A stretch of 64,000 bases of DNA from Psococerastis gibbosa (taxonomy: Eukaryota; Arthropoda; Insecta; Psocodea; Psocidae), in the NCBI GenBank assembly GCA_963971405.1, contig OZ020484.1:14694001-14758000 (forward strand), given 5' to 3'. A model generated the notes under the pieces. That model was not told where the DNA came from, did no database searches, and saw nothing but the letters and a program-made list of their open reading frames with translations. Both the position numbers and the translations under genes were made by a program. Position 1 is the stretch's first letter, and every line of letters begins with the position of its first letter. Of the stretch, positions 1 to 64,000 are shown one piece after another.

Positions 1-814
1 ACTCCTGAGTGACCGTTATTTTTTGCGTATCAAGTTCACTAACTATAGCCGATCAGTATTGATGATTGCAACATACTATATATCAAAATTAGGAGAAAAA
101 ATTCTTCTTTCCATTCAGCATTTTTTTATTGTTCTGCGTTCCATATTTCATGAGAAATTAAAGTTTGCACAGAAATGGAATATTGGCGACTGCGGTTTGC
201 CCTTAATATATATGGACGAATTTTGGGCCTTTCGGCCCACACTAACAACTAACCCTACCTGAGAATAGGTAGAAAGAAGTAAGTGAGGCAGTTGTTGAGT
301 AGCTAAAAAAGGGTACGATTGGCCCTATTCATGAATCTTAACCTACCATTAAATTAAAAAAATATTTAGTTAAATTCGATTTGAGATAACAATGCCCATG
401 GCATGCAAAGTGATAACAAGACGTGGTATCTATCACAAACTGAAGTGTAAAATTTCGCAAGGCATTACCTGGCTAAACAATCGTAACTCCAGTGGCATTG
501 ACTGATCGCTCGACTAGGTGCAAATTAGCATAGTAAATCGGTGGCCTCGGCACTGAAACATTTAAGCTGGCACTCACTTTGTTTGAGACCAACTTCAATC
601 AATAATTTAAAAGCGAGCAACAACAAGCTGCCAACGTTACAGGGAACAGAGATTTTTGCTGTCCTATATAAGAAAGAAAGGAAATTGTCTCTATTTTCCA
701 TATAGGCGAATTTCGGGCCTTCCGACCCACTATTACAATTAACCCTATATACTGTATATTGCAGCATTTTATTAGCATTAACTTATGTTAAAGAAGGAAG
801 CTCCTCGTTGCAAC
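1..814. other. No gene seen
   Basis: AT-rich. A short motif GAATTTTGGGCCTTTCGGCC at 220-239 recurs in part at 708-728 and reversed near 1424, perhaps remains of an old repeat. Confidence 0.5.
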
Positions 815-985
815 AGAAGTTAGAAGATTTTGAAAAATCTGAACTTGGTGGAATTCGAACCCACGATTTACGCCTTTCCGGGGCATCGTCTTAGCCGCTG
901 GAAGATGCTCCGGATAGGTATAGGTCGTGGGTTCTAATCCCACTAAGTCCAGATTTTCTAAATCCTCTAATTTCTGTTGAAGAAG
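815..985. repeat. SINE family S1 as a head-to-head inverted pair
   Basis: The left half in reverse is a tRNA-like head (CCAGCGGCTAAGACGATGCC, GGGTTCGAATTCC). The right half is on the plus strand (TCGTGGGTTCTAATCCCACT), and each side ends in the CCTCTAATTTC or reversed tail. Together they make a hairpin of about 170 bp. Confidence 0.7.
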
Positions 986-1048
986 TAAATATCCATTGTA
1001 AGAGGCAACTTATGTATTTCGTTCGAATAAACTTAAAATTAATCTATG

Positions 1049-1164
1049 CATAAATAAATATGGACTTTTTATTATTTCTATTACTAAGCCTACCTAGCGG
1101 AGTTAGGGCTATAAAGCCCTCTCTTACATTCAACTAGGAAGGCCCGGGACCGCCTGCTTTACAT
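1049..1164 (-). repeat. SINE family S2, tail half
   Basis: AGTTAGGGCTATAAAGCCCT and GCCTGCTTTACATGC, reversed; the tRNA-like head is missing. Confidence 0.7.
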
Positions 1165-2156
1165 GCATACAGTATACCTTTACAAAATTGTCCATTACGA
1201 TACGAAATGAATACATGTACATACCCATCTTTCCTCGTTTTTAATATCCTGTGAATATGATACTTTCATATTGTAGTACTATGTATAGTACAGTATATTT
1301 CTATAGTATATTATGGGTTAATTGTAAGAGTGAAACCGAAATTAGAGGATATATATCTTCAACCAAAGTTAATTTAATAATGTTATACATACCATATAAT
1401 ACTACAATGTAAGAGTGAAAGGCCCAGAATTCGCCCATACGGAAAATAAAGACAATTTTTTCTTTCTTTCTTTCTATATGATTGTTAAACAAATTATATT
1501 GTGTGAGAATACGTAAATATGCCTTATCCACATACACTATATCGTAAGAGATCCTCATCCATCAATCCAATATTCAGTTACAGTATGTTACAATCAGATC
1601 AAAATTTTTGTGGCGATTCAATTAATTGATTGGACCACCATTCAACGAGCTTTTCTTAAATATTTTACCGTATTTTATCAAAATGACTGAAAAAACAAGG
1701 AGAAACTTGTCTGAGTTAAACGTAATTCCATTAGGTTTTAATTAACTACCGTAGGTATCTACCAACAATAATTTAATTCAACAAGCTACTAGACAACTGG
1801 AGGCTAACAATAACAATACTGGCACGTACCTGGGTACAGTGGTAACCTCAGTCTGTTTGGCAACTATTTGCCTTAGTCATCTAAAGAGTGCAAATCATCC
1901 ATAAGGCTATCATGGAGAGATTAATAGGCTCGTTTGTCGTTTCTAGCTATGAATGAGACCTCTGACCGGGAAGGAGAACCATAGGCACATCTTTCATGTC
2001 GTATTATAGGCAGAGTGGTACAGCCGACCTTTTGTAAGCATTAGTATAATGTGATTCATTTCCGTATTACAGAGATTTGTATAGTTGTATCTTTCATAAT
2101 AGGTATAGTAAGGGCCTTATACCGGTATAGAAAAGACGCAGCCCATTGACTTGTTA
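1165..2156. other. No gene seen
   Basis: AT-rich, with a short TTTC run near 1460. Nothing else recognisable. Confidence 0.5.
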
Positions 2157-3027
2157 TTGCTATCCAATTTATACGTAGTATAATGGAAAGCTTTGTAATG
2201 GTCGAAATTGTCGATTCCGAGATTTCAACGAATTTACACGTTTTGAGGTCCCAGGAGCCCAAAAAAGTGTTTTTTTCGATATGTCTGTCTGTAGCTCTGT
2301 CTGTCTGTCTGTCTGTCTGTCTGTTCATCGATTTCCAGGCAAACTACTCGGTCGATTTCGATGAAATTTAGCATATAGGTTCACAAACATCATACCTCGA
2401 GACCATTTATTTTTATTTTGGGCTAACTCAATTTGGGGGAGTTTTATACTCAAAAAACTCCAAAAAAACGTATAAAAAAATTATTTCTCAAAAATGGCTC
2501 CAACGATTTCTTTTAAATTCACATATATTGTAGTCGTTATTAATTTTGATAAAATTCGGGGAGTCGCTTGCTTGCCCCTTGATAGTTTGCTTCTGGGGGT
2601 AAAAAAATAAAAATAATTAAATTTTAATGAAAAATGACTCAAAAATAATTTTTCTGTGAAACCTTTCGATCGAGGATTTCTACCATCAGGCATATTGTAG
2701 GTGATAAATTGAGTAACGAACCCGGACAGGTTGTTTTCGCAAAAAAATATTTGGTTTTGTGGAAAAAAAGTTTTTTTGAAAAAATGATAGAAAATTCACG
2801 GTCAAATGCATTGCGTGCGGCGCCATTATTACTGTATGGTAATGTGTTGGTCTGACATATCTAGAATTTACCTCACCTCCAGTGACGTCAGGTGGACAAC
2901 CCCCCTCCCCCCGAGATATGCCCGAAATTCAACCATAGGAAAATTATTTACCATGAAATTACTCATTTTCTCTATCTACTAATTGATAAATTGGAAAGCA
3001 TGTTCGAGTAAACTCGGACCGGTTCTT
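2157..3027 (-). repeat. Family A non-coding element, copy 1
   Basis: Full-length copy, reversed relative to the other copies. In element orientation it runs from GAACCGGTCCGAG and GCTTTCCAATTTATC, through a G-run and a CACCTGACGTCA segment, to a CAGA tetranucleotide tract and an end reading ATAAATTGGATAGCA. No coding capacity is visible. Confidence 0.85.
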
Positions 3028-3282
3028 TATAGATGGTAGGGCAGCAAGGCCAGAGCCAGAAATTTATATCAGGGGGGGCGGATCCGGATGTGAGTTTACC
3101 TCAATATGTTTAAAACTCCATTCTATCTAGTGTACGGCCCCCCCCCTCTAGGTACGGCCATGGGTGGGGGTCTAAGGGACCATAAATTCCCGTCTTCAGT
3201 TCAGAATATGGATTAATACAGCATTGGAGCAAATGTTTTTGGGGTGCTCGGAAATTCTTCTTCAAGTTACAGCCAGCTGAGC

Positions 3283-3500
3283 CGGCCGCAATACCAAGTT
3301 GAATCCAGCGGACCAGAGCAGGTTCAAAGATGCAGATAACTTGGTCGTGTGCACAGTGCCGGTAGGGAAACATGGTAGGACTTGTCTTGGTCACCTCCGA
3401 ACTAATCGTGTGACTTCACTGTGTTTCCCAAGTGGTTCGGAATCCACTATAATCAGGAGGTCCACTGTCCTATGGGCCCACACCGTGGCCTGTGTCCAAC
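3283..3500 (+). repeat. SINE-like family S4, head half
   Basis: CCAAGTTGAATCCAGCGGAC, AACTTGGTCGTGTGCACAG and GGTTCGGAATCCACTATAAT match the family, in the opposite orientation to the 34.2 and 46.3 kb copies. The 106-codon frame across it is not conserved. Confidence 0.65.
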
Positions 3501-3785
3501 TGTGTCCAACCATTCTACAGCCGGCTGGCTGGTTGGTAGCAACATGTGGCATTGTTGCCTCCACTCCCCTTGATCTGGGCAAAGATTATTTTATAATGGA
3601 ATGTGCTATTCAAAATTGATTTGTTTACATTCTTAATCCTAGTACTAAACGGGATAGGTAGTAGGCCCGCTGAGTTCCATAATATACTAGTAGCTAAAAG
3701 AATACATCAGGATAACTAATTAGACTAGATTCGTCAGTAAGTCGGTATCCCAGCTGTTAAATCCATGCAAAACAGGGAACTTATT

Positions 3786-4184
3786 TTAAGAGGATATGCT
3801 ACGTAGAAAATTGGCACCCCAAAATTAAAAACTTTTAATTTTTTATTTAATCAACTCAGCAAGTCATTAAAAATTTGGCTCATGTAAGTTGTAGAAAACT
3901 AATTCGTGCATCATATAATCGGGTATTTTTACTTTTCAGTTTTTTAGTTCTTCCAAAAATCCCAGAATACGCCAAATTTTAGTCCTGTCTGTTCTGGTAC
4001 TTATGGAAAAACTAAGGCACTTAAAATTTAATATTTCCTATTATATGATGCATGAAGTAGTCTTCTACAACTTCCATGAGCCAAATCTTTGATGACTTGC
4101 TTTGTTAATTAAATAAAAAAATAAAAAGTCAATAAAAACAACAAATTTTGGGGTGCTCATTTTCTACGTAGCATGTCCTCTTAA
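3786..4184. mobile_element. TTAA-flanked palindromic element C1
   Basis: TTAA on both sides of a 391-bp palindrome with ends GAGGATATGCTACGTAGAAA and (reverse) GAGGACATGCTACGTAGAAA. The arms include GTAGAAGACTACTTC-like and GCATCATATAAT segments. A TTAA target is typical of piggyBac-class elements; no transposase is present. Confidence 0.85.
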
Positions 4185-4375
4185 CAAGGCGCAGTTGGGT
4201 ATTGTACTTTTTATTCTGTTTTCAAAATTAAATTGTTTTTCATTAATATTGAAGTTCTATGAGAATCGAAAATGGTTATAAGTCGGTACCTATTTTAAAT
4301 AGGTAGGAAATAAATAAATCAATAATAAATAAATATTGTAAATATTTCGGTTAAATTATCGAGGGATCCTGAGAG

Positions 4376-4560
4376 GTCTCCCCTTCGCCTCGTGTTGTAA
4401 GTGTGAGTGTCCCCATTTTGTTTAAATTTCCCCCTCACCTTAGGCTTTAAGTTATGTAAAATGCATCTTTATATATGTATATTTTGTAATTTTAACCTTA
4501 TCGTACATCTTCCTCGAGGGTTCGAGAGTCTGCCCTCTAACAAAACGAGTCTGAACTCTG
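4376..4560 (-). pseudogene. Same LINE family, short 3' fragment
   Basis: In reverse it has CTTAAAGCCTAAGGTG, AACAAAATGGGGACACTCAC and ACAACACGAGGCGA, matching the HTYNTR region of the larger copies. Very short and decayed. Confidence 0.65.
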
Positions 4561-4965
4561 AAGGGTCCTAAGTGAAAGTTTTTTCTTGCCATGGATTATT
4601 AATGATGCCGTATAAAAATGACATGGCACTATAAACAAGGTATTCATTGCTTCTAATGCTGGGTCATGGCCATGCAGGCAGCTTACTAAAGATAAATACT
4701 GTATACATATAATTAATACGAGCCCATTGTAGGTAGAGCATCCATGACATTTCTGACAAGAGTGGGATGTAGCATAATATTTTATTGCTAGGGAAAGGGT
4801 TGGTGAAGATGCACTGCTACACTGACTACACGCAGCATGAACGAATGAATGAATGAATACAATACACAGTAAAAAAGAACAGTTTTGCCCTATGGGCTAG
4901 GCCCATTTTAGGGGAAATTTTTTAATTTATACAAGATTAATTGATTTAAAGCAACTCACTAACTA

Positions 4966-5184
4966 TGGACATGTAGAGTAGTGGAACGGACTCTGACTTC
5001 ACGCGAAAGGCTGTTGGTCCCAGTCTCACACTAGCTACACTTTCTGGCCATGCTTCGGAGGGCATGTAAAGCAGGTGGTCCTAGGCCTTCCTAGTTGAGT
5101 GTAAGAGGGGGCTTTATAGCCCTAACTCCGCTAGGTTGGCTTAGTAATAGAACAAAAAAGTCACTATTTATTTATTTATTTAAC
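4966..5184 (+). repeat. SINE family S2 copy
   Basis: The same head (GTAGAGTAGTGGAACGGACT), body (GGGCATGTAAAGCAGGTGG) and TTTATTTATT tail. Confidence 0.8.
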
Positions 5185-6783
5185 TATATTGGAAGTAAGA
5201 ATGTATTGTATGTATGCATTGAATAGATTGTATGGAGTAAGTATGGTGTATACGTACGTGATGGAATGTTATTTGTTATTGCCTCTATATTGCAGCGAAA
5301 TATATAAAATATAATAAATGGCGTCAAGCTATAAGCTGAGTAAATCTGAAGTTTGATAACGGTGAAACGTAGGAGAAAATGCGGGTAAATATCAAAGGAA
5401 ATGGCAGAGGTTGGCAAAGGAAATGTGACCGAGTTTTTAGGATTCCAACATAAGAAAAAAAATTGCAGCAAATGCTGAAGAAATGCAATGCAGCAGACAG
5501 GCTTGCCAACAGAAGGTATTTTTTTCATTTCGACTGGTACCCCCCCCCCCCAAATGCCCCAGTCTGCCTATTTATTGGACAGGGCCTGATTCCCCACTAC
5601 ATTTCACCGCTTTTGGCGATTCTAAGCTTATGGTATGGCACTATCTATTTTTAGTGTTCATGCTGTAAAAGCAGTGCGCAATTACATTTTAATATGTAAC
5701 AAATAATTATACAGAAATCATTTATATTGCGTGCAGCTAATATGGTACTTGGATCTTGCGATCACAACTTAACGGAAAGCCAACCTTCAGCCATCCTCAT
5801 AACTCGGTAAATCTTAACCGTATAATATATGGAAGACTGTCCCTTCACACCGTTTCGATTCTCTTCGGGCAGGAAGTCGCCCTTGAAAAGTCGTGCTTTA
5901 GGTTATATTCCATTTAATTGGAATACGGGCAGTAAGGCGGGACAGAAGTGCAGCATAAAAGTCTCGGCCAATCTATTTTATAAGGTCTGAGATGCTGCAT
6001 ATCTTATTATTGTTGTTTTGTAATAACTATAGTATGTCGCGGATTACAAGGTCTTGGCAGCAGTCTTCTTAGCCTAGACTTCAGGTACAAGAACAACGGT
6101 GTTGAAAGCATAATTTATGTATGCCTTAGAATAATAATTAACGGCAGTAAAAAATATTTTATTTAGTACAAGTACAGTATTGAAATCGAATCTGGATGTA
6201 TCCCCCAGGTTCTGAGACGAATGGATACAGAAGAAGAACGTCCTGGCTGAAAAACCTGCTGCTATGGTTTTGCAAGGCAAGGCTTCCCTTTTCAGAGCAG
6301 CAGTCTCCAGAGTCCACAGGGTCCAAAGGAATGAATCGTGTATTTACATTACATTTTATTCAACTATTCCCTAAAAATCACGCCACTGGGCAAACGCCCG
6401 AGTGTGGCGTACATCAGTTAACACAATGAAATATATAAGTAAAAGTTAGCTAGCTAGGCTACAATAAAATTATGCTCATGTTAAATGTTACTTTTTCGCC
6501 CATATTACTGTATTGTCATAAATCAACTTTACAAAATATAAAATGTCGAAAACAACACTACGCTCTTTAACATAATTACATATTTCCCATTTTATAATGT
6601 AGAGACTTGCAGAATTTCGGCATATCATAGGTTGGGCATTGAAATGTTTTATACCAATGTATAATGCTGACCTCTTGTATAGTTTTGAATTTGGATGTGG
6701 GAGTGGGACCTTCAGTGGTTCATTACTTAAATATCCGGTGCCATGATGGTGCCTAACATTAGAAAGGGAGCAGCGCGTCTTAA
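5185..6783. other. No gene seen
   Basis: Contains a 12-C run near 5540. Short open frames here lack splice sites or family motifs. Confidence 0.5.
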
Positions 6784-7576
6784 AGAGTTTACTCGAACAT
6801 GCTTTCCTCCAATTTATCGAAATTAGTAGCTAGAGAAAATGAGTAATTTCATGGTAAATAATTTTCCTATGGTTACTATGGTTACATTCCCGATATCTCG
6901 GGGAGGGGGGGGGGGTTGTCCACCTGACGTCACTGGAGGTGAGGTAAATTCTAGATAGGTCAGACCAACACATTACCACACAGCAACCAGGGCACGCAAT
7001 GCATTTGAGCGCGAATTTTCTATCATTTTTCAAAAAAACATTTTTTTGTACAAAACCAAATACTTTTCTGGGAAAGTAACCTGTCCGGTTTCGTTACTCA
7101 ATTTAACACCTAAAACATACCTGAAAGTAGAAATCATTGATTTTTCATGAAATTTTTTTTTTTTTTTTTTTTTTACCCCCAGAAGCAAACTATCAAGGGG
7201 CAAGCGACCCCCCGCATTTTATCAACATTAATAACAACTACAGTATGTGAATTTAAAAGAAATCGTTGGAGCCGTTTTTGAGAAATATGTTTTTAGACTT
7301 TTTTTGGAGTTTTTTGAGAGTAAAACCCCCCAAATTGAGTAAGCCTAAAATAAAAAAAATCAATCCGAGGTATGATTTTTGTAAACCTACATACAAAATG
7401 TTATATAAATCCCCCGAGTAGTTTGCCCGGAAATCGATGAACAGACAGACATTTCGTAAAAAACACTTTTTTGGGTTCCTGGGACCTCAAAACGTGTAAT
7501 TCCGTTGAAATCTCGGAATCGGTAATTTCGACCATCACAAAGCCTTCCTTATACTACTTAAAAATTGGAAAGCAAT
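6784..7576 (+). repeat. Family A non-coding element, copy 2
   Basis: Nearly full-length copy. It starts GAGTTTACTCGAACATGC, contains GTCCACCTGACGTCACTGG and ends AATTGGAAAGCAAT. Its CAGA tract is short, and a 20-T run sits near 7155. Confidence 0.85.
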
Positions 7577-7989
7577 TAACAAAATTGCCATGATGATAGC
7601 CTAAATTCGCTAGAAGAGTTATATATAGAACTAAAGAAGAAGAAGTGACTCATAGAAGTATCTGATGCTTACGAGTTACGATAACTCACGATGTACTACG
7701 GTACCATGTGCTTCAGACATTCTTTTATTATGCTTATTCTTCTTATGATTCACCACAGTAATGACATACATTTTACGTCTGCCTAAATCATATATAGGTT
7801 TTCAATCCACTTTTGGGTCTCGTGTGTCCCAAATACATAAAAGTATATACGCCTTCAGAACGATCGTTCCGGATTCTAAGCTGCCTTATCAACTAGCTAT
7901 GTCAGCCCAGTATGACATTAGACACGATATGGTTGCCATTGTTTAGGGAAAAAATGAAGTCCAAGTAGAAGTTTCAAACTAGTATACTC

Positions 7990-8062
7990 TGGCGAGGGTC
8001 GTGGTCGAGTGGTTAGAGAGCTTGCATTTCAATCGGGAGAACGGTACTTCGAATCCTCAAGG
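7990..8062 (+). repeat. tRNA-like sequence, probably a SINE head
   Basis: GTCGTGGTCGAGTGGTTAGA looks like box A with a D arm and GGTACTTCGAATCCTC like box B. The acceptor ends (GGCGAGG and CAAGGAG) do not pair, so it is not a working tRNA. Confidence 0.45.
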
Positions 8063-8835
8063 AGATCGGATTTACTTAATAATTCAGAGTATTGAATACA
8101 AGAGCGAAGAGTCAATCGACCAAAAACCATCAGGACTAAGCCTGATGATGGGAGTAGCACCCACTCCCGAAACGTCGCCCCCTTCCCCTGACAATGGGCT
8201 CCGCCCAAATGGTTCGATGACCATGAGATCCATGCCTCTAATGACTATTAGCACAACAGGCAAATTAAGTTCAACTAACCCTTTGTTAAATAGCTATGAT
8301 TGTTGTACAGGTTGGTAAACGTTCGGAAACTTGAATCCGAAGGAATCCACTATAGGAAAATACCTGGGGGCTTCCTTTCTATTCATTTTCCGAAACTTTA
8401 CTACCCACGCGATTGCGGTAGCCACCCTTATTTCTCTCCGGCAAGCTTTTGGAAGTATATCAACCAGAGCGTGTACAGTATTATTATGAGAATAGAAAAA
8501 ACATTGCCGCAATTATTAAGAGTATTCTATCTTGATAACAAATTCAACGAGATTTCGAGTTGTAAAATCAAGATAACCTCTTTGGCTGCTCCATTGGAGC
8601 AAGATGTATTAAATGAAACGTCAAGACGGCGTGGTTCACGCACCAGGAAGCAGAAGTGCCTCACATGTAATAAGTCAATCCTCTCTATAGGTAGGTAATC
8701 ACAGGGACACGGCGCCCGGCAATCTTAATACCTACCAGCAGCCGTTGCACCAACGCTGAAGAAATAGGCCTGCTTATCCGTAAAGTATCGTAAATAAACC
8801 TGAATGAATAAAAATTTACATACGGGAATTAATGC

Positions 8836-9121
8836 AAAGAACCGGTACGAGTGAACCCGTGCTTTCCTATTTATAAATTATTAAAGATAGACAATATAAG
8901 TAGGCTAGTTCCATGGTAAACAATTGTCTTAGGGTTAAATCCCAAAGTTTTTGATTGGTAATTGAGTTAGGTAGGTTGACATCGAGAACGTATATACCAG
9001 TTTGCCAATAGCCAAATATGCATACGGAAACAATATAAATAATATCCGAAATCCATGGGGTCGTCGACATTGGACAAGAGACCTTTGGACTACTATAAGT
9101 AGGCCTGGGCCCATAAAAAGT
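8836..9121 (-). repeat. Short family A variant joined to module Q
   Basis: In reverse it opens with GAACCGGTACGAGTGAACCC and TTTCCTATTTATAAATTA, as family A does. It then leads into the Q sequence ending TGGGCCCAGGCCTAC... It abuts family A copy 3. Confidence 0.6.
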
Positions 9122-9127
9122 ATTTAA

Positions 9128-9990
9128 AAAGAACCGATCCGAGTTTACTCGAACATGCTTTCCAATTTATCAAGTAGTAGCTAGAGAAAATGAGTAATTT
9201 CATGGTAAATAATTTTTCTATAGTTAAATTTCCGATATCTCGGGGGGGGGGGGGGGGGGTTGTCCACCTGACGTCACTGGAGGTGAGGTAAATTCTAGAC
9301 AGGTCAGACCAACAAATTACCACACAGCAATAATGGCAGGGCACGCAATGCATTTGACCGTGAATTTTCTATAATTTTTTCAAAAAAACATTTTTTATGC
9401 ACACAACCAAATAGTTTTTTGGGAAAGCAATCTGTCCGGTTTCGTTGCTCAATTTAGCACCTAAGACATGCCTGATGGTAGAAACCATCGATGGAAAGGT
9501 TTCACAGAAAAAAATTTTTTAGTCATTTTTCATTAAAATTTAGTTATTTTTATTTTTTCACCCCCAGAATCAAACTATCAAGGGGCAAGCGACCCCCCGC
9601 ATTTTATCAACATTAATAACGACTACAATATATGTGAATTTAAAAGAAATCGTTGGAGCCGTTTTTGAGAAATAATTTTTTTAGACGTTTTTTTTTTTAG
9701 TTTTTTGAGAATAAAACCCCCCCAAATTGAGATAGGCCAAAAAAAAGATTCCAAGGTATGATTTTTGTGAACCTACATGCCAAATTTCATTCAAATCCAC
9801 CGAGTAGTTTGCCCGGAAATCGATGAACAGACAGACAGACAGACAGACAGAGCTACAGACAGACATTTCGTAAAAACCACTTTTTTGGTTTCCTGGGACC
9901 TCAAAACATGTAAATCCGTTGAAATCACGGAATCGAAAATTTCGACCATCACAAAGCTTTCCTTATACTACGTGTAAATTGGAAAGTAAT
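9128..9990 (+). repeat. Family A non-coding element, copy 3
   Basis: Full-length copy with a long G-run (9241-9260), CACCTGACGTCACTGG, a CAGA array near 9826-9867 and the end TGTAAATTGGAAAGTAAT. A fragment of repeat family P follows directly. Confidence 0.85.
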
Positions 9991-10009
9991 AACAACTTAG
10001 GGTTAGCAT

Positions 10010-10085
10010 GAAAACAATACTTTATAGTCTTATTGTTCCCCTTTTGTTTCTTTTTCAATAAAGTCGTTTTCAATTCAATTCAACT
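10010..10085 (+). repeat. Repeat family P, 3' end
   Basis: GACTTTATAGTC-like sequence, TCTTATTGTTCCCC and CAATAAAGTCGTTTTCAATT then CAATTCAA. Probably the 3' end of a retrotransposon. Confidence 0.6.
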
Positions 10086-10577
10086 AATATGACCATACCA
10101 GACCCTCAGTGCAGCATATCCTAGACTAAAGGCCTGCTCGGTATACCGCCTTTGTGCTATCGGCTCATATGGCAGGTGCCAGTGCGTAACGCTCCATTAT
10201 GCATGCTGTATATGATACTAGTATGTTAAAGTCGCCACTACTCCAGCCAGCAGCCAGACTTACCTGGAGAAAGTTAAAGTACAACAGTTGAACTGGGCAT
10301 TTAATATGTACAATAGATGTGTCACTTAAAAATCATGACACTTAAAAGCGACCATATTCATTTTACTCTCTGTTTGTATAGACTACAATGTACATTATAA
10401 TTATGACTATTTATTGTATTAATAATCAATTAAAAAATTAATAAATAAATAGATGTTATTAGTGCCATCAACAGATATACATGTCCACAACGATAGTGTT
10501 TACAGTTTTTAAGTACCTACCTACTGGTTAAGTATAGTCGAATAGTCCATAAAACAAGAGTACACGCAATTAATACT

Positions 10578-10805
10578 GTGCATAGTGCCATAGTGGGGCA
10601 TATTCTGAGACACGAAGCACTCCTCAAGAACATAATTGAGGGTAAGGTTGAAGGCACCAACTCAAGAGGACGACAGAGGAAGGAGTACATAGAGGATGTC
10701 ATGAAGGACCTAGGGTGCGACCCCTACAAAGAACTGAAAAGGAACGCACAAAACAGACAAGAGTGGAAGAGAAAAATACAACATTCGCTGCAAACCAATC
10801 CCTAG
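10578..10805 (+). pseudogene. LINE reverse transcriptase C-terminal fragment (RTE-like)
   Basis: 75 codons: GHILRHEALLKNIIEGKVEG, then RGRQRKEYIEDV and ELKRNAQNRQEWKRK, closing in a stop. The GH-xR...EGK-xG-RGR pattern with a final AQNR-W is the usual end of many non-LTR polyproteins. The 5' part is absent. Confidence 0.7.
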
Positions 10806-11364
10806 AGTGCAACTTAAAAAAAGTGCAATAATATACAGATATAAGAGAAAACACAAGACCAAAAAAACAGGGGTCTGTTTATGATCCCTAATGCGTCAGA
10901 TTTGATGATTTCGACGTTGGATTTTAAGGGTAACTAGACCTATTCCAATAGGTTTATGTGTTAAATAAGTTATTCATCATTACAATGAAATGCGCAATGC
11001 TTAGAGTGCTGTGCATTAGCAGAAATTCGTATTTTAATAATAATAATTCGTGTATAATTTTCTTAATTTTTTACATTAGCGAGTAAACCTTGAAAGGCAT
11101 CATTTAATTACTTAAAAGATCCAGATTGCTGGCCACAACATGCCAAATAGTGAGCAATGCTCAAGAGAGAGGACCCTCAGGCTCAGACTCTCATTGGGTT
11201 CTCGTGCCACGGCGTTCTTTTTAAGAATCCAGATACATATTGTAGGTACTGTATTGCAACCAATCAAAAAGTGTGAATAACTGTCGCCATAGCTACCGTT
11301 TAGCACGGTTTGATTGGTTTAGTAAGACACAGTACATACGGACAATTCAAACGCCGGCAATTGA

Positions 11365-11540
11365 GGACTTCAATGGCATAATGATAGATTGTTCCTACTT
11401 GTGCGAGTCTCTACACATCATGCGATCGGTGACCTGTCGTAACTCAACACAGGTATAACCTACAGAGGCAACTGAAGAGGTTATTCGGATACATTCATTG
11501 AATTGTTTGTATGTGAATAATCTTTAAAATAAAAAAAATC
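11365..11540 (+). repeat. Repeat family S3 copy
   Basis: GGACTTCAATGGCATAATG, TGCGAGTCTCTACACATCAT, GCGATCGGTGACCTGTCGTA and AACTGAAGAGGTTATTCGGA, then an A-rich tail. Six copies in the window suggest a SINE. Confidence 0.7.
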
Positions 11541-11557
11541 CCCGAGAAATTTGCTGA

Positions 11558-11941
11558 GGTGCCCATTCCACCGACCGGCTAGGGCTATTTACAAAAGCGG
11601 TGACGTGGTAGCAGACATTCAAGACTTAGGCGGAGTTTCCATCGACCTCGCATTGCAGAATTGACGGAAACGTTTATTTTTCTCTATGCCATAGTAAAAA
11701 TTGATCAATGATCATACAGTAAAATCACAAACAAACAAACTAAAATTAAAAAATGGCGTCATGGGATATGTTAAGTACAAACATTTTAATAGATTTCTAT
11801 AAAAAGAAAAATTCTAATTTCCATCAATGTCATTTGCATTCTGCAATACGAGGTCGGTGGAAACGCCACCTAAGTCTTGAATGTCTGCTACCACGTCACC
11901 GTTTTTGTAAATAGCCCTAGCCAGACGGTGGAATGGGCGCC
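11558..11941. mobile_element. Harbinger-like foldback B1, with a nested foldback
   Basis: The ends GGTGCCCATTCCACCGACCG and (reverse) GGCGCCCATTCCACCG are flanked by TGA on both sides. The arms continue inwards through GGCTAGGGCTA and GTGACGTGGTAGCAGACATT. At the middle of the palindrome a second foldback is inserted (11629-11870). PIF/Harbinger families use 3-bp duplications (usually TWA) and G-rich ends, which is the basis for the class call. Confidence 0.8.
11629..11870. mobile_element. Foldback nested in B1
   Basis: A 242-bp inverted-repeat element. The left end is GGCGGAGTTTCCATCGACCT, and the right end in reverse is GGTGGCGTTTCCACCGACCT. It sits exactly between GACTTA and TAAGTC, the centre of B1. 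The interior holds TTGATCAATGATCA and GGCGTCATGGGATATG. Confidence 0.8.
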
Positions 11942-12004
11942 TGATCTCTGTTGCTGGCTTGTCGCCAACCACAGGCGCACGGTTTCCCCCTCGACACGCC
12001 AATG

Positions 12005-12133
12005 ACCTAGAAATTTTCTGCCCTTAGAAATGGACCTTTTTTTGCACCAATCAATCACCAACTCATTTTTCTCCAATGACAAATTTCCCGACGCACCTGC
12101 CGCGTTGCGATCGTGTGTACTGGGCCTTAGACT
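12005..12133. mobile_element. Right-end fragment of a GGCCCAGTACAC element
   Basis: The reverse end GGCCCAGTACACACGATCGC, followed outside by TTA, and the inner TTTTTGCACCAATCA motif match the 38450-39113 element. I do not find its left end. Confidence 0.5.
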
Positions 12134-12451
12134 CATGTAAGCCTCGCAAATGCGTTTATCCGTTTGCTTAAAACTTTAATCCAGACTCCGCTTATCCTGG
12201 TGAACATCTTATGTTAATACAATCCCATTTCTTGGTCCATTGTTCATTGATGACGACAGAGCTGGCTGGCCAGATTTGCCACTCCACCTGTGGGCCGTTG
12301 ACTAATCAGCCATTGTTCTGAAATTCTTCCGTGATTTCTGACCTCCTATTGGAATTATTAAGATCCCACTCAGTCTTCGATGGTGTACTGCTGGTCTACG
12401 TCACGTGTGTTTTCCCCAAAATGGCACTAGCATGGCATGACATCATACTAA

Positions 12452-12846
12452 GGCGCCAATTCCACCGACCGGCTAGGGCTAAATACAAAAACGGTGAGAT
12501 GGTAGCAGACATTCAAGACTTAAGCGGGGTTTCCATCGACCTCACATTGCTGAATGCAAATTACATTGACGGAAATGTTTGTTTTTCTTTCTATTAAAAT
12601 CTATTAAAATGTTTGTAATTAACATATCCCATGACGCCATTTTTTAATTTTAGTTAGTTTGTTTGTGATTTAACTCTATGATCATTGATCAATTTTAACA
12701 ATGGCATAGAGTAAAACAAACTTTTCCGCCAATGTCATTAGCATGCTGCAATGCGAGGTCGGTGGAGACACCGCCTAAGTCTTGAATGTCTGCTACCACG
12801 TCACCGTTTTTGTATTTAGCCCTAGCCGGTCGGTGGAATCTGCGCC
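12452..12846. mobile_element. Harbinger-like foldback B2, same composite as B1
   Basis: A 395-bp element flanked by TAA/TAA with ends GGCGCCAATTCCACCGACCG and (reverse) GGCGCAGATTCCACCGACCG. It contains the same nested foldback (about 12524-12775) at the same central point as B1, with opposite internal orientation. A moderately long open frame at 12331-12597 crosses it and is not a gene. Confidence 0.8.
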
Positions 12847-12909
12847 TAAAGAAAACCCCAACCATATTCAAATAGGCTCATACTTATAATTTAAGTGACG
12901 CTTATCTTG

Positions 12910-13332
12910 GCCGGCTATTCCACTAATATTGTCAATATTCCGTCAATAATTGATGAGATTATTGTTTTACTCTATGGCATTGTCGATTTTAACTTCCGCA
13001 TGTTAAAATTAAAAAAAATGATCATAGAATAAAATCACGCTTTGCAAACAATAACAAACTAAAATTAAAGAATAGCGTCGTCTGGAGATGATAAATAATT
13101 GTAATAAATTTCTTGAGAACAAACGAATTATTTCATAATTTAAATCATAAAATTTCTTGTAGATTATAAAATTAAAAGAAAGATGGCGGGTAAATTTACA
13201 AAATTGGAAAAAATTGAAAACAAAAATGGTCAATTATTGAAGACAAGTGGAATGAGGTGTAAAAATATAAATGATATTTCCGTCAATGACATTATCTAAA
13301 TTGAAGAAAAATTGACGAGTGGAATTATAGCC
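12910..13332. mobile_element. Harbinger-like foldback B4
   Basis: A 423-bp element flanked by TTG/TTG. Ends are GCCGGCTATTCCAC and (reverse) GGCTATAATTCCAC. The arms contain TTGAAGAAAAATTG and ATCAATTATTG. It is homologous to the copy at 21105. Confidence 0.75.
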
Positions 13333-13335
13333 TTG

Positions 13336-14544
13336 TTATTATTTTTAATTATTATTATTGAATCGGCTCACATTGGCTAACTACGACGGCCGATGCAATA
13401 ATAACAACAAAAATAGTAACAAGATAAGCGTCACGCGTCACTTAAATGGTAAGTATCAGCGTCGGATCGGGTCTAAATATTCAGAATTCGCGTGCCCTAA
13501 CTTATCTTAACAAGAAATACGGTACGTCAAAATCGACTTTGGTTAATTCGGTAACGAACTCTTTAAAATGGACCCTTTTAGGTCTCAAGGAAAGGAAGCA
13601 ATAATGGATCTCGTTGATTAAAACCAGTAATAAAACAACAGTTTTGGATTCTAGGATAATTATATTTAATTGGGGTAAGCTTAGTGGGTGGGTATATAGT
13701 GTTATATGCAGAATATTAATATCTTATTACCATAAATTTAACAAAAGATTATCTAATCCACCCATTAGCCTAAAAGCAGGAATGAATCTTCGATAAGAGG
13801 GAATAACAATGATGTGGGAGGATATTGCCACTGGCAGGCTGCCGGGATCAGGCAGGGTGATGCTGCAAGAAAGATCATTCGCGAGATCTCAAGTGGTTAT
13901 TGATCCCAGAGTCATTGAGTCCACGTAACCAACAATTTAACAAACTTGATTCTTTGCAGTTTTGGGAACTATGGTGTCTGTTATTATCAAAAGCGGCATG
14001 ATTTTTTGGTTCGACAAGCAGGGCACAGCATCGATCAACATATTTAAAAACCAAGCTACTTCTCAGCGAAATAGAACTTCTTCTCTAATTTAACTATGCT
14101 GACTTGTTGCATGGGGGAGAGAGGGGGGACAGTTGGCAACTACCAACAGAGTACACATGGTTCAGATCCTTGCTCCCTTAACAAGTTATTGATGCAGTTC
14201 CAACAAAACATTTTTTTCACAATTTATTTTTTACTCACTGGCACAGATTAAGCTTACTCCGTAAGGGTTGCAAATAGAATTTTTATTTTTTACTACATAT
14301 CCACATTGGTAATTACCAATTATATTTATGATCAGCTAATTACCTTAAACATTTACCATAGGTACTTATAGCATGCAGCATGATCAATTTACTGTTTCCG
14401 CATTTTACATTAAAAATGTCAGCCCCAGCACCAAGTAGGCGACCCTATATATAGAAATTTGTATAGCTAGGATAAAATACAATATAATATATTTCATTTA
14501 GATGTACAATAGAAGCTGTATTTACTGTTCTCTCATTGTTACAG
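13336..14544. other. No gene seen
   Basis: AT-rich sequence between the last foldback and the possible exon at 14545. It could hold the promoter or first exon of the unrecognised gene, but nothing distinctive is visible. Confidence 0.4.
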
Positions 14545-14622
14545 GTGTTCAATTCGATGTTCCACAACTTCACATGGGAAGCAATTGGAAGTCACAAAGC
14601 ATACGAAACCTCAGGATATCAG
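14545..14622 (+). CDS. Possible short internal exon
   Basis: A 26-codon open stretch between ...TTACAG and CAG|GTAATA, phase 0 on both sides, reading VFNSMFHNFTWEAIGSHK and ending SGYQ. It lies upstream of the unrecognised gene and could be one of its exons. However, the next accepted exon (23681) needs a donor in phase 1, so at least one more exon would have to lie between them. It may also be chance. Confidence 0.3.
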
Positions 14623-14814
14623 GTAATAAAATAGGTTTTCAATTTTAATCAAGAACGCATTAATGAATTTTTACTCGCACCATATGTCTTTGTAGTCTTC
14701 ACTCTCCTTAGGGCGCTTAGTGTATCTAGTGTAAGTTTAAAACGTCTCAAGGGGTTGCTAGTGCACCCCGCCCCCCTCCTCGCTGCACCCACGTCGCTAA
14801 TCCCATGGTGTTAT

Positions 14815-14950
14815 TGCATACAACCAATTCGAAGAATGTATCAGAATAAACTCTTCAGTCGCCCCTGTAGGAAAAACAGCTGTGTTGAGTAAGAATAGGA
14901 CCATATGGTGACATGCTCGCACAAGCTCGCACAAGTTCGAGCAAACTACT
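14815..14950 (-). repeat. Repeat family S3, decayed copy
   Basis: Reversed: GCATACAACCAATTCGAAGA, GAATAAACTCTTCAGTCGCC and AGCTCGCACAAGTTCGAGC. Just after the possible exon at 14545. Confidence 0.55.
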
Positions 14951-15137
14951 AACTATACCAGAAGGCCATACATATTCCTCCCTCCATCCCTCTCATTTTG
15001 ATTATGATGTGGTGGTCTGTGTTTGACCGCATTATGGAAGGCTTTTCCCGCTTTTTACGATTTCAAAAATGTTCAGTATATCGTCGCTGACTAAAATCAC
15101 TTCAGTGATTTTTCTCTACTTTTGCACAGACTCACAG

Positions 15138-15215
15138 ACTCACTCCCCCGCCAGGCTGACAGGGTTGCTTTAAGCAGAAATGCTGAAAGCTGGCGTTGGA
15201 AACAACAGCAACTCT
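15138..15215 (+). repeat. SINE-like family S4, tail fragment
   Basis: CAGACTCACTCCCCCGCC, GGGTTGCTTTAAGCAGAAAT and GTTGGAAACAACAGCAAC. Confidence 0.6.
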
Positions 15216-16534
15216 ACTTTTGCAGGAGAGAGGAAAAACTATTTAAATGCGCTGTTTGCTACGAAGTAATGTTGTAAGCTTTCTGTTGTGTAATTTGTTT
15301 TTGTTAAGTTTAGCTTAAAAGACGATATGGTCGACTTTAAAAATTTATCAACGCAATGTATAACCTAAATATCGAAAAAGTGTCACTGTGCTTTGCATTG
15401 TCAGCGACGATATAACATATTCTTTATGCAGGCAAAGTTGTTTTGCAATAGAAACTGTGATGCTTGTCTCATGTAATTCCTGGTTGGGAAGTACCTACGG
15501 TATATAAAATTTTATGAGAAGCTAAGATTTTATCAATATAATCAGTGCAGTGTATAGGAATGACCAGGAATTACAAGCCGCGATTTTAGAAGTGTACAGT
15601 ATGTACGAGTAACATATATGTATTATATGGGCTGTATATTTTGTAATAAAAACTGTGTTTATAGCTTTTAATTCCTGGTCAGAAAGTATATTTAATTTTA
15701 TGAGAAGCAAAGATTTTATCGCATTCATCAGTAACTTGCTATATTATAATATTGTCGCGAAACATTCACATTTTCTTGATGGTCGCTTTACGAGCAATGT
15801 GCAGCTTCCGCACCTATAAAACTACAGTACACCTTGTTATCCCATAAAAGTTTTACTATTATTATTAACAGATAGCTCTGTAGTACAATATAATAATAAT
15901 AATACAATATAATAAAATGCTTTATTGTGTGACAGAAATATAGGCTAGTCAGATGCAATTTTAAATGCAATATCAGCGCATGGGTGTAAATTGTATTGTA
16001 CCATGTATTATTTGTTGAACCCTAGTTGAGTGTGAAAGAAGACCTTATGGTGATAGCTAAAAAATAAAGTAATTAATTATTTATTTATTATTGTACCTTG
16101 TACCTATTCGGGATACTGTAGAACTCTTCACATGTAACACTGAGTACGAAAATAGCACATAAACAAACAGTTGGTACCGTAAACGGTTGGTACACCAAAT
16201 AAAAGCTGACAAGAAATTCACACTCAAATTCAAACAGTTCACTTTCTGGAGCCCATAATCTGGGCTGTATTTGCTTAAATAAAATTGTTCCATTTGGTGA
16301 AAGAAAAAAAATATTTTTGTTTCTTTCATGTACGTACTAGAAAAAGAGTATTTATGCATACTCTAAGTGAATTTCAGTTTGTGGAGTATACTCGTATATA
16401 GGCCTACATACAATTTGGAATAAAGTGCAGTGCTCTGTTTCAGAGTAGGTACGATTGGCAACCCTACTTTAGGGAGTTCGAATGGGAAAAATCCATCCCG
16501 TGGCTGGAGACCGTTATCAATATGGCTGCTGGTG

Positions 16535-16590
16535 TAGCCTGCACAGCCGGCCGCCTTACCAAGTTGAATCCAGCGGATCAGAGCAGGGAA
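16535..16590 (+). repeat. SINE-like family S4, head fragment
   Basis: AGCCGGCCGCCTTACCAAGT and TGAATCCAGCGGATCAGAGC only. A decayed CCTTGGCTACGGCCTTG hAT-type end follows at 16698-16715. Confidence 0.55.
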
Positions 16591-17559
16591 ATTTCATTGG
16601 GTGTTCATAGTGTTTCTTATTTTTCACATCAAAATCCGATTCTATCTACTAGTATCAAGCCATTTCATTTCGGGGAGGGGGGGGGGGGTTTGAACCCCCC
16701 TTGGCTACGGCCTTGTACCTCTTTCTAACACACATTCGCCACAATTATTCAAATTGATTTGAAAGGTTCATAAAACGATTGGTACGTTGTCCATGAGGAA
16801 GGAGTACAAGAACTGTGGCCAATCGGTGTTCAAATGAAGGCCAAATTTCATGTAATCATGTATTGAAATGTAGAGGAGCATTTCTACTAACGTTATGGAT
16901 ATTTTGACGGCTGTACGATCGATTTTTCCAGTGAAAATCAACTTTGTACAAAAAACGCATTTTCACTAATATTTGTATTAATTAATAATTGCCATTGGTG
17001 GTGCATGGCGTGACAGTATCCCATAACTGATATGAGCAATTACATTGAGCAATCAGAGGAAAAAGTAACCTATATCTAGTAAATTTGATGTTTTATGTTC
17101 ATTTAAAAAATACTTAATGTAGACTTCTTGCTACTAATGTTTGTATACAGACTGCGCTGTATATGCTATTGCTGTATTGCACAATGGGCATCATGAACTT
17201 ACAGTTGGTCTACTGTAATTTAATACAAAGTATGTAACTTATTACGTTTATAGTCATTATAGTGTGTGAGCAAATGAGCATTAGCCTTAGCCTAAAATAA
17301 AATTTGCACCCAGCCTAATATGGTTTCACTTATGAAAGGATATTAGGCAATTAGTCACCAGATTTTGTTAAATGGGAAGTTTTGGAAAATTTGTAAAACA
17401 GCCGTACGTAATTGGTTTTGCTTAAATAGTTCCCTATTTATATTGTGAAGTTTTAATGCCCATGCCATAGGCTATTTATTCTATTTCCATACGAAAACGG
17501 AGAGTGACGTACCTACAAAACAAGAAACAACGCCAAAATAGAGAATGGAGAAGCCATAA

Positions 17560-17790
17560 TCCGTTTTGACGGCTGGGACCCGTTTGAATAGTTTGGACAC
17601 GCTGGGACACAAAAGAATGTCAGAACAAATTGTACAAAGCAAGCATAACGGGAATACGACTGCAGGGAACCACTCGAAGGACAAATTAGAAACCAACTTG
17701 GAAGTCCGTAGATATGAGAGCGTAGTGTAAACCCGAAATGACTGGAAATGTGTTGTGGAGCAGGCCATTGTCTGTCAATGGTGCCGGAAG
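17560..17790 (+). pseudogene. Decayed LINE C-terminal fragment
   Basis: Reading LYKASITGIRLQGTTRRTN and, in another frame, NDWKCVVEQAI. This parallels the GRPRKRW...W region of other LINE tails; frames are broken. Confidence 0.45.
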
Positions 17791-18427
17791 AAGAAGATGA
17801 TGACGAAGAAGATTTACACTCAACCCATGCACGTACATTTTAGTGTATTCTCAGGTAATTAACCATTAATTAAACAACAAGACAAGCCAGTCGATCAGTA
17901 GATAATTAAGTCTCGGCAAGGCACCGTGGGTGGAATCTTACATTGATGAATACGTACATGCTGCACTCGACTGATTCGATCAGATACTTTGGAAGCCAAC
18001 TTTCTCGAGGAAGTATAGTAGGTTATGTCACCTACATGGCGGTTTGCTACGCAATAAGGGACGATGATGACACTTGGACCTGTTGGGCTGGTCCATCACC
18101 AGTGCTTTCAACATTATCAAACATTTGTAGAATCTTGCCGTAAATCTGGAATGCAGTCAATGCTGCCCACACAGTCATTTGTTTACCGGTATTTTATAAA
18201 TGGCAATGTTTTATAGGCTACAGTGGCTTACTGTCATTTCAGCTTCTGCATTAGGGCTATTTCAAACGACGTTTATCGGTCACTGTCACTGGGTTATTAT
18301 AAGTGTTACGGAACTCGTGTGGAGAGAAGTTTAACAGTTGTACCTGTATATGTGTAAGGACAAGTAGCGCATCTGCATAAACTATAACATTAGTAGTTGT
18401 AGGCTATTCACTATCATAACAGTGTAG

Positions 18428-18646
18428 TTGGAAAACTTGAATTGAATTGAATTGAAAACGACTTTATTGAATAAAAACAAAATAAAAGGCGAACAATAAG
18501 ACTATAAAGTCTTTTTTTCATGCTAACCTTAAAAACAAACATATTGTATTAATATATAGATGCTTAAAATTAAATTGAGAAGAAACAAGAGAAGAAGAGG
18601 GAGGGGAGGAGAAGGTTAAGGGGGGGAAATGGATCCATTGTCGTGG
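18428..18646 (-). repeat. Repeat family P copy
   Basis: GAATTGAATTGAAAACGACT, GCGAACAATAAGACTATAAA and TTCATGCTAACCTTAAAAAC, then a purine-rich tract ending GGATCCATTGTCG. Abuts family A copy 4. Confidence 0.65.
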
Positions 18647-19346
18647 TGAGGTAAACTCTATATAGGTCAGACCAAAACAATACCACACAGCAATAATGGC
18701 AGAGCACGCCATGCATTTGAGCGTGAATTTTAAATACATTTTTTGCACAAAACCAAATAGTTTTTTGGGCAAGTAACCTGTCCGGTTTCATTACTCAATT
18801 TAACACCTAAAACATGCCTGAAGGTAGAAATCATCGATAGAAAGGTTTCGCAGAAAAATTATTTTTCAGTAATTTTTCATGAAAATTGAGTTATTTTTAT
18901 TTTTTTACCCCCAGAAGCAAACTATCAAGGGGCAAGCGACCCCCCGCATTTTGTCAATATTAATAACAACTACAATATATGTGAATTTAAAAGAAATCGT
19001 TGGAGCCGTTTTTGAGAAATAATTTTTTAGACGTTTTTTATGAGTGTTTTGAAAATAAAACCCGCCCAAATTGAGTTAGCCCAAAATAAAAAAAATTATA
19101 CCGAGGTATGATTTTTGTGAACTTACATGCCGAATTTCATCGAAATCGACCGAGTAGTTTGCCCGGAAATCGATGAACAGTCAGACAGAGCGACAGACAG
19201 AGCGACAGACAGACAGACAGACATTTCGTAAAAAACACTTTTTTGAGTTCCTGGGACCTCAAAACGTGTAAATCCGTTGAAATCTCGGAATCGAAAATTT
19301 TGACCATCACAAAGCTTTCCTTATACTACGTATAAATTGGAAAGCA
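18647..19346 (+). repeat. Family A non-coding element, copy 4 (left end lost)
   Basis: It begins inside the family sequence (GTGAGGTAAACTC) and runs to the CAGA array near 19180-19222 and the end TATAAATTGGAAAGCA. The left part is replaced by a reversed family P fragment. Confidence 0.85.
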
Positions 19347-19748
19347 AAAACCCATGTCCCGTTTTGAGTTTCAAAAAAGAATAGTCAGTTTAGTTATGCA
19401 TCAAATCCCCTTGCCTCTAGGCCTTGGAGCTGCAGGTAAATTATGGATAGCTTACAAGGAATACCATATTACGTAGATAATCCTACCTTTTACTTGTTCG
19501 AGTATACTCGCATAATTGCCCGCACTACCCGCCGCAGTAACAATTATTTTGAGTTAACTTTCAATTAGATGTGACGCTTCTGCTCTAATTATGCTGTGCC
19601 ATAAGCGGAGCAATAAACTCTATGTACGATATAATTGTGAGAAAATCAGGTTGCTGCTAATATCTCAGATAGGCCTAGTTACATATGATTTCCTTTACTC
19701 ACTTCATAAGAGACTCGTGCGAGATGTATAGGCTTCCTCAATACTCAG

Positions 19749-19940
19749 GACATGTAGAGTACTGGTACGGACTCTGAATTTCACCCGAAAGGTAGTTGGT
19801 ACGAGTCGTACACTAACTACATTTTCTGGGTATGCTTTGTAGGGCAGCATGTAAAGCACGTGGTCCCTTGAGTGTAATAAGAGAGGGATTTAAAGCCCTA
19901 ACTTCGCTAGGTTGTAGTAATAGAACAAAAAGTGATTACT
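19749..19940 (+). repeat. SINE family S2 copy
   Basis: GTAGAGTACTGGTACGGACT, GGGCAGCATGTAAAGCACG and the CTTCGCTAGGTTG end motif. Confidence 0.8.
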
Positions 19941-20106
19941 TATACTCTAATTTCCACTCGGGCCGGTAGTTGCCGTAGGGTTGAGCTGGCCTAAAGGGCT
20001 GCTAGAGGGACTCTCGTCCCCTTGCGTCCTTACTCAAAAACCATAATGGTGCCCTTCATATGACAGACGTAAAAAAAAATTTAAATCGTAAGATGGAGAA
20101 CAGAAA

Positions 20107-20296
20107 AACTTGAATTGAATTTAAAACGACTTTATTGAAAAAAAAAGCGAACAATAAGACTATAAAGTCTTCTTTTCATGCTAACCTTAAAAACAAATAT
20201 TGTATTAATTATTGATAGATGCTTAAAATTAAATAGAGACAGAACAAGAGAGAAAGAGAGAAAAAAAGAAAAAGAAGGATAGGGATCCATTGTCGT
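20107..20296 (-). repeat. Repeat family P copy
   Basis: AAAACGACTTTATTGAAAAA, GCGAACAATAAGACTATAAA and TTCATGCTAACCTTAAAAAC, then a GAGAAA tract and GGATCCATTGTCG, as at 18.4 kb. Confidence 0.65.
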
Positions 20297-21101
20297 CACC
20301 ATGATGAGCAACAACTTGCAACAAAATTTTGGCGGGAAAAGCCATCGTCTGCTGCCCCTTTGGGGAAAACTTAAAAAACACATTATATTTCGCTAATATG
20401 AAACTAGCAGTGGGGACCAAAGCGGCGCCCCTTTGGACTTTGGTGCTCTTTCCCGCGCCCTCTATAGTACCCAGCACGACCCTGGGGGTGGGTTTGGATT
20501 ATACTGTGCTTATGGCGATGGAGATTTTGAATAGCACTTTCCATTCTAAAATTAGCTTGCTTACATATTTAATCCCAGGTAAAGGTTAAAAATAACCGCC
20601 ATAGCAGGCCCGCAAGAGCGAAGAGGTCATGTTGTACCCATCAGATAGTAACAGTGGCCAGCCGCCAGTGGACTTTCTTTCTATTCGGCTAATTTTCGCG
20701 TTAATAGCTATGCAGGCTCATTGGGTGAAAATAGGACACGGAAGCAGAAAGTAGTTGGTCGTGTGGTTTGTCGTGATGCCGGGCAGTAATGACCGTTGAT
20801 TGGCTTAATCTTATGCGCACATCTCCAAATCAGCCCCACACTCTTTAGGTAGGTGGTGCAACCGGAAGTACCATCAGCACTTAATTGGTGGGGATAGGTA
20901 ACAGTATAAATTACAGAACATGTCAGTTAGTCGATAGACCAAAGTTAACTACGGTATTTATAATATATTGTACCTAAATGTGAAAAAACCGTATTTATAA
21001 TTTATATGTCCATGAAAAGCTATGTTATAATGATAATTATTCTGCAGGTCTCAGCCCGTGTGCTGCTTCAATGTGAAAAAAAGGCCTAATCTAACATTCC
21101 G
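20297..21101. other. No gene seen
   Basis: GC content is higher near 20340-20480, with an 86-codon frame that lacks motifs. TTTTGAATAGCACTTTCCAT at about 20527 matches, in reverse, the core of the hairpin at 52.1 kb. Confidence 0.4.
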
Positions 21102-21104
21102 TAA

Positions 21105-21531
21105 GGCGGCTATTCCACTTGTCAAATTTTCTTCAATTTTGATAATGGTATTGACGGAAAGTCATCAATGTTGCATTTATATTTTTATACACCTCATTCC
21201 ACTTGTCTTCAATAATTGACCATTTTCAATTTTTTCCAATTTTGTAAGTTTGCGGGAGGGTCTTTCTTTTAATTTTATAATCCACAAGAAATTTTATGAT
21301 TTAAATTATGAAATAATTCGTTTGTTATCAAGAAATTAATTATTATTATTTAACATATCCAGACGACGCCATTGTTTAATTTTAGTTTGTTATTGTTTCC
21401 AAAGCGTGATTTTACTCTATGATTATTGATCAATTTTTAAATGCGGAAGTTAAAATGGACAAACAAAGACATAGAGTAAAGAAAAAATCTCATCAATTAT
21501 TGAAGAAAAATTGAAAAGTGGAATAGCCGGC
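21105..21531. mobile_element. Harbinger-like foldback B5
   Basis: A 427-bp element flanked by TAA/TAA. Ends are GGCGGCTATTCCACTTGTCA and (reverse) GCCGGCTATTCCACTTTTCA. It has the same interior as 12910-13332, including AATAATTCGTTTGTT. Confidence 0.8.
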
Positions 21532-22309
21532 TAATTAAGACCCCCCCCCCCAGGTATTTATGCAATTTACGCCAATGTCTAAGCCCCTGCTTAATAATAA
21601 TAAAAATAGCATATTTATGGTAAGGCGAAACTGTCCAAAGCTTCGAGAACGAATGCCGAATAACTAGGTCTATGGACCACCGGATATCGAGCCTACGTAA
21701 TTTTTATTTCCAACTACCTAGGTGTACTACTGTACTCAATAGCCAACGCCCGCCCTTGGTATTTTTGCCACCAGACGCCATGGTGACCAGGAAAAATGTG
21801 CCATGAGTGATGCTGAAGAACCAGTAGAATCCGGACTGATGAGCCATGGTCGATGTGAAAGTGGACTTCCAATCGTTTCGTCAACAGCTGCGGTCAACAA
21901 TGCTCCCGTTAGTGACAGTGTTCGCCCTCCCTCAGTAAGAATTGGGAGGCTGTGCAGATGGGCAGCATCCTATCATCCATGTCTTGAGAATCATGAAGTG
22001 TTGAGTGCCAATTTAAGTAGAGCGACGTGTCCGAAAGCTAATGAAGCCATCCCCGGTGAAATCTTAATACGACCATGCACTCAATTAGGCGAAAACCGAG
22101 GCGAAAGATGATGGACGGATCCCATCTGCACCTCGTCCAGCTGGTACCAGCTATCATGTGCCTTGCCTGCTTTGGCGGTTCCATATTAAAGAAATCAGAG
22201 TGGTCACTGATCATTGATGTCAGCTGTCTTTATAGGAGTTATACTCGTATATAGGGAAGATAGGATAAGATAGCTCCCACCAAGGTTTTTTCCATTTCTG
22301 CTTCATTTA

Positions 22310-22622
22310 GGCGAAGTTTCCACCGACCTCTCATTGCAGAATGCACTTACGTTGACGTGGTAGCAGACATTCAAGATTTAGGCGAGGTTTCCACCGACCT
22401 CGCATTGCAGAATGCACATGACATTGACGGAAATTTTTGTTTTACTCTATGCCATAGTTAAAATTGATCAATGATCATAGAGTAAAATCACAAACAAACA
22501 AACTAAAATTAAAAAATTGCGTCATGGGATATGTTAAGTACAAACATTTTATAGGATTTCTATAAAAAGAAAAATTCAATGTCATTTGCATTCTGCAATG
22601 AGAGGTCGGTGGAAACCCCGCC
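22310..22622. mobile_element. Harbinger-like foldback B3, disturbed
   Basis: The left end GGCGAAGTTTCCACCGACCT occurs, then a second copy of the same end at about 22380, preceded by GACGTGGTAGCAGACATTCA. One right end closes the element (reverse GGCGGGGTTTCCACCGACCT). It is the nested part of B1/B2 plus extra sequence. No clean target duplication is seen. Confidence 0.65.
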
Positions 22623-23008
22623 GAACTAATCAGGGGTTCAGTCAATGTACACGTCTTCTTTTGGCCAATCAGACTATCAGAGTACTCCTTGCAGTCACGA
22701 CGGGATTTATTTATTATTATTATTTTTTTTTTTGGGAAGTAGGCCTATCCAAAGCGTAATCTGATTGGTCGAATCAGAAACATTTTGAATTTTTTTTTTT
22801 TTAAATGCCCCCTCACTCCTTTAAACCTATTGTATAATTTGTAAATATAGGCTACCTACGATCTAGTCTTCGTATAGAGACCGTGTTAAAATCTTGAAGT
22901 CTATAATTGCGACCATAAAAAAGCAAAAACACTGGCAATTTTAATAATAATAATTTAAAATTTGGTCCCCTAACATTTTGTTAAAAAAAAAAAAAAAACT
23001 TTTTTTTG

Positions 23009-23082
23009 TTTCCTGGAACCTCAAAACTAATACCTATTTCTGTTGAAATCTCGAAATCTATCATTTCGACAATCACAAAGCA
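23009..23082 (+). repeat. Family A right-end fragment
   Basis: TTTCCTGGAACCTCAAAAC, GTTGAAATCTCGAAATC and TTTCGACAATCACAAAGC match the family A segment just after the CAGA tract. Confidence 0.65.
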
Positions 23083-23132
23083 AAATTCTACAATTACTGC
23101 AAATATACAGTAACATTATGTACACTCTGTAG

Positions 23133-23603
23133 CAAGGCCGTAGGCAAGGGGGAGGGGGCTTATTTGGCTGCAGCCCCCCCCCCCCGAAAAGAAAAACTTT
23201 TCTTCTGTTTGTAGCAATATGAATATGGATTCCTTTGTAAGCTTTGCTGCTGTGAAACCCCACTGTTTAGCACTTATATGTGGATTTTTTTCCCCGGGGG
23301 GACCCCCGGGCCCCCCTCTGGGTTAAAATGCAATATTTTTTCTGTGCCATCTAAACCGTCGTAATGATAACCTTACGATTTAGTCCGCATATCCGCAAAA
23401 TATTTTATGCCAATGTTCGCACCAAAGCTAATTCCGCTTATAAATTGACGTTTGGTGTGCCTATGCTATAATGTATACTCATTAACACCATTACTTCAAA
23501 AGAATACACTAGATACAATTGAATTCTCAAGAAATTGTTTTTACACTGGATAGGATCACAGTTGCCGCAGCCACCCCCGAAAAAAATCCTGGCTACGGGC
23601 TTG
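23133..23603. mobile_element. hAT-like element, 471 bp
   Basis: A perfect 8-bp duplication CTCTGTAG lies at 23125-23132 and 23604-23611. The ends are CAAGGCCGTAGGCAAGG and (reverse) CAAGCCCGTAGCCAGG. The interior has C- and G-runs and a GACCCCCGGGCCCCCC motif that recurs in the array at 56.1-56.8 kb. It ends about 70 bp before the 23681 exon of the unrecognised gene. Confidence 0.85.
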
Positions 23604-23680
23604 CTCTGTAGCTGCCTTGGGAATTAATAGGTCAGCGCTGGAAGGAACTCCTATAAAAGTCGTTCGTTTTCCTTTTTCAG

Positions 23681-26600
23681 GGGACACTCCGGCTGGTCTT
23701 AGTCATCCCGACTTGACTCAAGTGGTAACGAGGAGCCCACCTCCTGCATCTGACTTTAATATTAAGCAGGTTAGTAGTATGCCTACAAAATGCTGTCAGG
23801 TAAGTGAGCTACCACATGCCTAAATAACACGCCATTCATTACACCACAACAAGGATTTTCTTTTTTATTCGGATGAATCAGTGACACCTAATCTGTAGAG
23901 GTGGCTCTGGAGGTAATCGTATCCTGTGGCCATTCGGGCCACAGCGATGGCCCGGCACAAGTTGATGGGGGTGGTTTTTGCTAGAAGCTGTTCCCATCGT
24001 TTCCGGGCATGTCTGGTCGCGTTCTTGACACTTTCCTCTTGCGTATTGTTCCAGTAAAATACAATAGGTATTTATTCTCAAGCCCGGCTTTATACAAAAT
24101 ATTCGACTAGGTCAACAGACGAATTGGCGTCCCTCAGCCCATAGGCCTGCATGGCTCGGCAAGGCATAGATCGCGCGTTCGAACCCCACCATGTCCATAT
24201 TTTTCTTGATTCTCTTATTTCGGGTATAACGAGGAAAGCCTCTTCAACCTAAGGAAATTTAAAATTGATGATTATTTTCCTTTGTTAACCGAACTTTTCA
24301 ACTACTATTTTCACCCCAGTCATTTGGCATAATTACCATAGGCTACTGGCTCAAGTAACGTGACCGTAATTGCAGGATCCACCACCATCTGAAGAAGATT
24401 TGCAAGCTCCCAGACGCCGGAGAAATGCAGACCAAGATCAGGTAGCAGCTGCCAGTGAAGACGAAGGCGAAGATGACGACAGTGACATGTACCTGGAGCC
24501 TGATGAGGAAACAGGTCCGACAGTGAAGCGACAGGAGGCCAGGCCCAGTGAAGTGGTCGCACGCTACGAATATGGACTTGATGCCCCCAACACGGACAAC
24601 CAAGGTCATAGCCAGCATTTCTTCCCTTCGTTCGCCCCCGTTTTCTCCTTGGGGCATTCAAGACCTCCTCAGTTGTTTCATCAGGTGGGTTAATATTTTG
24701 TTCTCCCAATTTTTCCTATTTCATTCAACGCCCAATATTGCTAGGAAGAAAGCGGTCTAGCCAGTTCACTATGTTCAATATTCTTGTTTTCCTATTTATA
24801 CGTTAGTATAAAGAACGTTAATAATTTCGAGATTTCAACGTATTAACGCGTCTATATGCCCAAGAATTCAATACAGTTTTTTTATACGAAATGTCCTGTA
24901 CCTCGATACTCGATAGAATGTGATGTAATTTGGCAAGTGTACAAAAATATTGTTATTTTTTTTTTTTTTTTTCATTTTCTGGATAACTTCATTTTTATAC
25001 CACGACGAAGAAAAGTATTTTCCAAAAAAATGGCTCCGACGATTTCTTTAAAATTCACATTAATTTACAATTCACAATTTACAATTCACCCAAAAACATC
25101 CCTATTTCAAACATCACACATATATAGATCCATCTCCTCATACAACAGTCTTACAGAAACAATTAAACAACTAAACAATATTAAACTTTTCGATCGTACC
25201 ATAAAAAAATCATTTTCACCCAATTAGCCGAATGACAGCCTCAGTTTTTGCTAAAGCTGTTAATTTAATTTAAGCTATCTAATTACATATATTTTACTAA
25301 CCTACCATTATTATTATTACTATTATTTTTTCTTTCTGCTTCTTACTAATAATATTTTTTTTCTTTGATTTTTACATGTTTCAAACATAAATTATTATAT
25401 TGTAACTAGTGTATTTAAATATTATTTGTATTGCAAACTGTTTAGGGGCCCATCACGGGCCTAGCCTAACGGGCCCCATATGTTTATTAATGAATTACGA
25501 AGGAAAAATGTTTGAAATACATTTCCATTACTTTACTTTTTACTTTTCTTATTAATGCAAACAAACCCCACTGGGTCACATTCCCCTTGATAGTTTTGTG
25601 CCGGGGGTTTTGTTTCATTTGAAGGACTTTTTATGGACCGAGGCCTACTTTTAGTGGCCCATACGGCCAACGCCAACGACCCCATGGATTTCGGACATTA
25701 TTTGTATTGTTTCCGTATGAATTTTTGGCTGAGACAAGCTTACCATTGACGCAATGAAACAGGTGAAAGCATAACTTAACCAAGTACGGAAACGAGTCTG
25801 TACGGGGGCTTAAAAAATAAAAGGGTGAATATTATATGTTCACGAAATATGGCTAAAAATCTATTTTCTCTCTCTGAGTAACTTACCCTTTGGATCGAAG
25901 GTTTCTAACTTCAGGCGCGTTGTAAGTGCTAACTAGTACAACAAGCCCAAACCGGTTGCTTTTCCAATGAAGGTTTTGATTTTTTTAAGGAATAACTATT
26001 TTTTAGTTAAATTAAAATAAAATACATGGTATACCCTGCCATTATTATCACTGTGTTATATTATATTGGTCTGCCCGAAAACTCAAGACTACTTAATTTT
26101 AAACCTTGGAAAATTATATAATAAGAAAATACTCCTTATCTATTTCAGTACCTATACTAATTGATAAATGTACGGGTTCACTCGTACTAGTTCATTGGTA
26201 TGTCCTTCGTAGGTATTCCGTAGGCAAATATTGATTACAACAATGAAGTCTTTAAATTGATTTATGGTAGGTTTAGTGTGGGCTTTAATAAATTCTTGTT
26301 GCAGCAGCAAGAGCCCCCAGTGTACAAGCCATCCAGGTCCCCGCAGCTTCTGCGAGATTTCAACCCCTACAAAACTTACCGCGAAAGCACCTTCCAGGTG
26401 CCCATTGACACTGAAGAAGAAGCTTCAACGACGAACGGTCTTCTAGGTTCAGGAAATTTTGGAGTTATTAGGGGAGGTAAGTAAACTGTAATATATGATA
26501 AACAAAATATTACTAATACAGGAAATTAGTATCATATCCATTCCTACTAAAAAGTAGCCTATACGGTACCTACCTAAGTTCCAGTTAAGCATGCTTGAGA

Positions 26601-27903
26601 TGAGTGGGTTAGTGACACAATGACATAAAAGCATGTAATGCTTAGCCTATAAATTACTAGTGTTACTACGCATGCTTGAGATGAGTGGGTTAGTGATACA
26701 ATGACGTAAAAGCATGTAATGCTTAGCCTATAAATTACTAGCGTTACTACAGGCACGCAAGAAACAAACAAGAAATTTAGAACCAGAATTTTATTTTTTA
26801 GATATTCACAATTTAATTTAAATACCATAGAAACTCATTAATATCCAGCAAGACAACCCAATAAGGACTGGTAGAAGGTCCCCTCTCTCGATCACTGCTT
26901 TATTTGAAATGTTAAATAAATAAATATTGACTATTTTTGTTCTATTACTAAGCCAACCTAGCTGAGTTAGGGCTATAAAGCCCTCTATTACATTCAACTG
27001 GGAAAGCCCGAGACTGCCTGCTTTACATGCCCTCCGAAGCATGGCCAGAAAATGTAGCAAGGGTGGGACTCGAACCAACAACCTTTCGGGTGAAATTCGG
27101 AGTCTCTACATGTTCTGACAACTATTTTAATGTTTATTGGTATTTCCTTTAATTATAAAACAATGCAACCATTCTCTAGTATTCCAATAGGCCTACTTGT
27201 GGTGGTGGTCAGAAACATGCCCAGAAGCCGCGTTTTTCAATTGCAGATGAAAGACTGTAGAAAAAAACTAAAATTACTATCTTATTATAAGTGGAGGATT
27301 TAGAAGGCACTGTATACTTGTCAGGCTTGTGGTCCAGTGGTGAAGACGATGCCCCGGATGTGCGTTGATCGTGGGTTCGAATCATCGTTGCGTGAGTACC
27401 AATTAAACGCTATTATTTAGTTTATGATACAAAAAATGACAATGTGGAATTATCTTCCAGGTACATATTACAACGACGAAGACCGAAATTCCGTGAACGA
27501 CTACTACAACAACGGCCACGGCAGGCCCTCCGTGAGCAATCCTCGGCCACAGAAATATACTGGAGGTGACTTCTTCGCTAATTTCAGAGATTTCGCCGAC
27601 ATCAATACACCTGCAAAGGCCGCCTTCTCAGAGTTTGTTATTGTTTACGTCAATAAAAATGGCACAGACGTCACTCGAAGCGCACCGGCAGACCCCAGTC
27701 GGCCAAAGAACATCATAGAGCAGCTGTCACTGTTAGACAGACAGTCAGAGGAATTTCCCCCAAGTCCAGCGAAGAAAATTTCGTCGCACAAACGAAAATT
27801 AGTAATTTTAAGGAAGGGTCAAGAAGACAAACTGAGAAAAATTACGATAAGGAAAAAAGAAATTGTGAAGGATTTGCATGACCCTCTTCTTGCTCTAAGT
27901 TGA
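23681..27903 (+). CDS. Unrecognised protein, last four exons of a longer gene
   Basis: Exons: 23681-23799, 24376-24684, 26305-26476 and 27461-27903 (stop included). They are linked by good GT-AG sites (CAG|GTAAGT, CAG|GTGGGT, GAG|GTAAGT) with phases 0, 0 and 1 that all agree, giving about 347 residues. The first listed exon starts inside a codon, so at least one upstream exon is missing. Exon 2 of the set is very acidic (SEDEGEDDDSD) after an RRRR patch. The third has PPVYKPSRSPQLLRDFNPY. The last has YTGGDFFANFRDFADIN and a strongly basic C-terminal third. I see no membrane segment or catalytic motif and do not recognise a family. The chain of compatible splice sites is the main evidence that this is real. 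Function unknown; a secreted or a nuclear protein would both fit the composition. Confidence 0.72.
24120..24215 (+). repeat. SINE family S1 fragment
   Basis: GGCAAGGCATAGATCGCGCG, TTCGAACCCCACC and the tail TCTCTTATTTC. It lies in the intron before the acidic exon of the unrecognised gene. Confidence 0.6.
25087..25230 (+). pseudogene. Possible LINE tail
   Basis: A frame reading TSHIYRSISSYNSLTETIKQ, then FDRTIKKSF and a stop, resembles the Y-x-xxxWNSLP...FK..LK end of CR1/Jockey polyproteins. It is AT-rich and weak. Confidence 0.35.
25557..26195 (-). repeat. Diverged family A variant carrying module Q
   Basis: In reverse it matches family A landmarks: the CCC-AGAA-CAAACTATCAAGG block, the AATAATGGCAGGG block and the CGAGTGAACCCGTAC start. 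It is more diverged than the five main copies. Module Q (25624-25815) sits inside it. It overlaps the intron before the 26305 exon of the unrecognised gene. Confidence 0.6.
26589..26750. repeat. 81-bp tandem duplication, two units
   Basis: Units at 26589-26669 and 26670-26750, both starting GCATGCTTGAGATGAGTGGG and differing at only three positions by eye. The duplication is intronic. The open frame it creates on the minus strand arises because 81 is a multiple of three. Confidence 0.9.
26912..27118 (-). repeat. SINE family S2 copy
   Basis: Reversed full copy: AAATAAATAAATA tail, AGTTAGGGCTATAAAGCCCT, GGGACTCGAACCAACAACCT (box B reversed). In the last intron of the unrecognised gene. Confidence 0.8.
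27325..27402 (+). repeat. SINE family S1 fragment
   Basis: TTGTGGTCCAGTGGTGAAGA (box A) and GTGGGTTCGAATCATCG (box B) mark a tRNA-like head. It lies in the last intron of the unrecognised gene. Confidence 0.65.
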
Positions 27904-29482
27904 ACTTGAGTTGCTGAGTGATGCTGAGTGATATTTAGAGTAGGTAGCCTACGTGTGTGTGTGTGTGCATATATGGTAGGTCTATACCGGTACCTATAGT
28001 AAATTTAGCATATAGTATGCTGAAACGCTGACTGTAAGTTATCAGTTAAAGTTAGACTTGCCAATAATTTGACCTAGTGTTGTCAACGTTATGGAACCAC
28101 GCAGTTAAAGAATTTTTGTAGAAATGCTATAATGTCCAAACATCTGTGAATAACTTATATAAGCATATAAAATAGCGAATTGTACCGGTGTATATGCCAG
28201 TTAAAAATTGGTTGAAGCAAAGTCTGATCATATATTGTAATGTTACCGGCAGTTCATGAGTTACCATTGTGTAAATGCCCACCATTTTCTGTATAAATTA
28301 GGTTAGTTATGGTAGTAATTTAGTTACTAGGTTTAAGTCATTGTTACAATCGAGTGGCAGCAGTCGTGTAGCCTAACCCGCTACCCGTGAGGGACGATCC
28401 CTATTGTATCATGAAATTTTAATAGCCCTTTATGGTGGCTATCATTGCAAGAAAAATGTGTCTCGAAACGTAAATTGTTGTAGACTATTTCCTTAGTATA
28501 TATGCATTGCATTGTTCACAACATTTCTAATTACGCTCTGTTTATTCAAAGAATATCAATCAGACACAAGTGAAGGTGTTGACGACAGAATGGAAAATTT
28601 TGTCAGCGGAAATATTGTGAGTCTCTTCAAAATTTGGCACTTTTTAATTTCTTATTGGGTACTTCTCCACGAAAGTAATCAGAAGCGTCATACCACACAT
28701 CGAAGCTGTACTATAATACTATACTAGACATATAGTACTATTATATATATACGCGGTATGAACCGGTACATTGAATTATAAGCAGTTTTTAATTACGCTA
28801 TTGAGGAAGTAAGTTTTTCTTCAACTGCACATAGGCCTATACGTTTTTTTTCGAACTTCAGTTGCACGAATAAATCACATCAGTCAAAATTGGAAACTCC
28901 TTATAATTCAATGTGCAAAATGGTTATCCACAATATAAATAATGGTATTCGTAGAAAATTAATAAAAAATTAAAGAAAGTCAAATGTTGGAGGTACGCAC
29001 CTGAAGGCAACATTTTCCCATAAGTTGACCCGGTCCTACCATCACCATCAATCATAGCACTCCTTACCGAGACTTTTCAAATGATGATGGGACCCTTCCT
29101 TCCTCATTCTCACTTATTGATACAATGTTTGGCTTAAGTAGTGGCAGGTTATTATATAAGTGTTTAACTGGGCACCAGGAGTCAGGACCGAAACTTAAAT
29201 TAACCCAAGAACATCACAGGCGTAAAGACTCAAGGGTCCTGTATAGTTTGACTATATTAACATCATAACCAATATTTGTCACATTTTCATACAGGATATT
29301 AGATCATTCTCATAGATTTTAAATAGACCTAGGCATGGTAAGCATTGCAAAACACAAGTTAAAACCTATAGTTTAAATTGCATCAAACTTGACAGCCTGC
29401 TTTTTAGTATTTACTCCGGGCAAACAGATATAGACAAGCGGTCATTAAAGAAGGTCTTCTACATGACAACATGACAACATGA
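27904..29482. other. Probable 3' untranslated region, then intergenic DNA
   Basis: Follows the stop of the unrecognised gene. A GT microsatellite is at about 27953-27967. No clear poly-A signal near the stop and no other gene. Confidence 0.4.
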
Positions 29483-29578
29483 CTTGTGGTCCAGCGGTTA
29501 AGACGACGCCCCGGTTAGGCGTAGATCGTGGGTTCGAATCCCGCCAAGCCCAGTTTTTTCCATTTCCTCTAATTTCAG
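29483..29578 (+). repeat. SINE family S1, tRNA-derived
   Basis: The head TGGTCCAGCGGTTAAGACGA contains box A, and GGGTTCGAATCCCGCC is box B. The tail is CCTCTAATTTC. The fold is tRNA-like but it is one of many dispersed copies. Confidence 0.75.
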
Positions 29579-30319
29579 TGACAATACAATATTAAATTTG
29601 CAATAAGCCGTAGTAAGTAACCCTACAGTACCTAAAGCATAAGTGCCTAATTTCGATTTACAGTACATTGAACTATCGAAGGCGTACAGTACAATGCTCA
29701 TTTGAATCGTGCAGGAAATCCAGAAACTGGTCCCGTACGCGTGTTTTTATGGTAGTGTGATCGGGAATAGAAAGCATTGTAGCCCTACCTTGCGATGTGA
29801 AATTTCCACAATTGTATATATAATAGGAAACAAGCCCACGGTAGCCAAAACCAATATTGTAATATTGTATGTTGTAAACTGTCGACTACTGCTTAGCCAC
29901 CTAATTATCTTTCCTTACAAAACCTGCATGCTTTTCCTACCTAGACTTATGATAAGAAGGAAAGATATGAGGCATGAGCAATATTAGATCATTCTATAGG
30001 ATGAAAAATCTATCGCTAAATTAGTCTGACAATGCATTTTGATTAGTTAATTATTGTTATTTGCATTGCATTTTAAATACAAACGAGGAAAAGGTTTACA
30101 TTCATGCGCGATATACGTGCATAAAAACGCATGTTAAGTTGAAGTTACCGTACACCAACATTAAAAGGATTGTATTGTTTTAATTAAATTTTTGTTAATC
30201 TAAAAATTTTATGATCCCGACCTGTCTTTGACTTTTAATACAGTATATATGCGGTAGCCGGTAGGTAGAGAATAATAGGATATGTGACCAAAACAACTGC
30301 CCTTAAGGTACCATAAGAC

Positions 30320-30495
30320 CAGGGACGGATCCAGTCCGTTGGGGGGGGGGGGGGTTTAGTTGTGCGTCAAAATAGGAAAAACATATATGTAGTATCGATT
30401 AAATCAGAGCGCATTCAAATTGACTTAAAATAGATTTCCCAAATTTGGGGGGCAGCTACCCCCTGCCCTCCCCCCGCCCCCCGTATCCGTCCATG
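30320..30495. mobile_element. hAT-like miniature element, 176 bp
   Basis: The ends CAGGGACGGATCC and (reverse) CATGGACGGATAC are flanked by CATAAGAC and CCTAAGAC, matching at 7 of 8 positions. It contains a 14-G run at the left and C-rich sequence at the right. Confidence 0.75.
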
Positions 30496-30500
30496 CCTAA

Positions 30501-30899
30501 GACCCAGTACATACGAAAATTGCACGCGGCGGGAGACGCTGAGAAATTTGTAATGGGGACAAATGGGCTGGTAATAGGTTGGTGGAAAGAAAAGTTAATT
30601 TTCTGAACGCACTTCCGAATGTTTTGTGACGTTGACGCGTGTTGGGGGCGTGTGTAATTTTGTGCGGTCGGCTTCAGCGGGGTTTCCACATGCGTCAATC
30701 GTCAACGAAAAATATGGTTTTGACGTGGTAGCAGAATTTTTAGTATGTCTTTAATGTCTGCTAAACCTTCAATTTCATAATTTTCATTGACGATTATTGA
30801 CGCATGTGGAAACCCCGCCTTCAGGCCAGCAGGCGAAATCGTCAAGAAAAATACTAGAAATCTTCTGCTAGCCCTATGGCTACAATAATGGACCGGGCC
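30501..30899. mobile_element. Harbinger-like element with GACCCAGTACATAC end, host of a nested foldback
   Basis: Flanked by TAA/TAA. The right end in reverse is GGCCCGGTCCATTATTG. It is interrupted by the 143-bp foldback at 30677-30819. Its left boundary is also the insertion site of the hAT-like element at 30320-30495. Confidence 0.65.
30677..30819. mobile_element. Harbinger-like short foldback B6
   Basis: A hairpin of about 143 bp with ends GCGGGGTTTCCACATGCGTC and (reverse) GGCGGGGTTTCCACATGCGT. TTCA lies on both sides, and the core is GTGGTAGCAG followed by TTTTTAGTATGTCTTTAATG. Same size and core as 31491-31633. Confidence 0.8.
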
Positions 30900-31490
30900 T
30901 AACATCAGAGTTAATCTATTACTCATCAGCTTTACTGAGTTCTTAATGTTATTTTAGTTAATATTACATGCGAATACTGTTGTATGTAATTTTTAGGGCT
31001 AATGTGAGCATCAGAATTATTTGCCTGTAAAACTGCAGATATCCGATATTTGAGAAAGATGTAGGTAGAATGTATAAATTAGGCCAGTAATAAGTCCTCA
31101 CACTATGAATCTGAAAATTAAATCATCTTAAAATCTCAAAACTGTAGTGTATAGGCTACATAAAACGTTCTGTTATTACAACCCAATTTCCTGCAAAAAC
31201 ATAATTAGGCAATTTCGTAAATAAACACTATTACCTAGGTATATAGGTACAGTACAGTATCATAATTTCATAACTATGCCCCATCCTATCCTGCCGTATA
31301 ATCGTGCCTAATCTGGGCTAGTGCAATGTAGCCTGTACCTAAAATTCACTGTTTAGGCTATGGAGGTCTATCATAGGACGAATGAAAATAATACCTAACC
31401 TAATCGTAAAAAAATAATAATAATAAGAAAACATTGGATATCAAAGTGGCAATGTTTTGATAATGGTCGATAAATTTGAATCTTTGGTTA

Positions 31491-31633
31491 GGTGCCCATT
31501 CCACATACGTACAACGTCAATGAAAATTATGAAATTGAAGGTGGTAGCAGAATTTTTAGTATGTCTTTAATGTCTGCTACCACCTTCAATTTCATAATTT
31601 TCATTGACGTTGTACGTATGTGGAATGGGCGCC
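31491..31633. mobile_element. Harbinger-like short foldback B7
   Basis: A 143-bp, almost perfect hairpin flanked by TTA/TTA. The ends are GGTGCCCATTCCACATACGT and (reverse) GGCGCCCATTCCACATACGT; arms of about 60 bases differ in only a few positions. It lies about 400 bp upstream of the RMND5 start codon. Confidence 0.85.
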
Positions 31634-31636
31634 TTA

Positions 31637-32028
31637 ATAAATGGCAAGAAGTTACCCTCCATTAAGCCGTATGAAAGGGGGCTTTGGAATTTTTTTTTTC
31701 TTCTTTATTTCTTGTAAAGGGAACATCGTAAAGAAAGGGAAATCCGATTACGCTCAAGCTGGATGATTCTAGATTCAATATTTCGATACTATAAGTTAAG
31801 AGTTTTGGTTTGGTAAAACCAAACAGCTGATTTGTCTCACATTTTTGGCAGTGGCGTAAATATACTGTACTGTACTACATTAAGAGACCATTTTCCCACC
31901 AAAATAAGGACTTCCTGCTTGTAGTTTTAAAAATTCGCGCTAGAGTTCATGACCAGCTGATCATTTTTTATAATGTTGGCTTTCTGTACCAACTAGTGAC
32001 GTCATTCAACAAAATTTAAAAATTAAAA
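31637..32028 (+). promoter_or_regulatory. Upstream region of RMND5
   Basis: Between the foldback at 31491-31633 and the start codon. A short palindrome GTTTGGTAAAACCAAAC lies at 31808-31824. No clear TATA box. Promoter function is inferred from position. Confidence 0.3.
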
Positions 32029-35000
32029 ATGGAGGCTTGTAACGCAGTTGAAAGGGAAATAGACAAAGTAATTAATAAATTTTCAGGAATAAATGAACAT
32101 TCGGATAGAATATTATTTGACCTTTCAAAGCACATTGAAGCATTGAAGAAGGAATTAGACGAAAGTACGTATACCTACTTATATACCCTTTTAATCTAGC
32201 CCTTTGTCTATGGGAGTGCATAAAAAAGCTTATTGTATTGTTTACTTGTAGGTCCTGACAATCATGAGTTGACGGCTGGTCAAATTTTGATCATGAAACA
32301 AACAGTAAATAAAGTGAAGGAGACAGTTCAGAGACTGGCGGCAGATCATCGAGACTTGCATAGTACAGTCTCTAAAGTTGGAAAAGCAATTGATAGGGTA
32401 CGTAGAACTACTAATTAGTTAGTACATGGCAGCAGGTAGCTTAATGTAACAGCTGGGCTGTTTCTTCAATATTCTAAATTAGTGATAATTAAAACTACAT
32501 TTGAAATTCGGGTTTTGCTAAAGATGGCCTAATAAATAACTATAAATAATAATAATAAACAACTATAAATATAACAATAAACAACAACAGATGTTCGCTG
32601 TATTGAGTTTTGACTATAGGCTAAAGCCAAAAACTTCAAATAAAAAACAAGAAAAAATGCTAGGGAATTTAAAAAATGAATAGTCATCACTTGTTTCAAA
32701 ACGTTTAAACATTGGTTATAGAATTTTGTTGCGGACTGTGCTACAACTAGCCGAGACGATGTATTTGGAGGGCCAGAGAAAATAGAGATGTTGAATCAAG
32801 TAATCTGCCAGCACTTCTACCGGCAAGGAATGCTAGAAATAGCTGTGGAGTTAGCGAAGGAGGCTGGCATACAAACAGAACCTGGATGTACGGAACCTTT
32901 CACAGAGCTCAATCGGATATTGGACAGTCTCAGACAGCATGAGTTAGGTCCTGCTCTGGAATGGGCTCAAGCTAGAAGAGAATCGTTAGATGCACACAAT
33001 TCTACTCTTGAGTTCAAACTACATAGATTACATTTTATTGGACTTCTGCACGGTGGCTTTGAAAATCAAGCTGAGGCTGTCAAATACGCGCGCACTCATT
33101 TCCATCAGTTTGTAAGAAGGCATGAGACAGGTATGTCTGGATTTTGTCACTTGGAAAGATAAGCAAAAGCAATCAGGGTTGTCTTTTCTGCATGTAAATA
33201 CTAAGACTACATAGATTTTTAAACTTATCTTCGAGTATTTGCTCACGTCAGGGTTCGTCAGAGACCCCTAAGTGACCGCAGTTAGGGAGACAGCTGAAAA
33301 ATAAAGCATAATTGGCGTAAGCCAAAGTAGGTTAAGAAATTCAAACAACTAGCAACCAATTGGCACTACGATACAATGTTGACGATATGTCTGTAGAGAG
33401 GCGCAACATGTTGGAAACCCCAGTTTCGTTTTGGTCCGTCTTTAGGACAAAGGGGATGATACAAAAGTTAAGGGTAAAATGGGGAGAAAGGATTCCCTTC
33501 ACCCATGCCTGTGTTTTACTCAGATAGGTCTCATGATGAATTCTTCCTCATGCCAAAAGACTTACCTACTATGCAGCTATTTGTTTATGAATTGAAATTT
33601 CAATCCAATGGAAATTGGGATAATCTTCATACTGTTTCAAAGCTGCTGAACTGCATTGTTAGTTTAGTATATGACGTACAGCCCATTTCTTCAGCTTTGT
33701 TTTAAATGTATTGACAATTATAATATTTCGCAACGGTGATGTATGAAAAATTGAAAGTGCGTCTTCTTTGGTTTTTGTATAGTTTTTTTTGGTAAACCAG
33801 CCTCGGACGCGTCCGCGTCGATTTGTATACTACCATCTCCCTTTTTTAACCATCGACTATATCGTAGTTAGCCGATAGAACCACTCGATGTATTCTTATA
33901 TATTATCCTTGGGACACTTATATTTTTTTGTATTATTTTCAGACATTCAGATTTTAATGGGAATGTTTGTCTTCTTGCCGCATGGTTTGGCCTCTTCTCC
34001 GTACCACTACTTATTAGACCCTACGCTTTGGGCAGAAATCTATGAGATTTTCACAAAAGACGCCTGTGCCTTGTTGGGATTAAGCGTGGATAGCCCTCTG
34101 TCTGTTAGGTATGGTTATAATAATTAAAATATATACTGTATTTATAAGATATACACGTAATATATATATCTTAAAATCCTAACGCCTTCAGGAGATAACA
34201 TGATAACATTGATGATGGACATACGCACGTGAAATATCGGACAAAGTGTTATTGTTGTTGTTTCCAACGCCTGCTTTCAGCATTTCTGCTTTAAGCAACC
34301 CTGTCAGCCTGGGGGGGGGAGTGAGTCTGTTTGTTAACTTGAGACACCCTAAGGGCAGACTCTTTCACCTCGGAGAAAGGGGAGTTGACTGACAGGGTGG
34401 ACCTCCTGATTATGGTGGATTCCGAACCACTTGGGGAACATGGTAAAGGTAAAGTCACACGATTAAATCGGAGGTGACCAGAACTCGCCACGCACGTAGA
34501 CTGACTGCTATAGTCTCAGCGCGTTATCATGTCCCACCATGTTCCCCTGCCAACGCTGTGGACACTACCAAGTTTGCCGCAGTTTGAAACATGCTCTGCT
34601 CTGATGGATTCAACACGGTAAGGCCGTTGGCAATATATCGGACAAAGTGTTGGCTATATTGGAAATTAAATATTTTCTGTCAAAAGACCAACTTTCCGTC
34701 AACATTTTCTATGTATGGTCTTTGGGGGGTCTGAAGCTACCTACTTGCATTTTACATATCTTAAAGCCGGAGGTGTGGGGGACGTTTAAACAAAACGGGG
34801 ACACTCACACCTACAACACGAGGCACCGGGGAGACCTTGTAAGGCCAGCGCCACGCACAGCCAAGTGAGTGTGAGCGACTGGATTCTATACTACAAGGTT
34901 TCGCCTACCTTAGAAAACTCCCGATTGAACTAAGAGCGGCGAGAAATGCTTCTAACTTCCCTAAATTGCTTGAAACCATCTCTTAGAGAAAGCTTTCTAC

Positions 35001-36925
35001 ACTGTCACTGAGGCACTAGCACAATGACAGAACTACCTGTTTTTGACGATTTTACTCAATACTTTCTTGTCAATTACTTGTTGATTACTTGTATTGTATA
35101 ATTTAACAGAAATATTTATTTATTGATTACCTATCTCTTTGTCACATGGAGGTTTAATTTTTGCTCATAATACTGAACATCTCATTTTGAGTTGACGAAG
35201 CCTATAACTGTCACCTAATCACAAAAATGTTGCTGATTCTTTTACAGTATAAATGCAGGATGTATGTCTCTTCCTGCACTATTAAACATCAAGCAAGTCA
35301 TGCTGCAGCGGCAAGTTACCGGCATTTGGACTGGAAAAGATGAACTTCCTGTAAGTATCTTTCACTTTATTAATCTGACGCTGGACACATTTTTTATGGT
35401 ATTTCAGTATGTATGTAATTATTAAGTCGTATTATAAGTCAGTGACAATACATTAATAAATAAATAATAAATAATAACATACGGCAGCCTACACTTGCAA
35501 TTGGTTCAAGTTCTGTCTATGCCTGTCCTAATTCAATGTATCCTCAGTGAAGTAAGTCTGGGACACATACCGGTGTACTGGCTAGTAATAAAATGTTTTT
35601 TTTATTATTTTCAGATTGAAATTGACTTGGGACAAGATAACAGGTATCACTCAGTTTTCGCGTGTCCTATTTTGCGACAGCAAAGCTCCGATAGTAACCC
35701 TCCCATGCGTCTGGTGTGTGGACACGTTATATCTCGAGATGCTTTGACAAAACTTACAAGTGGAAATAAGTAAGTACGATTAAAGTAGATCATTTTAAAG
35801 TCACTGAGGGAACTTCTAACTTCCAATTTTTATCGTTTTAAAAGGTGTGTAAATAGTAAACTGTTAATAAATTTGCACCAAATTAACGGGGAAAACTCCC
35901 CAATAGTGTTTTTGCAACTAATAGCTTTAAGAGGGGCGCGCTTGTAAAATCCTACATTTAATTTATGTACTTTTATTGTGAAAATCATCCAGTCAAATAT
36001 GAAAAATTCATGTACGGCATAATGGGGCGTACAAGTGATTTTTTTCTGGCTTACCCATTGAAACTAAATTTTTGTTTGTTTTTTAAATAAAACTATTATA
36101 ATAGATCAATTCATATTTCAGATGTATTTTATTCTCATTTATAGATGGCTTTAAATTGTACGCTATGAAGTTTTGTGTCTTTACGGTTACCGTTGTCAAT
36201 ATGTCTGGACACGTAGCGTAGTGGTACGGACTCTGATTTTCACCCGAAAGGTTGTTGGTTTGAGCCCCACACTGGTTACATTTTCTGGCCATGCTTTGGA
36301 GGGCATGTAAAGCAGGCGGTCCCGGGCCTTCCTAGTTGAGTGAAAGTGAGGGCTTTATAGCCCTAACTCCGCTAGGTTGGCTTAGTAATAGAAACAATAA
36401 AGTCCTTATTTATTTATTTATTATTTATAATATGGCGGTGCTGGTGAACCTTCACAAGCCAATTACAACCCCAAAACTGGCGTCAAATTTGCCATGTTTA
36501 GCCAGGAGCCTTCGAATGCGCCCGAAAAAAATATACACATTAAAAATTAGAACAAATTATTAAATATTGCGTTTAACGTTAAATGTCATTTTACGTTAAT
36601 TTACAAGGAACCTAACAAAAATTATCATCAGAATCCTTCTATCCCTAGCTCTACATTATATTATTGCCGCACCAAGCCCCTCCAAAGCGCGCGATTCTCC
36701 GCCAACTCCATCCATGCGTTGAAATGGATGTTGCAAGATCTCAGATCCTCGAACAGCTGGTCCGACCATCTCTTCCTAGGTCGCCTAGCTCCCTAGATCC
36801 AGTATGCCCCATTACAAAAAGCATTTGATAAGTGATGTAAAAATATTAAATTTTGTTGCAGATTAAAATGCCCCTATTGCCCTGTGGAACAAAGTCCGAG
36901 TGATGCTAGATTAGTGTATTTTTAA
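32029..36925 (+). CDS. RMND5: RMND5-type E3 ubiquitin ligase subunit, complete, 7 exons
   Basis: Exons: 32029-32164, 32252-32397, 32722-33130, 33943-34108, 35248-35350, 35615-35769 and 36862-36925. All introns are GT-AG and every phase matches, giving 392 residues; from memory the human protein is 391. The family is the RING subunit of the GID/CTLH ligase, which pairs with MAEA and marks substrates such as gluconeogenic enzymes in yeast. The protein starts [20 protein letters not shown], typical of the family. A LisH-like segment lies near residues 115-147 and a CTLH region follows to about 211. The Gid-type RING at 337-378 shows C337, C355-G-H357, C375 and C378, and the protein ends in VYF. 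The ATG at 32029 is chosen because it opens the conserved N-terminus. Intron 4 holds a SINE and a LINE fragment; intron 6 holds a SINE and a LINE fragment. It converges on the acyltransferase gene downstream. Family assignment is very secure; mammalian A/B subtype does not apply. Confidence 0.95.
34251..34634 (-). repeat. SINE-like family S4, full copy with 17-bp target duplication
   Basis: The direct repeat ATATCGGACAAAGTGTT lies at 34234-34250 and 34635-34651. In reverse the element starts with GCCTTACCGTGTTGAATCCA and ends with a GGAAACAACAACAAT tail, as expected of a retroposed element. In RMND5 intron 4. Confidence 0.75.
34655..35050 (+). pseudogene. Same LINE family, 3' fragment in RMND5 intron 4
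   Basis: It encodes [20 protein letters not shown], a stop, then [20 protein letters not shown], matching the copy at 49.1 kb. It carries stops and a frameshift. It follows directly after a SINE. Confidence 0.8.
36203..36424 (+). repeat. SINE family S2, full copy
   Basis: The head has GTAGCGTAGTGGTACGGACT (box A) and GGTTTGAGCCCC (box B). The body has GAGGGCATGTAAAGCAGGCG and AGGGCTTTATAGCCCTAACT, and the tail is TTATTTATTTATT. In RMND5 intron 6. Confidence 0.8.
36659..36790 (-). pseudogene. LINE C-terminal fragment in RMND5 intron 6
   Basis: In reverse it reads [20 protein letters not shown] and [13 protein letters not shown], the conserved last motif of several non-LTR polyproteins. It ends 70 bp before the last RMND5 exon. 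Confidence 0.65.
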
Positions 36926-37224
36926 CGTGGATGACCCAAATGGATTCGGCAATATCAATTAGAACAATCTGCTCTTGATTGAATAAGTTGACAAAAGGAA
37001 ATCCTCTTGCTATAGGTGAATTGTAAACAATGCGAAAATTTGTGAGTTTAATTATAATAAGTAAAATTGTACATACAAAATTGATGTCAATTATTTTTTC
37101 CCGGCGCGGGTGGAGGGAGCGTAGGAAACAAAGCTGCCTGTACACACGTTTGCCTCTGAGGCGGCGAGCTAGAATATAGCTGGTAAAGGGAATACACAAA
37201 TGGTAATAAAATATTGCATGGGAT

Positions 37225-37400
37225 ACGATCACCCATAATAAAAGAGTTGATGCACGCCGAAAAAGATATACAACGCAAGCATGACAGGAAGACGACTGGC
37301 CGGACGTCCTCGAAAACGCTGGAAGGCTGAGTAAATTGGAAACTGACCTGTGCGAGTTGGGAGTCTATAGATGTTGGGGCGTTGTACAAAATAAATAAAT
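37225..37400 (+). pseudogene. LINE C-terminal fragment downstream of RMND5
   Basis: It reads KKIYNASMTGRRLAGRPRKR followed by WKAE and a stop, the usual LINE tail motif, then AATAAATAAATAA. Confidence 0.6.
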
Positions 37401-37551
37401 AATCAAGTTACTGTTATTTCCCTACTTACTATGTTATTTTATAATTTGGCATTTCATCCGATTGAGCTTAGTACAGAGAATGCTCACATAAATTGAATCA
37501 AATGGGTAACATAATTGTGAAATAGCTTGAAATATTATTGCGTTTTAATTG

Positions 37552-37897
37552 TTAAGAGGATATGCTACGTAGAAAATTAACACCCCAAAATTAAATACTT
37601 TTCAGGTATATTTCATTAACTCAGCAAGTTATCAAAAATTTGGCTCATTCAAGTTGTAGAAGACTACTTCGTGCATCATATAATCGGGTATTTTTACTTT
37701 TCAGTTTTGTAGTTTTTCAAAAAATCTCAAATTACAAGAAATTTGAGTCCCCACTGGTTTTTATGAAAGAACTAAGGTACCAACAATTTAATATTTCTTA
37801 TCTTCAATAAATTGCTTTGTTAATTAATTAAAAAACAAAAGTCAATCAAAACAACAAATTTAGGGGTGCTAATTTTCTACGTAGCATGTCCTCTTAA
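37552..37897. mobile_element. TTAA-flanked palindromic element C2
   Basis: TTAA on both sides of a 338-bp palindrome with the ends GAGGATATGCTACGTAGAAA and (reverse) GAGGACATGCTACGTAGAAA, as in C1. It has lost part of one arm. Confidence 0.85.
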
Positions 37898-38559
37898 TTC
37901 CTTCACAAATACTTGTGGCGTGAATTACCTTAAAAATGGTTGTCTAAATCAGGGTATTGTCGATCCTTCAACTAGCCAATGCCACTTAACGCTCAAATCA
38001 TCGCATTAAAAATTTTGAGCTCCGTCACAAGAGGGGAATACAAAGCAATGAAATTCACAATAGGTAAATAATTTAATTATTATAAAACAAAAATACAAAC
38101 GATAACATGTGGCAGTAATGCATTTGAGTTTTCCAGACATTAAAGAAATAGACGAATAAAAATGAAAGGTAGTTGCTTGGGAATATGTGAGTAAAAACAG
38201 CACTGAAGGAATGCACAACTTTTAACGTCAGGTCTCACCGTCGGTTGAAGTCTCGACTCGTAATTCTGGACGGCACCGCCATCTGACAATGCACGGCACT
38301 TTTCAAGCGGTGACGGGACCCGCCCTAAGTCTATTATCAGCTGAATTAGCACGCCCGTAGCGTTGGCAAGGTACCATCAGCATTGACGGTATAGATTGCC
38401 AAAGAATTTAGAATACAACGCGACGATCCTCTGTGTCTGTAGACGATAAGGCCCGGTACACACGGGCGATTCGACACACGCGAGTTACGCGCGTTTTTTT
38501 TAATGTAGAAAATGGGTAACCACAGAGGCAAGTTCGGAAGATTTATGAGACTGGCGTAA

Positions 38560-38834
38560 GGCGGCTATTCCACCGACCGTTTGCCTCACTTGTGAAGCAG
38601 TGAATTTTGTTATTGACGTTTGTTTTGTTTTAAGGAGACAATTATGTAGATACTTAACTTACCTATTATAAATTTAGTTATAATATGGTAGCAGACATCA
38701 TTAATAATATTATAACTTAGATAAATTAACTATCTACATAATACTCTACTTAAAACAACACAAACGTCAATGGCAAAATTCACTGTTCACAAGCACTTTC
38801 ATAAGTGAGGCAAATGGTCGGTGGAATAGCCGCC
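38560..38834. mobile_element. Harbinger-like foldback B8
   Basis: A 275-bp near-palindrome. Ends are GGCGGCTATTCCACCGACCG and (reverse) GGCGGCTATTCCACCGACCA, flanked by TAA and TGA. It is the sister of 40951-41227 (shared AGATACTTAA and AACTTA arms). Confidence 0.85.
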
Positions 38835-38869
38835 TGAAGCTGACACACCAGCTCATGGAAATCTGCTAA

Positions 38870-39009
38870 GCCGGCTATTCCACCGACGTGGATTTTGAAT
38901 GTGAATGTGTCATGACGTGGTAGCAGACATCACAGAGACTTATTAATGATGTCTGCTACCACGTCATGACACATTCACATTCAAGATCCACGTCGGCGGA
39001 ATAGCCACC
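38870..39009. mobile_element. Harbinger-like short foldback B9
   Basis: A 140-bp near-perfect hairpin flanked by TAA/TAA. The left end is GCCGGCTATTCCACCGACGT and the reverse right end is GGTGGCTATTCCGCCGACGT. The arms carry GACGTGGTAGCAGACATCA. Confidence 0.85.
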
Positions 39010-39116
39010 TAAAGTAGATTGTGGTTTTGCACCAATCATTCACCAAGGCCTATGGCTACAATGAAAAAAAGTCGGCAACTCGCGCGTGTCGAATCGTAAG
39101 TGTGTACCGGGCCTAA

Positions 39117-40073
39117 CCAATTTCTGCACGACAAGTACAGGCTCCGCCATATCGACAGAAAATGTATAACTGACCATTGCTATAGTATGTTTGCAATGGA
39201 GAGAATTTGTTCTAATAAATTAAAGCATTCTGCATACACAGAAAATTGCTATGCGAGAAATTGTTTACTGTCTGTGATTTATAGTATTATAAAAATCTAA
39301 TCTACAGTTGTAATAACCTCACAAGTTCATTTGCCCATGAGAAGTAGCCTACCAACGGAAAACGCGATAGAAACATCGGCTAGCAAAACCGGTCTTTAGA
39401 GGTTTAGACAGTAGACAATATCTACATAGGTTCGTATTTATATACACAAGAATCTGAAGGAATAACAAGCAAACTAAAACTCTGTCTATGTCAAAATATT
39501 TTTCATAACGATTCCACTTGACGCAGCCCATTTATATAGTCGTTTGCACATTTTTTATAATTTTTGCTTTGCTAATTCTGACACATCAATACTTTCAATC
39601 TCATGAGTATAAAAGGGTGTAGCTTGATTTTTTCGTTAACCTGAACCATTGAGTTCCCGGTCAGGACTGAGGAAGAATCGGTCAATCGGATGAGAAATAT
39701 TATCGAGGAATGCTGATTCTGCTGACCCTGCTCCAAACCTATGTACCCTTTGGGACAACTTGAAGTATATGCCTACCCGTGCTTATCAAACTCAGAATTC
39801 AACGGTTGAAAATACACACGTGCCTTATTCATAGCTGTATCGCTAATTAATGTAAAGGGAGAGATTTCGAAATATTTTGTAAACAAGTTTTGGTTAAATC
39901 AGTTAGGCCTAATTCCTCAATCCACAGCCGCAAAGATATGCAAATGATCACATGAAAAATTCATTAAAAAAAATGCAAGTTTCCTCAAAAATGAGTCTAT
40001 TTACCCGACTGATTTACTACTATAATATTCTATAAAATCTCTGTAATGCACAAGTAATGTAATTTTTTGAATG
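39117..40073. other. No gene seen
   Basis: AT-rich intergenic DNA between RMND5 and GPAT. A 66-codon frame at 39100-39300 starts inside the transposon end and shows no motif. Confidence 0.45.
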
Positions 40074-40312
40074 ACTTTTTATGGACCCAGGCCTACTTAT
40101 AGTGGCCTATAGGTCCCTTGTCCAATGCCAACGACCCCATGGAGTTCGGACATTATTTGTAATGTTTCCGTATGAATTTTTGACCATTGGCAAACTGATA
40201 TACCTTTTCGATGTCAACCCACACCGGCTACAAGCGATAATGGACAAGCTGAGACATGCAATGCAACAGGCGAAAGCATGACTTAACCAAGTACAGATGT
40301 GAGTCCTGTAAT
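40074..40312 (+). repeat. Module Q repeat, copy 3
   Basis: It shares TTTTATGGACC, GGCCTACTT, AACGACCCCATGGA, TTCGGACATTATTTGTA and GTTTCCGTATGAATTTTTG with 25624-25815, and in reverse with 8950-9121. A 66-codon open frame here is not conserved as protein and I treat it as chance. Confidence 0.6.
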
Positions 40313-40950
40313 GCACATAACCAGGGTTCTATGAAGTAATAATATTTCACGTGAGAAAATATAAATTTTATTTTTTGTGAATTTTTCAACTGGTTTTTGC
40401 GGTTTTGGAAAAAAAGAATTAATTAGTTTCGCTAAATTGACTCACCAATTCTTCGTTTACTAAATAATTTGAAATCTTGGCCTTTAGAGCCAGGGGAGTT
40501 AATATTTCAAAAGTAAGATCAACTAAGTGCTTCTGAGTCCTCAATTGGCACGTACATAGTTATGGCAGATTTCACCGAATTAGTTATAATTTACAGATAT
40601 TTCATGGGAAGAACGAATATCAAAGTTTAAGAAGGTTATAAACTTTGTAAAAGTGTGAAATATAGGTCGCAGATAGAACAAGAGTAATTCTTTTTGCATT
40701 GGAAGAAAACACAGTAAAGTGAAGTGTGAACGCAATTAGAAAGATACATTGTGTGCCAATATCAAAAGATATTTGAGTTTTTACGCTTTTTATTCGTTCT
40801 GAAGTGGCGATTGTTCATTTTTTACAAGATATCAGCATAGGGGCTCATGATACTTGTTTATCAACAGGGAGGCTATGGCTCAACGCTGAGGGAAACATTA
40901 CCCTACCTCTACTGAGTAGGATCACAACTATTAATTTAATGTTATAGTCA

Positions 40951-41227
40951 GGCGCCCATTCCACCGGCAAATTTGCTTCATTAAAATTCACTTGTGTTTT
41001 GAGATTTTTTGTTTGTTTTATTTTAAGGAAACTATTATGCAGATACTTAAATTATCTATTATAAGTTAAATTATAATATTGTAGGAGACATCATTAATAA
41101 TATTACAACTTAATTTATAATAGATAAGTTAAGTATCTACATAATTGTCTCCTTAAATAAAACAAACAAAAAATCTCAAAGCACAAGAGAATTTTAGTGA
41201 GGCAAATTCGCCGGTGGCATAGCCGCC
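40951..41227. mobile_element. Harbinger-like foldback B10
   Basis: A 277-bp near-palindrome with ends GGCGCCCATTCCACCGGCAA and (reverse) GGCGGCTATGCCACCGGCGA. The flanks TCA and TTG do not match, so the duplication has decayed or one end was exchanged. Confidence 0.75.
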
Positions 41228-41346
41228 TTGAACTGCGCTGAGTTGAGCCAAACGTCACAACAATAGCTTCGTCGAAATTCGTGGCATTTCCCAAGCCTCT
41301 GATAGCTAATCAGTATAAAAATCTATTAAAAATTTTCACACAGCTG

Positions 41347-41814
41347 TATAGGGTTATTCACTGCGTTTCGATTTCCCTAAGAAAAAGTAGGAATAGAACT
41401 CCAGTTTTTCTACGGTAAAGAAATGAATTTCAAAACATTGCCCACTTCCCCCTACTACTTGGTTGGATAAACTGAGCTTGGGGAATCGAAAACGGCAAAC
41501 GGCCATATTTGTTGTTGTTTTGCATTTGAATTTTGGTTTTTATTTTTATTTAATTTTTAAAAAAATTAGCTCTGCGACAAAAATTAACAAGAAAACAACA
41601 AAAGGAAACATATGGCAAAAGGTAGACTACAGCAGATGTTCATAAGTTAATAGCCGAAGGCAAAGAAACTTTGGAAATAAGTTAGGTTAGGTCGGGTAAA
41701 GTCGGAAACGTAGAGATATACGTTTCCATGGCAATTATTTTTCTGCGTAGAAAAACTGGAGTTCTATTCCTACTTTCCCTTAGGGAAATCGAAACGCAGT
41801 GAATACCCTATATA
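41347..41814. mobile_element. Foldback element with TA target (mariner-like miniature)
   Basis: The arms TATAGGGTTATTCACTGCG (left) and, in reverse, TATAGGGTATTCACTGCG (right) continue as GTTTCGATTTCCCTAAG and AGTAGGAATAGAACTCCAG, for about 70 bases of inverted repeat. The interior is AT-rich without a gene. Confidence 0.75.
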
Positions 41815-42191
41815 ACTGCCAAGTAACATTTTTTTTTAAATGCCATACCACAAAGGGCAACTCTACTATTACTCTAGGTGGCTTCCGTTACTGATAAGTA
41901 CAAATAATGGTTCAATGAAAGTCTACAATCTATGAGTCACAGCGTTTTTACAACGTCAAAATGGAGCACTAGCTATGCTTAGAAGAATATCAGATTCGTA
42001 GAAGAATCATTTACCTAGGGGGCAATATGAAACAAGTTATCACCAATTACACCACACACAAAAATGTCTCCACTAAAAATTCCCTTATTTACAGCATATC
42101 CAAAAAATCTTTGGCAAACCAATAAGAAACGCCTAGCACTCACCATAAAACAATCATTAACTAATCAACAAAATTAGTCCGAGTTAAAATC

Positions 42192-45100
42192 TTATTCCAC
42201 TTTAAGACGTTTACTGAACTCTTCTTGCTGCTTTTCTTTCCATTCCTTCTTCACTTCAGAGCGCTTCAATTGGCCATCCCTGAAATATAAAATCAAGTTT
42301 AAATTATTAGTGCTACAATTCAATCGCTGTAAGTTGGTCTTGGGGTAGTTTTATATTGCAGTTTGCTCGTTTCAGGTACAAGTTATCGGAGAGGCTAAGA
42401 GTTCGCACAAGAAGAGCAATATTAACAAAATTATATCACCAAAATATGATTTTATTTTATTTTATTATATTTTGGTGGTTTCATGAGGTTTTTTGAAACA
42501 AATTTATATTTCAAAAATTTTTCCTGCTCTCGCATGAATTTCATGTACTTTTTCCTCTCAGTTTGCCAATGCTCCTAATCAGAAACTTGTTGTGAAAGTG
42601 GCATTCGAAAAAATTAAAATGCCATAGAAAGGGCGCAAATAACTAAGTTCAATCTCTTCAGGGAGATATTACAAAATAATTTGTTAACAGAAAGTGACTG
42701 CCGTTTTGACGAAAATCATTAATTCTTTCTTTCTTAGCAGAGAAGATATGAGAAAAAGGTTGGATGAAAAATTAAAAAAAAATTCAAGCTCTCGCATTAC
42801 ACGTACATTTCATCATCTGAAATACCATTGCTTTAGCAAAGCACACTGAAGTGTATTTAAGATTATACACCGATTTTATAGAGTAGAAGTTATATATATA
42901 TATATATATATAGAAGTAAATCAGTCGGGCAAATATCTGCTTTTTGAGAAAGTTTGCATTTTTTATATATTTTTCATCTGACCATTTGCTGCTGCGGAAC
43001 GAGGAATTACTAATTTCGTGATAATGATAGCGTCATCATTTATTTTAAAATATTTTGAATCTCTGCCTTATTATTTAAAAAAGTAAATATCTCACCATAC
43101 AAGGTCGACTAAACCTCCTTGTTCAGCGATGGCATGTTTCACGCGGTTTGCGAAGTCTATCGAACTCTCTCCCTCTTGCTGGTACATCGGCGGCAGATAC
43201 CACACGTCGCAGACGATGGCCCAACTTGTCATCATGCAATACAGGTATTGCAACATGGAATATTTACTGCTGTTCCAAAAAGCATCCCCGAATCGAGGAT
43301 CATACTGCAACATAAATCGCTCACAAATTAGTTTCGTACCTCATCATCGTACACGGTGGGCGATAATTTCCTGCCAACAAACATTATGCCACTGCTATGT
43401 CTCATAAAAAGACAATTGAATAGATTACGGGAGCCCTTAAGTTAACTATGGCCAATAATGTCCAAAAGATAGGTGGCATACATACGACAAATCGTCGTGG
43501 ATGGGGGTTCAAGTGGCAACCACTTAACCGCTAAGACGATGCGCCGGCAAGGCATAGATCGTTAGTTCGAATCTCGCTAAGTCCAGATTTTTCTAGATCC
43601 TCTAATTTCGAGCATAGACACAAACACTTTTTCAAAATCTTGCAATAGGCTGAAAACGGAGCCGAAGAATTGTGCTCCATATTGCGGAAAGCACAAACGT
43701 TTTATGAAGCTCCGTTTTCAACGTCTATCGTGTTTTTTTTCGCATACAAACAATTCAATGAATGTATCCGAATAACCTCTTCAGTCACCTCTGTAGGCAA
43801 TACCTTGAGTTGAGTTGAGTTGAGTTACGACAGGTCACCGATCGCATGATTTACATGATCGCACAAGTACGAACAAGCTACCACTATGCCATCGAAGACC
43901 TTTTTTTTCAGTGTCTTGTTATTATTAGTATTATTTCAGTATCTTGTTCCTGTATGGTTATTCAAGGCATTTCATAAAATATACTCACTTATTTGTGAAT
44001 GCCTAACAGTCCTAATAAGAAATGTAGTGGACCTTCTTTTGATTCTTAATACACCATGCGAATGGTAATTTTTAATAATAAATTAAATTATGATCAGAAT
44101 TTCCATTTTGCTCGAATTTCAAATAATAATAATTACAGGTGCAAAACGTTCTGCGCACTTGACGGTTCAGTCACTTGCATTCTGCTTGTTATTGTTGCGG
44201 GTTAGAACGGTTAGAATGGTCTTCCTGCCCAACTGGTCTCATAGGGTAAAAATTTTGTTTCAAGCCCTATTAATTGTTAATTACCTTAATTGCTACTGGA
44301 TAGACGGTGGACCCAACCTCAAAACTTCCTTTCTTAAATTGCATGACGGAAGTATTGTTGATGCAAGTGCCTTCAGGGAAAATTAGAATTGGCGGGTTAT
44401 TGGGATCGGAAACGTGTTGCTTCAATCGTTTGGCAACTGCATGTCGGTCTTTGGTTTCAGACCGCTCAAACCAGATGTGCGGGGAGGCTCGCGCTAGGGC
44501 GCGTTGTAATATCCCCAAGAAACCGCCATGTCTCTGACCAATCTAGAAGAACAATATTATTAACAAGTTTAAGTCAGCGCCCAACTTCTAATGAGCATTA
44601 GCTGATTTCGGACCAAAGAAATGGTTATTGTTGCTGTTTTGCTCTAACCACAATTCGTTATTTATTAAGAGTGTACATCCCGTAGGAAAGTGGCAGCCCA
44701 AAATTTAATACTTCTTATTTCTTATTTAATTAACTAAGCTATTTATTAAAATATTGGTTCATTTAAGTTATAGAAGACTACTTTATGCATCATATAATAG
44801 GGTTTAATTAATTTTTGGTTTTGTAGTTTTTTCATTGTATCTATTTTACATGAAATTTCAGCCCCCCATTATTTTTTTCAAAAAGCTACGGTACCAAAAA
44901 TTAAAAATACCCTACTATATGATGCATGAAGTAGTCTCATATAACTTAAATAAGCCCAATCCTTAATATCTTGCGTTGTTAATTAAATAAAAAATAAGAA
45001 ATCTGTAAAAACAACGAATTTTGGTGTACTAATTCCCTATGGACGTCCACTCTTAATGCGAATTTTTTAATCAAAACTGCCAATTGATTTTTTAAATGAA

Positions 45101-48100
45101 GTTATGTAAGTGTTTAGAAGTGGAGTTCGGGCAATGATATTGATTGTACTTATCACAGCAACGCCAAATAACATGAATTATGTAAATTCAGATTTGACGG
45201 TACGATTAGATACACGACTGTACATGCACTTTTGGTATCAGAGCTATTGATTGACTCATTCTTGAGCCACTAATCCGCTACAAGGAACATACTAATTCAA
45301 GTAACACGTCGTTAAACCTAATTTTTAACCCAAGCGTTCTTCGTCGTGGCACGGACATTAGTAAACTAAAAATTGTTAAACTAATAAAAAAATATAGGAA
45401 TTGCCGTAGAAAATCAAAAGGAAGTAACAAGGCGCATATTACGGCACATAAATAAAAAAGTTATGAAAAAATGCACGCTACGCCCTTTTCAATTTCTACG
45501 ACGCGAAAAGACAAGATACCCACCAAGGAGTACGTGTGATCGCACGCAAGAACGAGAACATCAATAGGCGATGTATGGTTTGCCACACAAATCCCATTCT
45601 TTGGACGATTTTCAATGTTGTGATACTTTAAGTCACAGGAAAGTGCGCTTGACAAAATCCCAAAGCACATAATGGACACCCATTTATTCAGCCATCTCTT
45701 AAACGGGCCGTCAGGGACATATCCAACAATGGCGGTACATAGCGTCAACCACAGAGTCTGCAATATATATATACGGGCAAAGCATAAACACAGTGAACAT
45801 CACATGGACAGACAAGCAAGTACAAAAGGCAGGCATACAGTATATATACAGGTACACGAGGAGTCGAATAATAAATCAGTGCCCAGCGCGATTTGTCGTC
45901 CCAAAGCTGAAAATCACAACAACAAAAAAACAATTAACAGCTAGCCCTACTAACCAAAGCAAATACATTCTCGGTACCGAGAATCGCAACATCAACAGTA
46001 GTAGTATGGTTTGCAACGCAGATACTAGCAGACTGTGGTTTGAATTCGCGGCGGTGGAAGTCAATGACCACTGAGAGGGAGCGGAGCATTATGCGGAAAG
46101 AAATCATCATGGCCTGACCTGCCAGCCATCTTCTTAATCTTCGCCATGGAATAAGTCCGATGATCCCCATAGTTACCACCAAGAATGCCAGCTAGATTGA
46201 TCATTATTGCACATTTCAAAAATAGTAAGTTTGGCGTATTAATAATAATAATGGTATTAAAACGTTGTTGTTGTTTCCAACGCCTGCTTTCAGCATTTCT
46301 GCTTTAAGCAACCCTGTCGCCCTGGCGGGGGGAGTGAGTCTGTTTGTTACCTTGAGGCACCCTAAGGGCAGACTCTTTCACCTCGGGGGAAGAGGAGTTG
46401 ACTGACAGAGTGGACCTCCTGATTATAGTGGATTCCGAACCACTTGGGGAACATGGTAAAGTCACACGATTAAATCGGAGATGACCAGGACTCGACACGC
46501 ACGTAGACTGACTGGTATAGTCTCATTGTATCATGTCCCACCGTGTTCCCATGCCAACGCTGTGCACACTACCAAGTTTGCCGCAGTATGAAACATGCTC
46601 TGCTCTGATGCATTCGACATGGTAAGGCTTTGCATTATAAATAACATAGGTAGGGCCACTTTTAAACCATAGTTGGCAACGAATCGATTTTGGAGACATA
46701 CGATCTTTACTAACTTAAACTGAGAGTGAAAACAATATGCCAACAAAAACACTGGCAAGTTTTCATCTTCCTTGAACTGGCTAAAGATTTGAGATGGTAT
46801 TTTCCTCTCGCCAACTAAAACTAACGCTTTAAGTTAAGTCGTTCGCTATGTAAACATAGTTCCTTAACGTCCCTTTTTTATTAACAGACACATATTAGAA
46901 CTATTACAACGGAAAGGAGAAAGGAAGACATGGAAAAATGGACGGAAACGGTATGGAACCCGAGTTTCCACCCTGTCGGGGTGGTACGCAGATCACTGCA
47001 CCAATACGTCGCCGTCGAAGTCTACACGTCTTCCTGTACTAAGAAGCTCTATTGACAACGTGTATATGCACTCTATCTAATGTACGTAGGTTTAGACCGA
47101 TATATTTGTAACTATGATGCCTAGCGTTGCATATCGGCGAGCTACTTTAAGCGATAACACGCTCTGATTCACCTGCCTATAGAGTCTTTCTACAAAATTA
47201 AAAAGGTGCCCTGTACCTCTTTCTTACATGTTACAAGTTTTAGCCAAAGTATTTGATGAATCCATTCCTTTCTTAGCTTACTTTTGTGTGATATTTACCC
47301 CAAAAAAGCAGATGACTATTCTCAATGGAAGAAGAAAGGCATATCGCATAAGAAAACCAAACGCCCAGATAACTGTCAGCCGCCAGCTGATGAATTCGTA
47401 GTGGTGGTTGGTGCGCGTCAGCAGGTTCCACGACCGCAATTCCTCTGCTTCGAAACGTGACGTCACCTGGTCCTCTATGATGGCTTCGACTCCCGTCCGG
47501 ATGTAAGCGAGGCAGTCGGAAAGTTCAAATTCCCGCCTTTCTGTCATGTCTTCCTGTTCTTCTTTCTTTTTCAATTCAGAGTATTGTGCCTGCAATAGAT
47601 AACCAATTTCATTGACTTCGGAGGCCAAATAACTAAAAAGTCAAAGCACAATGAGGTTCTATAGGGACAGTTTTGGTCACTAGGTTCGCTGACGACAAAC
47701 CGATATCCATATTATTCAAAATGGCCCCCGTTTGCATGTGAAAGCTAAGCTCTTAGCATCTAATTAATTCTTTCAATATTTTTTATAAAATTTTTACTAT
47801 GTCTGGACCTTATTTAGCTGCATATAATTTAACATATATATTCTCCATGATTTATATAAAAATATCACTTTAAAATAATACATAAATAAAATAATTTATA
47901 AAATAGTATTGAGGCTTATGGAAAAATCAACGCTTTGATATCAGTGCAACTGGTGCTGCCATCTACAAAATGACGTCACAAATGAACCTCATAGACAATT
48001 ACGAAATGAAGCCATTACCTGCATTATACAAAGGATACTAGAATAGATTGAGTGAACCCATACGCTAACTATGGACAACAGTTATCAAAAGATAGGTGGC

Positions 48101-48858
48101 AATAGACAAATAGTGGTGGATGGAACCGTGATTGGTTGACAAAATCACATACAATACTCATTTTCATGCATCACCTTTTCAAAATCTTGCAATAAATTTG
48201 AAACAAAACTGAAATGTCCACGTCATTAGTGATCATTTCACTATCTGTTATTTTTAACATGGTTACCTATGCAAAGCATTTTATAAATAATCACATGCAA
48301 ATGGAAAAGGTTTTTCTTTCTTTTCATTAAGATAATAATTTTATTATGAATGGTTTTTTGTTTTATTAATAACATTGATTAAAATGGAAATGGTCCAAAT
48401 AACTTTCATTTTGACGAAACTTTGTATTTTCTTCTCCATAGAAAAATCACAGACAGAATGAATGACAGATCAGACATAATTGCACAAGGTGCAAATTCAA
48501 AATTCGTAGTCATGACTACAAATTTTCAACACAATAGAATGGGCCAAATTGAAATTGATGGAGTAGAAACAGAGAAGCTATAACCAAGGTAACATTACGC
48601 TCACTTCCCAAGATAGTTCATATCCCATGGCCAGAATGCAAATTCAAATAAGCAACGTAATAAGCTGCAATACAATGCGGGTCACATTATAATGCATACT
48701 CTATTATGATAAATCGTGATCCAAAGCTAACAAAAACAAGCTAATTTAAAGCCACGCGGTCTCACGCTTAAATTAACATATGAAATTCAACCACAAACGA
48801 TTCATAAATCACCACATATATTGTAATGTAAATGAATAAATTTACTTTTATTCTTCTT

Positions 48859-48895
<37 letters not shown>

Positions 48896-51800
48896 CCGCT
48901 AAAAACCCTGAATGTTTAAAATATAGATCTACAGTATAACGAATGCATTTTTTATTAGTTTTTCACTGTACAATACAATACAATATAATATATATTTCCT
49001 TTAATTATACAATACATGTAAAGTATAATATAAAATCGTCAGAGTATCGTCAGTAGTTCCGTCATTGTCATAGTGCCTCAGTGACAGTATAAAAAGCTTT
49101 CTCTAAGAGATGGCTTCTAAGCAATTTAGGGAAGTTAGAAGCATTTCTCGCCGCTCTCAGTTCAATCGGGAGTTTTCTAAGGTAGGCGAAACCTTGTAGC
49201 ATAGGATCCAGTCGCTCACACTTGGCTGTGCGTGGCGCTGGCCTTACAAGGTCTCCCCGTTGCCTCGTGTTGTAGGTGTGAGTGTCCCCGTTTTGTTTAA
49301 ATGCCCCCCACACCTCAGGCTTTAAGATATGTAAGATGCAGCTAAATATGTACAAACTTGGGGCTGTCATGATTTTTAATGATTTGAAGTGAGAGCGACA
49401 ACTGTCACGGGGTCCCAGTTTTAGCATGTATCGCACTCGCCTCTTTTGAAGCCTGAGTACAGCGTCCATGTTCCCTACGGAGGTCCCTCCCCAGGCCAAT
49501 ATGCCGTAGTTTATATGGCTCATTACAAGTGAGTGGCAAGCCTGGAGAGTTACCTCTGGAGGACACACAGAGCTAAGGCACCTGACTACAAAGAGGCCAC
49601 TATTTAGTTTTTTTAATAGTTCAGCCACGTGTTTATTCCAGTAAAATTACCAAATACTGCGAAGTACAAAAGCAAAATGAACCCAGTAGAAAGGAATGCT
49701 TTGTTTCATGAGGAATTTGGCAGCCCGAACTTTAATACTTTTTAATTTTTATTTAATAAACCAAACATGTTATTAAAGATTTGGCTCATCAAAGTTGTAG
49801 AAGACTACTTCATGCATCATATAATAAGATATTTTTAATTTTCGAAATTGTAGTTTTTTTCAGAAACATGCAAATATTTTATAAACAATAAATTTTCATG
49901 TATAATCGATTTTATTTAAAAACTATAAATACCTTAATATATGATGCATGAAGTAGTCTTCTATAACTTTGATGAGCCAAATCTTTAGTAACATACTTAG
50001 TTAATTAAATAAAAAATAAAAAGTATTAAATTTCGGACTGCCAATTTCCTACGGGCTGTACACTCTTAAAAGAAAGCGTTGAACTTACGCCGGCGACGTG
50101 ATTGGCAGTTGGAAGTTTAAGATTGTTATTGCCAATACTGTTCATCTCAGGGTCCGGCAGGAGGATGGTCCCCCTCGATATGACCATACTGTTGTTCTTG
50201 ACGAGTGCTGCCGGTTTGTTGTTGTTGGCCTGCCCTCCCCCCGCATCCTCATCCTCTTCGTCTTCCCTGCTGCCTTCCTTCCATTGCTCTGCAATGTCGA
50301 TGTGTTGCTTCCCATACTGAAACATTCCATTTTTTTTTTTTTTAAGGCGCCAGGTCACGTTTATCGCATATGTGCCAAAGACTAAATTATGGCAATTAAT
50401 GTGAAACAAGAGGGCTTCATACTAGTTTTAAGAGTTTAATGTTAAATTATCCAACTGACCATCCCTACGCTGCCACCAGTTGCGTTTTTCGTTTTCGGGG
50501 CTCTTAGACGTGAGACCCGACAGACCTTGCAGACCTTGTCGTTCTTTGTTCATCATCAAGTGCTCGAGTGTGCATAATGTAAATCGGTGAGTGTCTAATA
50601 CATGTATTGTATAAAATTTAATCTAAAAGCACATTTACTTCAGCAGCCCTTGTCCCTGGGAAGGTTAGGTGCTCCACCCATACTAGGCTCTTTTTTTTAA
50701 AAGGTTAATCGCATACAAACAATTCAATGAATGTATCCGATTGACCTCTTCAGTCGCCTCACTAAGTTACGTAATAGGTACTTGTGTCGAGTTACGACAC
50801 GTCTCCGATCGCATGGCGTGTAGAGACTCGCACAAGTACAAGCACGCTACCACCTGGCCATCGAAGTCGATGTTGGTTCCCGGGATCTTATAGTATGCAC
50901 ATTTTATAGTCAATTATAGCAGCCAGCAGCCTAGAAATGTGACCCCCAACATTAGTGTGCTGGAGAAAGGCTGAAAGTGAGATGAAATTGTTAGTTTCGT
51001 CTCCCAGGATTAATGGGAGTGTGGATTTTACATCGTGCATTGTTGTCTGGTAGATCGGGCATTCTGTGAGTATGTGTTTTACAGTAAGTAGGCAAGCACA
51101 TTGGTTGCATTGGGGCGGTAGGTAGGTGCTCATTAGACCAGGTATGAGTGAGTCAATAAATTATTTATTTTGTTCTTAATACAGTCATTTAGTATGAAAT
51201 GGGGGGGGGGGGGTTACCTGGAAAGATTTCCAGTAGCTTTGAAATTTGGTTGTTTGTTTATTTCGATGTGCTGTTTTTGAAACCCGACTTTGCCACCTCG
51301 CATCTTGTTAGTCATCTCAGAAAAACCGCCAAATGTTCTGTCTTGTTCGCTGTTTTTTAAGGTTTTACCGAAACAAATGGACCGAGGGAAATTAGTGCGA
51401 ACGTTTTTTTCAACTCAGGAAACATGAAGGGAAATTCGGTACCATATTTTAGCTGATGAACACTGCTACACAACAATACTGCCGTATATACATAAATAAA
51501 TATATATATAACCACTTCCCAGCTATTTCGCAAGAACAAATGAACAATGTGAAATTTTCCTACTTTTCAGAAAAATGTTTGAAATGGTCGTCTTTCTTAG
51601 GGAGTATACAAGCCATATAGACTTGATCATGGTTTCTAAATATTAAAATTAAGTATGAAAAGAGTATCTCCCCTCAACGTATTCAAAAACAAATATTATA
51701 AGTTTCTCCTTAGTCAGCGAACCACTGTCACCGGTTGATGAAGGCAAGGCTGCGTTTGAATGTGTGAGCAAATGTGTGTGTGTGAACGTAGATGGTAGCG

Positions 51801-51977
51801 AATGTGAATTAGTGTGACTGTTATCTTGAATGGAAGGTATGACTGATAGTCGGTATGAATGTAGTTTACAAAATTATATTTTTCAATTAAACTATCGTTG
51901 ATATGTACAGTTAGGTGTAAGAGAGGGCCATAGGCACTAATCTCGCTGTATCTACATTATTATTGTTTCAATAAAGA

Positions 51978-52014
<37 letters not shown>

Positions 52015-55000
52015 TTGTATTAATATAATCCCTAGCAGCAGCCTGATCGAGGTGATTATAATAACGGTATTTATTTAATCCCCTAGTAATAAAAATGTAA
52101 ACAAGATAATTTTATAATGGAAAGTGCTATTCAAAATTTGTTGGTTTACAGTTATAATCCTAGGGTATTTATTTAACCCCGGTATTATAATCGCCTCGAT
52201 CAGGCTGCTGGTGGAGTAACCAGTTAGGGAGGGGGGGGGGGGGTAGTTATTATTATTTTGTTTGAATCACAAATCTCTGGCAGTGTCAGTCACAGCCATT
52301 AATAAGACAATGCGTTGTAGTGCCACATTAAATTAAAATACTTAACACTTAATGGTTGCAATACTTAATTGCGAGAATTTCAAATTTTTCAAAACAGATA
52401 AGAAGCTGACACAGAAGCTAATCATGCGAATTATCCGGGTACACAGTCCATAGGTCTACCGTTTACTATTGACATCATCCAGGTTTGACGCAATAAGACG
52501 CGATGTAACACAGACCGGTTCTAGTGGGGCCCTTGCCATAAAAGCAAGTCACAAGCGCCTCATCACTATACAAATAGCCTAGTAGTAGTGGAATGAATCT
52601 AGTTTCAATTAAATCCTAGCGTGCGGGTAAGATGAAATCAGTCAATAAATAAAATGAGGCTTATAGGAGTCTATAGGTGTGAGTGACATTTTTTCAAATT
52701 TGGATGCAATTATCCTAGTGCAGGGTAGGGATCCAAATTTTTACAAATGTATCGATTCTTGTAACGATACCGGTATTGAATGGTAGGTATTGATACTGGT
52801 ATTGTATTGAAAGAAAAGTATCGATACCATGAGGTATTGGTATCGAATGGAATGCCAGCTCGCAGGGTTGCATCCATGGACCCAGGGTATCAAGGGGCCT
52901 TTGAAAAATTCTGGTAACTTCTGTAAATAAATAAATATTCTAAAATAACTATTAACTACTAGTATAATGTTAGACGCATATGACTAAAAATAACTTAAAT
53001 TCAATATTAAAATAATGCGCAAAATTAACCTAGACCAACCTCTATACTTAGCTTACGAAAGAACACTCACACAGCAGGTTGGTGACTAATTTGAAAATTA
53101 AAAATTAAAAAAAAATAGCGGGAAAAAGTTTAGTTGTGTGGTAGGTATTATTTGATTCAATACCAGCAAATAGGTATCGATACCTGCAAGTATTGAATGA
53201 AAAGTATCGGGTATCAATACCAGTGGTATCGAAAGATAATTATCGATACTAGTATTATATCAGTAGTATCGTTGGATCCCTAGTGCAGGGGTTCTGAAAC
53301 GGTGAGTCATGGCTCCCCAGGGATAGTCAGTCGATTAGCTCAAATCAAAAACGTCAAATTCCCTCCATTTTGTCTAGACACCTCAATTGTAGGCCCATGC
53401 ATAAAAACGAAATCATTTCTAGTACTTAGCAAGCTACTTAACTATACAGTAAGCTTACGAGTAGTAACAATTGTGGAGTGGAAATTACAAAATGGGCATC
53501 TATGTGTAAAATATTAAAACACTGTAGTGCATAGGCTACTTAAAAATTACACAACCCATTGACATCGTATTTAAGATAATAACACATTTCACATTGTTAG
53601 ATGATATCTATTGCCAATTTAGTGATAAGACAATTCAATCAACTCAAGAACAGGTCGAAATTTAGGAAGTTTAGGCGTATGGACTAATGGATGATCCTCT
53701 TTCTTAGCAACATGCCCGACAGTCACGTTTTTCCGCTGCCGATATTCTAAATCACAAAGCTTTCCTTATACTACGTATAAATTGGAAAGCAATAAACCCC
53801 AATGAAGTAACTTTACTTTTAAGTTACGTTAAAGTAGAATAGATTAATATTACGGAGTGTTTTGCATATGGCAATTAAGTGTAGCATATGCGTAACATAG
53901 GTATAACTTACTTTCAGTGGTATCAAAGAACAAAATGAATTTCGTTTGCTGGGAGAGAGCAATGGTAACACCGGTATTAAAATGGGTTAGATAGTTATTC
54001 TTTATACGTCATGTTAGGCCTGCAGTTCCAAGAGCGCAGGCTTCAGTACTTGACTCAGTGCGACTCAGTAATTGGCTACTCGTCACTCAACAGCTGTTTT
54101 CCGTCTAATTCCGGACACAATGACCTACGTGTCCTCCCAGTAGGATTCTCCATATTCTCCAGACCGTCTATTCTCTTAAAACATTTTCATAGCAGTTTTA
54201 TTAGCAGTTACTAAATTCTTCAAGCCCACTCTATGGCACTCTGCCTCCCAGTTACTTATCTAAATAACCATGTTCTATGTGCCTGTTCAATCAGAGAATT
54301 ATTTGCCTACTGATTTAAAACTGGGATAAATTGTACGCCTTGAGGTCAAGGGGTGCAAGTGACAAAAATAAACATTCGAGAGAATTGAGGCTAAAGTTTG
54401 TAAGTCAATTATTAATTAAAAAATGAACGCGCGTAAGCCGTATTTCAGAGCAAGCATTTGTTTTCCTCATGAATTGTCTTTGATCTTATGGTCTATGGGA
54501 CAATAAGGACAAAGAACCGGTCCGAGTTCACTCGAACATGCTTTCCAATTTATAAATTAGTAGATATAGACATGTGTAATTTCATAGTAAATAATTTCCC
54601 TATGGTTAAATTTCAGATCCCTCGAGGGGGGGGGGGGTCCACCTCAATTTATTAAAAACCCCTTAATACTTAATTGCATATTCTGGAACGAACAGACCAA
54701 TACATTGTAACAGTAGTAACAATGGCACATGGCACGTAATGTTTTGGAGCGTGAATTTTCTATAATTCAAAAAATAATTTTTTGCACAGAAGCAAATATT
54801 TTTTTGGGAATGCAACCTGTACGTTTTAGTTATCCTATTGAACACCTAAAACATACCTGAAGGTAGAAATCATCGATAGAAATGTTTCGCAGAAAAATTC
54901 TTTTTTAGTCATTTTTCATTAAAATTTAGTTATTTTTATTTTTTTACCCCCAGAAGCAAACAATCAAGGGGTAAGCGACCCCACGCATTTTGTGAATATT

Positions 55001-58000
55001 AATAACGACTACAATATATGTGAATTTAAAAGAAATCGTTGGAGCCATTTTTGATAAATATTTTTTTATACGTATTTTTTTAGTTTTGAAAATAAAACCC
55101 CCCTAAATTGAGTTGGCCCAAAATAGAAAAAACTTTTTCCGAGGTATGAGTTTTTTGAACCTATATGCATAATTTCATCAAAATCGGCCGAGTAGTTTGC
55201 CCGGAAATCGATGAAGAGACAGACATACAGACAGACAGACAGACAGAGCAACAGACAGACCTTTCGTATAAAACTTTTTTGGGTTCCTGGGACCTCAAAA
55301 CGTGTAAATCTGTTGAAATCTCGGAATCGAAAATTTCGACCATCACTACGTATAAATTGGAGAGCAAAAATAATTACAACATTTTGAAATCTAATTCATT
55401 GGAGATATTAGTGTCCATTGGACACTGCCTAGTCCGAAAAGGATGGAGCATTTTCCCGCCCGCAGCGTGTTGAACATTATCCCGAAACATTGAAACAGTT
55501 ATGTTTCTTATTTAATAGTAATGGAAAATAAATATGCTGCAGTTGTGCCACAGACCCTCCATGATGATAAGGCGCGGTAAAAGTAAAAGTAAGTAATAAA
55601 TATGTTTTATTTGAATCAATGCCGTGCCCAGGGGGGTAGACCATGGGGTCCGGACCCCCCCCCCCCCCAAATCAAAACCTGAGCACGGCCTTGATTTGAA
55701 TGAAACAAATAACTCTATGGTTACAATGGTACAACTCTCATCCAACTATACACATACTACTATATCATGGGCGGAAAATGGGGGGTCCTGCCAGCTCTGG
55801 CCAACCCCCCCCCCCCCCAGCCTCCCAGGTCTGGCCTAGCCCTCCAAGCCCCCAGTCCTGTCCCTGCCCCCCTAGCATCCTAAGTAACTATAAAATTTAT
55901 ACGTACTGTCCCATCCATTAAGCGAATAAAGTCCCAATTATTTTATAGGTCACTATGTCACTATGTTAGATGTATTTATGAAAAAATAATAATAACTCAA
56001 GTCTTAAAAAAATCTTCGTCTGTAAAATCTAGCCAATTATCTCGAAGAAATTCTCCGGGCCACCATTGTTTAGAGTATATTCTTCGCCTTTAATATCTAA
56101 CTGTTACTGCTCTCAAAACGCGTAAAACCCCAATATTTCAGGGATATTTTTCAAAAAAATTCACCCGGGAGAGACCCCCGGGCCCCTCCCCCCTATCCAG
56201 CTATTATCATCGCCAGTGAAATCTAAACGTTACTACTATCAAAATGCGTACAATCCCACTATTACAAGCCACATTTTAAAGAAATTTCACCCAAAGGAGA
56301 CCCCCGGGCCTCAGAGACGGACGCAGTGACCGGCACTGCGGCCAATTGCCCCCCTCCCCTTTGGAAATCAGTTATATTCTTTGCGTCTAAAATCTAATTG
56401 TTACAGCCCTCCAAATGCGTAAAACTCCACTATTTCAGGCATATTTTCTAAAATTTTCACACGTGGGAGACCCCCGGGCCCCCCTTGTTCGCAATTGTAT
56501 TAATTGCCTGTAAAATCTCTAAAGTACTGCTATCAAAATGCGTAAATTCAAACTATTTCAGGTCTGTTTACTCTCCCCCCCCCCCCTTTCAGGTCTCCTG
56601 AACCCTCTGGCTCCTTCGCAAAGGACACTAAGGTCATTAATTTTAAGCTGTATGTATGACGTTCCCCCCCCCCCCTTCGAAACCCTATCGTTACGGGGCG
56701 GCCCTACCGGTGGAGCGAATGCTTAAAATGTCAATATTTCACTGCTGTTAAAATGCGTAAAACCCCACTATTTTTCCATTATATTTTCAATTTTTTCCTC
56801 CGGGGGAGACCCCCGGCCCCCCCTGTTTCTTGCAATATGAATAAGCATTATTGCTGCATTATTGAAGAAAAAAAAGTTCTATTTAGCAGAGATGGGACAT
56901 TCGAGCCCACCAAAAAAAATCACTCCTGAGGTTTATTGGTAGGTTTTTTCAATGGCTGGTCATTGGAAGCGTTACATGCAAGCAGAATTTCAAAAATATA
57001 TAGGCTACTGGTATGTTTGGCGGGAAGTGAATGTCTCCTATACATATAACTCTAACTATAGTCATAATAATAATGTGTGAGCCTACCCCTCTTTTGAGAG
57101 TCCATCGCACACCAAGAACAGTAGCAGCCAATGTGGCCACGATTACCGATATTTTCTGCCAACAATACATAAGGGAACACGCCACTGCTGACTGACCATC
57201 ACAAAGCCAATGAGTGGTCGGTGATAACACTAATATACAAAGATACATCGCACTGACCCCAAGCATAGTTTTCATTCAATATTCATAATATAAAATACAA
57301 GATATAGCCATCGATATCGCCGGTATATCATATTACTGTCTGACCAGGAATTAAAAGCCACAAAACACTCAGTGGCGGCCCGAGGCAGGTACATGAGGTG
57401 CGGCCTCACCTGTCGCGAAGGGCTCCAAACTTTGGAAATATTATGTAAATAAACTAGGCCTAAAATTCATTAAAAGTAATTTTATTTTACCTAAAAACCG
57501 ATTTGCTAACATTTAGTCTACGCCTACATTTAATAGGAATTTGTATGGATGATAGTTATGTCTTGATTGAAATCACATTTTCCTTAACTTTGCACCTGTG
57601 GCAATTCTACTTCGGGTCTCCACTGAAAACACCAAGTTTCTTCGAGTACAAGTCTCTACACACCATGCGATCGGAGATCTGTCGTAACTCGACGTATTAA
57701 GTTTTATTAAGTTATTAAGTATTAAGTTACTTAGTGAGGCGACTCAAAAGGTTATTTGGATGCATTCATTAAAGTTTTTGCGATTAATCTTTAAAATAAA
57801 TTGATGCTTTCTCTACAGCATATGATTTAGACTAGTCAAAATCGAAATTTGAACTGCATTAAAAACTCGTATATAACTACTTTTGGTTACACACAGCAAC
57901 GCTATAAGCTATTAAGTATTGATATAATCTACGGTAAGCTCCATAAATTAAAAAATAACAGATATTCTTGTGTAGGCTACTAAAAATTACAATAGGAAAC

Positions 58001-59272
58001 AACAGTCCTGAATTGGACTCGAGGGATTAGCTTTGTCGGCATGGAGATAGTGTAGAAGTGGAACAGATAAAATCAAGGTAGGTATTGGAGCATCCATGCA
58101 TATGTTATTATGTACGGTATAGGTTCTTTCAAGCATTTCAACATGACAAATGCTGAAAAAAATGTACTTGTCATATCTATTTAATCCCCGAGAGGTAGTA
58201 CAATTTAAAAGTGTAATTAAATAGAAGATACTGTAACCTATCAGTTGTTGATGTTAACTGTATAAATCGCGGACTGTACACCCATTGGCGTAGCCAGGAT
58301 TGGAATGTTGGATTAGGGGGAGAGTTGCAATTTTTTTGACTGTATAGACTACACGTAGACAATTCGTCAATTCGACTAGCCTCTTCGTTTGAGAATTTTT
58401 TTCAAGTAACTTAAATTTTGTTTGAATTTGTTCGATATACATTTTAATTAGTTTTTAGTGTAGACTGAGCCTTAAAGCCAATTTTGCAAGCGCACCGCTC
58501 TGCTACTAACTTCTGCTACTGAGACTAATATTAATTGATTGATTTCAGATTCAGGTACAATACAATTTGAAAACGCCTGTCAGGTGCAGTGTTTTAAACT
58601 CTGAGTTGACAACTACCATTTTAAGGAAAATATAACATTTAGGGGCTGCCATTTAAAATGTTCAATCATGGATGTAATGGCTCATTGAAGGTTCAATTAA
58701 GCTAGTCACCCTTTGGCCTTCATTGAAAATTTAATTCGCGTTAATTGTACAAGGTAGGCTATGGTAAGTTTACCGCAACACATTCATCTGTCAAAGCAAC
58801 GGATATTTTTCTTGCTAAAATAAATCAATAAATCCTGGTTAGCGAAGAACCAGATTTATCATATCGATCACCTATAGGCTGTGTCGCCCATGACTTACGA
58901 TCCAAAACTTTCATTCCTAGGTCTATTTCAGAAAGTCAGCCATCCAAATCATTATATTTTAGACGAAACTATTGTTAATAATCTCATACTACATTGACAC
59001 AAAAGAAGCTGACCGATTTCATCCGATGAAGAGGTCTCCCACCCGGGTAGGCACAAAATTGTTAACGAACCTTAATGCATCATATTTATGCCAACCATAA
59101 TCATTACGGTTACACTTACCTCAAATATCTTCAAAAGAATGGTGACGTATAGTCTTCGAACTCCAAGTGACTTGTTAATGGAAGCGAGAAATATCATACC
59201 CAGAAGAAACATTAATAACGGAGTAAAAAATAGAGAAAATATAAAAGAAACAACAGACACTAACAACGCCAT
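42192..59272 (-). CDS. GPAT4: Glycerol-3-phosphate acyltransferase 3/4, 7 exon positions with a duplicated alternative exon 4
   Basis: Exons in transcript order: 59272-59120, 50316-50089, 47589-47299, then 46191-45955 (4b) or 45757-45524 (4a), then 44542-44285, 43304-43096 and 42279-42192 (stop at 42194-42192). Joints are phase 0, except the last, which is phase 2. The product is 486 residues with 4a or 487 with 4b. The family is an ER membrane enzyme that acylates glycerol-3-phosphate to lysophosphatidate in glycerolipid synthesis. Visible motifs with 4a: hydrophobic N-terminus (1-40), membrane-rich 185-245, NHTSPID at 284-290, FERSE at 327-331, FPEGTC at 357-362, VYPVAIK just after. The ending is GGLVDLVWDG plus a lysine/glutamate-rich tail, as in vertebrate GPAT3/4. 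The ATG at 59272 is the only suitable one before the hydrophobic segment. Intron 1 is about 8.8 kb and full of repeats. The symbol follows vertebrate naming; GPAT3 and GPAT4 cannot be separated here. Confidence 0.93.
42891..42912 (+). repeat. TA microsatellite
   Basis: Eleven TA units in the intron between GPAT exons 6 and 7. Confidence 0.9.
43518..43604 (+). repeat. SINE family S1 fragment
   Basis: CTTAACCGCTAAGACGATGC, TTAGTTCGAATCTCGC and the tail CCTCTAATTTC. Upstream of GPAT exon 6, opposite strand. Confidence 0.65.
43735..43890 (-). repeat. Repeat family S3 copy
   Basis: Reversed: AACAATTCAATGAATGTATC, AACCTCTTCAGTCACCTCTG, a TTGAGTTGAGTTGAG expansion and GACAGGTCACCGATCGCATG. Confidence 0.7.
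44665..45056. mobile_element. TTAA-flanked palindromic element C3
   Basis: TTAA on both sides; ends GAGTGTACATCCCGTAGGAA and (reverse) GAGTGGACGTCCATAGGGAA. More diverged than C1, but the GACTACTT and GCATCATATAATAGGGT arms are kept. It lies between GPAT exons 4a and 5. Confidence 0.8.
45524..45757 (-). CDS. GPAT4: Alternative exon 4a of the GPAT gene (NHTSPID version)
   Basis: A 234-base exon of 78 codons, acceptor TTGCAG before ACTCTGTGG and donor TTG|GTGGGT, phase 0 at both ends. It carries GYVPDG, ENRPKNG and CVANHTSPID, matching the vertebrate GPAT3/4 sequence more closely than its neighbour 4b about 200 bases upstream in the transcript. It is therefore likely the ancestral version. The exon ends in YSL and the next begins IGQRHGGF, giving the family's GQ-HGG junction. 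Confidence 0.9.
45955..46191 (-). CDS. GPAT4: Alternative exon 4b of the GPAT gene (NHTTTVD version)
   Basis: A 237-base open exon of 79 codons, with acceptor ...ATCTAG before CTGGCATTC and donor TTG|GTTAGT, phase 0 at both ends. It aligns along its whole length with exon 4a, with one extra residue. Shared features are the hydrophobic start, the RW-L step near residue 22, and CVANHT followed by V/I-D-V. The acyltransferase motif I is complete as NHTTTVD. Because both exons are a multiple of three and phase 0, either can join exon 3 to exon 5. By eye they share about one third of residues. The reading frame has no stop, which argues against a dead duplicate. That the two are spliced as mutually exclusive is inferred. 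Confidence 0.85.
46265..46640 (-). repeat. SINE-like family S4 copy
   Basis: It matches 34251-34634 almost throughout: GCCTGCTTTCAGCATTTCTG, GGCAGACTCTTTCACCTCGG, ATTCCGAACCACTTGGGGAA. It lies in the GPAT intron between exons 3 and 4b. Confidence 0.75.
48861..48891 (+). repeat. T homopolymer, 31 bases
   Basis: A run of 31 T, perhaps the reversed poly-A of the LINE copy at 49.1 kb; about 70 bases separate it from the last recognisable LINE sequence. Confidence 0.85.
49068..49628 (-). pseudogene. Non-LTR retrotransposon reverse transcriptase C-terminus
   Basis: An open frame of 186 codons, truncated at its 5' end. It reads SHINYGILAWGG, then LQKRRVRYMLKLGPRDSCR, SLKIMTAPSLYIFSC and [14 protein letters not shown]. 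This series is the conserved C-terminal part of CR1/Jockey-type LINE polyproteins, after the catalytic core. A stop ends the frame at TEAL and an AT-rich 3' tail follows to about 48960. It lies in GPAT intron 2 on the same strand. It is a dead 5'-truncated copy. Confidence 0.85.
49705..50069. mobile_element. Palindromic element C4, left end decayed
   Basis: The right end is TACACTC followed by TTAA (50066-50069), and the arms with GAAGACTACTTCATGCATCA and TTTGGCTCATCAAAGTTGTA are clear. The left terminus no longer matches. It ends about 20 bp from the donor of GPAT exon 2. Confidence 0.75.
50705..50880 (-). repeat. Repeat family S3 copy
   Basis: Reversed: CGCATACAAACAATTCAATG, GACACGTCTCCGATCGCATG and TGGCCATCGAAGTCG. 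In GPAT intron 1, next to a LINE fragment. Confidence 0.7.
50888..51133 (-). pseudogene. LINE C-terminal fragment of the RNase H/zinc-knuckle type
   Basis: An 81-codon open frame with PPQCNQCACLLTVKHILTEC followed by PIY. This CxxC...H...C pattern is the extreme C-terminus of Jockey/I-type LINE polyproteins. The remainder is lost. It lies in GPAT intron 1, same strand. Confidence 0.75.
51979..52014 (+). repeat. TTA microsatellite
   Basis: About twelve ATT units, following TTTCAATAAAGACA, the likely 3' end of a retroposon. Confidence 0.9.
52036..52210. repeat. Hairpin element with CAGCAGCCTGATCGAGG ends
   Basis: The arms CAGCAGCCTGATCGAGGTGA and (reverse) CAGCAGCCTGATCGAGGCGA enclose TATTTATTTAA and ATTTTATAATGGAAAGTGC. 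Its core recurs near 3583-3650 and in reverse near 20520-20580. It follows a TTA microsatellite. Confidence 0.65.
52726..53282. mobile_element. hAT-like miniature element with repeated GGTATCGATACC motifs
   Basis: The 8-bp direct repeat GTGCAGGG lies at 52718-52725 and 53283-53290. The ends TAGGGATCCAA and TTGGATCCCTA are inverted. Both flanks inside are packed with GTATCGATAC-type half palindromes. No transposase is present. Confidence 0.85.
53748..53796 (+). repeat. Family A terminal fragment
   Basis: The last roughly 45 bases of family A only: ATCACAAAGCTTTCCTTATA, then ACTACGTATAAATTGGAAAG and CA. Confidence 0.7.
54510..55375 (+). repeat. Family A non-coding element, copy 5
   Basis: Full-length copy in intron 1 of the GPAT gene. 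It starts AAAGAACCGGTCCGAG and TGCTTTCCAATTTAT, has the CAGA array near 55220-55260 and ends TATAAATTGGAGAGCA. It lies opposite to the direction of GPAT transcription. Confidence 0.85.
55617..55693. mobile_element. hAT-like miniature element, only 77 bp
   Basis: A perfect 8-bp duplication ATTTGAAT lies at 55609-55616 and 55694-55701. Ends are CAATGCCGTGCCCAGG and (reverse) CAAGGCCGTGCTCAGG. Between them lies little more than a hairpin and a long C-run. Confidence 0.85.
56110..56830. repeat. Degenerate tandem array with GACCCCCGGGCC units
   Basis: At least four units share AAAATGCGTAAAACCCCACT, TATTTC-A, a T-rich stretch, CTCCGGGGGAG-like and GACCCCCGGGCC motifs. GACCC starts lie near 56173, 56299, 56469 and 56816, so the spacing is about 126-175 bases with one divergent double unit. 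The unit resembles the interior of the hAT-like element at 23133. It is in GPAT intron 1. Confidence 0.7.
57590..57800 (+). repeat. Repeat family S3 copy
   Basis: AAGTCTCTACACACCATGCG, GATCGGAGATCTGTCGTAAC and AAAAGGTTATTTGGATGCAT. Confidence 0.65.
57801..59119. other. GPAT intron 1, nothing recognised
   Basis: The first part of the 8.8-kb intron, next to exon 1. A possible hAT-type end (CATTGGCGTAGCCAGGATTG) is at about 58283. No gene. Confidence 0.45.
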
Positions 59273-59320
59273 CTTGAAAACTACCAAAACCAAACTAAAC
59301 TTTTATCGTATATCGTAAAC

Positions 59321-60368
59321 GTAAACGAGCGACTCGTGATTTGTGAACGGACTCTAGCAGTTTCACCAACAAAACAATAACGAAATTTGTAATAGAACTG
59401 TAGTTGTTGTTGTTGTAGTTTTTTTTTTATAGAATGGCATAAGATTCTTGGGCAGCATCATGATGCATAATGCAGCATACCCTATGGTAAAATTCTTATC
59501 TGGATTTTTCTGTAATCAAATGAAATTAAAACTTCGCTCATTTCAGGCAGGCAATGGTTTAAGGGGATGCGTATATAGACTAGGGTGGAATACTCCGCCA
59601 TTTGTTTTTCATTTCCTGCAATGTTGTGTATTAATGGTTGGACGCATCAAAAATTTAACTTCTACCAAAATAAATATATTAAGTTTTCAATAGCCGGAAT
59701 GTCCCATCTCTTTTACATACAACTCCAACAATAATCAGGAGATACTACTATTCCACCACAGTCCACAATACGAAGTACGATGACGAGGGTTATTTTCTTA
59801 ATGCAGAAATTTAATTAATTTTTGGCCATATTGAGGATAAAAATGGTTTCATTATTAGTATAATTCAGAAATGACAGCACTCTGACAGCAATTTTAAATG
59901 TGAGAGATAAGAAGACCTGAGTGCATAACGTAGCCTAGCGCATTAAAAAGATAAGCTACAGTACCTATATAGGACACTATGAATTTGGAACTTTTGCATT
60001 TTTCGATATCAATTTTAATTAGTTTTAGTGTAGACTGAGCATGCACAGGCCTTACACTTAAAGCCAATTTTGCAAGCGCACCCCTCTGCTACTGAGACTA
60101 ATATGATGTTGACCGCAGATGTTGACGAAACGTTTGGAAGTTCACTTTCATTTCGACCACGGCCGGATTCTAGTGATTCTTCAGTCGACTCCGGCCATGA
60201 AAGCCTTTGCAGTAATTACAAAATAGAATATAAAGAATAATATCCCTTCTTAACAAATTCTACCGTCATTGGTGACGGAAGTTTGAACTTTTGAAGTTTC
60301 CAGTTTTCTGAACGCTCCCTTATTCTGCGAAACTTCCATGGTCTAGGTCTCTTCTGCTATTTGAAAAC
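59321..60368. promoter_or_regulatory. Shared upstream interval of GPAT and ATP synthase e
   Basis: The start codons at 59272 (minus) and 60369 (plus) diverge from here, so both promoters should lie within about 1.1 kb. I see no clear TATA box. Short repeated pieces are present: AGTTTTTAGTGTAGACTGAG-like sequence at about 60020 also occurs at 58450, as does CCAATTTTGCAAGCGCACC. The promoter call is inferred from gene layout only. Confidence 0.45.
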
Positions 60369-63300
60369 ATGGCTGGTCCTGCTCCTGTTGCAGTTTCTCC
60401 TTTAATTAAAGTAAATTCATTTATAATTTGTCATTTTTAAGTATTAGCCGACATTTTGGAATGTATTGCAGTACCCAAATCCAAATGAAGTTGTCTTAAT
60501 CCTCTTAGGTTACGTGAGACACTAGACACCTGAGTTGGGTAGTGCCGATTTTTTTTTTAATTATAAAATTTACTTCCTTCTAGTTTGCGCGGTGGTCGTT
60601 TCTGCTCCTTGGAGTAGCATACGGATCGGCCAGGCAAGCATCGCTTTCCAAGGTTGAAAATGCCCGACGTGTTGAAGATGAGAAGCTTAGGCCCGCCCGC
60701 GAAGCAAAGCTAGCTGATGAGAAGAAGCGAATGAACAGAGGTATTTGTTCTGCATTAATTCATAGATTTGCAAAATTTGATTATTTGTGTAATCTATTTT
60801 ATAACGGCTAAGGAGTCATTTGCTAGTTTGCTACATATCCTGATTTTGTTTGTCAGGTCGGCGGTCCCCGTGAACCAACTCTTTTTGTCTCATTGGCACC
60901 CTGTTGGATATGAATACCCTGTTTGTCAACATCCTCTAGCCAGGGGTGGCACTTCCGCTACCTACCTCCTTCACTTATCAAGGACAGACTGAGTAGCACT
61001 ATTCTTGACTGTTAAATTAATTAGCTTTACAACCGAAATTAGAGGATATCGAAAAAACTGGGCTTGGCGGGATTCGAACCCACGATCTACGCCTAACCGG
61101 GGCGTCGTCTTAACCGCTGGACCGCAAGCCCCGACAAGTCCAGTAAATGCCAAATCCTCTACTTTAGCTTTAACTTAGCTTTACCCCTAAATGCTCGGGA
61201 CATTTAAAATACGTCTTATTCTGTGTAACGCATACTACTATAATAGCAGAGCACAATAGACAGGACACGACATACAGTGTTGCTCATAATAATAGGGACA
61301 CTTCGAATTTTTAAATTTGTTTTTAAACCCAATGAGATACCACAATTATAGTCAGCAGTAGTTGACGGCCTGGTTATCTGAATATTTTGTGTGAGTTTGG
61401 TTAAAAAGGATCAAGAACTTAAAGCGTTCAAGAATTTTTTTAAATTTTCGCTGGTCATAATAATAAGGACGCGAGTGTAGTTTTTGTTTTTATTTAAGCC
61501 AAAAACAAAGAAAATTTAAAAATCTGCCCAAGGCCTCTTGCCACTTAAAATCTCAAGATATTTTGAGAAAATGGGCCGTATGAAACATTGCTCTGATGAT
61601 GATAGAAGAATTATCTGCGGCTTGCGGAAGAAAGGGTTTAGCATCAGAAAAATTGCTGATTTAGTCGTTCGATCAATAACAATGGTGGCCAACGCGTTAA
61701 AGGAACAAACTGCAGTCGCAAAAAGAGGTCGGCCTGGGAAGACATCCGAAAATTTTGACCGTTTCCTTGTCCGCGAATCCAAGCGCGACCCATTCGCCTC
61801 CTCAAGAACGCTAAAGGAACGTGTTGGTGCGTCAATCAGCCCCGGTACAATTCGACGACGTCTTTTTGAAGCTGGACTGCCATCCAGGATTCCCAGGAAG
61901 GTGCCATTGTTGTCCAAAAAGAACATAAAGGATCGCTTGAGGTTTGCTCATACACACCGCCATCGGGTCGATTGGAGGAACGTCCTATGGAGCGATGAAA
62001 CCAAGATAAATCTCTTTGGGTCTGATGGCCAGCAGTTCGTGAGACGGCCAACTAACGCCGCATTCAATCCTAAGTACACCAGGAAGACTGTTAAGTTCGG
62101 TGGAGGAAACATAATGGTATGGGGTTGTTTCTCGTTCAACGGAGTTGGTCCTATTCACCTCATCAGGGACATTATGACTAAGGAAATCTATCGGGACATA
62201 TTAGAAAATGAAATGCTTCCTTATGCAGAAGAAAACATGCCACTGCTGTGGCAATTCCAACAAGATACCGACCCAAAACATTCATCGAAGTTGGTGAAGA
62301 ACTGGTTCGCGGGGAAAAAAATATCTGTTATGGAGTGGCCAGCACAATCACCGGACTCGAATCCGATAGAAAACTTACGGAATGAACTTAAGGAGAGTAT
62401 TGCTAAAGATACAATCAAGAACAAAGACCACCTTTGGCAAGAAGTTCAAAAAGCGTGGTACAACATCCCTGTGTCTGTTTGCCAGAATTTGGTCACTACA
62501 ATGTATTCAAGATGCAATGCTGTTCTTCATAACAGGGGACAATCTACCAAGTATTGATGATTAAATTGTAATTTGTTAATTTATCTGCATTTTATTAAAG
62601 AAGTAAAGGTAATGTCCCTATTATTATGACCGACGCATTTTTGAAAATCTTCATTAGATTCTCACGTTCTTGGGCAATTGGGATGAAATTTACACAACAT
62701 ATCAAACTTCTTGCCATGTTATTTACTGCTAACAATCAAGGCCAAAACTCTTGCCATTTTGGAGATTTTAGGAAAATTCACTGTGTCCCTATTATTATGA
62801 GCAACACTGTATATACTTTTTTACCATTGGTGGTAAATTCAAACTCAAACCTCATTATTATTATTACTGACAGACTGTAGGGTATGATATAGAACCCGCA
62901 TGGCCAAGTTTATATAAAATCCTTATATGGTGGTTTTTGTTGTGGAAAGTTGAGGGACACTTAGGTTATTTTTCATAGAATGTGTTAAGAGACACAAAAA
63001 ACGCATTACAATGCAGACAATTTCATGGTCGATTATGCTAACTACAGCAACCCTTAAAAGTACCTTCATCCCTTTTCGAATAGAAATCAATCAATCAATC
63101 TTTGCCCATGCCCCACAAAGGTGGGATAGACGGCGTCCAAAAAAACAAAAAGTTTCATGCGAATGCATACGTTAGGCATGTGGAGGGGGGGGGGGGGGGG
63201 TAATGTTTATGCATCCCAACTTACTTCCCTGAACTCGTCCAAGCTTTTCAGTGGGCATTTTCTCATTTTCCTTGTCACCGCGGCCTTGAATCCTGAAAAA

Positions 63301-63536
63301 ACCTTATTAGTAGGGCTGATGGGCAAAAAAATACCTTTATTATTTAAAAACTATACTGTCCGATATGTGCATCTGGTATACGTTAAATTATAATTGGTTG
63401 TTAAAAGGAAAATCTAATTCTTCTCTTTGAGCTCACCTAATTAATTAATCCACTTTATGTTTATTATGTTTCAGAGGAACAAATCGGCCTGGCCAAGGCT
63501 GCTGGAGTAATTCTTCCCGCAGACTTCCAAGGTTGA
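60369..63536 (+). CDS. ATP5ME: Mitochondrial ATP synthase subunit e, complete, 3 exons
   Basis: Exons: 60369-60410, 60584-60740 and 63475-63536, with phases 0 and 1 matching, for 86 residues. Family members are small membrane subunits of the Fo part of ATP synthase that, with subunit g, help dimerise the complex and shape cristae. The start MAGPAPVAVSPLIK resembles the vertebrate PPVQVSPLIK start. It is followed by a hydrophobic stretch with the conserved LLLGVAYG (the GxxxG-like helix of the family), then a long charged helix rich in Glu, Lys and Arg, and the tail GVILPADFQG. The first ATG is used and gives the expected length. Intron 2 (2.7 kb) contains a tRNA-derived SINE and a whole Tc1 transposon. 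It is head to head with the GPAT gene, 1.1 kb between start codons. Confidence 0.92.
61034..61143 (-). repeat. SINE family S1 copy with complete cloverleaf
   Basis: In reverse, GGGCTTG pairs with CAAGCCC (acceptor), ACGCC with GGCGT (anticodon stem) and GTGGG with CCCGC (T stem). The anticodon loop is CCGGTTA, which lacks the usual T at position 33. The tail CCTCTAATTTC shows it is a SINE, not a working tRNA gene. It lies in ATP synthase e intron 2. Confidence 0.75.
61275..62809 (+). mobile_element. Tc1/mariner transposon, full length with intact ends
   Basis: A 1535-bp element flanked by TA on both sides. Its 27-bp terminal inverted repeats are identical, starting CAGTGTTGCTCATAATAATA. A second, internal copy of the repeat (GGTCATAATAATA) lies near 61453 on the left and near 62625 on the right, which is the IR/DR layout known from Sleeping Beauty-like elements. 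It encloses one uninterrupted transposase. It lies in the last intron of ATP synthase subunit e in the same orientation. Confidence 0.95.
61571..62557 (+). CDS. Tc1 transposase, intact DD34E
   Basis: An uninterrupted reading frame of 328 residues from the ATG at 61571 (MGRMKHCSDDDRR). An in-frame ATG at 61538 would add 11 residues (339), close to the roughly 340 usual for Tc1. The N-terminal part carries the paired-type helix-turn-helix DNA-binding region and a GRPG AT-hook-like motif. The catalytic triad, numbered from 61538, is D153 in WSDETK, D243 in QQDTDPKH and E278 in NPIENL. That leaves 34 residues between the second D and the E. The usual NPIENLW is NPIENLR here and the usual QDND is QDTD, so activity is not certain. 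It cuts and pastes its own element at TA sites. Confidence 0.93.
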   Translation: MGRMKHCSDDDRRIICGLRKKGFSIRKIADLVVRSITMVANALKEQTAVAKRGRPGKTSENFDRFLVRESKRDPFASSRTLKERVGASISPGTIRRRLFEAGLPSRIPRKVPLLSKKNIKDRLRFAHTHRHRVDWRNVLWSDETKINLFGSDGQQFVRRPTNAAFNPKYTRKTVKFGGGNIMVWGCFSFNGVGPIHLIRDIMTKEIYRDILENEMLPYAEENMPLLWQFQQDTDPKHSSKLVKNWFAGKKISVMEWPAQSPDSNPIENLRNELKESIAKDTIKNKDHLWQEVQKAWYNIPVSVCQNLVTTMYSRCNAVLHNRGQSTKY

Positions 63537-63797
63537 ATCATGCTACAATGATCAGGTCCAGTAGTTTATTGGTTTTTGTACATTTTATTTTATTCCGATG
63601 CAAAATTATACAGTAAGAATGTGGTGCCGTTTATTAATTTTTATGTAATATTTAATGAGAAAAAATAGCCATCAACCAACGCAATGCTAGTACTATGTTT
63701 AGAATCTCAAGCCTGAACAACAAAATCAAATTTCATAGAAAAGTAGAGCTATGACAAGGACGTATTTATACACATAAGGGCTACGGCTGTGTGATGT

Positions 63798-63803
63798 AAT
63801 AAA
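63798..63803 (+). terminator. Possible polyadenylation signal of ATP synthase e
   Basis: AATAAA 262 bases after the stop codon, followed by an A- and T-rich stretch. It is the first exact hexamer I find downstream. Confidence 0.4.
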
Positions 63804-63827
63804 AAAATTTTCTATTCTATTCTATTC

Positions 63828-63945
63828 TCTCATGCGATCGGCGACCTGTCGTAACTCAACTCAGGTACAGAGGCGACTGAAGAGGTTATTTGGATACATT
63901 CATTGAATTTGTTTGTATGCGAATAATCTTTTTATAAAAAAAAAA
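63828..63945 (+). repeat. Repeat family S3 copy
   Basis: CTCATGCGATCGGCGACCTG, TCGTAACTCAACTCAGG and AAGAGGTTATTTGGATACAT, then an A-run. Just beyond the 3' end of ATP synthase e. Confidence 0.7.
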
Positions 63946-64000
63946 TAGTAAATGGGAGAAATCTTCCTCTAAATTTAGATGCAGAGTAAAATGGCTGTGC

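Follow-up and report, generated by a model that had tools for sequence, protein, structure and literature searches.

A tandem pair of motif-I exons in a predicted GPAT3/4-type acyltransferase gene of Psococerastis gibbosa

Triglyceride synthesis begins with a step catalyzed by GPAT3/4 acyltransferases. The membrane hairpin of GPAT4 serves as a main model of protein movement from the ER to lipid droplets. The stretch of DNA analyzed here (64 kb; hereafter, the window) carries on its minus strand a complete predicted gene of this type in which the exon encoding acyltransferase motif I is present twice, as exons 4a and 4b. The question is whether one of the copies is a relic, or whether the gene yields two enzymes that differ in the exon chosen.

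A GPAT3/4-type gene with two motif-I exons

The exon model, predicted from sequence alone, runs from an ATG at 59272 to a stop at 42192 and consists of eight exons separated by GT-AG introns throughout (Table 1). Exons 1–5, including both 4a and 4b, each have a length that is a multiple of three and are in phase 0. The original prediction of two phase-0 exons, of 79 and 78 codons, that align end to end was borne out at the coordinates listed for 4a and 4b, and the spacing between them is exactly 197 nt. The alignment contains a single one-residue gap and 25/78 identical residues (BLASTP: 25/77 identical, E = 5e-18); at the nucleotide level, 119 of 234 aligned positions differ (0.51). Each exon also contains, as had been proposed, motif I (NHTTTVD in 4a and NHTSPID in 4b) together with a hydrophobic segment, and the FPEG block said to be common to both forms sits in constant exon 5.

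Table 1. Predicted exons of the GPAT3/4-type gene and the intron between the two alternative exons (slashes mark the ends of the exon)
Feature	Position in window	Strand	Description
Exon 1	59120..59272	-	ATG start, 51 codons, phase 0 end; gtagttttcaag/ATGGCG...TTTGAG/gtaagt
Exon 2	50089..50316	-	76 codons; tttcag/TATGGG...GCCGGC/gtaagt; least certain exon, without domain support
Exon 3	47299..47589	-	97 codons, constant; predicted hairpin arm 1 (W196, W202), hinge R209-P215-R217, start of arm 2 at its end
Exon 4a	45955..46191	-	237 nt, 79 codons, putative divergent alternative; arm 2 LAFLVVTMGIIGLIP then WRRLRRW; NHTTTVD (H286, D291); ...caatctag/CTGGCA...GCTTTG/gttagt
Intron between 4a and 4b	45758..45954	-	197 nt
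Exon 4b	45524..45757	-	234 nt, 78 codons, putative canonical alternative; arm 2 TLWLTLCTAIVGYVP; NHTSPID (H285, D290); ...atattgcag/ACTCTG...TCCTTG/gtgggt
Exon 5	44285..44542	-	86 codons, constant; WFERSE and FPEGTCINNT; PF01553 positions 47–132, 68.4 bits
Exon 6	43096..43304	-	209 nt, phase 2 end
Exon 7	42192..42279	-	includes stop codon

The introns around the pair have features of their own. A decoy 3′ splice site AG with a good pyrimidine tract, ttttttgttgttgtgattttcag, was noticed by eye 48 nt into the 197-nt intron (45907–45954, minus strand); checked by hand, splicing to it would shift 4b out of frame. An inverted repeat (44712–44832 and 44880–45000), with 121-nt arms that are 80% complementary and 47 nt apart, lies in the intron that separates 4b from exon 5. 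It is probably a transposable element; a similar sequence was seen by eye near 49760–49960.

The assignment to the GPAT3/4 family and the relative standing of the two exons can be read from the motifs. Table 1 of PMC6353168 lists VANHTSPIDVLVL as motif 1 of Drosophila GPAT4 (DmeGPAT4), VANHTSPID in both GPAT3 and GPAT4 of mouse and human, and VANHTSMID in motif 1 of the thraustochytrid PLAT2. Motif 1 of exon 4b is VANHTSPIDVLVL, the same as the DmeGPAT4 entry of that table in 13 of 13 letters. The later motifs WFERxE, FPEGTCIN and YPVAIKY, read in exons 5–6, match the published table as well (PMC6353168). IFPEGTCIN is identical to that of the known family members (Drosophila GPAT4/CG3209, human GPAT3 and GPAT4), where a hydrophobic hairpin likewise precedes the motif, and PHIWFERSE and TVYPVAIKYD are identical to, or one letter from, entries in Table 1 of PMC6353168. 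In addition, the present gene includes a further motif-I exon, 4a, which is divergent and reads VANHTTTVDVAIL. Its N, H and D are kept and 8/13 residues are identical to those of 4b, while Thr replaces the Ser of NHTSPID, a residue that the table shows for each of the five metazoan GPAT3/4 entries and also for PLAT2 (NHTSMID), and Thr also replaces the motif-I Pro of the five metazoan entries (PMC6353168).

Domain searches recovered the full PF01553 domain with either exon, at 90.0 bits for the 4a isoform and 102.7 bits for the 4b isoform (cut-off 23). Taken alone, exon 4b scored 28.4 bits and exon 4a 18.9 bits, the latter below the cut-off; with neither exon, the motif-I part was lost and the match was confined to positions 46–132 (64.7 bits). 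Given the identity of the 4b motif to that of fly GPAT4 and its better PF01553 scores, 4a is the divergent copy and 4b the canonical exon. The doubt that had earlier been directed at 4b was, on the same two grounds, misplaced.

Among solved structures, exon 4b alone had no match at E<=1, and a 262-residue query (4b to the end) had 18 matches, most of them to TPR or designed proteins, with no solved GPAT3/4 evident; the one acyltransferase among the 18 was a 1-acyl-sn-glycerol-3-phosphate acyltransferase (5kym, E = 0.013). A 164-residue query made of 4b and exon 5 found no relatives in viral or genome contigs, neither of which is a eukaryote collection. When the same genome contigs (again, not a eukaryote collection) were scanned with a DNA pattern encoding FPEGTCINNT, there were 0 matches, and the single match of this pattern in the viral contigs was discarded, as no GPAT-like frame was seen by eye among the 9 ORFs listed there.

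Probable mutually exclusive use of exons 4a and 4b

Exons 4a and 4b are neighboring homologous exons of similar length, in the same frame and with compatible splice sites, the features by which PMC3228551 recognizes a mutually exclusive pair. Homologous neighbors of equal phase and similar length with canonical splice sites are likewise typical of tandem mutually exclusive exons in general, of which PMC6071210 counts 126 clusters for D. melanogaster; 102 of these consist of two exons. What sets the present pair apart is the content of the swapped block, namely the catalytic motif together with a portion of the membrane hairpin. The predicted isoforms are 487 aa long with 4a and 486 aa long with 4b, each with a single stop, located at the end. 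We consider mutually exclusive use likely and the best explanation of the pair.

How often would such an arrangement be met among exons of another kind? According to section 13 of PMC3228551, these features are shared, in a per-transcript count, by 90 of 16,180 neighboring exons on the Drosophila X chromosome that are not mutually exclusive, corresponding to 6 of 1,705 genes; the same source gives 28 annotated mutually exclusive exons on that chromosome. Because the annotated mutually exclusive exons there are also few, this base rate is supportive, not decisive, and because it leans less to one side when genes are counted instead of exons, we rate mutually exclusive use no higher than likely.

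A different outcome would be that the exons are not mutually exclusive at all, either because some or all transcripts contain 4a together with 4b or because 4a is a cassette exon. With both exons the frame is kept and stays open over 565 aa, and double skipping of 4a and 4b is likewise in frame, their lengths being multiples of 3. We looked for the exclusion devices listed in PMC6071210 and saw no sign of them in this gene. Frame or NMD as the enforcing device is ruled out, since with lengths of 237 and 234 nt both the both-in and the both-out products stay open. By inspection, no mixed U2/U12 sites were seen in the gene, all sites being GT-AG with U2-like ends, and it is unlikely that the 197-nt intron is too short to splice and forces exclusion in this way. 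As for competing intron pairing, the duplex energies of three intron pairs did not go beyond those of dinucleotide shuffles (the observed energy was reached by 6/40, 4/40 and 18/20 shuffles), a weak test given that it used whole introns of one species. Exclusion may depend on a regulatory protein or on some local RNA element.

The missing device counts in favor of double inclusion, as do the 6 fly X genes that have such exons not annotated as mutually exclusive (PMC3228551). However, a protein containing both exons would have to fit 79 extra residues, including a further membrane arm, inside a compact acyltransferase domain, and would carry the second arm and the motif-I block twice each, ahead of a single FPEG block. 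Exons of this kind outside mutually exclusive pairs are, in addition, rare by the per-transcript and per-gene counts given above. Inclusion of both exons, or use of 4a as a cassette exon, is therefore unlikely in our estimation, and mutually exclusive use remains the preferred reading.

Probable origin and maintenance of the exon pair

A tandem exon duplication in the GPAT3/4 gene, with both copies intact and each having the catalytic N, H and D, is supported by the observations described so far. It could nevertheless be that 4a is a disused or decaying copy and that 4b alone is spliced into mRNA. Such a fate would fit the canonical character and higher scores of 4b, the absence of Ser and Pro from motif I of 4a, and the splice sites, since both the acceptor and the donor of 4a are the weaker of the pair. 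Scored with a generic matrix, all four donors tested were in the top 7% of GT sites on the minus strand of the window, with the 4a donor lowest of the four; the 4a acceptor has a weak pyrimidine tract (7/16) and stands at the 41st percentile of AG sites.

Against decay, 4a at a nucleotide difference of 0.51 still reads through in phase 0, keeps the splice dinucleotides at its two ends and has N, H and D in place. We simulated neutral change with 4b as the ancestor, applying 200 substitutions (about 0.51 nucleotide difference) in 20,000 runs with no indels and a transition bias (kappa) of 2. The frame stayed open in 914 runs; it was open with both H and D kept in 32, open with at least 25 identical residues in 18, and open with at least 25 identical residues and both H and D in just 1 of the 20,000. 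Under this simple model, neutral drift explains 4a poorly. The differences between 4a and 4b are also distributed unevenly over codon positions (39/31/49 of 78; chi-square p=0.015), and the identity is concentrated in motif I (8/13 versus 17/65 elsewhere; Fisher p=0.017). The dN/dS ratio of the pair, about 0.34–0.45, is indicative only, because dS is saturated (NG86 2.04, LWL85 1.53). Taken together, we regard decay of 4a as quite improbable, slightly more so than inclusion of both exons. An artefact of assembly, or a recent and meaningless local copying event, is hardly credible as the source of the pair: the arrangement is indeed tandem, but an assembly duplication would be near identical, which a pair differing at 119/234 nucleotides is not, and just one of the three families of direct repeats of at least 20 nt in 44000–48000 joins 4a and 4b, by 36 nt in the motif-I codons.

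The genome offers no further copies of either exon at the thresholds used. In a search of 409 Mb in 68 contigs, 4a and 4b each matched only self and partner (E<=1), and tblastn against 42000–59400 of the window revealed no third exon copy (E below 0.1). The only other genome match of exon 5, at C12:48005128, is 39% identical (35% over a wider alignment) and looks, from how it aligns, like a more distant acyltransferase, presumably an LPCAT-like one. A PF01553 search of the genome returned 18 matches in all. Judging by the searches with 4a, 4b and exon 5, the gene described here looks to be the only one of GPAT3/4 type in the genome. Four PF01553 matches fall within 22 kb at C1:690667–712194, possibly a tandem array of acyltransferase genes.

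The reading that best accounts for the locus overall, to which we assign a probability of roughly three in four, is that the motif-I exon was duplicated in tandem long ago in the sole GPAT3/4-type gene detected, and that either 4a or 4b would be joined to exons 3 and 5, both of them constant, yielding a pair of full-length acyltransferases of the ER and lipid droplets. The 4b form would be the standard GPAT3/4 enzyme. The 4a form would be a variant with N, H and D kept, TTV in place of SPI, another stretch before the motif and another second hairpin arm.

Predicted consequences for the membrane hairpin and the active site

The original prediction held that the two exons encode different membrane segments. 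This is correct exon by exon, but the segment turned out to be just the latter half of a predicted hairpin: arm 1 and the Arg-flanked Pro hinge are supplied by constant exon 3, and most of arm 2 by exon 4. In the 4b isoform, arm 2 is IVICFFG/TLWLTLCTAIVGYVP (the slash marks the exon junction), with W227 midway along it; its counterpart in the 4a isoform is IVICFFG/LAFLVVTMGIIGLIP, where position 227 is Phe and the basic WRRLRRW follows. The mean Kyte-Doolittle value of the first 15 exon residues is 2.45 for 4a versus 1.49 for 4b, and the charge of the following stretch of 26 residues is +6 versus +2.

The hairpin of GPAT4, known as 'LiveDrop' (aa 160–216 in Drosophila), is sufficient for lipid-droplet targeting (PMC5035145, PMC4969576), and this targeting relies on tryptophans and basic residues (PMC13278972). 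Among the hairpin features given in a review are a Pro hinge flanked by Arg and a Trp in mid-arm (PMC12687460). Mutation of the three LiveDrop tryptophans did not prevent access to droplets but reduced confinement there; combined with mutation of basic residues, it abolished targeting (PMC13278972). The 4b isoform would resemble LiveDrop in its two hydrophobic arms, Arg-flanked Pro hinge and arm tryptophans (W196, W202 and W227), whereas the 4a isoform differs in having Phe at 227; the correspondence is one of features only, not of letters. By inference, the hairpin of this gene would correspond to LiveDrop.

Since the swap replaces arm 2 and with it turns a mid-arm Trp into Phe, the idea that exon choice affects placement between ER and droplets becomes sharper. 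One Trp-to-Phe change alone may do little, however, because LiveDrop mutants of three tryptophans still reach droplets. It is conceivable, though less than probable, that the 4a isoform, which would lose a Trp and gain basic charge, partitions differently between the ER and droplets, in an uncertain direction.

At the active site, the swap keeps N, H and D, changes SPI between His and Asp in 4b to TTV in 4a, and alters the residues before the motif. As 4a lacks the conserved motif-I Ser and Pro, its enzyme may be weak or inactive; we lean toward both isoforms being enzymatically active. A shift in acyl or acceptor substrate choice between them might follow from the altered residues. That exon choice couples the active-site block (His/Asp) and arm 2 of the lipid-droplet hairpin in a single swap is a more speculative and rather doubtful suggestion. 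If it were true, splicing by tissue or stage would set both the product and its site, ER versus droplet, in arthropods with a single GPAT3/4 gene. More generally, two natural isoforms that are otherwise identical but diverge in the catalytic motif and one arm of the hairpin would lend themselves directly to experiments on triglyceride synthesis and on protein movement from the ER to droplets. They would also be a case in which a single gene may cover tasks that are shared out between GPAT3 and GPAT4 in vertebrates.

Mutually exclusive exons are also known from metabolic enzymes such as PKM1/2, ketohexokinase A/C and ACSL6, the last with its gate-domain exons. The swaps in these three affect regulatory or substrate-gate regions, whereas here the His/Asp motif block and a membrane arm would be exchanged. 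In these enzymes, as in fly Pfk, another metabolic enzyme with mutually exclusive exons (PMC6071210), the choice of exon adjusts the enzyme with no need for another gene, and the 4a/4b pair would be alike in this respect. Closer to the present case, CG3209:4 appears in the top-regulator column of Table 1 of PMC4603746, within a network of exons whose inclusion fluctuates during Drosophila development. By its notation this is exon 4 of fly GPAT4, which suggests alternative splicing near this place in Drosophila. The kind of exon swap proposed here is well known; in open-licence main texts, we found no such report for a GPAT3/4 enzyme and no description of mutually exclusive exons in GPAT4/CG3209. 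The fly lists are largely in supplements, and a prior listing of CG3209 among mutually exclusive exons is possible. In cattle, a splice-affecting mutation of GPAT4 has reportedly been described.

The window and the genome contain several other features. An open frame of 345 aa without stops (61520–62557, plus strand) with HTH_Tnp_Tc3_2 and DDE_3 domains represents a Tc1/mariner-type transposase. A 192-aa open frame at 49068–49646 (minus strand) resembles, by eye, the end of the reverse transcriptase of a non-LTR retrotransposon, with no Pfam match at E<=0.01. Another open frame, at 32722–33162 (plus strand), has a CTLH domain (PF10607, 69.2 bits) and is, we assume, probably an exon of an RMND5/GID-complex gene. 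Finally, contig C1 has long (TTAGG)n runs near its end, which we take to fit an arthropod telomere.
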